Origin: Picocystis sp. L7
Taxonomy: Eukaryota > Chlorophyta > Picocystophyceae > Picocystales > Picocystaceae
NCBI GenBank assembly: GCA_020975725.1
Contig: QXJR01000023.1
Coordinates: forward strand, 310,001-374,000
Direction of reading: 5' to 3'
DNA length: 64,000 nt
Every line of letters starts with the position of its first letter. Position 1 is the stretch's first letter. The notes beneath the pieces are model-generated. The model ran no database searches and was not told the DNA's origin. It saw nothing but the letters and a program-made list of their open reading frames with translations. Of the stretch, positions 1 to 64,000 are shown in pieces. The position numbers and the translations under genes were made by a program.

Positions 1-13
1 GTCGACGAAGGCC

Positions 14-874
14 ATGCGATGGACCATGCTGCGCTTCGCAGCACCTTCGCGTGGAATTCTGTCCAAGAGCGCCTCGAGAAGAAGAGGAGGGAGGATCCTG
101 AACCATCTGGAAGGGGTCCCTCCAACCGCCGCCGCACGTGGTCCGCACCCACGATCCACAGGCGCGTGGTCCTTTGCTCGCACCACTCGTTGGCCGGAAC
201 CGCCTTGTCCGCCGGCACATCGCTCCAGCCATGGATTTCCTCTCCATGGACAGAACGAAGGAAGACGCACAGAAGCAGGGAAACGCACGCGCATGGACCG
301 GCAGGAAGAGCGCACCAAGGACGAGGACTACATGCGCCTGGCCTTGGAAGAAGCGAGGCTGGCCTTTCGACGTGGAGAAGTGCCGGTGGGAGCAGTGGCA
401 GTAGATGCAGAAGGAAACGTCATCGCACGCGCGCACAATCGGGTGGAGTCGGAAAGCGATCCGACCGCCCATGCAGAAATCCTGTGCCTTAGACAAGCGG
501 CCATGGGAGAAAGGAAGGCATGGAGGCTCCTGGGTGTGACCTTGTACGTTACCTTGGAACCTTGCGTTATGTGTGCAGGAGCTATATTGCAAGCCAGGGT
601 CGCAACTGTAGTGTATGGAGCAAAGAATTCGTTGCTGGGTGGAGATGGAAGTTGGCTTCAGGTCCTTCCAAGGTGCGATTGCCACGGGAACGGCCCCCGA
701 GAACCTGAAGCGCCAGCCCATCCCTTCCACACCGATGTGACGGTGAGAAAAGGGGTGCTGGTCGAGGAATGTGCGGACATCATGAGAGAATTTTTCAGGA
801 TGCGCCGTTCGAGCCAAGATTTTGGCGAGAGAGACAGCGAAATGGCGGAGGTGGCAGATGCTGCCGGGGAATAA
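14..874 (+). CDS. TADA: tRNA-specific adenosine deaminase, bacterial/plastid TadA type
   Basis: Converts adenosine 34 to inosine in the anticodon of tRNA-Arg(ACG); in plants the bacterial-type enzyme works in the plastid. The cytidine/deoxycytidylate deaminase fold is clear: the zinc ligand and proton shuttle lie in PTAHAEILC, and the two zinc cysteines in TLEPCVMCAGA. The family C-terminus, ending in GVLVEECADIMREFFRMRR, is also present. The core starts at an ATG at 293 (MDRQEERTKDED). The same frame is open back to an ATG at 14, giving a 93-residue leader rich in Arg, Ser and Ala that would suit a transit peptide, so I take the long form. The frame is open to the left edge, so a still earlier start is possible. 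Assignment to TadA rather than another deaminase is strong; plastid location is inference. Confidence 0.85.
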   Translation: MRWTMLRFAAPSRGILSKSASRRRGGRILNHLEGVPPTAAARGPHPRSTGAWSFARTTRWPEPPCPPAHRSSHGFPLHGQNEGRRTEAGKRTRMDRQEERTKDEDYMRLALEEARLAFRRGEVPVGAVAVDAEGNVIARAHNRVESESDPTAHAEILCLRQAAMGERKAWRLLGVTLYVTLEPCVMCAGAILQARVATVVYGAKNSLLGGDGSWLQVLPRCDCHGNGPREPEAPAHPFHTDVTVRKGVLVEECADIMREFFRMRRSSQDFGERDSEMAEVADAAGE

Positions 875-1656
875 ATGCCAGCCACGGCCGAACCGGTGCG
901 ACCTCCAGCGATCAAGGGAAAGGTATCGCGCTCCCTTATTTCCAAACTTGTTCTCAAAACCATCGAATGCGCGTGTTCCGGCAATCCGGCCGAGGCGCAA
1001 GCACAGGAGGATCGATGCCTCATCGTCCCTGGATCGACATTCCCTCGAGGTGGACCCACCTCGCATCGAATACGCTGCTTCTTCGTCCGTGCGGTTGAAA
1101 TCATCATCTACCCACCGGTTCACTCCTCGAATGTTGCCCACCTTTTGGCCGTGTTCCATCTGCATCTTGCCCAGGGAGCAACCTGCAACTTCCATGATGT
1201 TTCCCACCAGCTCCCAGCTGGGTGGACCGGGAAGGAGACAGGCCTCCATCCCACCAGATCTCCGAAGATCCCCCTGTCGGAGAGAGGACAGGAAATAGGA
1301 TCACTTCGGATCACGTCGACCCTCCTGGGCGCTTCGAAGCGCCACGAACCGCAAGCGCGTGCTCGCCTCGCACGACCGCGAAGCGTCTCCTTTCGAAGGA
1401 AGGAGTGGATTCCAGGCGTCGAGAGAGCGGGCTGAAAGGAGAAGGGAAGGGTCCTGGACGAGGTGGTCGGACGTGGCTTGCTTTGGTGGAGACGAGAGTG
1501 TCCTGCCAGGCCGTCCAGCCACTGCGAGCCAGGCCGCAGGAAGCTTCAAATTGGGATCCAACACCTTCGAATGGACGCGTGCTGTCGATCGTTCGAAACG
1601 GAACCCGAAAAAAAGGTTGAGATACAAGCGGACATAGAGGTCGGAACCTGGGAATC
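875..1656. other. intergenic, tadA to MFS carrier
   Basis: GC-rich spacer of about 780 bases between two plus-strand genes. The open frames here, including one antisense frame that continues codon-aligned through tadA, resemble no family. They are explained by the near absence of TTA, CTA and TCA codons in these GC-rich genes. It should hold the tadA 3' end and the MFS promoter; I see no clear motif. Confidence 0.5.
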
Positions 1657-3081
1657 ATGTCGTTGGAAGCTGTAAGTTCAGAAGATTGGGATCCAGAGGT
1701 GGATGGGGACAGTGCCGACCGTGTCCTGCAGAAACCAGCCTCACAAAGGTGGAGAAGAGCGATCTCTGCAACCATTGTCAACGTTGCATCGGTTGCTGAA
1801 CGTGCGGACGAAGCTCTCCTGCCCGCGGTATACAGGGATGTGGGGGAAGCTTTTCGCGCAACCCCCACCCAACTTGGGAACCTGACTTTGTACAGGGCAA
1901 TGGCACAAGCAGCAACCAGCCCACTTGCAGGTGTACTGTCTGACTTGGCGGATAGGCGGAAGGTCATTGCCGGGGCCGCGGCGGCATGGGCCATCGCAAC
2001 GTATGCCTTTGGCTCGTCCACGAGCTACGGTCCGGCCCGATTCCTAAGGATAGCCAATGGCGCAGCACTTGGCATAGCCGTGCCTGCTATGCAATCTCTC
2101 ATCGCCGACATGTATCCAAACAATCAGAGGGGCAAGGCCTTTGGACTGATGTTGTTCACGTCATTGGCCGGAGCGACGCTGGCTGGGATTGGGGCGACGA
2201 CGATTTCTCGGGACGTCATCGCGGGGGAGAGAGGCTGGAGATTCGCATTCCACACCTGTGCAGTGGTGTCATTCCTCACTTCAATACTCGTTTATTTCTA
2301 TGTAAAGGATCCAGTTGCTGGAAACAGGAATGCAAATGCGGGAAGCCGCGAAGATGGTGTTGGCCACATTCTCAGGAAAGCGGCGAGTGACGTCAAATTT
2401 GTCACCAGCATTCCATCTTTCAAAATGGTAGTTTTACAAGGTATTGTGGGCACATCGCCTTGGAATGCCATCCTCTTTCTGACCATGTGGCTTCAACTGT
2501 TAGGATTTTCAGACGCCACGGCAGCAATGATCTATGCTTCGTTTGCGTTTGGGAGTGGTTTTGGGGGCTACCTAGGAGGCGTGCTCGGGGATTTTGCGGC
2601 ATCCATCAGCCCCAATCATGGCAGGATCATCGTCGCGCAACTGAGTGTTGCATCTGGGCTACCATGCTGTTACCTACTGCTTTGTGTCTTTCCGGAGGTG
2701 CAAGCAACTGCGACTTCTTTTGGCTTGCTTTTGTTCACGATGGGTTGCCTGATCAACTGGTGCCAAGCAGGTTGCAACTCTCCCATGTTTGCAGAAATCG
2801 TCCCTGTGTCGATGCGGAGTACGATCTATGCTTTTGATCGCTCGTTCGAAGGAGCAGTGGCTGCATGTGCTGCGCCTCTTGTGGGCATCATGGCCGAGCG
2901 TGCCTTTGGGTACCAAGGCAGAGTCTTCAAGTACCCAGACCCAGAGAATGCAGCAGCCCTGGGAAGCGCTCTCCTTTACTGCATGGCGGTTCCCTGGCTG
3001 TTCTGTTTGATTTTTTACACGCCGTTGCACTGGCTGTATGCAAAGGACAGGGATCGGCAACAGTACCACGCAATCCAGTGA
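1657..3081 (+). CDS. Major facilitator superfamily transporter, plant spinster-like
   Basis: 474-residue polytopic membrane protein. After a hydrophilic N-terminus of about 30 residues comes the block ADEALLPAVYRDVGEAF, typical of plant MFS proteins annotated as spinster-like or general-substrate transporters. The MFS loop-2/3 signature follows (GVLSDLADRRKV), then further hydrophobic helices, a basic central loop near residues 225-245, and a final helix at LLYCMAVPWLFCLIFYTPLHW. The ATG at 1657 is the first in frame and gives the expected length. The substrate cannot be read from sequence; spinster relatives move lysosphingolipids or small organic ions. Transcription runs the same way as tadA and the reductase downstream. 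Confidence 0.85.
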   Translation: MSLEAVSSEDWDPEVDGDSADRVLQKPASQRWRRAISATIVNVASVAERADEALLPAVYRDVGEAFRATPTQLGNLTLYRAMAQAATSPLAGVLSDLADRRKVIAGAAAAWAIATYAFGSSTSYGPARFLRIANGAALGIAVPAMQSLIADMYPNNQRGKAFGLMLFTSLAGATLAGIGATTISRDVIAGERGWRFAFHTCAVVSFLTSILVYFYVKDPVAGNRNANAGSREDGVGHILRKAASDVKFVTSIPSFKMVVLQGIVGTSPWNAILFLTMWLQLLGFSDATAAMIYASFAFGSGFGGYLGGVLGDFAASISPNHGRIIVAQLSVASGLPCCYLLLCVFPEVQATATSFGLLLFTMGCLINWCQAGCNSPMFAEIVPVSMRSTIYAFDRSFEGAVAACAAPLVGIMAERAFGYQGRVFKYPDPENAAALGSALLYCMAVPWLFCLIFYTPLHWLYAKDRDRQQYHAIQ

Positions 3082-3986
3082 GAGCACGCCGTTCGAACGA
3101 GTGCACGTAGTTGTTCTGCTGGCATTGCTTTCATCCAATCGTCCGGGGGAGGGTTGGATGTTCCCTTCCTGGCCCACTGCCGGCACAGCCCAGGGCTTGT
3201 TCGGTTGATGTTAGCCTGTGTTCGTCCCTCTGCCTCTTTCTCGGACCTTTTTTTTCCCGCCCTGTGCTCCACCACGGGGTCGGCATGTCTTGCCTGCACT
3301 GGCATGGTACATCCATGGTGGCTGTTGGCATCCATCTCCCCTTCCACCTTCTCGACTCACCCCCTTGGACGGGGTGGATCTTGCCTTTGGAGAACCTCCG
3401 ATCTTCCCGGTCAATTTCCTCTTTGATTGGAACGTTTTCGCTTATCGACCCGGGTTGAAGATCCAGCACACCGGGGTCCGCCTCGCGGATCCCCAGGACT
3501 CGGGTGCCCCCAGTGCAACTGCACCATGGGGTGCAACTGCAAGCCCCCGGTCGGCGTTCTCCTCTCGATCCAAGAGGGTACAGGCGGGGTGCATCTGCTC
3601 CGAGGGGGTGCGCATCCTGAGGTCCTCGACCGACCGCGCGGGTCCCCGTTTTCCCCGCCGAGGATTCCTTGTTTCTCACTGTCGATTCCTCGAAGGCACA
3701 TGTTCGGATCGTGGCGTGGGGGCGTCCCCCCGCCGCCCACACCACCCTTGGGTCTCCCCCCTTCGTGGCGCATTGGTCCAACCGAGTGGGAAACCAACCG
3801 CGAGGACGAGTGGTGCACGTGGCATCGCAGCATCGAACGAAGCAGCGCGTGCTGCGAAGGAACGGTCGTGCGTGGGACAGGAAAGACACATCCGCAGCAC
3901 CGTCCCTCGTGGAACCCGGCTGCACGTGGTAGGAACGTGTGTGACGTGTGGAAAGGACTGGACCCCGGAAGGACTGGTCCAAGAAG
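3082..3986. other. intergenic, MFS carrier to reductase
   Basis: About 900 GC-rich bases with many overlapping open frames on both strands and no recognisable domain. A large minus-strand frame covering 3131-4663 is antisense to the reductase and is a codon-bias shadow. Nothing else seen. Confidence 0.5.
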
Positions 3987-5459
3987 ATGGAGGTCGTGCG
4001 TGGATGGATCTCCAGCATCAAACAAGCAGACACCAAGAAAGTGGTGACGGCGTGCGCCGTCGTGGCCGTCACGGCAGTAGCCGTCCCAGCCGCCGTGACC
4101 CTGATCAAGAGGAGCAGACGTGCAAGGGTCAAGAAAGGCAACCTCACACCAGAAACACTTCCAGCAGATGCATTCGATGCAATCATCGTAGGATCGGGAC
4201 CCTCCGGTTCCGTCTGCGGGTTCTTCATGGCCAAAGCAGGTGCAAGGGTGTGCACGTTGGACAAAGCGAACTTCCCACGCGACAAGTACTGCGGAGATGC
4301 AGTCTGCACGCCTGCCATCCGCATCCTGGAACAAATGGGCGTCATGAAGCAGCTCCTGGAAAACAACGAAGCCCATTTCGCGGATGCAGGCGGATTCGTC
4401 TCCCCCTCCGGTGTCTCGTACATCGGCGAGTCCAAGGAAAAGCTGGGAGAAGCAGCCTGCTGCGCCGTGAAGAGGATCAACTTGGACAACCGTCTTGCAC
4501 GCACAGCACAGGCCGCGGGCGTGAACCTGGTGGAAGGTGCCGAGGTTACGGATGCAAAGTTTGACAAGGAAGCAAAACTCTGGACGGTGTACACCGCCGA
4601 TGGCAGGACGTTCATGTCACGTGTGCTGGTGTGCGCCGACGGTGCCACCTCCAGGCTGGCCACGAAGTTGGGCTACTGCACCGAACCGCCCAAAGGAATA
4701 TGCTCTCGTGCATTCATCGAACCTCCGCACAACACTGATTTCGATGGCGTCTGCTTCTATCAGCGGGAGTCCCTGCCCGGATACAGCGCCATCTTCAAGC
4801 ACCCGGACGACGTCTTGAACTTCTGCTACTACCTGATCCCTTGCGGCAAAGATGGCATGTGCGGCGATGTTTCCGAAGCAGATCTGGCACGTCTGCACAA
4901 CGATGCCTTGAAGAAGGACCCATACATCTCTCGTGCCATCGGGAACGGTGCGAAGGTGGAGAGAATGAGGGCGGCGAGCCTTCGTCTGGGAAGCCAAGGG
5001 CTGAAGACGAGCTTCGACGACCACTTGCTGATCATTGGGGATGCGGCGGGTCACATTGACCCGTTGACTGGCGAGGGCATCCACACGGCCATGATGGGTG
5101 GCAAGGTGTGTGCCGAAACCATCCTTGAGATGCGCGAGGCCGGCGATTTCAGCGCGGAGTCCTGCGGTGTGTACAGGGACCGTTGGATGGAGGCCTTCGG
5201 TCACGACTTTTACCTGTCCACACAGGCGGCCAGGCTCATTTATCGTTTCCCCATTCTATTGGATGCATGTGCTGCCGAGATGCAGCGCAAGGGCGACAAG
5301 ATGATGGCCAAGTGGGCCGAGATCATGACGGGCATGCAGCCCAAGACCTATTTCCTCCGTCCTCACATCGCCCTACCGTTGATGTTTGCGGTGGTTCGCG
5401 AGTTCATCAAGCAGAAGGTGTTGGGCATGGGTTCCAAGTACGACGGTGGCATGTCTTGA
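3987..5459 (+). CDS. Geranylgeranyl-reductase-family FAD oxidoreductase
   Basis: 490-residue flavoprotein. A membrane-spanning segment lies near residues 17-36 (VVTACAVVAVTAVAVPAAV), then the Rossmann FAD motif AFDAIIVGSGPSGSVCGFF, the PRDKYCGDAV block of the geranylgeranyl reductase family, and the second FAD motif LIIGDAAGHIDPLTGEGI. These enzymes saturate the double bonds of geranylgeranyl chains (chlorophyll phytyl tail, tocopherol or archaeal-type lipids) or act on related isoprenoids. The sequence is not the standard plant ChlP, so the substrate is open. I chose the ATG at 3987 (MEVVRGWISSIKQ); the frame extends 13 codons upstream to a GTG with no ATG. The N-terminal helix suggests a membrane-anchored, probably plastid or ER, enzyme. 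Confidence 0.8.
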   Translation: MEVVRGWISSIKQADTKKVVTACAVVAVTAVAVPAAVTLIKRSRRARVKKGNLTPETLPADAFDAIIVGSGPSGSVCGFFMAKAGARVCTLDKANFPRDKYCGDAVCTPAIRILEQMGVMKQLLENNEAHFADAGGFVSPSGVSYIGESKEKLGEAACCAVKRINLDNRLARTAQAAGVNLVEGAEVTDAKFDKEAKLWTVYTADGRTFMSRVLVCADGATSRLATKLGYCTEPPKGICSRAFIEPPHNTDFDGVCFYQRESLPGYSAIFKHPDDVLNFCYYLIPCGKDGMCGDVSEADLARLHNDALKKDPYISRAIGNGAKVERMRAASLRLGSQGLKTSFDDHLLIIGDAAGHIDPLTGEGIHTAMMGGKVCAETILEMREAGDFSAESCGVYRDRWMEAFGHDFYLSTQAARLIYRFPILLDACAAEMQRKGDKMMAKWAEIMTGMQPKTYFLRPHIALPLMFAVVREFIKQKVLGMGSKYDGGMS

Positions 5460-5808
5460 TGCGATGGACGCACGTTTGGATCTCGAATGGTTTCCTTGGG
5501 TGTTTGTATGTGCGACCCTGCACCTTCTTCCCCCCCCACCTCCTGGGTCTCGTGGCCCTCCATCTCCCCACCCCGATCGAAAAGGGGTTCGAACCCACGT
5601 CTCGGTCCCGACTGTCCTTGTCTCGAAAGGCGACGTGCGTCCGTTTCGATCCCTTACGGTTCAGGACCTCCCTTTCCTCCGGGGTCGAGGCACGGTTCGT
5701 CGGACCTTTCCCTTCCTTTCGATCCCGGGATGCCTCCCTTTCTCGCCTTGGTTCACTCCTGCGCCACACACCGACGAGACGAGGTGGGACGCACGCGATC
5801 GCGTCGCC
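5460..5808. other. intergenic, reductase to PSMB5
   Basis: About 350 bases with C-rich runs near 5530 and 5570. No gene, tRNA or clear promoter box is visible. Confidence 0.5.
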
Positions 5809-6818
5809 ATGGCGCCTGCTTCGAAGCGCAAGACGGCGAAGGAGGACGCACCAGAACGGTGCGAGGACGTGCCTGCCTTCGCACTGCCGGCCGTGGAAGA
5901 CGTACGTGCGAAGGGAAGCGATCGCGAAGCCGAGGCTTCCGAACCAAGACGGATCGCGTGCTGACACGCGTCGTGCGTCTTGCGACGGCGCAGCTGGACG
6001 CGTTCCAGAGGCAAGCGGTGGAGCTCGTCCAACCTTCGCACGGCACCACCACCTTGGGCTTCATCTTCCAAGGCGGCGTGATCGTGGCCGTGGACTCTCG
6101 CGCGTCGCAAGGTTCCTACGTCTGTACGTGCACGTGCGATCGTACGCGTGCGCCTCGATTCGGACGTCCTCCGCCACGTGCCACGTGCTGACCTCCTCCT
6201 GCAACGCCATGGACGCCGGACGGCGTGGCGCTTTGTGTCCCTTGGTGGACAGCCTCGCAGACGGTGAAGAAGGTGATCGAGATCAACCCACACCTGCTGG
6301 GCACCATGGCGGGTGGTGCGGCGGACTGCCAGTTCTGGCAGCGAAACCTAGGCGTGCAATGCAAGGCGTACGAGCTGGAACACAAGCGCAGGATCTCCGT
6401 GCGGGCCGCATCCAAGCTGTTGGCCAACACCCTGTACAGCTACAAAGGCATGGGATTGTCCATGGGCACCATGATCGCGGGGTGGGACGCTTCCGGTCCC
6501 GGATTGTATTACGTGGACAGCGAAGGACAACGCACGAAAGGAAAGGTGTTCAGCGTAGGTTCGGGATCCTTGTACGCCTACGGCGTGTTGGACGAAGGGT
6601 ATCGCTGGGACCTTGCACCGGAAGAAGCGGTGGAACTGGGAAGAAGAGCCATCTACCACGCCACCTTCCGCGATGCGGTCTCCGGTGGCACCGTCAGTGT
6701 GTACCACATCACCGAACAAGGATGGACCAAAGTGCGGGGGGATGACAGTGCAGACCTGCACGACCTCTACTATCCGCAAGGGACACAGCACCCCACCACC
6801 CTGCTTCCCACCGCGTGA
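5809..6818 (+). CDS. PSMB5: 20S proteasome beta5 subunit (chymotrypsin-like)
   Basis: Three exons fit: 5809-5901, 5994-6123 and 6253-6818, giving 262 residues. The mature enzyme begins at the Thr of [10 protein letters not shown]. Counting from Thr1 puts Asp at 17 (VAVDSR) and Lys at 33 (SQTVKK), the expected catalytic set. The run [22 protein letters not shown] is the beta5 hallmark, and [19 protein letters not shown] and YYVDSEGQ follow as in animals and plants. It forms the chymotrypsin-like site of the core proteasome. Both introns begin GTACGT, hold GCTGAC and end AG; the first is 92 bp (phase 0) and the second 129 bp. Without splicing, the frame stops inside each intron. The propeptide is short (about 50 residues). 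Confidence 0.93.
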
Positions 6819-7089
6819 CACGCATGCCCTACCGTGGGCCTACATGAAGCCTGGACCGGAGAATGAGGCGATTCAAGACTGCGAAACCGAGGGAATTCGG
6901 AAAAGAAAAGAGTGGAACGAACGAGGACGATGGGGGAACATCCATGCAATCAAAATCCTGGAATCGAGGCCGCGTACCTACCCCTCCCAAGGATAGAAAG
7001 GAACGATCCAACCGTCCAACCATCGTGCGAAACGATCCCGGCGCAACGGGCATCGGAAGCCCCTCCTAAAGGGGAGGGGACGCAGGCCT

Positions 7090-9885
7090 TCAAGCGAAGC
7101 GAAAGCCATCGGGCCACCGTGGAAACACCCGCTTGTACAGGCTGGCGCAGATGGTGTCTCTCTGCTGCACGATCCCATCAAAGGCACACTTCATCAACCC
7201 GTGGGTCCCCAAGGGCTCGCGGATGCGTCCTCTCCTCCCATACTTGGTCCAAAGCTCCAACGGCTTGTAGTACTTCACGTCCTCGGGATGGTAAAACATG
7301 TGCCTGACCGTGGCCTTGTTCTGATGGACCTTGGTGGGAAAGCCGGTCAATACCACACGCTTCAACACCACGCGATCCGGATCCGCACCTCGACCGCTTC
7401 CCGTGGCCACCAGACGGGGAGGATCCTCGCCACCATTCAACACCACCGTCGGAACAGGGTCGAAGGTGATCGGGGCATACATCGATGCCATGGTGGGCTG
7501 GCCGTGGGGGAGGAAACGTTCCAGCTTGTACTTGTCTGCAGAAGGACTGTCCACGGATAACAATGGACATGCTTCCAACAAACGCACGCCATTGAAAAAC
7601 AGGAGGCGATCCTTGTTCTTGACCGGTTCCTGGTAGCCCGCGAACTTCGATATGCTGCAGTGGACCAAAGAAACCTTGCACTCGTGTCGCAGGAGGCCCC
7701 AACAAACCACGGGCGCAACACCGGGGTCGGAGATCCGGGAGGCAAAAGCAGTACCGTTCGTTCCGTCCAATCCATCCACCACGACCCTCACGTAGCTTCC
7801 CGCCGGTACGGCGTGGTGTCGCTGGGGATCCCCCGTAATCGCATCCATCTCCTCCAGCGCAAACTTCTTTGCCCTCGCATAGGATTCAAACGCGAAGATC
7901 CTGGAGTAATCATCAGGCAGCCCTTCCCGTGGATCCCAAGGGGAAGAACGAAAGCTCTTGAGGCCACGATACTTTGAGAACCTCTCCCTGATGACCGTTC
8001 CCCTCTTGACATCGATCTCGTCTGGATAAGCAAAATGATCTTCCTCCTGTTCCTTTAACGATTTGAGCTTGCCTTCCTCGGAATCCGGCTCATCTGGACC
8101 GTTCTCGTCATCTTCCATGTCCACCGTGGATTTCCCTTCCTCGAATTCGCTGCCGCTTTCCCATCTGCTGCTTGCATGATCCTGCAAATCTTCTTCAGTG
8201 AGCCATGCAGCTTGTATGTCAGCCAGTCCTTCGGGCAAGAAGAGCTTGCTCGATTTCTTGCGTGAAGCAGTGCCTTGACCTTGCCCTCCCCCTCCTTCTT
8301 CGTCTTTTTGCATCTCGTTGTCCACGTTTTCCCGGTCCAAGGGATGAAGCTCTTCTGCAGGTGCCATCACGGTGGGACTATCCCCGTCGCAGTCCATTGT
8401 ATGCTGCTGACCTTTGCTCAAAGAGAGGCCGGGTGCACTGCACAGAACTTCGATGGATCTTATTCTCGCATCGCCAAGCATCGGTATGTGAAGGACTTGT
8501 GCCGCGCTGAGGGCCTGGTTTCGGACGTATCCTTCCACTACCAAAGCACCAGATGCTGGCGGAACCGCAGTGCTGCTCATTGGGACGGTGCCTTCGTCCC
8601 TTCCTGCGTTGGCCCCAGGGTCCCCTACTGATTTCTTCACACCATCCTGGTGCTCCAACTCCATCTGGGCGAGGTCGGGGCGAGGCAGGCGGCTCACGTC
8701 CGCAGCCACAGCGTCGGCGGGCCCGACCCACCTGGCGGATTCCACCAACAAAGATGGACGCTTGCCCCGCCATGCCGGTCCCTTGGAGCCCGCAGCAGCT
8801 TCTGCGATGGCCCTTACAAGCTTAGCAGACCCTTCCTTGCCATCTGCACCAACGACACGAATCTTTGCACCGCCATCCCCTGGACAGTAGGCCTGCAGCA
8901 GGCGTTGGGCGGATGCCTTTGCACGAGCCCTGCGTCGGGGCGGCAGTTCTTCCAACCCGATTATGGCTGCCACCGACGCAGAAAGTCCCAGAGCTCTCCA
9001 GACGGAAAGGAGGCGACCCACTCCAGCACTCACATTGCCCTCCTCTCTGGCCGATCCAGCATGATGTGTGCTACCAGGATGTTCCCTCCCGTCAGCGCGG
9101 CCACCATCCAGATCAGCGCCCGCGGCCGGATCCTCTTCCATCATTTCATCGTCGTCTTCATCTTGGCCAGACAATTCTGCTCTGCTTCCCAAGCCTCCTG
9201 TCCTTTTGTTCTGCTTGGGTGCGACTTCTTCAGCGCTCACACATAGCACCAGAACATCGGCGATTTGCGCCACGGACAGCCAATCGGCCACACCTCCCAT
9301 GCTTTCCGCTCGTACGGGTGGCAGAAGGGACAGCTTTGTTTTGGGCGCCGTGCATAGAACGGTCTCCATGTGCTTCGATTGATTGTTTCCTGATTTGGAG
9401 TGTACAGGCGTGGCATTGGCCTTGCCATCAATCATGGAGATGTTTGTTGAAGCGCCCCGTGCAGCAGTTGCATCGATGCCCGTTCCGTTGTTGTGTCCGG
9501 TTGCTTCGGTATGGGATCTGCCGGAGAACTCTGGCCTGTGATTGGGGCCGTACACGTCTGTGTGGTTTTTTCCTAGCGGCTGGCACGCGTTCTTTACGTT
9601 GTTGAGAACAGTCTCCGCCTGGAGGCTGGCATGCATGGACATCACAGCCACCACCCTGGGTGCGCCTTTGGCGGCGTCTCTTTTCCTGGCGATGGTCTCT
9701 GCCCTTTGCTTGTTCTTCATCTGCTGTGCAGCTTGCATCCTCTTGGCTTTTTTCCCGGGTGCACCTGCTTTTCCCAGCTGTGGAACCCCTTTGGTGTTGG
9801 CATGAACGGGTGCTGCTTTGGTCTTCTTGTGTTTGTCCCTTGCACTTGGTCCAGCACGTCTTCCTCTCTTGTGTGCCTGTTCCAT
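7090..9885 (-). CDS. TSR1: Ribosome biogenesis protein TSR1
   Basis: 931 residues, a single exon. TSR1 is a GTPase-like factor of the BMS1/TSR1 family that binds pre-40S particles in the cytoplasm and blocks early joining of the large subunit. Visible in order: a lysine-rich N-terminus (GPSARDKHKKTKAA), the degenerate G-domain region (about 75-400), an acidic segment with WLTEEDLQDH (about 540-640), and the AARP2CN/DUF663 C-terminal half with PDDYSRIFAFESYARAKK, FLPHGQPTMASMYAPITF and VRHMFYHPEDVKYYKPLELW, closing with LMKCAFDGIVQQRDTI. Start ATG at 9885. It lies between two proteasome genes. A third 40S maturation gene, TSR3, is 27 kb away. Confidence 0.93.
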   Translation of the reverse strand: MEQAHKRGRRAGPSARDKHKKTKAAPVHANTKGVPQLGKAGAPGKKAKRMQAAQQMKNKQRAETIARKRDAAKGAPRVVAVMSMHASLQAETVLNNVKNACQPLGKNHTDVYGPNHRPEFSGRSHTEATGHNNGTGIDATAARGASTNISMIDGKANATPVHSKSGNNQSKHMETVLCTAPKTKLSLLPPVRAESMGGVADWLSVAQIADVLVLCVSAEEVAPKQNKRTGGLGSRAELSGQDEDDDEMMEEDPAAGADLDGGRADGREHPGSTHHAGSAREEGNVSAGVGRLLSVWRALGLSASVAAIIGLEELPPRRRARAKASAQRLLQAYCPGDGGAKIRVVGADGKEGSAKLVRAIAEAAAGSKGPAWRGKRPSLLVESARWVGPADAVAADVSRLPRPDLAQMELEHQDGVKKSVGDPGANAGRDEGTVPMSSTAVPPASGALVVEGYVRNQALSAAQVLHIPMLGDARIRSIEVLCSAPGLSLSKGQQHTMDCDGDSPTVMAPAEELHPLDRENVDNEMQKDEEGGGGQGQGTASRKKSSKLFLPEGLADIQAAWLTEEDLQDHASSRWESGSEFEEGKSTVDMEDDENGPDEPDSEEGKLKSLKEQEEDHFAYPDEIDVKRGTVIRERFSKYRGLKSFRSSPWDPREGLPDDYSRIFAFESYARAKKFALEEMDAITGDPQRHHAVPAGSYVRVVVDGLDGTNGTAFASRISDPGVAPVVCWGLLRHECKVSLVHCSISKFAGYQEPVKNKDRLLFFNGVRLLEACPLLSVDSPSADKYKLERFLPHGQPTMASMYAPITFDPVPTVVLNGGEDPPRLVATGSGRGADPDRVVLKRVVLTGFPTKVHQNKATVRHMFYHPEDVKYYKPLELWTKYGRRGRIREPLGTHGLMKCAFDGIVQQRDTICASLYKRVFPRWPDGFRFA

Positions 9886-11025
9886 GCGTGCACACCGTCC
9901 GTGTTCGGGTTTTCATGGGTCAGTTTCTCTTTCACGCACTCGTCCTTTCCCATCGGTGCTTCTGGTGGTGTCGGTTGGTCCTTTCCCATCGGTGTTCCAC
10001 GTACCTTGGGCGCATCTCCACCACCCATGGCGGTTCCCAGAACCTTCGGATGGGACCACCGATGGATCCTCCACGCCACCAGGTGCGAATCTACCGTCGA
10101 TGCACGCGTGTGGGGGGGCTGATCCTCACACGACAACCCAGGGGGTGCAGGTGCCAATGGCCATGCGCCGACACACCGATGAGGACCCCCCCCTCCTCCA
10201 GCTGGAATCGATGCAGGGGGGGCATGCAGATACGACAAAAGGATGCATGCCCCCCTTTACGCCCCCCCTGGGCGTTGGGGGGGAGAGAGAGAGAGGGTCC
10301 AAGGAGGGAGGCCAGGGAAGAGAGGGAAGGAGGGACAGTGCCAGAAGCAGAGGGGAATGCAGGAGCAGCCATACACACCGGTGGGAGATGAGACAGGAGG
10401 ACCAAGGATGGACACGAAGGAGGGGCTCCTCACGACGAGGTTCAGACCTAGCACAGACAACAGACAGGCAGGGAAGCGTGGCGCCACGAAACAGATCCAC
10501 CCAACCCACAAAGGTAAGGTGCAGATAGAGGGTGTGCATCCAGACACCAAACCAACCTCCACGTTTGGATGGAAACGATCCTGAAAAACCGTTCATCCGT
10601 GCGAGGGTGGAAACAAAGGTCCAACGCCCTCGTTCCAAGAGAAAGAATCATTCGAATCGGCAATAACAAGCACGACTCCACCACCGGACAGCAAACGCGA
10701 GGCAAACAACACCCGCCCCCTGCATCGGCCAAAACGACAAGTGCGTACGATGGATGACCTTGCTCAAGGCATCGAGGGCACGGCTGGTGTACGTGACGGC
10801 GGAATCCGTTTCCTCTCTCGACGAATTCGTGCTTCTTACAATTCTGCCGAATGTGCCATTCAGGAAACCGATGCGATGGATCGGAAAACAGGAACACTGA
10901 AGTCCTGTCAGAGAACGGCAAGATACGACCATCCCGCCAATGCTGTGCCGAATGCGAGCACAAAAATGCTGTCGTGAAACACATCCAGCCGGCAGCGTGA
11001 GCCAAAGCATCCCAGCCCATGCCGC
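9886..11025. other. intergenic with homopurine/homopyrimidine runs
   Basis: About 1.1 kb upstream of TSR1. It has poly-C and poly-G runs near 10185-10275, including ccccccc followed by a run of G and then (GA)n. Open frames on both strands here are low complexity and match no family. It holds the TSR1 promoter and the proteasome alpha3 3' end. Confidence 0.5.
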
Positions 11026-12024
11026 TCAGCCCTCCTCCTGCTGTGCCGATGTTTGTCCCGCAGCTTCTAGAAGCTTATCCACTTCATCATCCTCGAGGAG
11101 TTTGTAGACAAGTTCTCCATCCGCGCCAAGCACGATCTGGGACATTTCCAACTTTTCCGCACTCAACGTCGTGCTGTCCATACTCTTGCTCAGCACTTTC
11201 AGAGCCAGTGCTGTGGCTTCTGTGAGGTCGCATTCGGGTTGATACTCTTGCTTGAGCATGGAAGTCGCAGCTTGATGGTTTGCCCCGATGGCGGTTGCTT
11301 TCCATCCCCCGTAGTTTCCGCTAGGATCGCTTTGGTACAGCTGCAACCCGTAGTGTCGGTCCCATCCAGCGAAGAGGAAGGAGACTCCGTACGGTCTCAG
11401 CCCACCAAACTGTGTGTATCCCTGTTTGCGATCGCAGACACCTTGCACGAGTTGTTCCACAGGCATAGGTTCCTGATAGACCAGCATGTATCTCTGTGCC
11501 ATCTCTCTGGTTTTGTCGATCAATATGTTGGCATCCGAGGTGATTCCAGCCACGGCGCAGGCGACGTGATCGTCGATCCTATACATCTTTTCCCTGGTGG
11601 AGGTGTCGAGCAGCTGCGTTTTCGGGACGGAGTCGTTCCAAACGATCGTCGGTCAGCGCCTCGTCCGCCTCTCGCTCTGTCCTTTCGTCTTCGTCCTTCG
11701 AGGCAGGGTTGCCACGTTCGAGCGCCTCCTGGACCGGACCGTCCACGAGCTTCGGACCCATCTCGGTCCCATTCGATCGATGCAGATCTTTGTTCGTCTC
11801 GTTTCGTGCGCTCCTCTCGTCCTCCTCTCCTTCGTCGTTCGACGGGGTTCGCGAGCACGTACTTTGGAGGTGATTTTCTTCTCGGCAGCCAGCACGATCC
11901 CGTCCTTGGCCAGCACACCGACGCATGCGCCTGCGTGTCCGATCGCTTCCATGGCGTATTCCACCTGGTACAACCGTCCTTCCGGACTGAAGATGGTGGT
12001 TCGCGAGTCGTAACGACGCGCCAT
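11026..12024 (-). CDS. PSMA4: 20S proteasome alpha3 subunit (PSMA4 type)
   Basis: Two exons on the minus strand: 12024-11863 and 11613-11026, together 249 residues, close to the human subunit. Exon 1 carries the alpha signature ([20 protein letters not shown], then [11 protein letters not shown]). Exon 2 opens with [14 protein letters not shown] and continues with [21 protein letters not shown]-like [15 protein letters not shown], and [14 protein letters not shown]. The last of these is typical of alpha3. It forms part of the outer ring that gates the core. The 249-bp intron starts GTACGT, has GCTGAC about 45 bases before the CAG and is in phase 0. Without it the conserved KLL...Y stretch between exons is missing, so the model is well supported. 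Confidence 0.92.
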
Positions 12025-14037
12025 CGCGATCCAAATGCGTCGATCGCGGCCGACGATCCGCACGCGATCCCGTTCGTTGTGAACTTCACACCGAAGGGGA
12101 TCCTTCCTGTGGTCCACCCTCTCGATCGAGACCCCACCCCCCAACCGGACAAGGCGTGGAGGGTGGGAAAAGGGGACCGTCGATGCCGTTGCAGATGGAG
12201 ATGGACGGTGAAACGTGGAACGAATGGTCGATGATAAGACGAGATGGCGCTGGGCGTGGACGAGGAACAACCCATCACTACACGCGAAGAAAAGGTGGGA
12301 TCGAGCGTACGCGCAACAGCACACGAGGCACAACCCGATCGGGTTCGACGCACCCACGGCTCGTGCACCACGATGGACCAAGCAAAGCCAAGGCCAAGCG
12401 TTGCTCCCCAATCTGCACACCAACCGCGACACCCGAAGATTACCCCCAGACATGCGGATCGACAGGAGCATCCGGAAATTCCCGGACATCGGGGTAGGGT
12501 GTGAGAACCACCCCAAGCGTGCGAAAGCACCGCTGCGAGGATCCGCAACGTTCTCGCGTCAACAGAAAGACCGTGCCGTCCATCCGAATGGTTACGATCC
12601 CAAACGCCTTGGTTGGTGTGACGCGATCCCGCTTTCGTAACCCTCGACGGATGCATGTTTTATTTCCTAAATACAAGGGAGCATTGTGCGAATGACGAGA
12701 CCTTGTATCGTAAAACATTTCTTTCATGAGACAACCCAAGAAGTAAAAGAGCACACGAAATGACTATACGTGCAAGGCAATCTTTTGAAGAAAACAACGC
12801 GAGGAGGACCAAGTCTTCACGGAGTTCATTTACTTTGGGCAGTCCAAAGTTGATCGGAGCATTGCTACGAAGAACACGTACGTCGTTGGAATGAAGCTAT
12901 GCGAAATGCAGGCGTACTATGGGGATGGATTTGACGCACCTTCCAATTACGGCGGGTGGACGTGTGTAGTCTTCTCGTATCCCAGCGTGCTCCAAGCGTC
13001 AACCGTATCCTCTTGCCCCTTCCCCTTCTTGGTTCATTCGATGTGTATGTTATCCAAGTATCCCTTCTTGGCATCCCACATCCGTTTTCAATCATCTATC
13101 CTTCTCGACCATGCGTGCCGTACGCTCCCTCAAGATACGTTCATTCGTCCATGTATTCGCTCATGTCCCCGTGGCGTGCTAGCCATCGTCGTGTGTCATC
13201 TCGTTCGAAGGTGGCATCTTCCCGGATGGTGGATTTCTTTCCGCATAGGATTTGCGGGTCTTGTGCTTGGAGGAGGGAGGGTTGGGAGGACCACGGAATT
13301 CCCTTCGTGTGCGGCGAAGCAGGGACCGTGACGTGTCTTGCCATGCATTCCCCGGATCATGGATTCCTCAGCTCGTCGGCTCCTCCTTCCCATCCGTCGT
13401 CCGAAGCAGCGGTCGTGGTCACTTCGCGCATGTAGGATGGTCTCCGTGTTCCCATGGGGTCTCGTTTGGATCCTCCCTTTCCTTTCGCCTTGGGGAACCC
13501 CTTTCGTCTATCCCTTCTGTCGGGTCCGTCTCTACCTTTCGATGGAGTCGATCGAAAGGTGGGAACGGGATGGAAAAGGGGAAAAGGAAGGGTGCGGTCC
13601 AGGTGGAATATACCTTGGGTGTGCTTTTCCCGTCCTGCTCGGGGATTGGTCCGTACTCGAGGTCCCCCCGTTTCCTCGATTCTGATTGGTCCTCGCGCGG
13701 GGAGGGGGAGTGTGTGTGGGGGGGGGAAGGACTCGAGGCATCCCCCTTCCTTCCATGAACGGCGCAGAATCACCACACCGCGTCCCACGTCCGCCATCCA
13801 CGTCGCAAAGAGCGGTGGATCGGGGACGAGATCGCCATCGGTGTGTGGAAACAAGGAAAAGGACGGAGGAAGGGAGGTCCCGAACCCAAACGTGCGGATC
13901 GAAAGCGAAGCAGGAGGAGAGACAAGCGAGGAAAGGAAACCAAAGGTGGGCAGAGAACGAGGGAGAAACACACCGTGGACTGCGACGGAAAGAGCGTCAA
14001 GGTAGCACGAGAGGTGAAGTACGGCGACACGGCGAGA
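12025..14037. other. intergenic, PSMA4 to beta-propeller gene
   Basis: Two kilobases, no gene that I can support. Open frames on both strands near 12156-12754, 12891-13435 and 13357-14124 have no recognisable domain, and they overlap one another in all frames. A milder AT content is visible at about 12640-12900. The last part would be the promoter and leader of the secreted propeller gene. Confidence 0.45.
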
Positions 14038-15144
14038 ATGAGAGGGAACTGGCGTGCAATCGCGGCCATCCTCGCCTTGGCAGGAGCCTCCCTCGTCCAC
14101 GCCGTGGGTGAATTGGACCTGCAAGGGGACAAGTGGATGGCAGGACTAGACACAGAGAAGAACGTCGACCTTCAGTTCATCGTCACACTCCACGGACTCA
14201 CAGAAGAAGAGGAAGAAGAACAGAGGGAAACAGAGGAGGAAGAAGGGGACGTCGAAAAGAAGGAAGAACCGGCCAACATCATGCAACTGTCGCTCACCCT
14301 GCCCAAAAGCAGTGAGTACTGGAACCCCACACTGGGACCGAAAAACGTCAAGCTTTCGAAATCTTCGTTTGCGACCGATGTCCGAGAACCAAGAGGCATG
14401 CTTCAGCTACCAGACGGGCACATGCTGATCACGGATGCACGCACCCACCATTCCAAAGTGTGGAAGGTGAAACACTGCGACATCAGCAAAAAGACGCCCA
14501 TGCACAAATTTGCCACCCATGGCCTTCATCATCCCTACGCGTTGGCTCTAAGCTCCAGGAATACTGTGCTGGTCTCCAACCAAAACTGCCCGGACAGCAC
14601 GTGCAGAGTCTCTGAATACGACCTCAAGGGAAAGTCGATGGGTCATTTCGTATCTATTCCAGGAAGCAAAGAAAGCATTGCCTTGCGAGGGATCGCAGTG
14701 GATTCACGTGGCGACGTGTATGTCGCAGCACGGGGCTTGGACAAGGTTCTACGATACGACACAGCTGGCAGCAAGGTAGGTGAGCTTGAGGTGAAGAAGC
14801 CCCTGTCCGTGTACTTCGATGCCAAGATGGATGCTGTGTACATCAGTTCCAGGACTGCCAAGAAGAAAATGGGGGAGAAATCAGGGGCCGTGTACCAATA
14901 CACACCCAGAGATGGGAGGATGGAGAGGAAGTTTGTGCTGGAAGGGGATATGCCGATGAGCCATCCTGCTGGCATTTACTCCTACAGTGGCACTCTGTAC
15001 GTACTTGATCAGTATTACGGTCGCCTGCTCGCGTTTGACATCAAGACGGGAGAATTTTTGACTACCTTGGCAAACACCCTGGACGACCCAGAGTCCATAA
15101 TGATACGAACCTGTGATGGTCTTGGTTTGCCATATTCAAGGTAG
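14038..15144 (+). CDS. Secreted NHL/six-bladed beta-propeller protein
   Basis: 368 residues. The N-terminus is a good secretory signal (MRGNWRAIAAILALAGASLVHAVG), so I take the ATG at 14038 although the frame is open further up. An acidic low-complexity stretch of Glu lies at about 62-82. From about residue 110 there are repeated blades of the NHL/SMP-30 type: EPRGMLQLPDGHMLITDAR, HHPYALALSSRNTVLVSNQ, LRGIAVDSRGDVYVAARGLD, and SHPAGIYSYSGTLYVLDQYY. No catalytic residues or partner domain identify a function; such propellers bind ligands or proteins at the cell surface or in the secretory route. Whether it is retained in the ER or exported is unknown. Confidence 0.7.
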   Translation: MRGNWRAIAAILALAGASLVHAVGELDLQGDKWMAGLDTEKNVDLQFIVTLHGLTEEEEEEQRETEEEEGDVEKKEEPANIMQLSLTLPKSSEYWNPTLGPKNVKLSKSSFATDVREPRGMLQLPDGHMLITDARTHHSKVWKVKHCDISKKTPMHKFATHGLHHPYALALSSRNTVLVSNQNCPDSTCRVSEYDLKGKSMGHFVSIPGSKESIALRGIAVDSRGDVYVAARGLDKVLRYDTAGSKVGELEVKKPLSVYFDAKMDAVYISSRTAKKKMGEKSGAVYQYTPRDGRMERKFVLEGDMPMSHPAGIYSYSGTLYVLDQYYGRLLAFDIKTGEFLTTLANTLDDPESIMIRTCDGLGLPYSR

Positions 15145-17920
15145 AGATACTTGATTCTCATGTACTTTAGAGAGAGCAGCATGTGGAATTGGAAACTGCG
15201 CGATATTTTATTTTGCGCCATTGTATTTATTTTTTGTCAAACTGCGTGGATATGAGCTCGCCAACTCCTGCACGGAGGGAAGGAAAGGTGTATCTACCGT
15301 CAAAGTGAAATGGATGCACACCTCGCTTTTCTGTCTGGAAAGTGATGCATTCCAGCTCAAGCATCATGTGTCGCCCTTCGATTCTACCCGAACCTTGTGT
15401 GCAAGGGACTCGGAACTTTTCGTGCACCATTTAAGGTGTTGTGAGTATTGGACATGTGAATCCTTGGCGGAGTTTGAGGACGGGTAGTTTGTTTTAACAA
15501 TGCACGAATTAGAGGTACTAGGCATGCATGCAAACGGCTGTCAACGAATTACTCTCATTTACAACATCCCTTGCACTTTGCAAGAGTGTTCGACTTTCTT
15601 ATTCAACAACGAAACACACAACAAGGCCGTGAAGCCTTGTAGACGAACAAGGCACTGGAGTGATAGAGAGAAGCAATCCCTCTAGTTACAAACCAACTTT
15701 GAGGAGACTAAGCTAGAGGCATCTTATGCCGCGACTCCACAAATGTTCGGTTCAACCGTAAACTTCAGTTTTGTCCCACCAACCTCTTGCGTTTTGTTGC
15801 TTGGAACCTCCATCCTACTCGACATTAGGTCCAACCTTCAAGAGATACCTTTAGCTGGGATGTGTGCCATTGTGGAGTGTCGTACTTTTCATGCACGCGA
15901 GAATAGATTGTCTATCTCGTTCTCATTCGTTGCTACGCCCAAATGGTTTGGTGTGATAAAAACTTTGGCGAATTGCGCAGGGCCATGCTCACTTACGAGT
16001 TCTAATTTTTCGAGTTGCAACTTGCCTAGACAAACTAGAAATTGCCCACGCTTTCCTCCTTCCAAATATTCTTTTCACATGAAGCTCGTACATTCAATCG
16101 TTCGTCAACACAAGATATGGCTTCTGTCGGTAATCTTTTCTCTTCTCTTAGTTTACGCGAAGGACACGTGCAAAGGTGAGGGAAGGCCGTGACGCCGGAT
16201 GTTGCGATAGGCACTTTCTCGATTCCTAGTTGTTGTTCGCCAACCATGTCGAAGTAGGGAATGCACGCACTTCCACATAATTGTTTTCGAACCGCGCAAG
16301 CACCCCTAGTAGGAGGAGCAATGCGAGTATGGATCGGTGCAAAGAAAGGGCCGAAATACAAAGCGCCAAGCCAAATCTCGTTGACACTCGCATCCCCGGA
16401 TTTTGCTCGAAACATGCAATGTGGCTTACGGCTTAGCATTGACTTTTCATACTATAGTTGAAGAATTAGGCCACTTGTAAAAAAAGGCACTACGTTTACC
16501 ATGAACGAATCATTGGGATGGTTTGTTTGACGTTTCCTTTTTCGGCCATGGCCTTCTTCCTTCGTTCGTCCCTTTTGAAAGAATGGATGTACGCGATCGT
16601 TTCGGCTAGTGCGTGGATTAGAGCCGTGGTGGTACGTTACGGTGTCACTCCTTTCCTTGTTATTGATGCACCGTTCGAGACATCCTCGATCTTGATCCGA
16701 GCTTGAACGAGGGGTTCAATTGTAAAGCGTTTGAAGTCATTGGCTCGGGAAGTGAATTCATATTGTTGGATTAGTTCGTGGCATTTGCGGATTGCATGCG
16801 TGATGATAAAGCGGCGATCGAAGTCTTTGGCCAAGAGCTCTCTCTTTGTTCCCTTCTTGTTCGGTTGCTCCCCCTCATTGGAGGCCGGATCCCATTTTTT
16901 TCTTCGTCTTCCCTTCCTCCGACCTTGCTAACTTGACAGGATGGGTCCCTCGTCCTCTTTCCCTTGCATCCATCCATGGTGCCCCTCATTGCACCTGTTT
17001 GTCGGACGGATGTGGATGGATGGGTTGGTTCTTCTTCCAAGTCCTTTTCATTCGAAGGACTGTGTTTGCGTGTGTATGTGCTCAACTTGGAAAAGGAATA
17101 GAAGGAAGGAGGAGGGAAAGAAAGAAGGGAAAGGAGGAAGGAAGGGGTACACCCCGGGGCCACATACCCCTTGGCCTTGCTCTAGGGGAGGTAGATCATG
17201 CTTGCCATGGACGTGGCGTCCGGTTTTTTGGGTGTGTACCCTGAAACCCTCTTAGATGGGATTCCACGCCTCCTCTCGAAACGGATGCTCGCCTTGTCCA
17301 ACAAGGGGCGAACATCTCAAGGCAACCTTTTTGCAACGTCTAAAAATCTCGTTTTTTGGCGTTCCTTTTCCCTTTTTAAGTCCTTCGGGGGGGCGCCTAC
17401 GGCGGCAACCCGCCTACGGACTTAAACAGAGCTCCCCCTCCACTTTCTTGTGAGGCCAAAATTTCCGCCATTTTCCGCTCCCTCGCGTGCAAACATCGTC
17501 GAAATCCGTCGTGGGTGGGGTCACAAGCATGGATTTGGGAGGGTCTCGTTTGAAGGGGTCTCCCTCCTCGAATATGGATCCGTTCCCCATACCTTTTGAC
17601 TCACGCGTGTGGAGTTGGCTCCTCTACCCCATCCTAGATTTTGGACGCAAACGCTTCCCAAATCACGACGGTTCACCCGAGAACGTGGGGTCGCTCGAAG
17701 GAATCTCGATGGGTTCGAGACCCCCCCCTCTCCTTGGGTGGGACCTCACCCCCAAGTCATGGAGGGACACGCCCCCATCTCGAAGGGGGGAGGCACACGG
17801 AGCGAGTGGGGGTGAGAGGGGGGAAGCCTCCCCTCCATCCTCGAGGAACACAGGATGGAATGAAGGGAAGGGAAACAAAGGAAGCACCCCTGATCCCCAT
17901 TCCCTTGAAAAGGGGGTTCA
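15145..17920. other. long gene-poor spacer upstream of the copia insertion
   Basis: About 2.8 kb. 15.15-16.9 kb is clearly richer in A and T than the flanking genes and has only short open frames with no family match. A purine-only run lies at about 17095-17140. A hairpin with 9-bp perfect arms is at 17375-17426. Before the copia insertion this stretch was continuous with the upstream region of the alpha-amylase gene, so 17.2-17.9 kb may be its distal promoter. Confidence 0.5.
17375..17426. repeat. inverted repeat (hairpin) with internal direct repeat
   Basis: TTTAAGTCC at 17375-17383 is exactly complementary to GGACTTAAA at 17418-17426. The loop contains CGCCTACGG twice, separated by CGGCAACC. 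No gene is close. It could be a small transposon relic or a terminator-like structure. Confidence 0.5.
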
Positions 17921-18402
17921 TGTTGAAACGAATGTTAATTCGTTTAGGGTTTACAGCTCTTCCTCCAAGACCAAGTCCTTCGACCAAGGTGAAGGGTCGA
18001 TCGACAGCTCGACATGTGGATCACCGACAACATGACCAGCGACGAACAAACGTCGTGCAAGAACGAATCATAGAATTCGACATACGACTGTCGAATACAC
18101 TCAAGTATACCAATGAGAATACATTGGACGGAATCGAACACCTGCGACTATTTAAGAGCGCAGTGCATGCCTTGTAATACAGAACTTTGACGAAGTCATC
18201 CCCTTCACACCAGAATTCTCTTGCCATCGAGCCAACGCATCGAAACTCGTTGTCGAAGGATAGAGAACACATTGAAGAAGCGGAAAAGGGTATCTATTAC
18301 CCAGCGCAGTAGCGAAAGACATACTGCACAGCGGTTCACAACCACGTCACAACAGTGCGTGGAACAGTGAGTTTAATCTCAGAAGAAATCGATATTTCAA
18401 CA
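17921..18402 (+). repeat. 5' LTR of copia element (482 bp)
   Basis: Begins TGTTGAAA and ends TTTCAACA, a perfect 8-bp terminal inversion. Matches 22325-22806 with no difference that I can see. The motif CTATTTAAGAG at about 18148 could be its TATA box. Confidence 0.95.
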
Positions 18403-18416
18403 GGTTAAGAGCCTTG
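18403..18416 (+). promoter_or_regulatory. primer binding site complementary to the tRNA-Lys(CUU) anticodon arm
   Basis: GGTTAAGAGCCTTG starts directly after the 5' LTR. Its complement CAAGGCTCTTAACC is the anticodon stem-loop of plant-type tRNA-Lys(CUU), from memory of that tRNA. Copia and Ty5 elements are known to prime from the anticodon region of a tRNA (initiator Met) rather than from its 3' end. Here the position fits that habit, but the tRNA appears to be lysine. Confidence 0.6.
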
Positions 18417-21400
18417 AAGCTATGAGCATAACCATGAATGATCCCACACAGCTTAACAGTGTTCCCTTACTAGATGGAGAAAATTGGAAGGACTGGTTCT
18501 TCAGAATGGAGAATCACCTTCGTCTCAATGGACTGTGGGCAGTCACTATGAGTGAACCCACCAAGGAGGAAAAAGAAAAAGATAAAACAATATTGCAGAA
18601 AATGGACTCAGCAAGATTCAGACTATTACAGTGTATTCAAAGTGATTATGTTGATAATGTGGTACATTGTGAAACACCTTATCAGATTTGGAAAGGTGTG
18701 AAAGACTTGTATGAAGAAACTGGATATGTGCGTGAACGAGCATTAAAGTCTGAATTACACAAGTTCAGAAAAGCAAGTGAAGAGAGCATTGAACACTACC
18801 TAAACAGGTTAGTACAAATCACAAATGGCTTGAGGAACATCGGTGTAACAATCACTGAAAAGGAAAAGACCACGATCGCATTGAATGCTTTACCTGCAGA
18901 GTATAATACTCTTACCACAATGCTTGACTTAGTGGGAGAAAAAAAGTCATTTGCTGAAATCAGAAGGATCTTGGTACGTGAAGAAGCTAAGCTCAGCATT
19001 AATGTGAGTTGCTTCAGCGGTGAACCTTCTCACACAACCCAAGCAATCTGTCCAATACCTGCACAAAAACAGAAACTGAAGTGTCAATACTGTCAAAAGA
19101 TCGGGCACGAAGTTGACACCTGCAGAAATATAATGAGAGACCACGGCATCGAAGGACCAGTTGTACCTAACAAGTATAAGACCAAAGGTAAGTTCAAAAG
19201 CAAAAGAAAAGAGGTACAAAAATTGATGTCCGCATTACCAGGCAAAGTCACATCAAAAACCAATGGTGACTGGATCATAGACTCAGGTGCCTCATGGCAC
19301 ATAACTAGAAACAAGAGTATTCTTGATGTCAGTACAATACGTAAGAAACAAACTGAAGTCCAAATCACAGATGGTACTATACTTACCTCTCAGCTCATGG
19401 GAACTGCAGAGTTGACCTTGAACAACCGTTCAAGAACAAAACTGATTCTGCAGAATGTACTCTACATTCCGGAAGCTTCGACCAATCTCATTTCTGTGCA
19501 TAGCCTGTGCAAGAGAGGCATGACAATAACGTTCAGCCCAGCAGGATGCAGAATCAAAAAGGGCAACATCATATTGTCAGTCAACAGCAAAATTGGAAAC
19601 TATTACTGCCTACAAGCCACTGCAAGAATATGGCATCAACGTCTGGGTCACGTAAACAGTGATCGTATTCGGAAACTCAGCTTACCATATAAGACTGATG
19701 AACCGTGTGAAGCCTGTATAACCTGCAAGCAAACCGCAGCAAAACATCAGCCAAAATATTACGAGCTTCGACCACTCGATCTAATTTACCTGGATGTCAT
19801 GGGCCCAATAACGCCGGAAACACCTGCTGGATTCACACATATACTGTCAGTATTGGATCACTCCACAAAATTTGGAATGGCTTACCTGATGACCAGCAAG
19901 GGAGAGGCTGCAAAGTACACCAAACAAGCTCTGACCAACCTGGAAAAACACTCTGGAGGTATCCAAGTGAAGACCATAAGAACAGATCGTGGTCAGGAAT
20001 TCCTAGGTTCTGACCTCAAGAAATACCTGGATGAACGTGGAATTCTGCACGAACTTACCGCTGGTTACTCACCTGAACAGAATGACGCTGAACGATTCAA
20101 CCGTGATCTCCGAGATCACGCCAGCACCATGCTTGCAGACAGCAACTTACCACCGAAATATTGGGGTGAAGCTGTCCGCAATTACTGCTATACCAGAAAC
20201 AAAGTACCACCATCCATCAATTCAGATAAATGTTCACCCTATGAGAAACTCACAGGAAAAGAACCAGTCTTGAAGAACCTACGTGTGTTTGGTTGCCAGT
20301 GCTGGGTGCTGCAACCCAAACACAAGCTAGCAAGCAAGTTCGAACCACGGAGCAAAGCAGGAATTTTTCTCGGATATGAAAACTCTGCCACTTACAGAGT
20401 ACTCGTTGGAAATAACCTGGTCATAAGCAGAAATGTCAGATTTAATGAACAGAAGATGGGTGAATACACACCGACATTATATGAGAAGCGTACCTTTGGT
20501 GAGCTGGTGAATTACCAACACCAGCCAATCCAGTGGGAGAATACCCCCACTGAATTGGCTGATATGGGTACTGATGACACCCATTCAGCTGCAAATGAAA
20601 ACCAAAGTGAAGCCAGTGATAAACCAACTCTGGAAACTACAGAAAATGATCAACCACTGGATGAAGAAACAAATTCTGGTCAGCGATATAATCTACGACC
20701 CCACCGTAGGACAAATTATACGGCATTCCTTACCAAAGAACTTCCAGATAAATTTGATGGCTACAAACAAGCCATGCGTAGACCAGACAGTGTAATGTGG
20801 CAAGAAGCAGTACAAACTGAACTCAACTCTTTGAACCAGATGAGGACCTGGACTTTTACTGATCTGCCAAAAGGAAAAAAAGGCACTTGGCACAAAGTGG
20901 ATATTCAACATCAAGCGAGATGGTCACAATAACATCACCAAGTATAAGGCTAGGCTGGTAGCCCTTGGATGCCATCAGAGACCTGGAGAAGATTACGACG
21001 AGATATATGCATCAGTTGTCAGTAAAACTGGACTCAGGCTTTTTCTAGCTACAGTAAATCAACTGGACTTACACCTTCACCAAATGGATGTAGAAACTGC
21101 CTTTCTAAATGCAGAGCTTGAAGATGAAGTATACTTGCAGATTCCCTACGGATTAATCGAAGAACAAAAGTCAGCTCAAGTTCTAAAACTGAACAGAAGC
21201 CTCTACGGACTGAAGCAAGCTCCACGAGCATGGTTTCAAGAACTGACCAAAACACTCACCGACCTTAATTTCATATGCATCCAACTAGACCAAAGTGTGC
21301 TGAAGTGCAAGGCAGACGGTACAATCATCTACATATGTTTTTATGTGGATGACATTCTAATCGCGAGTCTCGATCCAGAATCCATAAACCAGGTAAAGCA

Positions 21401-22324
21401 ATTGATCAAGAAAAAATACAAGATAACTGATATGGGAGAAGCAAAGCATTTTCTGGGAATGACCATCATAAGAAATCGACCTGAGAGAAAAATGATATTG
21501 CATCAAATCAACAAAGTCAGTAACTATGTACAGCAAAATGGCATTGAGTCCAGCAAGGTACAATCAATCCCAATCAACGTACCACTGAATGATGATTCAC
21601 AGGAGGAGGCAATCAATCACCTGCACTATCAGAAAATATGTGGTCAGCTTCAGTATTTGAGTGGCACAACACGGCCAGACATCTGTCATGCTGCATCTGC
21701 ACTGGCACGATACAATGCAAAACCAAAGAAAACACAGTGGAATGCTCTTCGTGGAACGCTGAAATACCTGCATGGAACAGAATCACACGCGTTAGTCTAT
21801 GAAGCAACAGATGAAGATGTAAGAGATCAGATCAAGATCATCACACATAGTGATGCAGATTATGCCAGTGACAAGGACAGCAGAAGGTCAAGGACAGGAT
21901 TTGTGATCCAGGTGATGGGATCACTGGTGGCTTGGCAGAGCAAAATGCAACCTACCATATCCATATCAACCACGGAAGCTGAATACCAAGCGGCTACAGC
22001 TGCAGTTAAAGAAACACTTTGGATCAAGAACTACTTGCAGCAACTACTGGAACCTAGAAACATATCTGCGAAGATATACATGGACAATCAGTCAGCCCTA
22101 CGATTGATACAAAATCCACAGTCCGTAACGCGTGCAAAACACATAGATGTACAGCATCATTTTTTGCGCGAACGTGCCATACGCGAAGAAGTGAAGTTCG
22201 AATACTGTCCGACTAATGAAATGAACGCAGACTACCTTACCAAGCAAGTTCCACTGGAGAAGTTCAAGATGTGCATCAGCAACATTGGAATGAAGAAACC
22301 CTCGGAAGCAGAGCTGAGTGGGAG

Positions 22325-22806
22325 TGTTGAAACGAATGTTAATTCGTTTAGGGTTTACAGCTCTTCCTCCAAGACCAAGTCCTTCGACCAAGGTGAAGGG
22401 TCGATCGACAGCTCGACATGTGGATCACCGACAACATGACCAGCGACGAACAAACGTCGTGCAAGAACGAATCATAGAATTCGACATACGACTGTCGAAT
22501 ACACTCAAGTATACCAATGAGAATACATTGGACGGAATCGAACACCTGCGACTATTTAAGAGCGCAGTGCATGCCTTGTAATACAGAACTTTGACGAAGT
22601 CATCCCCTTCACACCAGAATTCTCTTGCCATCGAGCCAACGCATCGAAACTCGTTGTCGAAGGATAGAGAACACATTGAAGAAGCGGAAAAGGGTATCTA
22701 TTACCCAGCGCAGTAGCGAAAGACATACTGCACAGCGGTTCACAACCACGTCACAACAGTGCGTGGAACAGTGAGTTTAATCTCAGAAGAAATCGATATT
22801 TCAACA
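22325..22806 (+). repeat. 3' LTR of copia element (482 bp)
   Basis: Same length and, by eye, same sequence as 17921-18402. It is followed at once by the second GTTCA. Its right end lies about 125 bp from the amylase ATG, so its promoter could read outward into that gene. Confidence 0.95.
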
Positions 22807-22931
22807 GTTCATCCCTGGTTGGGGTGGGAGGTGGTTGAGGAAGACTTGTGGACGTGGTGGTGGTGCACCTCGCATTGCGCCAAGGAATTCGCAGGAACGT
22901 GCACTCGAGCGGCGGTGGAGTTGGGAGGTCC

Positions 22932-25130
22932 ATGGCACGCGTGATGGTGCCAAGCACGTGGCGTCCTGCACGTACAGGTGCGAGCCGGAAAGAAGGGAAC
23001 GGATCCCATCCACAGAAACCCAACCCAAGACACCCAACCAACCCTGGACGCGGATCCAACCGCAACACGAACCACGCCAATGGAGAGCGGAAGAGATGGT
23101 GCGTCCATGCCAACACCGAGACCAACGCTGGGAACCATCCCACGGGAAGCTGGGACGAAGATGTGTGCAACCTCGTGGACGTGGAACTCGACAACCAAAC
23201 CGATCCACAATCCACCACCGTCCGAGTCACTGGTACCAATCGACCTGGACTGCTCATGAGCGTTGCACAAGCCTTCCAAGCCCTCAACCTACAAGTCGTG
23301 GACGCCATGATCAAAACGGACGAAAACGGAAACGTGGCCGACGTGTTCCGAATCACCGATGCCAAAGGGAGGAAGATCGAAGAACAGGACTGGGAATCCA
23401 TACGACAACAAGTGGGTGCAGCATGCACAGCAAGCAATCAAAGCAGCCTGCCAGACATCTATGGGATCGCCATGCAGAGCTCGGAAAGGCTGGGAGAAGG
23501 AGGATTCATCGAAGAGATGAGACAAGGATCCAGGGATGGTAGCCAAGCCAGCATGGACGGAAGCTTCGTCCCCATGCCATCCACCGCCGCCGCGCTGGAA
23601 CTCGCCGCCGCCAACATGGCCGATGCCGCCGCCAGGTTGGTGGCCATAGAGCGAGAAATGGAACAGATGTTTGCCAAGCTGCGCCTCGGAGATGTGGAAT
23701 TGGATGCGCAGGTCATCGATAGCAGAGAGACCGCCCGAGCGGAAGCTGCTGCACTCCTGGAACGGAGAATGGCTGCTATGGAGGCTGCGCTGGCTGCACG
23801 TAGGACAGGCAAGGTCTCCGTGGTGGCGGAACCAGAAGGGGCCGAAGGCGGACGCTTCGCCGAAGGTGGGGCGATCGGCACCGGTCCGGCGGCCGGGTCT
23901 GGCCGGGAAATCATCCTGCAGGCCTTCAACTGGGAGTCCTGCCATGAACAGGAAGGCTGGTACAATCGCCTCGTGCGAGAGCTGGAGAGCTACGTAAGCA
24001 TGGGATTCACTACCATGTGGCTCCCACCGCCTACGGACAGCGTCAGTGCGCAGGGGTACTTGCCCCGAGATCTGTATTGCTTCGATTCCAGGTACGGATC
24101 GGAAGGCGAGCTCCGCAACTTGCTCAAAATCATGCGAGAACAAGGGATCTTCTCAGTGGCCGATGTCGTGATCAACCATCGTTGCGCGCATTACCAATCC
24201 GAGGATGGGAAGTGGAATCGGTTCGGAGGACGTCTCTCTTGGGATAACAGCGTCATCACTTCTGACAATCCCCAATTTGGTGGAAATGGTGGGAGGGGTT
24301 CCGGAGAGGACTATCCCGCCGCTCCCAACATCGACCACTCACAGGAACGGGTTCGCAATGACCTCAAGCAATGGCTGAAGACTTTGAAGAACGTTGGATT
24401 CGATGGATGGCGATTCGACTTTGTCAAGGGCTACGCTGGGCACTTCACACGTGATTACATCGATGCCACCGTGCCGCTGATGGCCTTTGGGGAGTTCTGG
24501 ACGGCGTGCGAATACACAGATGGTGTCCTTAACTACAACCAGAACCGGCACCGACAGTCCATCGTGGATTGGTGCGATGCGACGGGGGGCACGGCGGCCG
24601 CCTTCGACTTCACAACCAAAGGAATTCTGCAAGAAGCATTGGGAAAGGGAGAATGCTGGCGATTGTCCGACGACAAAGGTCAACCTCCCGGCGTGATCGG
24701 TATTTGGCCATCAAGGGCCATTACCTTTTTGGAAAACCACGACACTGGCAGCACCTTGCAGCACTGGCCCTTTCCCACGGATCAACTCCATGCAGGATAC
24801 GCCTACATCTTGACACATCCGGGCACCCCTGTTGTCTTTTACGATCACCTACACTTTTTTGGAGATTTGAGAGACTCGATCATGGCACTGCTCAGCATTC
24901 GCAAGCGTAAAGGAATCAATGCAAGAAGCAGAGTGGCGATCCGCAGGGCAGTAGGCGATGTTTATGCCGCGTCAATCGATGACAAGGTATGCATGAAGGT
25001 TGGGCCCGGTTCTTGGTCCCCAAATGATGAAAGAATCTTGTTTGACAAGTATGGGGAAGTTGTGTGGGAGATTGCAAGCAGTGGCCCTGGGTTTGCGGTG
25101 TGGGAGCTCACGAGGCCCTCGACAAACTAG
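22932..25130 (+). CDS. ACT-domain plus plant-type alpha-amylase (GH13)
   Basis: 732 residues. Domains: a basic, Ser/Arg/Pro-rich leader (1-75) that may be a transit peptide; an ACT-like small-molecule domain (about 95-165, TVRVTGTNRPGLLMSVAQAF); an Ala-rich helical linker with coiled-coil character (about 215-290); then GH13 alpha-amylase to the end. GH13 motifs are intact: DVVINH, GWRFDFVKG (nucleophile Asp 496), AFGEFW (acid/base Glu 521) and FLENHDTGS (Asp 604). It cuts alpha-1,4 glucan; relatives such as plant AMY3 act on plastid starch but carry CBM45 modules where this one has ACT. The start is the first ATG in frame after the copia insertion; the frame has a GTG further up. The 3' LTR lies close upstream. 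Confidence 0.88.
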   Translation: MARVMVPSTWRPARTGASRKEGNGSHPQKPNPRHPTNPGRGSNRNTNHANGERKRWCVHANTETNAGNHPTGSWDEDVCNLVDVELDNQTDPQSTTVRVTGTNRPGLLMSVAQAFQALNLQVVDAMIKTDENGNVADVFRITDAKGRKIEEQDWESIRQQVGAACTASNQSSLPDIYGIAMQSSERLGEGGFIEEMRQGSRDGSQASMDGSFVPMPSTAAALELAAANMADAAARLVAIEREMEQMFAKLRLGDVELDAQVIDSRETARAEAAALLERRMAAMEAALAARRTGKVSVVAEPEGAEGGRFAEGGAIGTGPAAGSGREIILQAFNWESCHEQEGWYNRLVRELESYVSMGFTTMWLPPPTDSVSAQGYLPRDLYCFDSRYGSEGELRNLLKIMREQGIFSVADVVINHRCAHYQSEDGKWNRFGGRLSWDNSVITSDNPQFGGNGGRGSGEDYPAAPNIDHSQERVRNDLKQWLKTLKNVGFDGWRFDFVKGYAGHFTRDYIDATVPLMAFGEFWTACEYTDGVLNYNQNRHRQSIVDWCDATGGTAAAFDFTTKGILQEALGKGECWRLSDDKGQPPGVIGIWPSRAITFLENHDTGSTLQHWPFPTDQLHAGYAYILTHPGTPVVFYDHLHFFGDLRDSIMALLSIRKRKGINARSRVAIRRAVGDVYAASIDDKVCMKVGPGSWSPNDERILFDKYGEVVWEIASSGPGFAVWELTRPSTN

Positions 25131-25416
25131 AGCTCTTTTTGTAGGTGGAGACCTCTGCAAGGGTCCCTCACATTTTTTTCTTTGGGACACAGCAGATGCT
25201 GATTTCTACATGTATGCTGTACACTATAATGTTTGAGATAGCACCCTAGGTTGTGCCAGTGCATTTCATGGACGTTCGTATTCTGCCGTCCACAGAAAAA
25301 ATAGCCTTGTTGCATGAGATCTGACGATAAATACGAAGAACGAGAAGTGTGGAGTTGGGAAGATTGCGTCTATCACCAGTAGCTGGTGCCGCATGCATCT
25401 CAATTGAAAAAGCTGT

Positions 25417-26010
25417 TTACAGCGGCAGTTCGCCACTGTCGGCGATGACGAGCTTTGCTTTCGGTTTGCCGGATTGGCTTCCTTTGGCTTCGACGTTGTA
25501 AACGACGTCCATACCTTCCAGCACTTTTCCAAAGACCACGTGCCTTCCATCCAACCATGACGTTTTCACGGTGGTGATGAAGAACTGGCTGCCATTGGTG
25601 TCCGGTCCGGCGTTTGCCATGGAGAGGTATCCTGGTCCCAAGTGCTTGAGTGCGAAGGATTCGTCTTTGAACTTGGCTCCATAGATGGATTCACCTCCGA
25701 CTCCGGTCCCATGGGTGAAATCTCCTCCTTGAATCATGAACTTGGGGATCACGCGATGGAAGGTGCTTCCTTTGTAGTGGAGTGGTTTTCCAGAGTTTCC
25801 CATTCCTTTCTCTCCGGTGCACAACGCTCGGAAGTTTTCCGCGGTTTTGGGCACTTCTTCACCGAAGAGTCCCATGACGATCCTTCCAGCTGGTTTTCCG
25901 TCCATTTCCACGTCGAAGTACACCTTGTTGGTGATCTTCTCTTCGGCAGCCGCTCCCGTCCAAGCGAATCCAACCAGCACGATCGCCAGGATCGCCGTCC
26001 ACGTTCGCAT
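25417..26010 (-). CDS. Secretory cyclophilin, peptidyl-prolyl isomerase (cyclophilin B type)
   Basis: 197 residues. A cleavable signal ([22 protein letters not shown]) is followed directly by the cyclophilin domain: [16 protein letters not shown], then [20 protein letters not shown] with the catalytic Arg, [18 protein letters not shown], and [19 protein letters not shown] with the Trp that binds cyclosporin. It speeds proline isomerisation of proteins folding in the ER. The C-terminus lacks a clear KDEL signal. The start at 26010 puts the signal peptide first; the frame runs on upstream through an ATCC microsatellite, which I leave out. It is convergent with the amylase gene, with about 285 bp between the stop codons. 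Confidence 0.93.
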
Positions 26011-26971
26011 GGCGTGGGTTCCTTTCCCTTGGCGTGCCAGGGTTCGGCGTATTCTCTTGGTCTGGTGTTCCGGGGGATCGACGCCTGGTATCCTTTGGTT
26101 TTCATCCCGTTCCATCGTTCGTTGGTTCGGTTTCGTCCACACACGTCGCAAGAACCACCACACGTGGTGTTGGTGGGTGTGGGTGTCAGTCGATGGGGAT
26201 CCTTCCTTCGCATCGATCGGTGCACGCGTACGTTCCATCGGTTCCCTTCCTTTCCCTTCGGCTTGGATCGTGTCCCTCCTCCCTTTCTGCCCATCCATCC
26301 ATCCATCCATCCATCCATCCATCCATCCATCCATCCATCCATCCATCCATCGTGAAGGATCGCTTCACCCATCCCCAAACCTCCCTTCCTTCCCCAAACA
26401 CAAGCGCACGTGCGTGCACGTACCCGATCGATCTAAACGATGATGGGAACCCCGTCCCCATCCCAACCGGAGACAACCAGGGAATAGATGGAGACCATCT
26501 GTCTGAGGATTGGGTCGGTGTCCTCCCTTTTTTGGAATGAGGGACAACGCGATGGGCTTGATTCTAGGGCTTTGTTGCCGTAAATCTGGAACGCTTTTCC
26601 GTCGATGGTGGATCGGTCGCGTCTCACGCCGTTGACGTGGTGGTGTGGTGAGAGCAGATGCAGTTGGTGAGGCGTTTTTGTCGTTGGTACTGCAAAAACT
26701 AATTACAGGTACGGTCGCGAGCGCTTTATATAGTGCGCTCCAGCGAGTTTAACGAGGTCACGTGTTTTTGAAGTATCCGCCAACTGTCGTTGTTTTCGTC
26801 TTGTTCAGAGATTCACTGCGAGGGCGTTGGCCTTGTCGTCATTGTCGGACTTTCCGTCTCGACTGCTTGAGAGCCCTTCGTTTGGCGGGTCCCCGGTTTG
26901 TCTTGGACCATGGTGTATACCCAGGGAAGGGGTATTACTTCCAGCACCATCGGTGGGAACCCAGGCTCAGG
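26011..26971. other. intergenic upstream of cyclophilin
   Basis: Promoter side of the cyclophilin gene. It contains an ATCC microsatellite at 26291-26351. Otherwise no gene; short antisense frames here only translate the repeat. The motif TTTATATAG near 26735 could be a TATA box for an unrecognised transcript. Confidence 0.45.
26291..26351. repeat. (CCAT)n microsatellite
   Basis: About 15 uninterrupted CCAT units. Any frame through it reads as repeats of Asp-Gly-Trp-Met on the minus strand, which explains a false N-terminal extension of the cyclophilin. Confidence 0.95.
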
Positions 26972-27432
26972 CGTTGAGGGTCGACAACCCTCCCTCCAAG
27001 ACCGACGTGGCAGACGAGGGGAAACGGACGACCCACAGCTACGCATGTGGAGCGTCGACGAGGACATGAAAAGACACGAACAACGTCGCCTACGAACGAA
27101 CGGTTGAACTCGACAAATGACGGTCGAGCACTGTCAAGTGTAGGAATGCAATCGCATCGGACGGAATTGAACACCCGCGACTGTTTGGGAGCGCGATGAA
27201 TGACTTGTCATTCCGAACATAGACGAAGACGTCATCTTCACATCGCGACTCTTCTACCCACGAGCAAAACCATCCTTACTTGATCTTGAAGACCCAATCG
27301 ACTACAGAGACAAAACCGGCGATCAAAGAACACACGCAGTAGCGAAAGACATATTGCGCTCCAATTCACAACCACGTCACAACCAACGAGTGGAATATGA
27401 AAGGTAAAGCTCAGTGAATTGCAATTTCAACG
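26972..27432 (+). repeat. diverged solo LTR related to the copia family
   Basis: About 460 bp. It shares, in order, the blocks CTCCAAGACC, GACGGAATTGAACACC, GCAGTAGCGAAAGACATA and TTCACAACCACGTCACAAC with the 482-bp copia LTR, with many substitutions between them. The ends CGTTGA and TCAACG are still inverted. I find no target duplication. It is clearly much older than the copy at 17.9 kb; no internal region is attached. Confidence 0.75.
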
Positions 27433-29422
27433 CCATCTCCCTTCTCAAGCGAGATCTTCCACGGGGAAGAACGGGTTGGAGGCACCCTTTCACTCTTCAG
27501 TCGAAAAGGAAAAGGACAAGGAGAAGAAAGGGATCCGTGGCTTTGGCGCCCTCGTGCAGCGATGGACACACACGCAACGCCAACGGTTCACCATGGAACT
27601 ACCTGGACGCCCTCCCTCGCGCACTTTCCCAAAGAGATGGCGCGCTGCGCCACGACTCATCCTCTCCATTGCAAGATACAACAACAGTGTGCATACACGG
27701 GACAAAAATCCCATCGTATGCGTTGTGCCATCCCAAATGGGCACGACCATGGTGTGGGTCGGACGATGGTATGAACCAGTGCCTCCGTCGAAAAATACAA
27801 CGGTTCCCTCTCTTGTGGAACCATGTCTAGGCCCTTGCGATATGGCTTTGCCTATTGCACTGGGTTTTAGCTCCACCATCATGACGTCCGACCCAACAGA
27901 CTCCTGGCGGTCGTGCACTCGCGGTGTTTCGACACTCCACGACCCGCCCGTCCCATCTCCCAGAGCCCAATCACGTGGTCCACATGATAGCAAATCCCTC
28001 GAAAGGGGTAGCAACTCACCCGAGGGCGATACGAATGACTCCTTCACCGTATGCAAGGAGCCGATTCACGCTTGATGAAGCCCTCCAAGCTCGGGGCGTG
28101 AAACCGAGAACAACCAATTTGCGCCGAAGAGGTCGAAGAATGACAAGTTGGACCCCACACACCAACGTGTGTCGACGAAGCTTCACACGGGATCAACGCA
28201 TTGGGTATTTGCAAAAGGCGCGATGGATGGACGAACCTCGTCCATTCAAACTCGCACGGTTGTCGATTACAAGCATGCCCTACCCTCGAAAGGTTGTTTC
28301 CTACTTTTATCATGCGTCCGACTTACCCGTCTAGACCCGGAGCATGAGGCCACCTCGCATTAGCGCACATTGTTCGACGCAAAACCTCTCCGATGGAGAA
28401 GTTTCACCCGTTGTGGCAATATTAAGCTCGGTTGACATGTGCCGTTCACAACATCCTCGCAATGTTGCATTGAATTCGAGAGAATGTGCGCGAGGGAAGC
28501 GATTCGCCTTTTGCACTCTATAATGTTGGAAAAAAGACGAATATGTGAAACGGGACTCGTTTTATTTACCCGACGCCAATCCACATCTTGCATTCGAAAT
28601 GCTCGTTCTCCCACACACGATCATTTCCGTGATTTTGGGTTTCATCCATGCTCAATGCTTCGTGTCGGAGACGTTGGAAGAAGCGGGCGGAAGGAGAAAT
28701 GGATCTTTACGAAATGGCACGTATGTGGACCCCGTGGAAGTGCCCTATCACCTTGCCCCAAGCGAGAAACTGGAGCACATCTCCCCTCTCTGGACGGAGC
28801 CCGTTCGCTTCCACTTCACCCCGTTCGATCCATATCGGCGGATCGACGGACTAGGGCCATCGCGTACGGGACGTGTGGACACTTCACGAGGAATCCGATC
28901 GGTGGACCGTTGTGGACCCTATGCCATCCCTATCCCTTTGTCCCATCTTTCTGTCCCATCCCTATGTCCCATCTGGTGTTGTGAAGGGGCTAACACTCGT
29001 ACAAATGCTCAGAAGCCTATACCTAGACTGCCACACAAGCGTTTTCACCACACGAGTCCCAACTTTTCGACCCATCCCTTGTTCCCTTTGTCCCAGCAGG
29101 GTTGTTGGGGCGAGGGGTGGGAGTCGTGTACCGTTTGACCTTCACATCCTTTCCTTCACCATCTCCTGTTGCTCGTGGTACACGCCATCGAAGAGGAAAA
29201 GCAGGATTCGTCCATCCATTCCGTCGCATCAGAGGACACACCGAAGCCGTTCATCGACCAGCACCACCCTTGGAAGGCATCCAACACGCGTCCTTGCGTG
29301 TCGTCGAAGATCCGACCCCGTTCGAAACCCAACCGAGAAGGTACAACTGGCGAAAAGGCGCCAAGGAAAGAAAGAAAGGAAACGAAAAAAGGAAGCACCT
29401 CTGGAACGTCGACGCGAAACAC
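27433..29422. other. intergenic, about 2 kb, no gene recognised
   Basis: Several open frames of 130-220 codons overlap on both strands, and none resembles a family or keeps a codon pattern like the neighbouring genes. The last 320 bases are open in the glutaredoxin frame and may be its leader or 5' UTR. Confidence 0.4.
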
Positions 29423-29926
29423 ATGGTGCGTCACGTGCAATTGTACTACACGGGCATGGCATCCACGGCCAAAAGCAAGACCGACACCCGAAGGATCATG
29501 ACCCTGCTCGACGCCAAACGCATCCCGTACGAAGCGATCGACCTCTGCATGGAACCCACGAGAAAAGCAGACATTGCTGGACTGCCAGACAAGCATCTGC
29601 CCGTGGTGCTCGTCCAAGGCGAATCCATCGGCGGTTTCGACGACATACAAGAACTGGAAGACGACGGACAGCTCGAACGAGTCGTCCAACGGAACAAGGT
29701 GGAAACCTCCTCCAAAGTGGCTTGCGAAGCAGAAGAAACCGTGTTGAAAGAAAAAGGGAACATGCGAAGAGAAGAGCAAACGACAGAACGCACCGACAGA
29801 GCAGAAAAACGAAAGAAAACCACCCAGGGTGGCTCGGGAAGCGGGAACGATCGACGTTTGGAGTTGGAACCAGCCATCCACGCGGACGCGGAAAAGATCC
29901 AAACAACAGACGCGGATGGCGTATGA
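29423..29926 (+). CDS. Glutaredoxin-fold protein of the SH3BGR/GRX-like type
   Basis: 167 residues. The first 85 form a thioredoxin/glutaredoxin-like fold: HVQLYYTGMASTAKSKTDTR, VPYEAI-like IPYEAIDLC, LPVVLVQGESIGGFDDIQEL and EDDGQLERVV. The usual CPYC active site is replaced by GMAST, as in the SH3BGR family, so redox catalysis is unlikely and a binding role more likely. The C-terminal half is charged and low complexity (EEQTTERTDRAEKRKKTT). I chose the ATG at 29423 because the fold starts there. The frame is open about 100 codons upstream, but that part is compositionally different. Confidence 0.7.
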   Translation: MVRHVQLYYTGMASTAKSKTDTRRIMTLLDAKRIPYEAIDLCMEPTRKADIAGLPDKHLPVVLVQGESIGGFDDIQELEDDGQLERVVQRNKVETSSKVACEAEETVLKEKGNMRREEQTTERTDRAEKRKKTTQGGSGSGNDRRLELEPAIHADAEKIQTTDADGV

Positions 29927-30388
29927 TCACGACTCGCGTGCTTGCCCAATTCGGGAGTCGAACGGATCCACATCCGAAACGCAGGAGGACCCGAAGTCCA
30001 TGGACTCGCTGCGAAACGTGCCGAGGCAAAGGGGTGCCCAGAGAATGCTGGCTGAAAAAGCTGCATGGTGATGTCAGGTCCTCCCCAAAACGGTCCTGGA
30101 ACCGTTCCGCATGCGGTTTTGGAATCGTGTTTCCACCTCTCGGACGCGGAAGTCGCTTTTATTGATGCAGCACATGGCACGCATGAGCTTTGCCAGGACA
30201 AAACAATCCGTCGGAGAGGAGTGGTCAACCCGTGTTTCCATTCTTTGGTTCACATCGGAGAACACGCACACACCCTGCACCACGAACAAGCTGACACCTC
30301 ACATGCACCCTGAAGGATGCTTGCACGCACAGCATAGGCGATTGAACCGCGGTGGCGTTCAAAAAAGCGAGGCATAAATCGTATCAAC
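29927..30388. other. intergenic, convergent ends
   Basis: About 460 bp between the glutaredoxin-like gene and the GDT1 gene, which point toward each other. A second frame here encodes CETCRGKG near 30010, which could belong to a spliced tail, but no good donor/branch set supports that. Otherwise nothing. Confidence 0.4.
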
Positions 30389-31510
30389 CTACACAAGAAT
30401 ATCAATCAACGTTGCAGCTGCAAACACCAAAAACAAGGTTCCTCCCACGTACGCCACGGCCCTCTCAGACACGTAATCGCTGAGGACAGACCCTCCCGCC
30501 ACCGCGATGCCCGTGGCAGCAGCGTGTCCCACGATCGCACCGGCGGCCACTCCCACAGGATTGGAAGCCGCGGCCAGGGCAATGGTGGCGATGAAGGATT
30601 TATCCCCCCACTCTGCCGCAAACACCAGCGCAAATGTGGACAAAAGCAGCGCCATGTTCTCCCCCAGTTTCAGCGTGGATACCACCACACCTGCTTCCTC
30701 TTCCTCTTCTTTTGCATTTCCTTCATTGGCGGAGAGGAGCGTTTGCACACCAAATACGACGAGCAGGACGACCGCCAATATATCGTCCAAGGGAAGCTTG
30801 CTGTTCACCAGGAGTGGAAATGCTTCGTCTACGCTGTGCAGCACTCGACCCAGCACCACGGATATGACGGTCATGACTGCCAATGCACCGAAGGTTCCAC
30901 CAAAGACGAGTGTTTTGTTGGCTTTGAGTGCCAGGAGGACGGCAATGAAGAACGTCTTGTCTCCGATTTCCGAGAAGAAGATCAGGGCCAATCCCGAGAC
31001 GAATCCTTCCCTGAGTTCGCTGTCGCCCACGATCCCTGGTATGGTGAGTGCATGCGATGCATGGCATGGCACCATCCACATGGTGGCAGTGGTTGCGACG
31101 AGCAGGGACGTCCATTCTACGTTGCTGCGCAGGTCGGTCTTCCACGCTTGGGAAATTTCGTTCGTGTTCCTCGTTCGTTCTTCTTCGACCACGTGTCTTG
31201 GTGGACCAGGTTCCAGCTTCGTCCATGCATCGCCATCCCGTCCTAGGATTCGACCACTTCGGATCCCCTCCCCCGTGCACGAGCGTTCTTGTGTGGTATG
31301 TGTTGGGTAGCATCCAGCTTGTGCACGGTACCTTCGATTGGATCGTCCATTCCTCCGCTTTTGTGCATCTTGGACGTGTTTCCTACCCTTCCAACCCTGG
31401 TTCGGATCCGTTTTCGTCCTGAATCCGTCCACTTGATCCATCCGAATGGTTGGGATGGCGGCCATCCCTGCGACGGGCGAGATGAAACGTGGACTCGTGT
31501 GGTCCCCCAT
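30389..31510 (-). CDS. GDT1/UPF0016 (TMEM165, PAM71-like) Mn/Ca cation transporter
   Basis: 373 residues as drawn. The C-terminal 220 hold two halves, each with the family motif: FSEIGDKTFF and FAAEWGDKSFI, whose acidic residues bind the cation. Six hydrophobic helices are visible and an acidic loop (AKEEEEEAG) joins the halves. Family members exchange Mn or Ca for protons in Golgi or plastid membranes. In plants PAM71 and CMT1 load Mn for photosystem II. The long N-terminal part (about 150 residues) is hydrophilic, then has a hydrophobic stretch ending CHASHALTIPG, which suggests an organelle-targeting leader. The true start is uncertain; ATGs at 31510, 31465 and 31441 are all possible. The minisatellite begins about 15 bp upstream of the first of these. 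Confidence 0.82.
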   Translation of the reverse strand: MGDHTSPRFISPVAGMAAIPTIRMDQVDGFRTKTDPNQGWKGRKHVQDAQKRRNGRSNRRYRAQAGCYPTHTTQERSCTGEGIRSGRILGRDGDAWTKLEPGPPRHVVEEERTRNTNEISQAWKTDLRSNVEWTSLLVATTATMWMVPCHASHALTIPGIVGDSELREGFVSGLALIFFSEIGDKTFFIAVLLALKANKTLVFGGTFGALAVMTVISVVLGRVLHSVDEAFPLLVNSKLPLDDILAVVLLVVFGVQTLLSANEGNAKEEEEEAGVVVSTLKLGENMALLLSTFALVFAAEWGDKSFIATIALAAASNPVGVAAGAIVGHAAATGIAVAGGSVLSDYVSERAVAYVGGTLFLVFAAATLIDILV

Positions 31511-31524
31511 CCATACCCATCCTC

Positions 31525-32520
31525 ACCCATCCCATCCCATCCCAACCCATCCTTACCCATCCCATCTATCCCAACCCACCTATCCCAATCCATCTATCCC
31601 AACCCATCTCAACCCACCTATCCCAATCCATCTATCCCAACCCATCCCAACCCATCTATCCCAACCCATCTATCCCAACCCAACTCAACCCATCTATCCC
31701 AACCCAACCCATCCCAACCCAACTCAACCCATCTATCCCAACCCATCTCAACCCATCTATCCCAACCCAACTCAACCCACCTATCCCAATCCATCTATCC
31801 CAACCCAACCCATCTATCCCAACCCATCTCAACCCATCTATCCCAACCCATCCCATCCCAACCCAACTCAACCCATCTATCCCAACCCATCCCAATCCAT
31901 CTATCCCAACCCATCCCAATCCATCTATCCCAACCCATCTCAACCCATCTATCCCAACCCATCCCAACCCACCTATCCCAATCCATCTATCCCAACCCAT
32001 CTCAACCCATCTATCCCAACCCATCCCATCCCAACCCAACTCAACCCATCTATCCCAACCCATCCCATCCCAACCCATCTATCCCAACCCATCTCAACCC
32101 ATCTATCCCAACCCATCCCAACCCACCTATCCCAATCCATCTATCCCAACCCATCTCAACCCATCTATCCCAACCCATCCCATCCCAACCCAACTCAACC
32201 CATCTATCCCAACCCATCTCAACCCATCTATCCCAACCCAACTCAACCCACCTATCCCAATCCATCTATCCCAACCCATCTCAACCCATCTATCCCAACC
32301 CATCCCATCCCAACCCAACTCAACCCATCTATCCCAACCCAACTCAACCCATCTATCCCAACCCATCCCATCCCAACCCATCTATCCCAACCCAACCCAA
32401 CCCATCTATCCCAACCCATCCCATCCCAACCCAACTCAACCCATCTATCCCAACCCAACTCAACCCATCTATCCCAACCCAACTCAACCCATCTATCCCA
32501 ACCCCACCCATCCCATCCCA
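31525..32520. repeat. 1-kb minisatellite of CCCAA/CCCAT/CTCAA and CTAT units
   Basis: The plus strand is built from 5-bp units CCCAA, CCCAT and CTCAA punctuated by 4-bp CTAT, with higher-order blocks such as CCCATCTATCCCAACCCAAC recurring many times. All three plus frames stay open through it (Pro-Asn-Pro-Ser-Gln-Pro repeats), an artefact of the missing stops. The minus strand carries GGG every five bases, so it should form G-quadruplexes. It sits between the GDT1 gene start and the next gene, in a promoter position. Confidence 0.95.
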
Positions 32521-32617
32521 CCGTGGTCTCAGGGGAACGAACCGGGAGGAATGGGGGTTGGAAACGACCCTCGGTGTCCCAAAGGGAGGTTTCGAGGGGA
32601 TGACCCCATCCATCCGA

Positions 32618-32657
32618 GACAGATGGATGGATGGATCCATGGATGGATGGATGGGTT
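32618..32657. repeat. (ATGG)n microsatellite
   Basis: About ten ATGG units broken by a palindromic ATGGATCCAT in the middle. It is the complement type of the microsatellite at 26.3 kb. Confidence 0.85.
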
Positions 32658-32715
32658 GGGGTCGTTCCATTCCGTTCCATTCCTCGGGTGCATTGGGACC
32701 GGTGGTGGACACATC

Positions 32716-33638
32716 ATGCGCAGCATCACGACCTTGCGATCCAACCTGGGGAAGAAGAAGGGACGAAATGGGTCGCCAAGGACGGTCCGTGGGAAGGCAA
32801 AGGGAAGACCCGTCCAATCCACGTGGGTGACGCGTGCAGGTGAAGAATCCAGAGAACCCTACACCACCCTGGGAGACGATCCCGAATCCATCGAGGTATG
32901 CACCCAAACCAACACACATGCGAAAGACACGAGCCGAGGCCACGAAGCGCGAAAGAGGTCCTTCTGTGCGTTCTTCGATGGACAGCGGTGGGACACGCAA
33001 CGAAAAACAACCGATCCAGAAGCAGACCGACGGTGGATCCACCTTGTCACGTCGGACGAGTCGAGCGTGGACGCGTGCAGGAAAGGAACGAACACAGCCC
33101 AACGAAGGATCCGAACGCGAAACACGTGCAGGATTCGAAACGAGGAGAGGATGGGATACGAAATGGAACCATTTGGGAACGAAACGGACGAAAGGGAGAA
33201 CGATCGAGGCCACCGAAAGACGGAGGAACTGCGAAACCACGACACACGCACCCACTGACCCTCGAACTACGTGAAAACGTTCCATACGATGCGAACGTGG
33301 GCAACGACACGCGTCGGAACCCGTGACGGACCAATCCACGACTCGTACCCGGGCGTCCAAACGCGCAGGAATTCGACTGGGGACACCGGGACGGACACCA
33401 CACCTGGCGTGAACCAGAGAGTGGATCGTGGCAGTCAGAGATCCAGAAAGCACTCCAAGAATCTGGAGGACCAACCGCCCTGCAAAACCTGTTCCTGGCC
33501 GTGGCCGCGGTGTCCGCCATATGCCAGGCGTTCGCAGGAGACGACGAAAGTGCAGCATTGGCCACAACATACACGGTGATCATCATGGTGTGCCTCGCAG
33601 GAAGCACGATTGCCGGAGGACTCAAAGAGATAGACTGA
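32716..33638 (+). CDS. small predicted two-helix membrane protein (tentative two-exon model)
   Basis: The exon 33369-33638 is the supported part: 89 codons with two hydrophobic helices, LFLAVAAVSAICQAFAG and TYTVIIMVCLAGSTIAGG, separated by DDESAALA and ending GLKEID. It follows directly on an acceptor-like CGCAG, and the frame has a stop 16 codons further up, so it needs an upstream exon. A fitting one is 32716-32895 (60 codons, basic N-terminus MRSITTLRSNLGKKKGRNGS, then a GAG|GTATGC donor, phase 0), giving 149 residues. That donor is not the GTACGT seen in other introns here, so the join is a guess. I do not recognise the family. A basic leader and two helices would suit an organelle membrane protein. 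Confidence 0.4.
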
Positions 33639-33901
33639 ACTCGTGCGGTCGCGGATGCCACGCACGGGGCGGACCCTTCTCCGAGGCGCTGCGACGCGGT
33701 CGAAATCTGTAACGGTTCCTTTGGATCCATCACCCGAACGCCTCGTCATCCGATTGCCTCGTTGTCAATCCTACGCGCTCGATGCGCATCGCAGGCCCAG
33801 CATGGGTCCTCGTATGCCCGAGCATATGCCGGGCAACACCACTGACCGACACCTTTCTGCACCAGGGTCGGACGCATTCCACATGCCTCAAGAGGGGTTG
33901 G

Positions 33902-34318
33902 TCAGTGCAGGAAGTTGCGCATTTCTCCGTGCTCGTCGATGCGCATGCGTTCCGCCGGGACAAGGCATGGGGAATGGTCCCGCACGACCCTGGCATGCGA
34001 GCCGACCCTGTCCTGGATGGTTCTCTCCTTCCATAGATCTGCTTCCGACCCTGCCGAGCGGGTTGAACGGCCCAGGGATGGACATGGGAGGAGCTCCACC
34101 AGCACGTGGTGGGGAGACGTCGGGACGCGGTATCGACGGTTCCCAATCCATCGCGGTGGTGTCTGTTCCCCATTGCACACCACCATCTTCTTGTCTTGGT
34201 GGAAGACAGGATCCAGGAGCGCCGATTCGCCTGTGTGTCCGATGTTGAGCTTCTCTCCCGGTCCCTTTCCTCCTTCGAACCTCTTCTGGACCTTCCCTAC
34301 TGGCGGTTCCTCGCCCAT
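33902..34318 (-). CDS. hypothetical protein, weak
   Basis: 138-codon frame starting with an ATG at 34318, divergent from TSR3. The first 60 residues (for example EKLNIGHTGESALLDPVFHQ) look less repetitive than other chance frames here, but no domain, helix pattern or relative is recognised. The rest is basic and proline-rich. It may be the first exon of a longer gene or only chance. Confidence 0.2.
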   Translation of the reverse strand: MGEEPPVGKVQKRFEGGKGPGEKLNIGHTGESALLDPVFHQDKKMVVCNGEQTPPRWIGNRRYRVPTSPHHVLVELLPCPSLGRSTRSAGSEADLWKERTIQDRVGSHARVVRDHSPCLVPAERMRIDEHGEMRNFLH

Positions 34319-34572
34319 CTCCGGACCTTCCTTCTATCTCGGGTTCCCCGAAAGGAAGGGCGACCCCGATTGATCCACGGGTTCCATGGGCAGGTCCTCC
34401 CTTTCGTTCGGACGTCTCCTTCCCTTTCTCCATGGCTTTCGATGTGGGTGGGTGGGTGGACGGGGGGAGAGGGACACCCACAAGCAACAATCACTGGATG
34501 ACAACACGTCGAAAAGGAACCGATCCCCGTGGTCGATGCCACTGGAAAGGAACCAGACACGCGTTGACGGAC

Positions 34573-35334
34573 ATGTCCTTGGATCAAGGCGACGACGTGG
34601 GACGTGTCCGGACGAATGCCGCGGAAAAGGAAGACGTACTCGAAGGGAGAACGGATGCCGAAACCCGAAGAAACGAAGAGGTGGAGGATGTCAAGAACGA
34701 GCTCCAAGTCCCCTTGGCCATGTGGGATCTTGGACAGTGCGACGCCAAACGATGCACGGGAAGGAAGCTGGCCAGGATGAACATGCTGCGCGAGCTTCGC
34801 TTGGGACAGAGATTCCCAGGGGTGGTGCTCTCTCCCTCGGGGAATTCCGTGGTCTCGGCCTTGGACCAACCGGTCATAAGCGAACACGGCGTGGCCGTGG
34901 TGGACTGCTCCTGGGCCAAACTGGACCAGGTGCCGTTCCATCGGATGAACGGACATACCACCAGGTTGCTGCCATGGCTGCTGGCAGCGAATCCGGTGAA
35001 CTACGGGAAACCTTCCAAGCTGTCCTGCGCGGAAGCGCTGGCGGCAGCCTTGTACATTGCTGGACATCCCTCCGATGCGATCGCTGTCATGGAAAAGTTC
35101 AACTGGGGACACGCGTTCCTGGAACTCAACCAGGAACTCCTCGATGCATACGCCGCGTGCAACAACGGAGCCGAAATCATCGCCCTGCAGCAGAAGTTCC
35201 TGCAAACTGGACGTTTGGACAGTGGATCGGATGAATCGGACCCGGACGAAGAAGAGACCGCTGGGACATTCGTCAAAGATGGGAAACGAATGCCACTCTT
35301 TCCGCCCAGCGATACAGAAGAAGAGTCGGATTAA
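34573..35334 (+). CDS. TSR3: 18S rRNA aminocarboxypropyltransferase TSR3
   Basis: 253 residues. TSR3 transfers the aminocarboxypropyl group of S-adenosylmethionine to the hypermodified uridine of 18S rRNA, a late cytoplasmic step. Family blocks are present: WDLGQCDAKRCTGRKLAR with the conserved CDPKxCSG-like motif, VVDCSWAKLDQVPF, RLLPWLLAANPVNYGKPSKL and SCAEALAAALYIAGH, and WGHAFLELNQELLDAYAAC. The C-terminus is acidic (SDESDPDEEE), as usual. The ATG at 34573 precedes an acidic leader of about 40 residues; the frame is open further up without likeness to the family. The functional partner TSR1 lies at 7-10 kb. Confidence 0.92.
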   Translation: MSLDQGDDVGRVRTNAAEKEDVLEGRTDAETRRNEEVEDVKNELQVPLAMWDLGQCDAKRCTGRKLARMNMLRELRLGQRFPGVVLSPSGNSVVSALDQPVISEHGVAVVDCSWAKLDQVPFHRMNGHTTRLLPWLLAANPVNYGKPSKLSCAEALAAALYIAGHPSDAIAVMEKFNWGHAFLELNQELLDAYAACNNGAEIIALQQKFLQTGRLDSGSDESDPDEEETAGTFVKDGKRMPLFPPSDTEEESD

Positions 35335-38300
35335 GATGGCTCCGTGCGACGACCGGCCCACGCACATATCGAGGACTCCCATCACGGACGCCTTCGAAGA
35401 CCCAAGACCCCGTTCCGAAGATAGATGGAGGTGGAAACGGGCGGTCGAGGCATCGGATTAGAACGGAAAGGGTACCATCATTTGAACGCCTGGTTTTTTG
35501 CAGGCAGGCTTCATCCCCTGCGTCCGTCGGCGGGGCGTGATGGAACCGTTCCCTTGCAGGCCCTGCAACCGGCACGGGCCACACCATTCGGCAACGCACA
35601 TCGGCGACGCACGACAACAAGGGATGCCTGCGTTGGACCGAAGCACGGACGCGCTCGAGCCGGGACCGAGTGGACAGAACGTAGCTCGAAAGGCTGAAAG
35701 GAACGGATAGCGTACGCCGTTCCTTCAGGGGCATCGTGGACCCTCGATGATGGGGGGACGTCAACCCCCCTCGCAATGTCACGTTCGATGCGATCACGAT
35801 TCCAGGTCTGGACTACTCCAACACGTCATGCAGCTACGATCTTTTGTCGATCCGACGGCTCGGATGCCATGTTTCGGCACATGCCTCTGCTCGGTTGGTT
35901 TAAATCGATTCAGGAACCTTGATCCAAGAGAAAGTTTCGTTTCTCAATCTTATTGTGTGTGCATGTGCGGGAGCAAGCCACAATGGTATGGCAGAGGGCA
36001 GTTCCAACCCGTATGCAGCATGAAGGCTGTGCAGGCACAGGTGGTTCCAAGCCGTTAGACGAAAACGAGACCCGGCCTTGTGGAAAGCCAGGCAGCCGCT
36101 GAACCTGGGGCGGACCATGCCACCACTGCAATATTCAACGTCGCTAGGTAGAGAATACGCTGCATCGACTACGAAATTAACGGACCGAATCCTTCCATCT
36201 AGAAATCCCTTGCGGCGACGGTCGTTTCAACACCACTGCCTGATGCCCAATCACGGTTCGATTTTGGGCCTGGACACAAGCCGTGCATCGACCCGTATCC
36301 GCCCTGATTGGGAACTTGAAATGCACCTTCAACATGCAGAACGCGTATTGTGAGCCTCGTCGATTGACATCGGCGAGCATCGATTTATCTGCACGAAGAA
36401 AACGTTCGTTTGACTTTGTGGCAAATGACTGCGTGGCGTTCAAGCCAAAGCCATGCATTGCATGTCGTAAAGTATGCATACCCGGAACGCACTTGTTGGA
36501 TTTGAGATTTAAAGAAAATTTTAAGGCTTCGAATCAGAGGTACCGGTAATCACCCCCTGCACCCAAAGGCTGTAGCAACACCCTTCATAGGTTCAGAGAA
36601 GTGGACGCAACTGAACGCCTCGAGCCGAGAGGACCCCGTATTGGTCTTCAGGACTAAAACACAACTACACGTTTGTCTCAAAAACATATGTATCCCATTC
36701 CCTTCGCCAGCTAGAAACGCTTGCTCGTCGATTGCTAGCAAGCAACGATTGTTGGACAAAGCACATCGATCGAAATCAAAGGATCATTCCTGTGAAGCGT
36801 GTACCTGGTAGATGTAGAAGATCATTCTCCTCTGTATGGCAACGTATAGAGTCATATGAGCAAGTTGAGAAGGCATTTACATTCGATTCAAAGTACAGAA
36901 ATGTCCTGTAGACTCGGAGAAGCGAAAAGAGAGACAGCCGGAGTGAATGAAACGACAAGGGCAAATATTTCAAAATTTTCTTTGCCAAGGTACGACGACG
37001 ATTCGTTGACCCGGATTCCGACACCCCTTCATGTGCAATGGAAATATCTGGGTCTCCACAGACTTTTTGTTCTACTGTCAACTAAGTGTCTTCTCGACCG
37101 CAAGTTCCAAGTACAAGCGATGACTTACAGAACACCTTGAAAAATGGTATGATAGCGACACAACCTTTAAACACGCTAGCTCGCGATATTGGCAGAGATA
37201 AAGTGACCATTAATGCTTCAAGTCACCGATTCTACTCGTGTTAGAACCAATCATTGTGCTGAAACAAGCCCAACTCCCAATCAAACAACTTTTTGAAGTT
37301 GGGGAGCTCTGAAAACGGCAAACGATTCGTTAAACACTCCATGCATCATGCCTTGCAAACGATCTGTTTGAGTTGGCTCTCACCTCGTGCAGCAAATACA
37401 ATGCTTGAAATGGTCAACAAAAGATGACGCCTCAATACTCGTTGGTTCGATCATTTATGTACACATATATTTTGTGCGGGCGATAAACAATATTGACCGC
37501 TATGCTTCTCCCTATAGTATTCGACTTAAACGCTTACTGATCTGCACCGGAAGTTCCTTGTTGCGTTCTGCAACCGTTGGTAAAATATCAGGAAAACCAA
37601 TTCACAATTTAAGAGTTTCTAACTTTTATCGCATAAGAAAGCAGCTAAACACCGTGCAAGTGTATGGATAGTTTTTCGTTTTCTAACCTCGGTTGGAGAG
37701 CCAAGGTAGAAAATATACTCTTCAACGGACTTCTGTCTGTGAGTATGATTGCCATGGGGCAAAATTTACTATTCATTTGGTTAGTATCGATACGTTAAAA
37801 TTTGCCCAGCTTCAGTCTGCCGGATAGGACAGATGCCTTTTTGACACCGATCAAAGCCATCCAATCATGTAGGTCGTCATTCTTTTCAGTTGATATTGTA
37901 TCAAAAATTTGACCTATATCTTTCACTGTGGAGTTGTTCAAATTACATTGTTCAGCTATTTTTCGATACTCGTTACGTAAGACCGGCAACAGTTACCACA
38001 CACGTTGCCGTTCACAAATGATTACCGTTCTTGTCAGTTTCGAAAACATCATCCTTCACACAATAGAAAATTGCAGGCCAGCCTCGCTTTTGAGTTGAAG
38101 TATAATTTCTTGCTTCTTAATTGAATCAAGTGGACGTGGGAGAACTTGGGGATGAACGAATGATGTAATGCATGCATCGGTAGGGCTAGAACGTGTTGAA
38201 GCATTCATCGTAAAATTCACTGACAATGCATTTTTGTCTCTCTATGTCGAGGGACGTTGAAGCCTCAGCTTTAATCAGTAGTTTGAGGACTTTTCTGATC

Positions 38301-40418
38301 TGTTCCTTGCAACTCAAGAATATCGATGGATCGTAGAAATATTTCGCCAAAGCATTCCCATTAGCTCATTTTGTGGCTATGCCACTTGGCTTGATTGATA
38401 ATAAATACGAATACTCTTCATCATATGTTCATTATTCCTTTCAACTCCATGGAATGCAAAAGCTTTCACCGGCTGCTCGAAAATTACTCTATACGACGGT
38501 CACGTGCAGTTCTTAGATTTGTAGCTGAACGCAAATGAAGATTTTGCTCGTTGCATGTTCTTTTGCTTCCTTATTTGCTGCTTCCTATTCCTCTGCTGCA
38601 TAGTATGTCGATGAGGAGAATGCCTAGAAGCATGCATGTTGACCATTGAAGGAAACAGCAGTCCTTACACATGTGGCCACAACCACCCGCGAGATCCTAC
38701 ACGAAGAGAGTAGCTATCAAGGTCGAGAGGCACATTTGCATCGATGATGCTAGTGCTTAGCGAATGCAGGCAAATGAAGTACGAGCAAGTTTTTTCTATG
38801 ATCTTCAATTGGGTTTGAGAGGTTTTGCCCGGACACGATTCTGTCGGCCATAGACTCCTTGCATTTGTCGCTCCACGAACGCTGCCTTTTAAGTTCTTAA
38901 CTCCACCCGCGTAAAGAAAGTGATGCATTCCATCGCGTCAGGGAACAACCATCCATTGGACTGTTTCAATGGCTGAGCAACCGATTGGGGGTATTGGCTG
39001 CGAACCGTTGCCGTTCGTTGGGCAATAATCCACATCTGTCAGCCATTTTCAAGCATCCATTCCGATCTTCCGTTTCGTCCGATCGACCCTTGTCCTGCCT
39101 CATCGTGAGGATCTTGTTTTCGACTCACGATACACGGTCAAGAGCGGAGAGGATCATTCGAACCCTCCGAGGCATTGCTTCGTGTGCGTTTTACTTGCAC
39201 GAACGATGGGATCGCTTTCTTCGGGAAGGAGTGGGGGTTCGAATCGAGCTCGGATCATTCGCTTCCACGCTCGTGCGTAGGATCACTCATAGTTTCGCGA
39301 CGTTTGCGTTAGTGGGAGCGGAAGGCGTCTCCTTCGTTCATCAAGCTTCCTTTCGAGTGTAGCTTCCCAATGCAGTCAACTACACCCGTGTGCATTCCTC
39401 GGCGCGCACGCATGCACGCACGCACCATCTGGCGGGAAGAGATCGACCGGCACGCGTCGGGGTCGGACGGATGCGATCGTTTCGTTATAGTTGGGGATCC
39501 GTCCCCTCGTCATGTACAGCGACGAAGGAGGACGCGACCTTGCGATTGCGCCCACGATCCCCGTTCGTTCCCAAGGGCCCGTCGATCCGTCTTTCGTTCC
39601 GCATCCATGGGTTTGGGATGCCATGTTCCCGTCCATGTCCTGTCCTTGGGTTTGGCCGGGGGGGACTCGGGTGGGTTTTTCCTTGTGACGGATGAGATCT
39701 CCCATGTTCACGTGAACCTGTGTGGTCGGCATCCGTCCTCGTTCACCTCGGGATGGGTTCCCGAATCGACGGGTCTCGAGGGAACTGTCTATGAATTCGA
39801 ACGTCAACGCGAGATGCAAGTCGAACGCGACGGGATCGGCGTGGAACGCGACGCGAATCTACTCCTTTCGTGTCCTCCGATGAAAAGAGGGAGGGTGTGG
39901 CCACGAACAGGTCGTGGATCGTTCCTTCGTCCACCACCGCCTCCCTCCTTCGACGCGATGCGGATGGAACGGCGCATCCGATCCGCGAACGCGTGGGTTT
40001 CCTTCGCAAGAGGGTCCACGACGCCGTCGACGGCGCATTTGGTGTCGTCCGTTCCGTCCGAAGGCGTTCGTGGTCGCGAACCCGCGGATCCGAAACGCGC
40101 GTCCCAAGAGTCGAAGCCAGCAACGAACGATGCGATCCGACGTCCGAGCGACACGTGACGAAGGAGAGAGAGGCGAGGCGAACGCGATGCGTCCGTTCGT
40201 TCCCTCGGAGAACGGTGCCGAGGAACCGTTGGAAAAGGACGCACAAAAGGTGCCTGTGTGCCACACGCACAAAGCCACGAGGCGTCCCTGCCATTCTCCT
40301 GCTTCCCCCCCTCCAAAAAAGTGTGGGGAAGGGAAGCCTCCTGGGATCGCAAAAGGACTCGTACGAGACCCGAGGAACGGTGGGATGGACATCGAACCTG
40401 CCTCCGAAACGATATGCA
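35335..40418. other. 5-kb gene-poor stretch with an AT-rich island
   Basis: No gene is supported. 35.3-36.8 kb and 38.95-40.4 kb have the GC level of ordinary spacers; 36.9-38.9 kb is distinctly AT-rich, with short frames only (a 64-codon minus frame near 37.8-38.0 kb is the most protein-like). No terminal repeats, tails or known transposase blocks were found. It looks like an old, unrecognisable insertion or a heterochromatic spacer. Confidence 0.4.
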
Positions 40419-42122
40419 TCACATCACCGCGCCCGGACGGAGCAGGATCTCTCCGTACGGTCGACGCTGGATCACCTCGAGGAACTCGTTGCTGGCCAGG
40501 ATGCATACGTTGTAAAAGTACCTGGCCGCGTGAGATCGAGACAGACGGTAGTCCGACACCAGCTTCTGCAGGGACAAGAGCTTGGGATCCATGCCGGCGC
40601 GTTCTAGACCCTCGAACTGGCTGCGCAAGAAGTTCAGGACGTTGCAAGCAATCGCATCCATGTTGGCGGATGCCCGTGGGGCGTCGTCCGGCATCGTCTC
40701 TTCTGCGAAGGTGTGCTTGAACTGGGAAGAGAGAGCCCCGGCCTCGCGGCCCGACGCAACCCCTCCCTCGTCCAGCAGGAGCTGCATGGGGTCGTCCGGC
40801 AGGTCGTCCACCAAGGGATGAGATTGGGTGCCGAGCAAATCGCTCAGGCGGCGATCGCGTCGATCGAACGATTGAGATCCGCCCATGCCGGACCTCGGGG
40901 TCTTGCTGTTCGATCGCATTCCGGACAGGGAACCCTCCAATCGGGGCCCAGGTCCGTCGCCCGAAGAGGTGGAGGCCTTGCGCATGCGTTCGATCTCGTT
41001 GCTGCTGCTGGGTTGAGGCGGAGGATAAGAACGGCAGTCCTCTCCATCGTCCAAGGGTACCCCCTCGTCCCCTCCCTGTCCGTGATGGAAGAAGGATCGA
41101 TCCAGGACCTGACGGTGCAGGGTCACCAGCTCCTCGCACATGGTTCGGCCTCCGGAGAAGGGTAGGGCCAGCAGGCCCCCGATCTCTCGCGCGTCCGCCC
41201 TTTCGTTGCCGCTGCGGAGCAGGTCGGAGGTGTCGTGCAGCCATCCGCGGTAGGTCTTGCTGTCGATGATCAGTTGTCCGGGAGGATCCAGGGTCAGACC
41301 CCTTTTTTTCTTCCGGGTCTTCTGCCGGACTACCCGGGGATCGGGACCTTCCCTGGTCCGTGGTTTGGCCGTCTGTTGCGGGGCCGGGTCCCCGGTCGCC
41401 GCCGGGGTCGCGATCCCTCGGTCCCTCCTCGTCTCCGAGGGGGTGCGTGCCTCGAGCGGAGCGGTGTCCCGGGGCGTATCCGCCGGCTCGTCCCACAGCA
41501 TCAGGTCCTGCTCGTCCTGGAAATCCACCGGCATGTCGAATTGGTCCGGTTCGTCCATGGCCAGGAGGTCCAGCTCGTGCCGGTGCGGGTCGGAATGCAC
41601 GCGATGCTTGGCGTCGCTCGAGAGGTCCAGGTTCGAACCGTCCGGGGACCCGTCCGATCCGCGGGACAGGGTCTGTGCGGTGGGGGTGTGGAATCGCCAG
41701 GCCTCCGTGTTCATCCTTGGATCCTGGCCCTGTCCCGGGTGGATGCGTATCTCTTCCAGGGTGACGGTGGCGTACTTGCTCAGGTGGAGGGCGGAGTTCC
41801 TCGATCCGTTCTTCCTGGCCTTTCCGGCGTGGTTGTGGGGGGCACGCGCCTGTCCGAGGGTCTGTATCTTCCGCATCATGTCCTTGGCGTCGTCCAGCAC
41901 GGCCTGCTGTTGCCTTTGGTAGATGATGACGACCCCGTTGACCAGGAAGGCGATGACCCGAAGGGCGAGCGGCACCTCCGGGTTCATGATGTTCTCGCAG
42001 CTCTGGGCGACGTTCACTCCCAGGACCATTCTCTTGTGCAGCTTTTTGTCTCCTGCATGCGCCGCGATCCAGATGGGTCCCAGGGGTGCCTTTTTGCCCA
42101 GGATGTCTTTGGCGTAGAACAT
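40419..42122 (-). CDS. RAD21: Cohesin kleisin, RAD21/REC8 family
   Basis: 567 residues, a single exon. The N-terminal kleisin domain that holds SMC3 is clear (MFYAKDILGKKAPLGPIWIA, then KKLHKRMVLGVNV and VALRVIAFL-like LALRVIAFLVNGVVIIYQRQ). The C-terminal winged-helix that caps SMC1 is clear too (CNVLNFLRSQFEGLER, LSRSHAARYFYNVCILASNEFLEV). The middle is long, acidic and disordered, and would hold separase and SCC3 sites; a short conserved-looking block is LIIDSKTYRGWLHDTSDLLR. It closes the cohesin ring around sister chromatids. Mitotic RAD21 and meiotic REC8 cannot be told apart by reading alone. It is divergent from the kinase gene. Confidence 0.9.
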   Translation of the reverse strand: MFYAKDILGKKAPLGPIWIAAHAGDKKLHKRMVLGVNVAQSCENIMNPEVPLALRVIAFLVNGVVIIYQRQQQAVLDDAKDMMRKIQTLGQARAPHNHAGKARKNGSRNSALHLSKYATVTLEEIRIHPGQGQDPRMNTEAWRFHTPTAQTLSRGSDGSPDGSNLDLSSDAKHRVHSDPHRHELDLLAMDEPDQFDMPVDFQDEQDLMLWDEPADTPRDTAPLEARTPSETRRDRGIATPAATGDPAPQQTAKPRTREGPDPRVVRQKTRKKKRGLTLDPPGQLIIDSKTYRGWLHDTSDLLRSGNERADAREIGGLLALPFSGGRTMCEELVTLHRQVLDRSFFHHGQGGDEGVPLDDGEDCRSYPPPQPSSSNEIERMRKASTSSGDGPGPRLEGSLSGMRSNSKTPRSGMGGSQSFDRRDRRLSDLLGTQSHPLVDDLPDDPMQLLLDEGGVASGREAGALSSQFKHTFAEETMPDDAPRASANMDAIACNVLNFLRSQFEGLERAGMDPKLLSLQKLVSDYRLSRSHAARYFYNVCILASNEFLEVIQRRPYGEILLRPGAVM

Positions 42123-43752
42123 TGCGTTTCAGACGGGACGGGCGTACCTGTTCGGGTGTGGACGTTCACCTCGTCGTCCTTCGCCTCGCTTGGTGCTGGC
42201 GTTTCGCTTCCTGTTCTGCCGCGTTTGCGGGCGTCGGATCCGCTCCGTGTTCGGTGCGAACCGGGGGCTGTCCGGGTTCGCGTGGGTCCGTTGGGGGGTT
42301 TCTGCCAAGCACGCGCGTGGGATGTCCTTCCTTCGGGCGGACGCGTCGGATTTCCCCGCGTTGCTTTTGTTCTCGTTCCAACCTCGGACGGCCGGGTCGC
42401 GTTGCTGGTTCGTCGCGCGCTCGGTCGCGTATTTTGTTTTTGTCCTGGCCTTTGGGTCCTCCGGGGGACGGTTCCTTGTTTTTCGGACCGCGCGAGGGCG
42501 TGACGTCGGTCTGGTGTTGGATCTGGAAGTGGATCCCACCCTCCCGTGTCGAGGATGCACGTGCGGTGCCCCTGGTGGGAGCGTTGGCGAGGGTGTCGAT
42601 TTGCGCGCGCAAAGTTCCCGTTATGAAACCTGGAGTTCGTGCTTTGGGGTCCGTTCCCCCCCTCGGGTTCGAATGGGGTTCGTGGGTCGGGTTCGAAAGG
42701 GAAGGGACGTCCCTTGTAGACGGGAGAGGAGAAGGGAGGGTGTCGGGACGAACCGAAGGATCGGGAGGGGGGAAAAGAGAGGGAAGGGTTCGGACGAGGC
42801 CATGCATGGACCGTACCCAGGGACGGTCTTTTTGGTTCCAATGATCGCGAAAAGGACGCATCTTCGGGAGGGGGATTCTGGGACGGATCCGAACTTTCCT
42901 CGGAAGGTCCGACGGACGTCGTTCACCTGTAGACGACGGAAGGATCGAGTGGGGAAGGTCTCGGACGAACTCCCCTTCCCTCTCTTTTTCCGCTCGTTCC
43001 TTGCGACGTGGATGCGTCGCATGCTTCCCTTGCGCGCCTTGGAGGCGTTGGACGCGCCAGGGAGGGTTGGGTTTGGGACGGGTCTCGGCTTCGAACCGGA
43101 CGGATCGATCCACGCACCTCGTGTCCCGTTCCGATCCGTTCCCATCGCGTGTCGCCTGGACCGCGCATCCGACGATCTCCAAGGCGCACCTCGCGTTTGT
43201 TCCTTCCTTGTATTCTATCTGGGTCGCGTGTGTCCCGTGCTTTCGTTCGTCCCACCTTGCCCCCTCGTGCCTCTCCTTCTTTGGGGATCGATGCGATGGG
43301 GAAGGATCCGATCGATGGGGATCTGCTCCCAAAGGAAGGAAAGAGAGTCGTCCCTACCGATCGGATGGATGGGATTCCTCTCGGGTCTACGGTTTTGTGT
43401 CGTCTCCCTTTCCCATGGGTCCACCGCCCTCGTGTGTTCGTTCTCCTTGCCTCGTGGGGTGGATCCGTCCCCTCCATCCCTCGGAAAGGGGGAATGGAGA
43501 CCCCGCTTCGACCCAACCCCTCCTCCTTCCCCTTGGTTCGTTCGTTCGATGGGAGGCCAACCCCAAGAAGAAAGGGAAAGGGTGGGTTCGAGACCCGGGG
43601 GGGGGACACAGGGACGGAGGGAAAGGGTGGGATCGACACCGAGACGTGTCCTTTCGGATCCCCTCCGAGGGGATCCATCTCTCCCATCTCCCTTCCTTTC
43701 CTGACTCGGCGATCCATCCAGGTGGACGTCGGTTTCGTTCCACCGACCGCAG
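42123..43752. other. shared upstream region of RAD21 and the kinase
   Basis: 1.6 kb of GC-rich sequence, open in nearly all frames through codon bias, with no domain. Its right end looks like an intron end (CCTGAC near 43696, then CGCAG at 43748-43752). An exon with the kinase start and signal peptide is therefore expected inside this stretch, but I could not place it. Confidence 0.45.
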
Positions 43753-45531
43753 GACAAGCTAGTGAAGGACATGGAAGGGAAAGGGAAGGGTAGAAAGACG
43801 CTCGGAAACCGTCCAGAGACGTATCCAAGGATCCAAGGAAGGAGGAACGCACAAGAGAACCCGTTGGAATGGGAAGGGGAAAGGTACGTGCCCGAAGAAT
43901 ACCAGAGCTGCGCAGTGGGAAGGGATTGCACGCGTTGCGAACACGTGCTCGTGTGCAACGCAGACGAAACGTCCGTGGAAGACGTCGAATGCCAAGCCGT
44001 GCCCCTGGATGGTAGGACGTGCCGTGTGGCCGGACCCTACAACGGAGGATGTGCCCTCGTGCAAGGGGAAAACACGCCCCTCAACCTGCCCGAAGGATTG
44101 TGTGTGGAACCCATACCGAACAACGTCGTGCCGGAACCCTCCCCATCCGTGCCCAGCACACCCGAAGAAACGCCAAGCACAACACCGCAGCCAGAAATGG
44201 AAGAACCCAGCAGCGAAGAAACCATACTCAACGTCCAGGATGGAGGATCCCTCTCTGCAGGAATCATCATCGGAATCTGCATCGCTGCTGCTGCCGCCGT
44301 GCTGGTGCTTGTGCTTACTGCCTGGTACCTCAGAAGGAGAAAAAAAAAGACACAAGCACGGGCGCCGCCCAAAAACGCGGATGGGAGACCAGACCTGGGA
44401 GGATCGCCTGCTGCAAGCACCGACGTAGAAAAGGGAACGGGAAACGGAGAAATCCGTCCCCAAGGAGACGATCCATCGACCGCAACACCAACCGTCGCGG
44501 ACACACAAGCCAGGCCTGGTATGAATCACGTGACCCTCGCCGAATCCATCCAGGATGCGACGGTTCCAAGAACGTACAGCAGTCATGCGCGTCCAGGATC
44601 TTTGGATGAGTACGACGAAACACAGCAGCACCTTTTGAAACTGCTGCCCATGATGCGTGGATGGGAGATTGATTTTGAAGAAATTGACTTTCCCAATCCT
44701 ATGGAAAGGATTGGTTTTGGAGGTTACGGCGAGGTGTTTAAAGGACACTGGAGAGGCACGCCCGTGGCCGTCAAACGGCTGCTGGAACAGCACCTGAACC
44801 AGCAAGGAGTGAAAAACTTCTGCTCCGAAATTGCCATCTTGGCCCAGATGCGACATCCTCAGTGCGTGCTGTTCTTGGGAGCCTGCGTCAAGCCACCCAA
44901 CCTGTCGATTGTCATGGAACTCGTGGTGGGGAGCAACCTGTTTGAGTACCTGCACAGAGCCACCTTGCAGGATGGATCCATTGGCGAACGAAAGCTAAAT
45001 CACAACCAAGTGCTCAAGGCGGCCCTCTCCATATGCCGGGGCATGTCCTACCTACACCAATGCAAACCACCGGTCATCCATCGGGATCTTACCGCTAAAA
45101 ACATTCTCATTGACCGCTACGGTCGCTTGAAAATCACTGACTTTGGCCTGTCCAAAACGAAGCAGTGTGTTTCCGTGTCTTTGAGAACACAAAACGGCGG
45201 AGGGGGTACGATTGAGTACCTGGCACCAGAGGTAGTTAGAGGAATGAAGAATCAAACTGAAAAGGTAGATGTATTCTCTTTTGGAGTGGTCTTGTGGGAG
45301 ATCATGACCAGCAAAATTCCTTGGATGGAAACGGGCCTTTCATCCATACAGGTGGTGACGAGAGTTCACCAGCAAGGTAGCAAGGCTGTTCGCGAGGCAA
45401 TGCCTCTTCCAGATGATGCCCACCCAGAGCTAGTACGCCTGGTGCAGGATTGCTGGGAAGAGGACCCAGATGCGAGATTGAGCTTTGCAGACATCCATGC
45501 ACGCCTTGTCATGCTTTTGCAAGCAGGCTGA
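43753..45531 (+). CDS. Receptor-like TKL protein kinase with Cys-rich ectodomain (5' end unresolved)
   Basis: Last or only exon, open from the CAG at 43750-43752; the first ATG is at 43771 (586 residues). Numbered from there: an N-terminal part with a Cys-rich segment (about 45-112, eight cysteines, CAVGRDCTRCEHVLVC), a Pro/Ser/Thr-rich stalk (about 118-155), one transmembrane helix (about 161-187) followed by RRRKKK, a linker, and a kinase domain from about 300. Kinase motifs are intact: GFGGYGEVFKG, VAVKRLL, HRDLTAKN, DFGLSK, an APE-like APEV, and DVFSFGVVLWEI. The sequence is of the plant/Dictyostelium TKL (Raf/CTR1-like) kind. A single-pass receptor needs a signal peptide, and none is present, so an upstream exon is likely. 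The ligand is unknown. Confidence 0.8.
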   Translation, partial: DKLVKDMEGKGKGRKTLGNRPETYPRIQGRRNAQENPLEWEGERYVPEEYQSCAVGRDCTRCEHVLVCNADETSVEDVECQAVPLDGRTCRVAGPYNGGCALVQGENTPLNLPEGLCVEPIPNNVVPEPSPSVPSTPEETPSTTPQPEMEEPSSEETILNVQDGGSLSAGIIIGICIAAAAAVLVLVLTAWYLRRRKKKTQARAPPKNADGRPDLGGSPAASTDVEKGTGNGEIRPQGDDPSTATPTVADTQARPGMNHVTLAESIQDATVPRTYSSHARPGSLDEYDETQQHLLKLLPMMRGWEIDFEEIDFPNPMERIGFGGYGEVFKGHWRGTPVAVKRLLEQHLNQQGVKNFCSEIAILAQMRHPQCVLFLGACVKPPNLSIVMELVVGSNLFEYLHRATLQDGSIGERKLNHNQVLKAALSICRGMSYLHQCKPPVIHRDLTAKNILIDRYGRLKITDFGLSKTKQCVSVSLRTQNGGGGTIEYLAPEVVRGMKNQTEKVDVFSFGVVLWEIMTSKIPWMETGLSSIQVVTRVHQQGSKAVREAMPLPDDAHPELVRLVQDCWEEDPDARLSFADIHARLVMLLQAG

Positions 45532-45548
45532 AACTGTATCTATGTACG

Positions 45549-45554
45549 AATAAA
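45549..45554 (+). promoter_or_regulatory. AATAAA poly(A) signal of the kinase gene
   Basis: AATAAA lies 18 bases after the kinase stop codon. This is closer than usual but is the only such hexamer before the next gene. Inferred from the motif alone. Confidence 0.4.
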
Positions 45555-45680
45555 TGCTGCACCCATCTTCTTTTTCGGCATCGACATATCCAACTAGCTT
45601 CTTCTACGACTTCGCGCGAGAACCCCTTTCTGTCTTCAAGGGCTTATGGTACAAATGCTCTTGCTTGATGTAAGCTTTGC

Positions 45681-46484
45681 TTATTCGGGGGATCGGAGCA
45701 CCGTTTTCACGGAAAATCGTTGGTGCAGGTGTTTGCGATAGACAAACCTACCGAACCACCCCCTCTCTGGCCTGCCGCTGCCCTTTTCTTGTCCTTCGTC
45801 GATTCGTCCAACGACCCTTGTCTTCGGTTGTGCGCCTAGTTCCAGTGGAGCCCTGCAGTAGAGGTAAAAATACCCAATGCTCATGAACACGTGCCAAAGT
45901 GAGTGCCAGAGCCAGTACTGTTCGGGAAACTTGTTGGGTTGCACGAAGGAGAGGAATCCCAGGGCATAGAATCCAACGGCCATGGACCAGTACCTTTTGT
46001 TGTGGAAACGAAAGGGTTTGATGCCCTGCAAAGCGATTTGGAAGAAGGTGGTGAGCAGGATTGAAGTGAGCAGTGCTTGTCCCGCCAATCGCAAGGTGAG
46101 CGTGTCTGCCATGGCATGGTAGGTGATGAGGAGCGGAAAGGCACAGGCGCTGATGGCTCCCACCGACGGTCTTTCCACACCCAAAAGGAAGTTGTAGGTC
46201 CTGGCTAGCACGAATTGTGCGGACAGTATGTCCAAGTCTCGTATGGTGGCGCATTCCATGCCGCAGAGCCTTGCTTCTAGCAGGCCTCCTTCCATGACGG
46301 AGCAGATGTGGTAGAGTACAGAGGCGACGAACCCTGCGGTGAACACGGCTGCGTCCACAGACCTCCTTTCGCGGTACATTTGTTTCAAGGTAGGGATGCA
46401 GAAGTACATGGTGAGCAATGGCATGCTGTCGAGCACCATGTAGTCGGTTCGATGCAGCAGGTGTTCCGGCACCACGAACAGCAT
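45681..46484 (-). CDS. CREST-superfamily membrane protein (TMEM8/DUF3522-like)
   Basis: 267 residues with about seven hydrophobic helices. Family residues of the CREST group (alkaline ceramidases, PAQR receptors, PGAP6/TMEM8) are visible: S-x3-H in SVLYHICSV, an Asp in LDILSAQ, and H-x3-H in WLWHSLWHVFMS, a set thought to bind a metal in a lipid hydrolase. It may therefore be a membrane lipid hydrolase, but the substrate is unknown. The first ATG is at 46484 (MLFVVPEHLL); the 25 codons before it begin with GTG only. The basic C-terminal tail (GRFVYRKHLHQRFSVK) is cytosolic or lumenal. It is convergent with the kinase gene, with about 150 bp between them. Confidence 0.7.
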   Translation of the reverse strand: MLFVVPEHLLHRTDYMVLDSMPLLTMYFCIPTLKQMYRERRSVDAAVFTAGFVASVLYHICSVMEGGLLEARLCGMECATIRDLDILSAQFVLARTYNFLLGVERPSVGAISACAFPLLITYHAMADTLTLRLAGQALLTSILLTTFFQIALQGIKPFRFHNKRYWSMAVGFYALGFLSFVQPNKFPEQYWLWHSLWHVFMSIGYFYLYCRAPLELGAQPKTRVVGRIDEGQEKGSGRPERGWFGRFVYRKHLHQRFSVKTVLRSPE

Positions 46485-46757
46485 GGTGTCCCTTCCACCG
46501 CCTCTCCTCTTCGGTCCACTTGTTTCCACGCTGTCTCTGGTGGCACTCGAACGATTCACTCCACCAGTGCAGCTCTACGGACTTGAATCGGAAGTGGACG
46601 AGAAGGAAAGGAGGTGGAAATGCACCGCCTGAGAAAGAGCGGAGGGAAGACGAACGTAGGTGCACTCCCTTTCAGCCCAACCACGTTCACCAGGTCTGTG
46701 AAATCGAATGGACAACCTCACCACCCTTGGATGGACACACCACTGCCCTTGCCCTGG

Positions 46758-47239
46758 TGTTGAAATATCGATATCTCTGAGTTTAAACTCTGCGTTCCAC
46801 GCACTGTTGTGGCGTGGTTGTGAACCGCTGTACAGTATGTCTTTCGCTACTGCGCGGTATAATTGATCCTCTATCCTGCTTCTTCGACGTGTTCTTTGTC
46901 CTTCGACAACGAGTTTCGATGTGTTTGCTCGATGACAGGAGAATTCAGGTGTGGAGATGGTGACTTCGTCAAAGTTCTGTATTACAAGGCATGCACTGCG
47001 CTCTTAAATAGTCGCAGATGTTTGATTCCGTCCAATGTATTCTCATTGGTATACTTGAGGGAATTTGACAGTCGTATGTCGAATTCTATGGTTCGTTTTT
47101 GCACGACGTTTGTTCGTCGCTGGTCATGTCGTCGGCGATCAACATGTTGAGCTGTCGATCGACCCTTTTTCCTTGGTCTGAGGACTCGGTCTAGAAGGGA
47201 GAGCTGTAAACCCTAGACGAATTAACATTCGTTTCAACA
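46758..47239 (-). repeat. solo LTR of the 482-bp copia family
   Basis: Exactly 482 bp, TGTTGAAA to TTTCAACA, the reverse complement of the LTR at 17921 with a modest number of substitutions. Flanked by CCTGG on both sides (46753-46757 and 47240-47244), so it is a single insertion later reduced to one LTR by LTR-LTR recombination. It is older than the element at 17.9 kb and younger than the relic at 27 kb. Confidence 0.93.
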
Positions 47240-47660
47240 CCTGGTCCCTTTCTTTGATCTTTACCTGGTCCCTTTCTCTCACCTTTGCGTGTTCCATGCG
47301 TATCAGACCGCGAGGAAAAAGGACCATGGGGCAAGGCATCTTGCCTACCACCGCCAATTGTCCATGAATGCCATTGTACATCGGCTCCTCCAATTCAAGA
47401 TAGAAGCCCTGCCGCTTCCATAGCATTTATTCGTCTTCTTGGTTGCCGGAAGAAAGAAGGGACAAATCATTGGGGAGATCTCTAGCCTTGCAAGCTTACT
47501 CGCTTGTGCATTGACATCGATGTCGGATACCACCCGTCTCTCACTGAACGAAGGCCAACGAACATACAGTCGTTGGACTAGAATAGCAACCATCCGAGGA
47601 TAGTCCTTGTCTGTACCACCTTGTTCTTGTGTACATTTAACGTTCCATAGAGGAAAGTCG
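47240..47660 (-). pseudogene. left part of an unidentified reading frame interrupted by gypsy element 1
   Basis: The minus strand is open from the gypsy insertion (47660) to about 47345, with a normal-looking protein sequence (for example WPSFSERRVVSDIDVNAQAS). The same frame is open at 55241 on the other side of the element, and a single copy of the 4-bp target site keeps the phase. So the element entered an open frame. I do not recognise the protein and cannot say whether it was a host gene. Confidence 0.4.
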
Positions 47661-48302
47661 TGTTGCACGATGGGAGAATGCGTCCGTGAGGGTACACGTG
47701 ACTTTGGCGAAGGGTCCTTCTTTGGGAGGCTTCGTAGGCACTTTAGGGCGACTTCGGCGCCTTTCTCGTGCACGTGAGCCTCAGCCGAGCACTGTGTGAG
47801 GCGCGGATCAACGTGGACCTACGTCCTTGGTCGTCAAAAAAGTCTATGTTACTTCAAGTGAGGGCCCTACTAGTGGCCTCTCATGGAATGGGGATCAAGA
47901 GGTGGTTACTCCAGCCGTGGGGGCTGCCACACCCTCTCGTCCTCTTCAGATGGTCCCCGATTGGTTCCCCTGTTGGTCTTATCTGCTTGCACGCCCGCTG
48001 ATTGGTCGGATTCATTCCACGAAAGATTCGCCTTGATTCTCCTCGATCCGTTTCCAATCAGCAGGGTCTGTAGACCGGGTCAACCCAGGGTCAGTCGACC
48101 GTCCCTCCGGGTTATCCGTTCGGGTATCCCTTATGAAAGGGAACCCGATTTCCCGGGGGCAGCTCGACTCAATTTACATTGCTTGTCCCCTTCCGATATA
48201 AACACTGCAAATTGTAACATGGTATCCTAAGGACCATCCACAACCGTGGGTGGCTTAGTATCTGGCCTCCTTCGCAGGAGGTGGCCCCTGCCTCATGCTA
48301 CA
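47661..48302 (-). repeat. 3' LTR of gypsy element 1 (642 bp)
   Basis: Left-hand copy; on the plus strand it reads TGTTGCACGATGG to CATGCTACA. It contains GATATAAAC near its right end, a possible TATA-like site, and several short inverted repeats. Confidence 0.95.
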
Positions 48303-48354
48303 CTCTCCCCCCTTCCGGGAATTAGCTGCGCTAATTGAGGAAGTTGTAAACATA

Positions 48355-48515
48355 GGCAATGGGGTCGTACAACATTGACCGAATCTGCTCCTCCGAGTAA
48401 TAATCCCTTTTGCCATCAGTCCATAAGACTTCATACAATGTATTGCTGTTGTTCTGCACCACCCCTTGGTAGTATGCTGGGCTGTCATGTCCGTCCAAGT
48501 GAAAGAGATTTTGAA
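48355..48515 (-). other. Tudor/chromo-like C-terminal domain of gypsy element 1
   Basis: About 50 residues at the end of pol. The pattern YYQGVVQ, YEVLWTDGKRDYYSEEQIR (small barrel: G-x-V, Y-x-V-x-W/Y-x-DG, then E-E-x-I/L) is like Tudor-knot or chromo barrels that read histone or DNA marks. The second gypsy element ends in the same way. Assignment is by pattern only. Confidence 0.5.
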
Positions 48516-50289
48516 CCACCGCCCCAATCAAAGTTTGCAGTGGTGGTAGCTGTGGTCGGCGTCTTGTTTGGAAAGGTAACTTAGATGAGGTCCAGGTATT
48601 CACCATGATTGGGCAGGGTGACTGCAAGTATGCTGTCTGTTTGTGACTCTGTACTGCATTGTGGTTGGCAGGCGATATCCCCTGTTCTGGGATGCACCCA
48701 TTTGTTTCTTCAAGTGGTAGGAATTCTTCGAGCAGGACAGCTGTCTCGTCGACCCAGAAGTATCGTTGCGAGGGGTCGATCAGGTTGCTTTCGATCCAGT
48801 AGCGTACAGGTCTAGCAGGAAAGGCAGAGTAGTCACGCAATAGGTATCGCCGGATGCGATAAGGAAGTGTTTCTGCTTGCATTGCATCAGTGTGCCGGAG
48901 CGGTGCTGTTGCAGGTTGTAATTCTTCATCCATAGGGAACAAGGTCAAATCAGAATCTGTCCATTGCTCTAAGCGGACTGCATGAATCTGGTCTGCAAAT
49001 GCAGACCCTGGGGGCAGTTCCAGTTTGTAAGCCCCATTACTGAGTACCTGTTTGATGACGTAAGGGCCTACAAAGTAGGGGTCAAGCTTATTTTTGTCAG
49101 TTGGTCCTTTGAGGCCATATTGCACCTTGACCTTGTCGCCCACAGCGAAACTCTTTGGTTTACGATTTGATGAGAGGCTGATCATGCGCTCTGCATTTCT
49201 GGTCAGGTTATGACGGACAGCCAGGTAAACAGAACGATGTTTGCTGAGCAGATCAGCCACCCTCTGGTCATAAGTAGTCACTGTGGCGGATCGATCTTGC
49301 GCTGGCAAGGCTGGAAGCTGCAGGTGCCAAGGTAGTCTTGATTGGCAGCCGAACAGGAGCTCAAACGGCGAATATTTGGTCACGTCGTGGACAGTATCAT
49401 TGTATGCGTGAGCTGCTGCTTGTAAGTACAAATCCCATTGGTGCTTATCAGCACACGTTGTTCGCAATGTTTGTAGTAGCGTACGGTGTTGCCGTTCTGC
49501 CCCACCTTGTGATTGCGAATGGTACGGGGTACCTGTAGTATGGCGCATTCCCAAGGCTGCGCAGAAGGCACGGAACAGATTACGGTAGGCAGGTCCGTTG
49601 TCAGTGTGGATGTGCACCGGTGTATGGTATCGGTAAACCAACTGATCCATGAGGCATTGCGCTTGTCGATGCGCACTCCAGGTTGAGTGTATAGGTATGT
49701 AGACTGCATACTTAGTGAATCTATCCACTATGGTCAGTACTGCGTTATGCCCCAAAGCAGTCAATGGTAAGCCTTCCACCATATCCAGCACTATTGTATG
49801 GAATGGATAGGGGTAAAACCTGTATTCTGGACACAGAGGGATTAAGCGCGATCTGTTACTGGGTTTTTGTAGTTGGCAGATTGGGCATCGTGCCACAAAG
49901 TAATCGATATGAGATTTCATGTTTGTCCAGGTGAAATGTCTTCTTGCCTCGGTGTATGTACGTACAGCACCAAAGTGGCGTTGGTCGTGCAGCATGTGGA
50001 GCAGTTCCTGTCTTACAGAATTATCGGCGGGAACTATTAGCATACGCTGAGCGTTGTGACCTGTCTTGAATAGGAGCCCGTTATCCTGACGTATTCCTCT
50101 TGGAGGTGACTCCAGCAGTTGCTGATAGTCAGGGTCCTCCTTAGCTGCCACGCGTATCCTTTCGAGTATAGGAGGCGGGTCTGCAGTGATGGCGTTCGTA
50201 GTAAGTGGCGTATGCTGGCTGATGATAGACGCTATAGATCCACACACAGTCCGAGCAGGACTGCGGCCGGCAAGCGATCGAAGCGTCCG

Positions 50290-51190
50290 TGTGTGGTTTA
50301 ACCATCGAAGGAGCATGTGTGCAATCCACCCCACAGGGAATGCATTTCCACACATGCGGCGTCTACTAGCCTCGCTTACTTTGTTTGCTGCAGTGTCTCC
50401 TTCCTGTACTCCAACCAGCCTCTCGCGTTCGCTGATGGTCAGCGGCCGTAAGTCACCTTGCTTAGTGCGTACCCACGTGGATCGCGAACGGTCACTGTGT
50501 GATTCAGCGCTGGCCATCAATGTGGGGCACTTGGGTCTAGGCTGACCAATCGCGTCAAGCGGGACACTGGATTCAGGGTCCAAGCAATCCTGCCATGTAA
50601 GAGGTACTGCACATATCTTGTTGGATCTGTCGTTCATGGGTGGCAGTGATGTCCAGCAAAGCCTTGTGCGAGATTGGGCTCCGTACTGCGAGAGGTCTTC
50701 TGTTGTTGGATCTCCAAACCATTGTGAAATTTCGTCCAGGTGCGTCTGCAGATGTGCCGCAAAAGGAGTGCACTCAAGGACATAATGAGGTGATTTTACT
50801 CGCTGGCAGATTTTTGATACTGCAGTGAACAACTCACGGGCGTCATAAAGGCCCAGTGGTGGTTTGTTGGGATCTGTGTTTGCCCGCGAAAATGGTTGAC
50901 ATGGGACTCCAGCGATAATCAAGTGTACGTTCGGCAGCCGGCGGCGATGTACCAGATCAAGGACATCATTACCGTAGCGGAAGATGTCTTTACGGGTAAA
51001 AAGGCCAGGCCTCGATAGCCGTACTTGGTTGAATACCCTTTGAATTACGCTGCGGCAGTCTTGGTCCCTTTCCACTGCGATGTAATCGATGACATAATCT
51101 GCCCCAGGGGGTATCACCATTTCCAGGGCACGCAGAGTAGTGCCCATACCAGCGCACAGGTCCAGTATGCAGTAGACAGGTCCACTGGTC
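50290..51190 (-). other. C5-cytosine DNA methyltransferase domain inside gypsy element 1 pol
   Basis: About 300 residues between RNase H and integrase. Motifs in order: I (ILDLCAGMGTT, SAM binding), IV (AGVPCQPFSRAN with the catalytic Cys), VI (LECTPFA with the Glu), VIII (QSRTRLCW), the target-recognition stretch, then X (MCGNAFPVGW). This is the order of DNMT/Dcm enzymes. Methyltransferases in retrotransposons are known from few lineages (reported for a dinoflagellate and a charophyte alga, from memory of de Mendoza and colleagues). Confidence 0.92.
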
Positions 51191-54100
51191 ACCTTCGCGG
51201 AATGACGAGATAAGTAGTCTGCCCCTGTATTATGAATGCCTGGTCGATATTCCACGGTAAATGGGGCAAAGTAGGCCAGTTTCTCAATCCACCTCATTTC
51301 TCTGGGTGATAGCTGCTCTGTGGCTTTTGTATTTAAGAATTGACTGGCTTTGTTATCTGTGATGACAGTGAATTTTTGGCCAAACAGCAGGTGTCGCCAG
51401 TGCTGAAGGGCATAGAGTATTGCACAAGTTTCTTTTTCTGCTGGATGATAGTTTTGTTGGGCAGAATTGAACTTCTTAGACCAGTATTCAACTGGATGCC
51501 ATATTCCTTCATGATCCTCCTGCATGAGGGCTGCCCCCATGCCGATATCGGAGGCATCAGTTTCTACCCTGACGGCCTTGTCCTCGTCAAAAAGGGCTAG
51601 TACTGGGGGGTTATGTAGCGCCGAAACCAGGTTACAGTAAGCGGCTTCCTGTGGCTCTTTCCAGTAGGCTGCAAACCCATGTTTCAGTGAGGCCTGGTTA
51701 AGCTCAGTCAATGGTGCTGCAACTTCTGCATAGTGCGGGACGAACCGCATATAAAATTGGCACAATCCTAGGAAGGCCATATTTTCCCGTTGCGTAGTTG
51801 GACGAGGGAATTGCTGTATCTTTGTAAGCAGGTGATCTGTACATGCAAGCTGGCCATTCTGGATGCGAAAGCCCACCCATTCCAGGGTGCTCATAAAGAA
51901 ATGACATTTGGATCGCTTTAATCGAATGTCAGCCTGTTCGCACGTTGCAAAGAATTCTTCGAGGTGCTGGAAGTGTTGTTCCTTTGTTTCCGAGTGGATC
52001 AATATATCGTCCATGTAAACCTTAAGGTACAACAGATGCCCAAAAATCCTCTTCATCATCCGTTGGAACATTGCAGGGGCATTAGCTGCTCCCATTGGCA
52101 TTACTTTCCAAACGAACGAGCCAAAGGGTGTAACTACTGCTGTCTTGTCTATGTCCGCAGGGTCCATGCGGATTTGATGGAAACCATCCAGGGCATCCAG
52201 AGAGGAAAAGAACTTAGCACCTCTGAGATTCTGCAAGTAATCGTCGATGCGAGGTAGAGGATACCTGTCCTTTACTGTAACGTTGTTCAGCAGTCGATAG
52301 TCGAAAACAATACGCCAGCCCCCATCCTTTTTCGGGACGAGGATTACTGGCGCTCCCCAACTTGATCCTGCACATAGGTCCATCTTTCCGGCATGGACAT
52401 ACTCGCTGACCAATTCCTTCAGGGCCTTTTGTTGCGTTGGAGACAGCCTGTAGTAGTTTCTGTATTGGGGAGTAGCGTCTTTTTCCAGCTGAATTTTGAA
52501 GACTTCTCCAAGGACTCGCTCCGGAGGAAGTTCAGATCGCGGCTCAAACAAGCGTCGATACTGGTGATTGATAAGATGATCCAGCCGTGCACGATCACTG
52601 CTGTGTAGTTCCCATTCATCGGTGAGCCGAGTACGAATTTGCTGCAAATCTGTATCTTCTTGAATAACTTCGGGTGAAGAATCCAGTGGTTGTATCATGA
52701 GCAGCAGACAACCTGGTGTCTTCACAGCCTGTCGAGCCTCGCTACGAGGTACAATGAGATTCAACTTCCTCGAAGAGATGAATTGTCGATCTCCGTACAC
52801 GGAATACTTCTTTCCATTGCCGCTGCGAAGTACCATCTTGTGATTCTGCCAGTCCAGGGCCTCTAAGTGTTTATGGCAAAAAGCAACCCCAAGGATGCAG
52901 TCAAATGCTTCCAGAGGTGCTATTCCAAAGTTCATCTGCGCTTTAAATCCATCGATAGTAAACGAAGCAGTGATTACAGGTGCAGTATGGACCTCATGTC
53001 CCATAGCCACTGTAAAGTCAACAGTGTCGTTCGTATATTGCCAAGACAGACCTTTCGGGTCAGCCGCCTGCAGTTCCTTGAAGATGTTCTCGCTAAGGAA
53101 GCAGTGGCTGGCCAGAGTGTCCAGATAGGCCTGAGTTCTAATCCTTTTGGGTTTGATCCCCAAATATGTTTCTGCAGCCAGGAACTCCTGTCTAGGCCCG
53201 TGATTCGCCAATGAATGCAGGCAGACTGGTTCCCTACTGTTGTTTTCCGGGACCGCCGCAGATTTCGCTCCCGGCCCTGTCTCGGCGAAAGCAATCGCCG
53301 GACAGGGCACCATCAGTTTTTTGTGGCTCCCATTACGGAAGCCATCCTGCAGGTTGGGTGGTCATGCCCATAACGACGGCATCGTTGGCACAGACCATGC
53401 GACATGCATAGGTTCCTTTCCTCCTGGCTCAACTTGGCACCCAAGGGTCGGTGCGCGAGCTGAGTCTGTACCTTGGTAATGGAAGCCTTCTGCTCATCGC
53501 TTAGGTCGTCAAATCTCTTTCGCTGTCGCTGAATTGTTCCATTGGCTGGGTTGTTTTCCTTTGCTTGATGTGGCATCGCCGCTGCCACTGAGGTCACGTA
53601 TTTGCTAGGCCGGGATCGGCTTTCGTACTTCGTGCGGTCAGGTGGGAGGGGGTTTTTATACCGCTCGGACGGACCACCTTCTTTTCTTGACTGATCCACA
53701 GCTTCTCGCTCCATCTTGAAGATAATAGCCGCCAGATTTCCAGGTTGCATATCGGGGGTCTTGTCCACCTCAATGAGGTGGTTCAAATGTTTGTAAAGCG
53801 CCCTTTGTAGGTAGGCAGGCAGCCCATGCTGGAGACGCGCTGAAATATCTTGCTCGGTCAAAGCACGGCACACCGGTGAACTACTTGCATTGACCACAAA
53901 GCTGAGTTGAACCAATCTGTTCAAGAAATGCAAAGCATTTTCTGATTTTCTCATTCTTGTGGTATGGAACTCCCTCCAAGCTTCCGGTCCAGGATCTTGG
54001 CTTTGAAAAGTTCTTTTTAGGTATGCATAGAGGTCTTTGACTGATGTCAAGGCTTCGGGGTCACCCATGATCAGATTTTGGACCATCGACTTGGCCGTCC

Positions 54101-54598
54101 CGTCCAATGCTTGATTGATAGCCAACACTAGTTGTTCCTTCGGACGATCATACGCGTAGGCTTGACACCAACAAAGTACATCCCTAAACCAATAGGTAAG
54201 GGCATACGGGTTATCTTCAAGCTCCACACCCGTGAACTTGGCGGGCTTCTCGAGCGATACCTTTTGAATGTTCTTGGAGTCTTGAAGGGCGGTCCCGTAC
54301 AAGCTAGTGAGATGCGGGAGACCTTTTTCCTCCGAGAGCGCGACGGGCTGAGTAGTGGGGGCTTCTTCCCTCGTTTGCTCAGCTTCTTCAGGAGGTTGCA
54401 CTTCCTCATCCTCGGACGGCGTTGTTTGGAGAGCCTCAAGTTGGGCTTCAAGTTGTGTTATGCGCTCAAGGAGCGAGCTTCTTTCATTCCTCTCTTGCTC
54501 TAGCTCCCTTCGGAGAGTACCCATGCGTGTGGCATGGTCCGTTTCCTCCATGTTTGCTGAAGATTTTCAGCCTTCGTCCAAAATCCAAGCTTCGATAG

Positions 54599-55240
54599 TG
54601 TTGCACGATGGGAGAATGCGTCCGTGAGGGTACACGTGACTTTGGCGAAGGGTCCTTCTTTGGGAGGCTTCGTAGGCACTTTAGGGCGACTTCGGCGCCT
54701 TTCTCGTGCACGCGAGCCTCAGCCGAGCACTGTGGGAGGCGCGGATCAACGTGGACCTACGTCCTTGGTCGTCAAAAAAGTCTATGTTACTTCAAGTGAG
54801 GGCCCTACTAGTGGCCTCTCATGGAATGGGGATCAAGAGGTGGTTACTCCAGCCGTGGGGGCTGCCACACCCTCTCGTCCTCTTCAGATGGTCCCCGATT
54901 GGTTCCCCTGTTGGTCTTATCTGCTTGCACGCCCGCTGATTGGTCGGATTCATTCCACGAAAGATTCGCCTTGATTCTCCTCGATCCGTTTCCAATCAGC
55001 AGGGTCTGTAGACCGGGTCAACCCAGGGTCAGTCGACCGTCCCTCCGGGTTATCCGTTCGGGTATCCCTTATGAAAGGGAACCCGATTTCCCGGGGGCAG
55101 CTCGACTCAATTTACATTGCTTGTCCCCTTCCGAGATAAACACTGCAAATTGTAACATGGTATCCTAAGGACCATCCACAACCGTGGGTGGCTTAGTATC
55201 TGGCCTCCTTCGCAGGAGGTGGCCCCTGCCTCATGCTACA
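54599..55240 (-). repeat. 5' LTR of gypsy element 1 (642 bp)
   Basis: Right-hand copy. I count about three differences from 47661-48302. In the sense direction it begins TGTAGCATGAGG and ends GTGCAACA. Confidence 0.95.
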
Positions 55241-55480
55241 GTCGTAGGGATGAAAGAATCTATATACGCATTCTCCTCGATCCCATCGGCGAAGATTGTT
55301 GTGGATTTCATGTTCATGATCTCCATCATGACAAATAACGAAAGCAAGAGCAAGGTGAACATGCATGGAAGGACAAAGAATCAAGTGCAACTTGACCATG
55401 CTTCTTGAAATCAAACCACGGGACGCAAGGATTCCTCGCAATCCAATCAGTGTTGTATTCACATTTGACTAAAATCTAAG
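55241..55480 (-). pseudogene. right part of the interrupted unidentified frame
   Basis: 240 bp trapped between the two gypsy elements. The minus frame (for example CHDGDHEHEIHNNLRRWDRG) is open up to the insertion point of element 1. A splice-acceptor-like TTTTAG lies near 55470. Not recognised. Confidence 0.35.
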
Positions 55481-55705
55481 TGTTAGGAGCGAAGCTCCTT
55501 TCTCTTGAACTCCGCCGGTGCGGAGGAAGTTGCCTCGGAGGTTGAGGAGGCGCTTGGGAGGCGGCTCTACCTTCGAGGTCAAGATCAACTTAATTACAAG
55601 GGGTGAGAGAGAGAGGTTAAGTACTCCTCTCCATAGAGGAGTAACTATCCATTGAAGGGATTCAATGGGTGAGAAATCAAGGGGGGGATGCCCAGGTTCC
55701 TAACA
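55481..55705 (-). repeat. 3' LTR of gypsy element 2, hairpin-rich (225 bp)
   Basis: Ends TGTTAGGA and TCCTAACA. Contains perfect hairpins at 55486-55498 (GGAGC/GCTCC), 55510-55525 (CTCCGC/GCGGAG), 55622-55643 (TACTCCTC/GAGGAGTA) and 55649-55668 (CCATTGAA/TTCAATGG). The right-hand LTR has the same set. Confidence 0.95.
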
Positions 55706-55819
55706 CTCCCCAGCCCCAACACCGGCGTCCTCGACGGTTCTTGTACACTAAACAAATAGGTGGTAGGAGAAAACCTGCCCTCAGGTCAAAAACTCCTGCT
55801 GAAAATTTAATCTATCCTA

Positions 55820-55985
55820 GCGGAGGCTCGATAAAGGAGCCTGTCCAATTCTTGATGTGTGACAGCTTCTTCGTATCCGTCGGTGTAACGGATGGTGTAT
55901 CGTCCAGTACCAGTTTTGGGGGTGGCGACGACCTGTCCAGCGTAATACATCAGTAGTCCCTGTTCCTCAAAGCGTTTCTGCACTA
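55820..55985 (-). other. Tudor/chromo-like C-terminal domain of gypsy element 2
   Basis: About 50 residues with YYAGQVVATP, YTIRYTDGYEEAVTHQELD: the same G-x-V, Y-x-I-x-Y-x-DG and E-L pattern as in element 1. Likely a small chromatin-reading barrel; by pattern only. Confidence 0.5.
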
Positions 55986-57779
55986 TTCTGTGCAGATTTG
56001 CTGCAGGCAATGTTTGCAAACCTGGAAGTTTCACGGTGGACGCACGTCCAATAGCTGCTGCCCATGGAGCTTTGCCAGTCCACGTGTTCTGAACGATGGG
56101 TGATTATTGCTGAAATTTGACGCGTTTGTGCTTGAGAACTGCAGCCTTGTTGGTAGCAGTGATACCAATTTCTGGCAGGATTCCATTCACCTTTTCATAG
56201 ACTGCGACGTCGCTTATCAGCGCATCGTCTTCATATGCCCACCCCAATTCTTTGGCAGGGGTATCCCATTGAACATAGTATCTGGGTGGCACTGAGTTCC
56301 AGTTGCGCAGGAGGTACTTTCTGACAGGGTATTTCTGCGCTTGGTCGGTTGGTTGCGGTGACGTATCTGGCGGTAGCACTGCCGGTTCAGGTTGCTGAGC
56401 CAACGGAAACTTTGTCGGGTCTGCTGTCCAAAACTTTTCCAATGTGTCAGCATGCACAACGGGGTGTATGCTGCTGCCCTCCGGTAAGCGGATCTCATAA
56501 TTATTCTTGCCCAGAGAGCGGACAATTTCGGTAACCCGGAAGCGTGGCTGTAATTTATGCTGATCACTGCGTGTCGCACGTCCTCCCTGCAGCTTAGCAA
56601 TTTCTCCCTTTGCAAATGTTTTACTGGTTCGCGTACGGTTACTGAAATACTGCATGCGTTCCTCAGCCTTGGCGAGATTGATCGCCATGAGACGATATAT
56701 CGTCCTGCTGTATTTGCACAATTCAGCTACGTGCTTGTCGATTGTAAGGTTGCTGGGTCCGGGCAGCAAATAGAAGGGCATGGTTGGATGGCGACCCAAC
56801 TCTGCCTGAAAAGGGGTGACCCCTGTTGTTGCTCGCACAGTGTTGTTGGTCGCAAATTCTGCGATGTGCAGGCATCGATACCAATCGTCATCAGCACTGA
56901 AAGTATCTATAAGCGCGACCCGCAGTTGGTCTGCTAGTGTTGCGATTTGACGTTCCGTCTGACCATTAGACTGCTGATGGTAAGCAGTGGTGAGCATGGC
57001 CGTGACACCCAAGGTCTCCATGAAATCGCGCCAGTACGCGCTGGTGAATTTTGTGTCTCGGTCCATGATCAAATTGCTGGGGCATCCGCGTTTCGCGACC
57101 CAGTGACGCTCAAACTGAAAGGCTAATTCGGACGCAGTGATGCTGGTGGTGATAGGAATGTAGACGGTGTATTTGGTAAACCGATCTACGACAACCAGAA
57201 CTGCATTGTAACTGTGACTGGGCGGCAATCCCATTGCTATGTCCAGTGTTACCCAGCGGTTTGGGTACGACCCATGGTCTGTAGGATGGAGAATGGTCTT
57301 GCTGCGCTGCCGGCTGATTTTGCCCAGTTGGCAAGCATAACATTGTTTGCAGTAGGACTTGACGTCCTCGTGCATTCCAGGCCAGTAATATTGTCGCGTC
57401 AGCAGTTCAGTGGTTTTATGAACTCCTGGGTGACCTGCGTACGGCAAATCATGCGTGGTCATCAGGATGAGGTTCTTAACTGTGCGGTTGTTAGGAACAT
57501 ACAACCTTTTCTGCCCCTTGCTGACCTTATACATGATTCCATCCTGCTTCTGCAGAGTCTCTGTCTCCTGAAGTTTCTGATAATCTGCGTCCATCGACGC
57601 CGCTTTCGCAAGTAGCGCATCCAATTGGCTAATCTTACCAATGTCGACCGCTGTGAGTACTGATTGCAGAGGTTGCAAAGTAGTATTCTCAGCTTGGTAA
57701 AAAGGACTATCCTGTGCCCCGGGTGAGGGAAGGGGATAGCATGCTGCTGCTTGTACATCATCGTTGTCGACGGTGTTGA

Positions 57780-58624
57780 TCCAGATACGAATGATGGAGT
57801 TTATCCAGGAGACAGGGAACGCGTTGCCGAGCATACGGTTCCTGGTGGATTTATCCAACCCAGGAGCTGCTGTGTCTCCTGGCTGGAGCCCAACTAATAA
57901 TTCTCGTTCTTCGGGAGCCATCTGCCTGGTGATAGTGGTACCCTGTTGTTGAATCAAAGACTGACCATTTCTGACATTATGGGTGTTGTCCCAGTTGGCC
58001 ATCAGCGTGGGCGCTATTTCGGACGGCGCTGTCCAACCTGATTGAAGACAGGCCTGCCAAGTAAGCGGCTGGACAATTTCCTTCGACAGCGGCTGCGTAT
58101 TTTCAGTGTCGAGATTACTCCAAAGCAGCCTCGTGCGCTGCTGTGCTGACCACTGACTTAAGTCATGCTGGATAGGTTGCCCCAACCATTGCTGCACCAC
58201 TTCCAGATCTTTTTGCAAGTGCTGGGCAAATGGAGTGCACTCAACTGCACAAAAGGTAGCTCGGCTGTGCATAAGAACTTTATGCACAACTTGAAATAGC
58301 GAGCGGTCATCCTGCAATCCCTTTCCAGCAGGATTCGCTCTACTGAAAGGTTGGCATGGCACCCCCGCTACGATGAGGTCCACTGCAGGCAGTTTCCTGT
58401 TTACCAGGTCCTTAACGTCATGACCCAGGCGGAATATGTCCTTGCGTAGAAAGAGACCTGGACGGTCGCGCTGAACTAAACTGAAGATTCTCTGAATAAC
58501 AGTGCGACAATCTGCATTGTTTTCAACTGCAATATAATTGATGCGAACATGGTTTGGTACTGCATGGACCAGGCTGCGGATTACTGTTCCTGTCCCTGCA
58601 CATAAATCGAGCACAGTGAGGTGA
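57780..58624 (-). other. C5-cytosine DNA methyltransferase domain inside gypsy element 2 pol
   Basis: About 280 residues placed between RNase H and integrase exactly as in element 1. Motif I VLDLCAGTGTV, IV AGVPCQPFSRAN, VI VECTPFAQHL, VIII QRTRLLWSN and X MLGNAFPVSW are all present. It is clearly related to the domain in element 1 but diverged throughout, so the capture predates the split of the two families. Confidence 0.92.
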
Positions 58625-61600
58625 AGCGCAGAACGTCCGCGGCTCAGCGCATCGGGCGGCAAATTGAATTTTCCAGGCTTGTACACTATGGTGAGCTGGA
58701 AATCGGCGAGCCGGGGTAACCACGATAACTCGCGCTGCTGAAGCTTTGCTGGCTGCTTGTTCAGATAATGCACCAGTGCCTGATGGTCGGTGCGAACAAC
58801 GATCGGGATACCCAACAAGTAATGCCGCCATGTCTGCAATGCTAGGACAATTGCTAGCATTTCCAGTTCAGTGGTAGTGTAGTTTTTCTGCGCACCCTGG
58901 AGCGACTTACTCCAATAAGCCACTGGGTGCCAACCACTGCTGTGTTGTTGGAGCAACACAGCTCCCAGGCCAACATTAGATGCATCTGTGTGAAGTTCAG
59001 TTGGGTATCCTGGAGTCCAGAGCCTAAGAACAGGCTCAGAAGTTAATGCTAACTTCAACTCAACAAACGACGATTCTGCTTGCTCATCCCAACGAGCGGC
59101 CAAAGGTTCGGTCGTCCTAGTTAGGTCGTAAAGCGGAGCCGCCTTTTCCTGGAAGCGAGAAATGAATTTTCTGTAATAACCTGCCAGCCCCAAGAAAGAT
59201 CGCAACTGCGTTGGCGTCCTGGGTTGGGGAAATTCTCTCACCGCCCCAATCAGTCTGGGGTCCGGGCGTAACTGTCCCTCCCCAATTACATGCCCCAGGT
59301 ATGTAAGGTGAGTCTGAAACCAGGTGCTTTTTTGCATATTCAGTCGGAACCGGTACCGATCGCAAATCTGAAGCACCTCCTCAAGTGTGTCTAACATGAC
59401 CTGGAAACTGTCCGCGTAGATCAGCAGGTCGTCGAGGTAGCAAGCGACTGTGCGCTTGTCATATATGAGGTGATGAAATCTGGCATCCATCATGCGCTGG
59501 AAGGTAGCAACTGCGTTGCACATTCCCATAACCAACACCAGCCATTCAAATAGACCAAAATGAGTGACGGTGCCAGTGTACCTCACACTGTCCGGATGCA
59601 TGCGTATGTTGTAATAGGCTTCTTTCAGGTCTAGGCTTATGAAGAAGCGAGCCTGACTTAATCGATCCAGTAGTTCCTCAATGAGAGGTAGAGGGAAATG
59701 ATCCTTAACTGTAACATCGTTTAACGCTCGAAAGTCCACGACGTCACGATCAGGTCCATCCTTACGCTTCACCATGAAAACTGCAGATCTGCAAGTCTCG
59801 CTGTCGCTGGCCGCCCGTTGCATAATCCCACGCTTGCATCGATGTTCAAATCGCTTCTGTAACTCAATAGTTTGGTCAGCGGCCAAGCGTATCGGTCGGG
59901 TTTGTACTCGCCGTGACCCTCCCTCCGTGAGGACGATACGATGGTCGAATTCCGATGGCGGCGGCGGTGGTTCATCGTCACCTGGTGGTTGCATGAGGTG
60001 CAAATATTTGAGCAGCAGGTGTCTTAATTGCTGCTGCTGTATTGTGTCCAGCGACTCGGGCAGTTGTAGTCCCTCGACGGCCTCCCGAGTGACTGTTGGA
60101 CGGTTCACCTGGATCGCTCCTAGCGTCGTTACCTCTGCAGTGCTGTTGCGATTGATCTGCAAAGCTACCATTTCACAGGCAGGGGTACTGTGTCCATAAG
60201 TTTCTATCTGTTGGATATAAGCCCTGTCTGCTGATGGAACCACCCTACCCTTTTGCACCAGGGGCTGTAGTTCCCTGAACCATGGACTGCACGGTAGATA
60301 CGGTGTCAACAGGACCAGGTCCATAGGTGTCGAAGCTCGTAATTTCTGCGTAACCTGGGGCAGTAGTCTTAACGGCGGAACGCAGAGTATCGGTCCAGGC
60401 AGTTCTGTCCAGTTTTGTCCCAAAGCCTCAACAGGCTCCTCATAATTGAGTGTTGCCAGCCCCGCTGTTGCCGAGACAAACAGGGTGGTACTGAATGGCC
60501 CAAACTCCTCTTCCAAAGTGCTGAAAGAAGTTGGGTGCTGAGCAGTCAGCTCTGCAGTCGTTACGCTTACTGATGACAGACCGTTGACGGAGGTCGTCTC
60601 TACTGTCTTGTGTTTGTCCATGACCAGGGTTACGATCCGTCCGCGATGTCTCAACTGAATGGTGTTTCGCTCGATGTCCAGCGAAGCCTGAAGTTGTTTC
60701 ATAACATCACAACCCAGGATCATATCAAAGTTCTTTGGTAGATCCATAGGTATTACTTTTATATTTATCTGAATCTGTTTTTCCAACGGTAGATCAAACG
60801 GACCAAGAGAAACCGAAATCTGTAAAAGTTCGTTGGACGTGTGCGCCTGGCCGTTGGCGAACACGCTTCGCACAAAGTGCGCTTTGCTGGCAATGGTACC
60901 TAAAGCACTCAATTCTCTGTGAATATAGGAGCACCCTGCACCGGTGTCCCACAATGTTCTCAACTCTGTACCTTCAACATAGGAAGGCCTGATAAAGGCC
61001 AACCCTCCAGATTGTGCCAAATTCACCACAATCCGTGGACAGGAGGATGCTGGGGGGTTCTCCCCAGCCCCAATTGTCAAATCACTCAACTCAAACGCGG
61101 ACCGCTCCCTCGCATAGTCCACGTGGTAATTACTAATATCTGAAACTGTTTCATCGGAACGTGCGCCATGCACGGCTGCATTAAGGGGTATATCTTCAGC
61201 CCAATTTCCAGTTTCCTCAAAGAATGGAGACCCAGCAGGACTCACCTGGATGGTGGAGGCAGGAACAGGATCCTTGCCCTCACACTTGCTCAAAGGGGAA
61301 TCTGTTTCTATGCCCGCCGGGGTATCCCGTTGCCGGGGGCCTGGCCGTTTCCCGTTTCTGAACTCTTTCCCTTGTTGGGACAGTTGTTCGCAACATGATC
61401 GGGGCTTAAGCAACGGAAGATAAGGCACAATCCCAACTGCTTACACCGCTCGATCGCCTTTGGCGTTGGTTTTTTTCCTTTCCATTCAGCCTGGAACTTT
61501 TCTTGTTCGTCCGTGAGACGGTGCGACAACGCCGGCACAGCCGCTACCATCGACGGTCGCTCCATTTTCTGGGGGACGGCTTTTGCTTTACGCAGTTGAC

Positions 61601-62644
61601 GCTGATCGTCGCGTTCCCGCGCTTCCTTTTCGCGCGCGTAGCGCTCCTCACAATATTCCAAAAGCTCCAACCACTCCTCCGTAGTTTCCAACGGCCGCTC
61701 ATTTCCATCGAGCTTGTCCACCTCCAACTTCGCACGAAGTTGGTCACGGATTCCAATCCATACGCTACTGCGCAATTTCAATAACACCATCTCCTCACTC
61801 ACATGGGGAATGAGTTTACCATCTCCCAAATTCACCTTCCTTTGTAGCTCCTCAAGGTGTAGTAGGAAGTGGCGGACCGTCATGTCCCGCTTTTGGTAAG
61901 CCCTCTCGAATTCTTTATATGCGGCCTCGGATGAAGGACGGATACGGTGAAGCTGAACCAATAATGTTTTGAATGCTCCCAAATCTAGGGGAAGCGTCCC
62001 CTTCTCATAAAGAGAATCGAGGACGGCGCACTTGGGTCCTTGGATCATGTCAAGGAGGTCCACCACGCACTCCGATTCCTCCAAATCCGGTTGGCGGGCC
62101 TTGCGCCTTCCAAACTACCTTGTAACACTACCCCACCAAGCCTCAAAAGCCTCGGACAACGCGTCTTCCCCCATGTTATGGAAGGAAAAGCCCTTGGGCC
62201 GCACGATCGTCTCCATGGGTCCACGAGGGATGGACGGTATCGTAATGGCTTGAGTTGAAGTTCCATCTTGAACGGAAGAAGATGGATTACTTCTTAACTT
62301 CTCCAATTCTTCACCTTGTTGGATGAGTTGCACTTTCAATGCCTCCAACTCTTCTTTCAATTCTTCCATCCTTGTCATTCTCTCTTTTTTTTCTACCACT
62401 CAAATTCTATCTTTTGACACAGACCGTTCCAGAACACGTTGTTTATATCGTTCGACGCGTCTTACGACGCACGTTCCAACGACACGTCAAACGTTCAATT
62501 TGAGCCAGTAGCGGCAAAGTTATGCCCCAATGTAATTTCCACGAAACCCTAGGTGACCGGACGTGACGCAACAACCACGGACGCGTCCGCAAAGCTTAAA
62601 ACGCACGCGTACGTTCTCTCTCCGTGCGTGGTAGTCCTTTTTAC

Positions 62645-62869
62645 TGTTAGGAGCGAAGCTCCTTTCTCTTGAACTCCGCCGGTGCGGAGGAAGTTGCCTC
62701 GGAGGTTGAGGAGGCGCTTGGGAGGCGGCTCTACCTTCGAGGTCAAGATCAACTTAATTACAAGGGGTGAGAGAGAGAGGTTAAGTACTCCTCTCCATAG
62801 AGGAGTAACTATCCATTGAAGGGATTCAATGGGTGAGGAATCAAGGGGGGGATGCCCAGGTTCCTAACA
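62645..62869 (-). repeat. 5' LTR of gypsy element 2 (225 bp)
   Basis: Same 225 bp as 55481-55705 with about one difference, including all four hairpins. Followed by the second CTAAG. Confidence 0.95.
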
Positions 62870-63244
62870 CTAAGCGAGAAATTTTGGTAGTAAAAAATGC
62901 ATCATTAGGAAAGGATGCGAGCTATCAATAGAGGAATTCGTTTTCCGAAAAAATCCGAATCGCGTACATTGAAACCATCGGTAGGTGACCGTTGCCCCGA
63001 AGTTTGACTACGACGTTTTTTGGAAAACCTGGGTTTGCGTACCAATTATGTACGTAGTTTCGGTTTTTCCTCGTCAACAACTGCAAAGAATAGGGAACGA
63101 CCCGACTAGAGTAAAAGTAGGGACGGGTCTAGCTTTGCCGTATGCTATGAGGAAAATCGCGTAGAAAGGCTGTTTCGATGATCCTCGTCGATCTTCGCCG
63201 TGTGGAAGCCTGAGTCAGAAAGGCGGGAAGGGCCACAGGGAACG
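62870..63244. other. spacer before the transposase gene
   Basis: About 375 bp, moderately AT-rich at the left. No terminal inverted repeat of a DNA transposon could be picked out without the other end. Confidence 0.4.
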
Positions 63245-64000
63245 ATGCCACGGCGAAAGGGCAGGGTACTAGAGCGCGTCCAGCTTCAGCAGATGTTGGA
63301 AGAGATCCATGCCATCGAAACGTTCGTGGTGATCGAATTTGACGACGTTCCGGAGTATCAGGGCGCCATGCTTGCAATGTTGGAGGAGGCGCAGGAGGAT
63401 TGCTTGCAAGAGGCGTGGGAACTCGAACAGTGGTGGAACCCACGATTGGAGGTGCAAAATTGTGGACGCTCGATCTCGTCTTTTGAGGGTGACGAATTGC
63501 GAACGAGCTTTCGATTTGATGCCCTCCACCTGCGCGAACTTATGTCTGTACTCGACATTCCGAGGTTCTTTTGGGCGAACCATAGTACTCGGAGATTCAA
63601 CGGGGAAGAGGCATTCCTCTTGTTGTTGCGACGGCTCGGAGGACGAGAGACACTGGTGCACTTGTCGGCCGTTTTTGATCGGTCGGCTCCAGCTCTTTCG
63701 GAAATGTACAACGCGGTCCTCGATCACGTGTACGTGCACGCTGCAGTTGCTATGGGGATCGAGCTTTGGGAGGACGAGGTCGATTCGTTTGCTAGGGCGT
63801 TGCAACTTGCAGGTTGCCCAATGGCGAATTGCATCGGCTTTGTTGACGGGACTATGTTCGACATACGTAGGCCTACACATGGACAAGAGTCCATGTACAA
63901 CGGATGGAAGAGGAAGCACAAGGTGAAGTACCAGGGCGTGGTGTTGCCAAATTTCCTCATTGGCGACTGGTTCGGGCTGAAGCCTGGACGTGCGAATGAC
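63245..64000 (+). CDS. Harbinger-like DDE transposase, cut by the window end
   Basis: 252 codons from the ATG at 63245 with no stop before the edge. The first 150 residues are helical with a DNA-binding-like block (EAFLLLLRRLGGRETLVHLS, typical of the helix-turn-helix in front of PIF/Harbinger nucleases). Then comes the nuclease start NCIGFVDGTMFDIRRPTHGQ with the first catalytic Asp, and YNGWKRKHKVKYQGVVLPN, as in DDE_Tnp_4 proteins. The other two acidic residues would lie beyond the window. It could be an active transposase or a domesticated HARBI1-like gene; no break is seen in the part present. The upstream flank carries the gypsy 2 target duplication. Confidence 0.8.
   Translation, partial: MPRRKGRVLERVQLQQMLEEIHAIETFVVIEFDDVPEYQGAMLAMLEEAQEDCLQEAWELEQWWNPRLEVQNCGRSISSFEGDELRTSFRFDALHLRELMSVLDIPRFFWANHSTRRFNGEEAFLLLLRRLGGRETLVHLSAVFDRSAPALSEMYNAVLDHVYVHAAVAMGIELWEDEVDSFARALQLAGCPMANCIGFVDGTMFDIRRPTHGQESMYNGWKRKHKVKYQGVVLPNFLIGDWFGLKPGRAND

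Follow-up and report, generated by a model that had tools for sequence, protein, structure and literature searches.

The window analyzed here, a 64,000-nucleotide stretch of the genome of the alga Picocystis sp. L7, holds two adjoining Ty3/gypsy retrotransposons on the minus strand, E1 and E2, each with a predicted methyltransferase (MTase) domain inside pol. E1 (47661-55240) is a full-length element, as defined by its LTR pair and target-site duplication (TSD), its gag and pol frames, and its Pfam matches. The 5′ and 3′ LTRs (54599-55240 and 47661-48302, respectively, minus strand) are both 642 bp long, have TG...CA ends and, trimmed to these ends, differ at exactly three positions. The LTRs are flanked by the TSD GTCG, the left copy of which (47657-47660) becomes the 5 bp AGTCG if the last A of the LTR is counted, and the right copy of which lies at 55241-55244; short duplications of 4-5 bp in E1 and 5 bp in E2 thus accompany the TG...CA LTRs. 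A purine-rich tract on the minus strand, GGAAGGGGGGAGAG (48303-48316, located by eye), immediately precedes the 3′ LTR and is the probable polypurine tract. The usual TGG... tRNA complement was not found by eye beside the 5′ LTR.

The gag frame of E1 encodes 412 amino acids (53313-54551, minus strand) and has no Pfam match; a CCHC-like knuckle, CQRCRRYGHDHPTC, can be read by eye near its end. The pol frame, which is in the −1 frame relative to gag, encodes 1660 amino acids in a single uninterrupted stretch (48331-53313, minus strand). Directly 5′ of the gag stop lies the heptamer A AAA AAC in the gag phase (53316-53322, minus strand, phase assigned by hand), which is the usual type of signal for −1 frameshifting and is the probable frameshift site of E1. 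Along Pol, all on the minus strand, are found the reverse transcriptase (RT, residues 326-484, 51862-52338, PF00078), the RNase H (residues 551-682, 51268-51663, PF17917/PF17919), the MTase (about 50290-51180), the H2C2 zinc-binding domain of the integrase (residues 1097-1152, 49858-50025, PF17921), and the rve integrase core (residues 1171-1266, 49516-49803, PF00665). The order RT - RNase H - integrase given by Pfam is that of Ty3/gypsy elements (Metaviridae), and for the integrase part of the profile the nearest solved structure, ranked first with E 6e-62, is the Ty3 Gag-Pol 7q5b. No Pfam match to a protease was found in pol; at the expected retropepsin site, residues 65-69, E1 has by eye DTLAS, compared with DSLAS in the database protein P0017 and DTGAG in E2. 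Judged from these features, E1 is a young, complete-looking Ty3/gypsy retrotransposon that appears to have been recently mobile. A previous sequence-only reading had described the element as looking whole, with about three LTR differences in 642 bp and with an MTase in frame between RNase H and integrase, and the LTRs, the TSD, gag, the uninterrupted 1660-codon pol frame and the Pfam order agree with this description.

The Pfam DNA_methylase match (PF00145, E 2e-8) spans residues 716-845 of the E1 Pol and extends no further than the first third of the profile; the later C5 motifs were read in the translation and in an alignment of copies. In the standard C5 numbering, the motifs appear in the order DLCAG (I, about 51142-51162), GVPCQPFS (IV, with the Cys of PCQ at 50899-50901), ECTPFA (VI, with the Glu at 50773-50775), AQSRTR (VIII), LTISERERLVG (IX), and GNAFPVGW (X, with the GN at 50344-50349). 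The complete set of C5 motifs proposed in the sequence-only reading, like the location given there for the domain, is thereby confirmed, with the modification that motif VI has EC instead of EN. Motif VI usually has the form ENV, the residue following the Glu being Asn in other C5 enzymes, as is also seen for DNMT3A in the PDB profile match. In that search, for which the profile was built from seven MTase domains, DNMT3A was found first (E 1.4e-9), followed by DNMT3B (E 6.1e-9), both over profile positions 81-306 of 321, with weaker and partial matches to M.HhaI, DNMT2, and DRM2.

The tree of the MTase domains (46 rows) places 37 elements, the DIRS-Dnmt3 proteins P0187 and P0191, and a partial DNMT3A row on one side with support of 99/97, and the host DNMT1, CMT, and DNMT2 together with the free-standing database enzymes P0189, P0190, and P0192 on the other; the tree has long branches, for which the tool gave a warning. 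A grouping of the E1 domain with methyltransferases acting on substrates other than DNA does not occur, and both the search and the tree point to the DNMT3 side. Taken with the 51-domain alignment described below, these results assign the E1 domain, as far as the sequence can tell, to the C5 DNA methyltransferases of the DNMT3 group. The domain fills a joint between RNase H and integrase that measures 301-354 residues in 30 Gypsy proteins with the MTase and 3-180 residues in 23 without it. A scan of viral contigs, considered as a possible source of the MTase, gave 15 loci with 23-35% identity over parts of the domain.

Querying the database with the E1 MTase region gave 21 proteins, of which 19 carry PF00145 and are 46-82% identical to E1 (one of them matched over half its length), the remaining two being 30% identical. 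The clade of P0020 gains six members, P0143-P0147 (1643-1690 aa) and P0149 (1075 aa). One EukProt pol with an MTase, P0005, labelled Pavlova lutheri (a haptophyte), is 70% identical and nests inside the E1 clade, a placement that would reflect either contamination or horizontal transfer between haptophyte and green algal genomes.

E2 (55481-62869, minus strand) has LTRs of 225 bp with one difference (55481-55705 and 62645-62869) and the TSD CTAAG (55476-55480 and 62870-62874). Its pol encodes 1774 amino acids (56104-61428, minus strand) in the order RT-RNase H-MTase-integrase, the MTase lying at 57700-58638 on the same strand. As in E1, pol is in the −1 frame relative to gag, and the gag-pol overlap contains a heptamer in the gag phase, G GGA AAC (61347-61353, minus strand, phase assigned by hand). 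E1 and E2 are 48% identical in the MTase, 39% in RT, and 34% in the integrase.

In the 20.5-Mb host genome, MTases of this kind are found at no fewer than 155 separate places, some of them partial. The E1, E2, and L005 MTases, L005 being a third type, were each used as a query, and the best 124 of 190, 127 of 189, and 128 of 184 candidates, respectively, were scored; the figure of 155 comprises all 124 E1-type matches, 22 E2-like and 9 L005-like ones, the remaining entries of the E2 and L005 lists being excluded; it is a lower bound, because only the best candidates were scored and because seven further places that were checked lie outside the count. Of the E1-type matches, 109 of 124 are stop-free, as are 23 of the 28 matches, E1 included, that were scored (of 437 candidates) when the complete pol served as the query against this genome. 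For 120 of 150 scored integrase zinc fingers (203 candidates), an MTase match lies within 2.5 kb. The earlier statement that MTase capture by retrotransposons is rare is therefore consistent with the literature, as far as its accessible text goes, but does not describe this genome, where the combination is common.

The ages of the copies vary. Among twenty 10-kb loci that were taken (L031-L050), L032 and L033 are host genes; of the other 18, L031, L035, and L036 have LTRs of 651-731 bp without any difference, the LTRs of L038 differ by 10.8%, and no LTR pair was found within the 10-kb loci L037, L045, and L049. The range of divergence shows that the insertions span from new to old. The copies are also unevenly placed, contigs C3 and C4 (11.6% of the genome) holding 68 of the 155 listed MTase places (binomial p 7e-24); such element-rich contigs are reminiscent of outlier or mating-type chromosomes. 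On the same two contigs, rows of copies on one strand occur at C4:1048242, 1055391, and 1062540 (spacing 7149) and at C3:344967 and 351991 (spacing 7024), which are probably head-to-tail elements with shared LTRs.

To assess conservation, 55 MTase domains covering at least 280 profile positions were collected, 51 of which are distinct; they come from stop-free frames, such that most broken copies are left out of the following counts. All 51 keep the Pro-Cys of PCQ, the motif VI Glu, the two Arg residues of motif VIII, and the Gly-Asn of motif X. The Glu of motif VI is followed by Cys in 49 of the 51, giving EC instead of EN; Asn occupies this position in P0020, P0021, P0143, P0145, P0147, and P0149.

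The dN/dS ratios depend on the depth of the pair. For the MTase they are 0.15 for E2 vs L018, 0.14 for E2 vs L017, and 0.34 for E2 vs L021 (dS 0.09), while RT/RNase H gives 0.05-0.06 in the same three comparisons. The pair E1 and L034 has a ratio of 0.08 at a dS of 2.3, which is near saturation. Two young pairs show 0.26 and 0.27 for the MTase and 0.30 for the integrase, the 39 of 458 domain pairs with dS of 0.02-1.2 have a median of 0.29, and recently split copies range over 0.23-0.67, the maximum being found among the youngest. On the basis of this dependence on depth, the MTase is seen to be under purifying selection across the lifetimes of the subfamilies, more loosely than RT, and young copies decay.

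It is useful to compare these elements with the known systems. The capture of DNMT3 by a Gypsy element is already known: the accessible text of a 2018 study (PMC5890265) describes Dnmt3 domains that are carried by a Gypsy element in Klebsormidium and by DIRS elements in Symbiodinium and are under purifying selection. According to the same text, the DIRS versions methylate CG de novo in yeast, and the SymbioLINE and KnitGypsy-Dnmt3 versions gave no methylation there, a result that its authors call inconclusive. The part seen of PMC12344493 reports DNMT3 in LTR (written Copia) and DIRS elements of streptophytes and dinoflagellates. That of PMC6338049, which cites these cases, suggests antiviral roles and lists green algae among the hosts of retrotransposons with adenine or cytosine methylases, the types not being separated, so that the mere presence of such an element in a green alga is no novelty. 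In the literature covered, mostly outside subscription papers and supplements, we found no report of the C5 type in a chlorophyte or of exchange between Gypsy lineages, and the accessible parts of PMC12477816, PMC9998398, and PMC12542154 hold nothing closer. What is distinctive here are the ordinary LTRs, the very high copy number, the EC of motif VI, and the hints that the cassette passes between lineages.

The closest relative in design is KnitGypsy-Dnmt3 of Klebsormidium nitens, which, in the accessible part of its published description, has like E1 a Dnmt3-type MTase in the Gypsy Pol frame with the key residues kept and a Ka/Ks below 0.2, comparable to the value of about 0.15 in our deeper pairs. 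The same description sets it apart by a DIRS-like repeat structure, where E1 has plain direct LTRs, and by a streptophyte host. SymbioDIRS-Dnmt3 of Symbiodinium shares with E1 a DNMT3-group MTase inside a retrotransposon polyprotein, but, as far as its description was accessible, it has a tyrosine recombinase in place of an integrase with H2C2 and rve. In P0187 and P0191, which fall on the same side of the MTase tree as E1, the MTase by eye precedes the RNase H-like end, and they are 22-25% identical to P0020 over a part. To our knowledge, DIRS elements have no DDE integrase. The name of P0191, Skav223371, we take to stand for Symbiodinium kawagutii. Other DIRS elements also have a methyltransferase as an accessory domain, but it is a Dam-like enzyme, of the adenine type and structurally unrelated to C5 enzymes, in the parts seen of PMC5890265 and, for the accessory domain, PMC6338049. 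A further modification-related acquisition, involving an unrelated m6A RNA demethylase domain, is described for orchid Ty3/gypsy elements in the accessible text of PMC9289625.

We propose, with reasonable though not strong confidence, that E1 is a recently mobile Ty3/gypsy retrotransposon whose captured DNMT3-type MTase is made by frameshifting as part of Pol, is borne in the particle, and methylates the element's own cDNA or the insertion site. Pol, including the MTase, would be produced by −1 frameshifting, and the MTase would enter the particle along with RT and integrase. There it would methylate cytosines, probably at CG, in the new double-stranded cDNA or in the DNA of the insertion site, and E1 is thus likely to methylate its own DNA copies, as the sequence-only reading had suggested. 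The mark could let the cDNA pass as host DNA; alternatively, a mild methylation maintained by the host DNMT1/CMT could cause new copies to be tolerated. The cassette, which spans diverged subfamilies, is old in these elements, and template switching may have carried it from one Gypsy lineage to another.

The last step can be evaluated from the identities among 30 pol proteins, the pairs of which are not independent. We give even chances to the possibility that E1 and E2 inherited the MTase from a common Gypsy ancestor without any exchange, the identities reflecting unequal rates or a slowly evolving core. The RT tree is in line with such inheritance, since it holds the 30 MTase-bearing rows together against 23 others (100/98). 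A single group of MTase rows is not rejected by the integrase data (AU p 0.48), nor is the topology of the MTase tree by those of RT (AU p 0.15). On the other hand, the MTase data reject the RT order (AU p 0.009), although the groups for the tests of RT and MTase orders were named after the trees had been seen, and in the free integrase tree E2 and L005 fall among MTase-free rows, the MTase rows forming one group in 0% of 200 bootstraps. The RT of E1 is as distant from that of E2 (39% identity) as from that of an MTase-free Gypsy element of a plant (42%).

Within clades, RT is better conserved than the MTase in every pair (190/190 in the E1 clade, 21/21 in the P0020 clade, and 1/1 in the E2 clade, together 212/212), and the integrase is so in 183, 10, and 1 pairs, respectively (194/212). 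When the E1 clade (P0017 included) is compared with the E2 clade, the order is reversed, the MTase being above both RT and integrase in 42/42 pairs, with averages of 48% for the MTase, 37% for RT, and 33% for the integrase; this is the largest such gap and counts against common inheritance. The gap is not confined to these clades, since the MTase is also above RT in 113/140 pairs of E1 and P0020 (34 vs 32%) and in 14/14 pairs of E2 and P0020 (34.5 vs 26%), so that a slow conserved core could make part of the pattern. At middle depth, between the E1 clade and P0017, the domains are about equal (MTase 50.5%, RT 52%, integrase 48%), the MTase being below RT in 16/20 pairs. Such a core fits less well with the way the identities fall: from P0017 to E2, RT drops by 15 points (52 to 37%) and the MTase by only 2 (50.5 to 48%), whereas the step from E2 to P0020 takes the MTase down by 14 points, to 34%. 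The L005 type shows no such gap to E1 (RNase H 43, integrase 36, MTase 39).

Recombination between subfamilies, a further point against purely vertical descent, is seen directly in L031 and L048, whose identity is 91-99% along a stretch of about 1.5 kb and 45-80% outside it. We put forward, tentatively and at somewhat below even probability, that the DNMT3 cassette is a mobile module that entered at least two deeply split Ty3/gypsy lineages by gain or by swapping, each time at the joint between RNase H and integrase and probably through template switching, and that it forms the commonest design of the scored Gypsy elements in this alga. Exchange is weakened by the deep comparisons, which favor the MTase too, and by the RT and integrase trees, which show none.

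We have also considered that the domain no longer methylates DNA and instead either modifies RNA or has a structural or nucleic-acid-binding role in Pol, such as that of a spacer or of a module that binds cDNA. The EC of motif VI in 49 of 51 domains, which could weaken catalysis, and the lower conservation of the MTase within clades are consistent with this alternative, as is a same-genome Gypsy family with a different joint. This family, represented by L066 (C4:119370-120180) and the nearly identical L067 (C11:604250-605050), has frames of up to 2672 aa (L066) and an RT that is 51-52% identical to that of E1, and hence nearer to it than the RT of E2. At the RNase H-integrase joint it has about 190 residues without the catalytic MTase motifs, and no recognizable MTase was found there in either of the copies read. 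With 2 of the 46 MTase rows (P0017 and E1), the joint residues of L066 outscore each of the 200 shuffles; with the other rows they do not, and with E2 they fall below the shuffle mean; hhalign assigns them a 5% probability, and hmmsearch places them below some shuffles. We do not claim kinship from the weak likeness of the segment to the N-terminal part of the MTase, as the profile methods give no significance; the segment is possibly a dead relic. The loss of methylation is in our view improbable, because a spacer would have no need of the other catalytic residues, which are kept in 51/51 domains, and because the MTase is under purifying selection.

Returning to the proposed methylation of the element's own DNA, the target could instead lie in trans, that is, in host chromatin, rival elements, or DNA viruses, the MTase being kept because it helps the host or blunts rivals. 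The many copies in one small genome would accommodate such action, as would the published speculation on defense by accessory domains in the accessible text of PMC6338049, and the Copia element of the window is CpG-poor as well. We nevertheless consider such action unlikely, since a benefit to the host leaves unexplained why each subfamily keeps its own conserved copy. Pol enzymes, moreover, normally act inside the particle.

Finally, the idea that a false assembly join or contaminating DNA inserted the MTase gene into E1 is scarcely credible, as no support for it was found, the family occurs at the 155 or more places counted above in the same genome, the 23 stop-free pol matches show that the E1 frame is no join, long open frames cross both MTase borders, and 19 of 21 database proteins carry PF00145 in pol.

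For a geranylgeranyl-reductase-like protein encoded in the window, one database protein matches at 99% identity, and the next named matches, of up to 72%, come from chlorophytes (Volvox, Pleodorina, Coccomyxa, and others); this one gene and the set of DNMT genes make a chlorophyte the likely host. The host has methyltransferases of its own, namely, a DNMT1-like gene (L001) with two BAH stretches, a chromomethylase-like gene (L033) with a chromodomain and a BAH domain just below the Pfam cutoff, a gene read as DNMT2 (L002), and a PWWP methyltransferase (L032); no free-standing DNMT3 was found among the loci read, which are part of 121 PF00145 matches. The observed/expected CpG ratio is 0.70-0.83 in 13 MTase elements and 0.67 in one Copia element without MTase. 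In 14 LTR pairs, those of L034, L043, and L044 being excluded, 13 transitions fall at 1162 CpG positions and 34 at 7191 others, a 2.4-fold difference. CpG decay was considered as proof of methylation and dropped, since the Copia element without MTase is equally CpG-poor and CpG depletion can thus not decide the matter.

Why a retrotransposon should carry a silencing enzyme of the host type has been an open question since 2018, the Gypsy case being without activity data. With its 20.5 Mb, its 155 or more copies from several subfamilies, among them copies whose two LTRs do not differ, and its DNMT1-like and CMT-like host genes, the present genome should be more convenient than Symbiodinium for finding out whether insertions are methylated from the start. 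Should the cassette indeed move between Gypsy lineages, its spread by drift alone would be unlikely, and retrotransposons would carry de novo methyltransferases from one algal genome to another.

Two other repeats of the window can be mentioned here. A Ty1/copia-type element (17921-22805, plus strand) has identical LTR regions (483 bp, no difference), the TSD GTTCA, and a coding stretch in two frames (18422-20932 and 21084-22439); an inverted copy resembling its LTR (90%) lies at 46776-47167. A tandem repeat array starts at 31473, with several frames open (SQPIYPNP-like) and 53 overlapping 300-nt copies.
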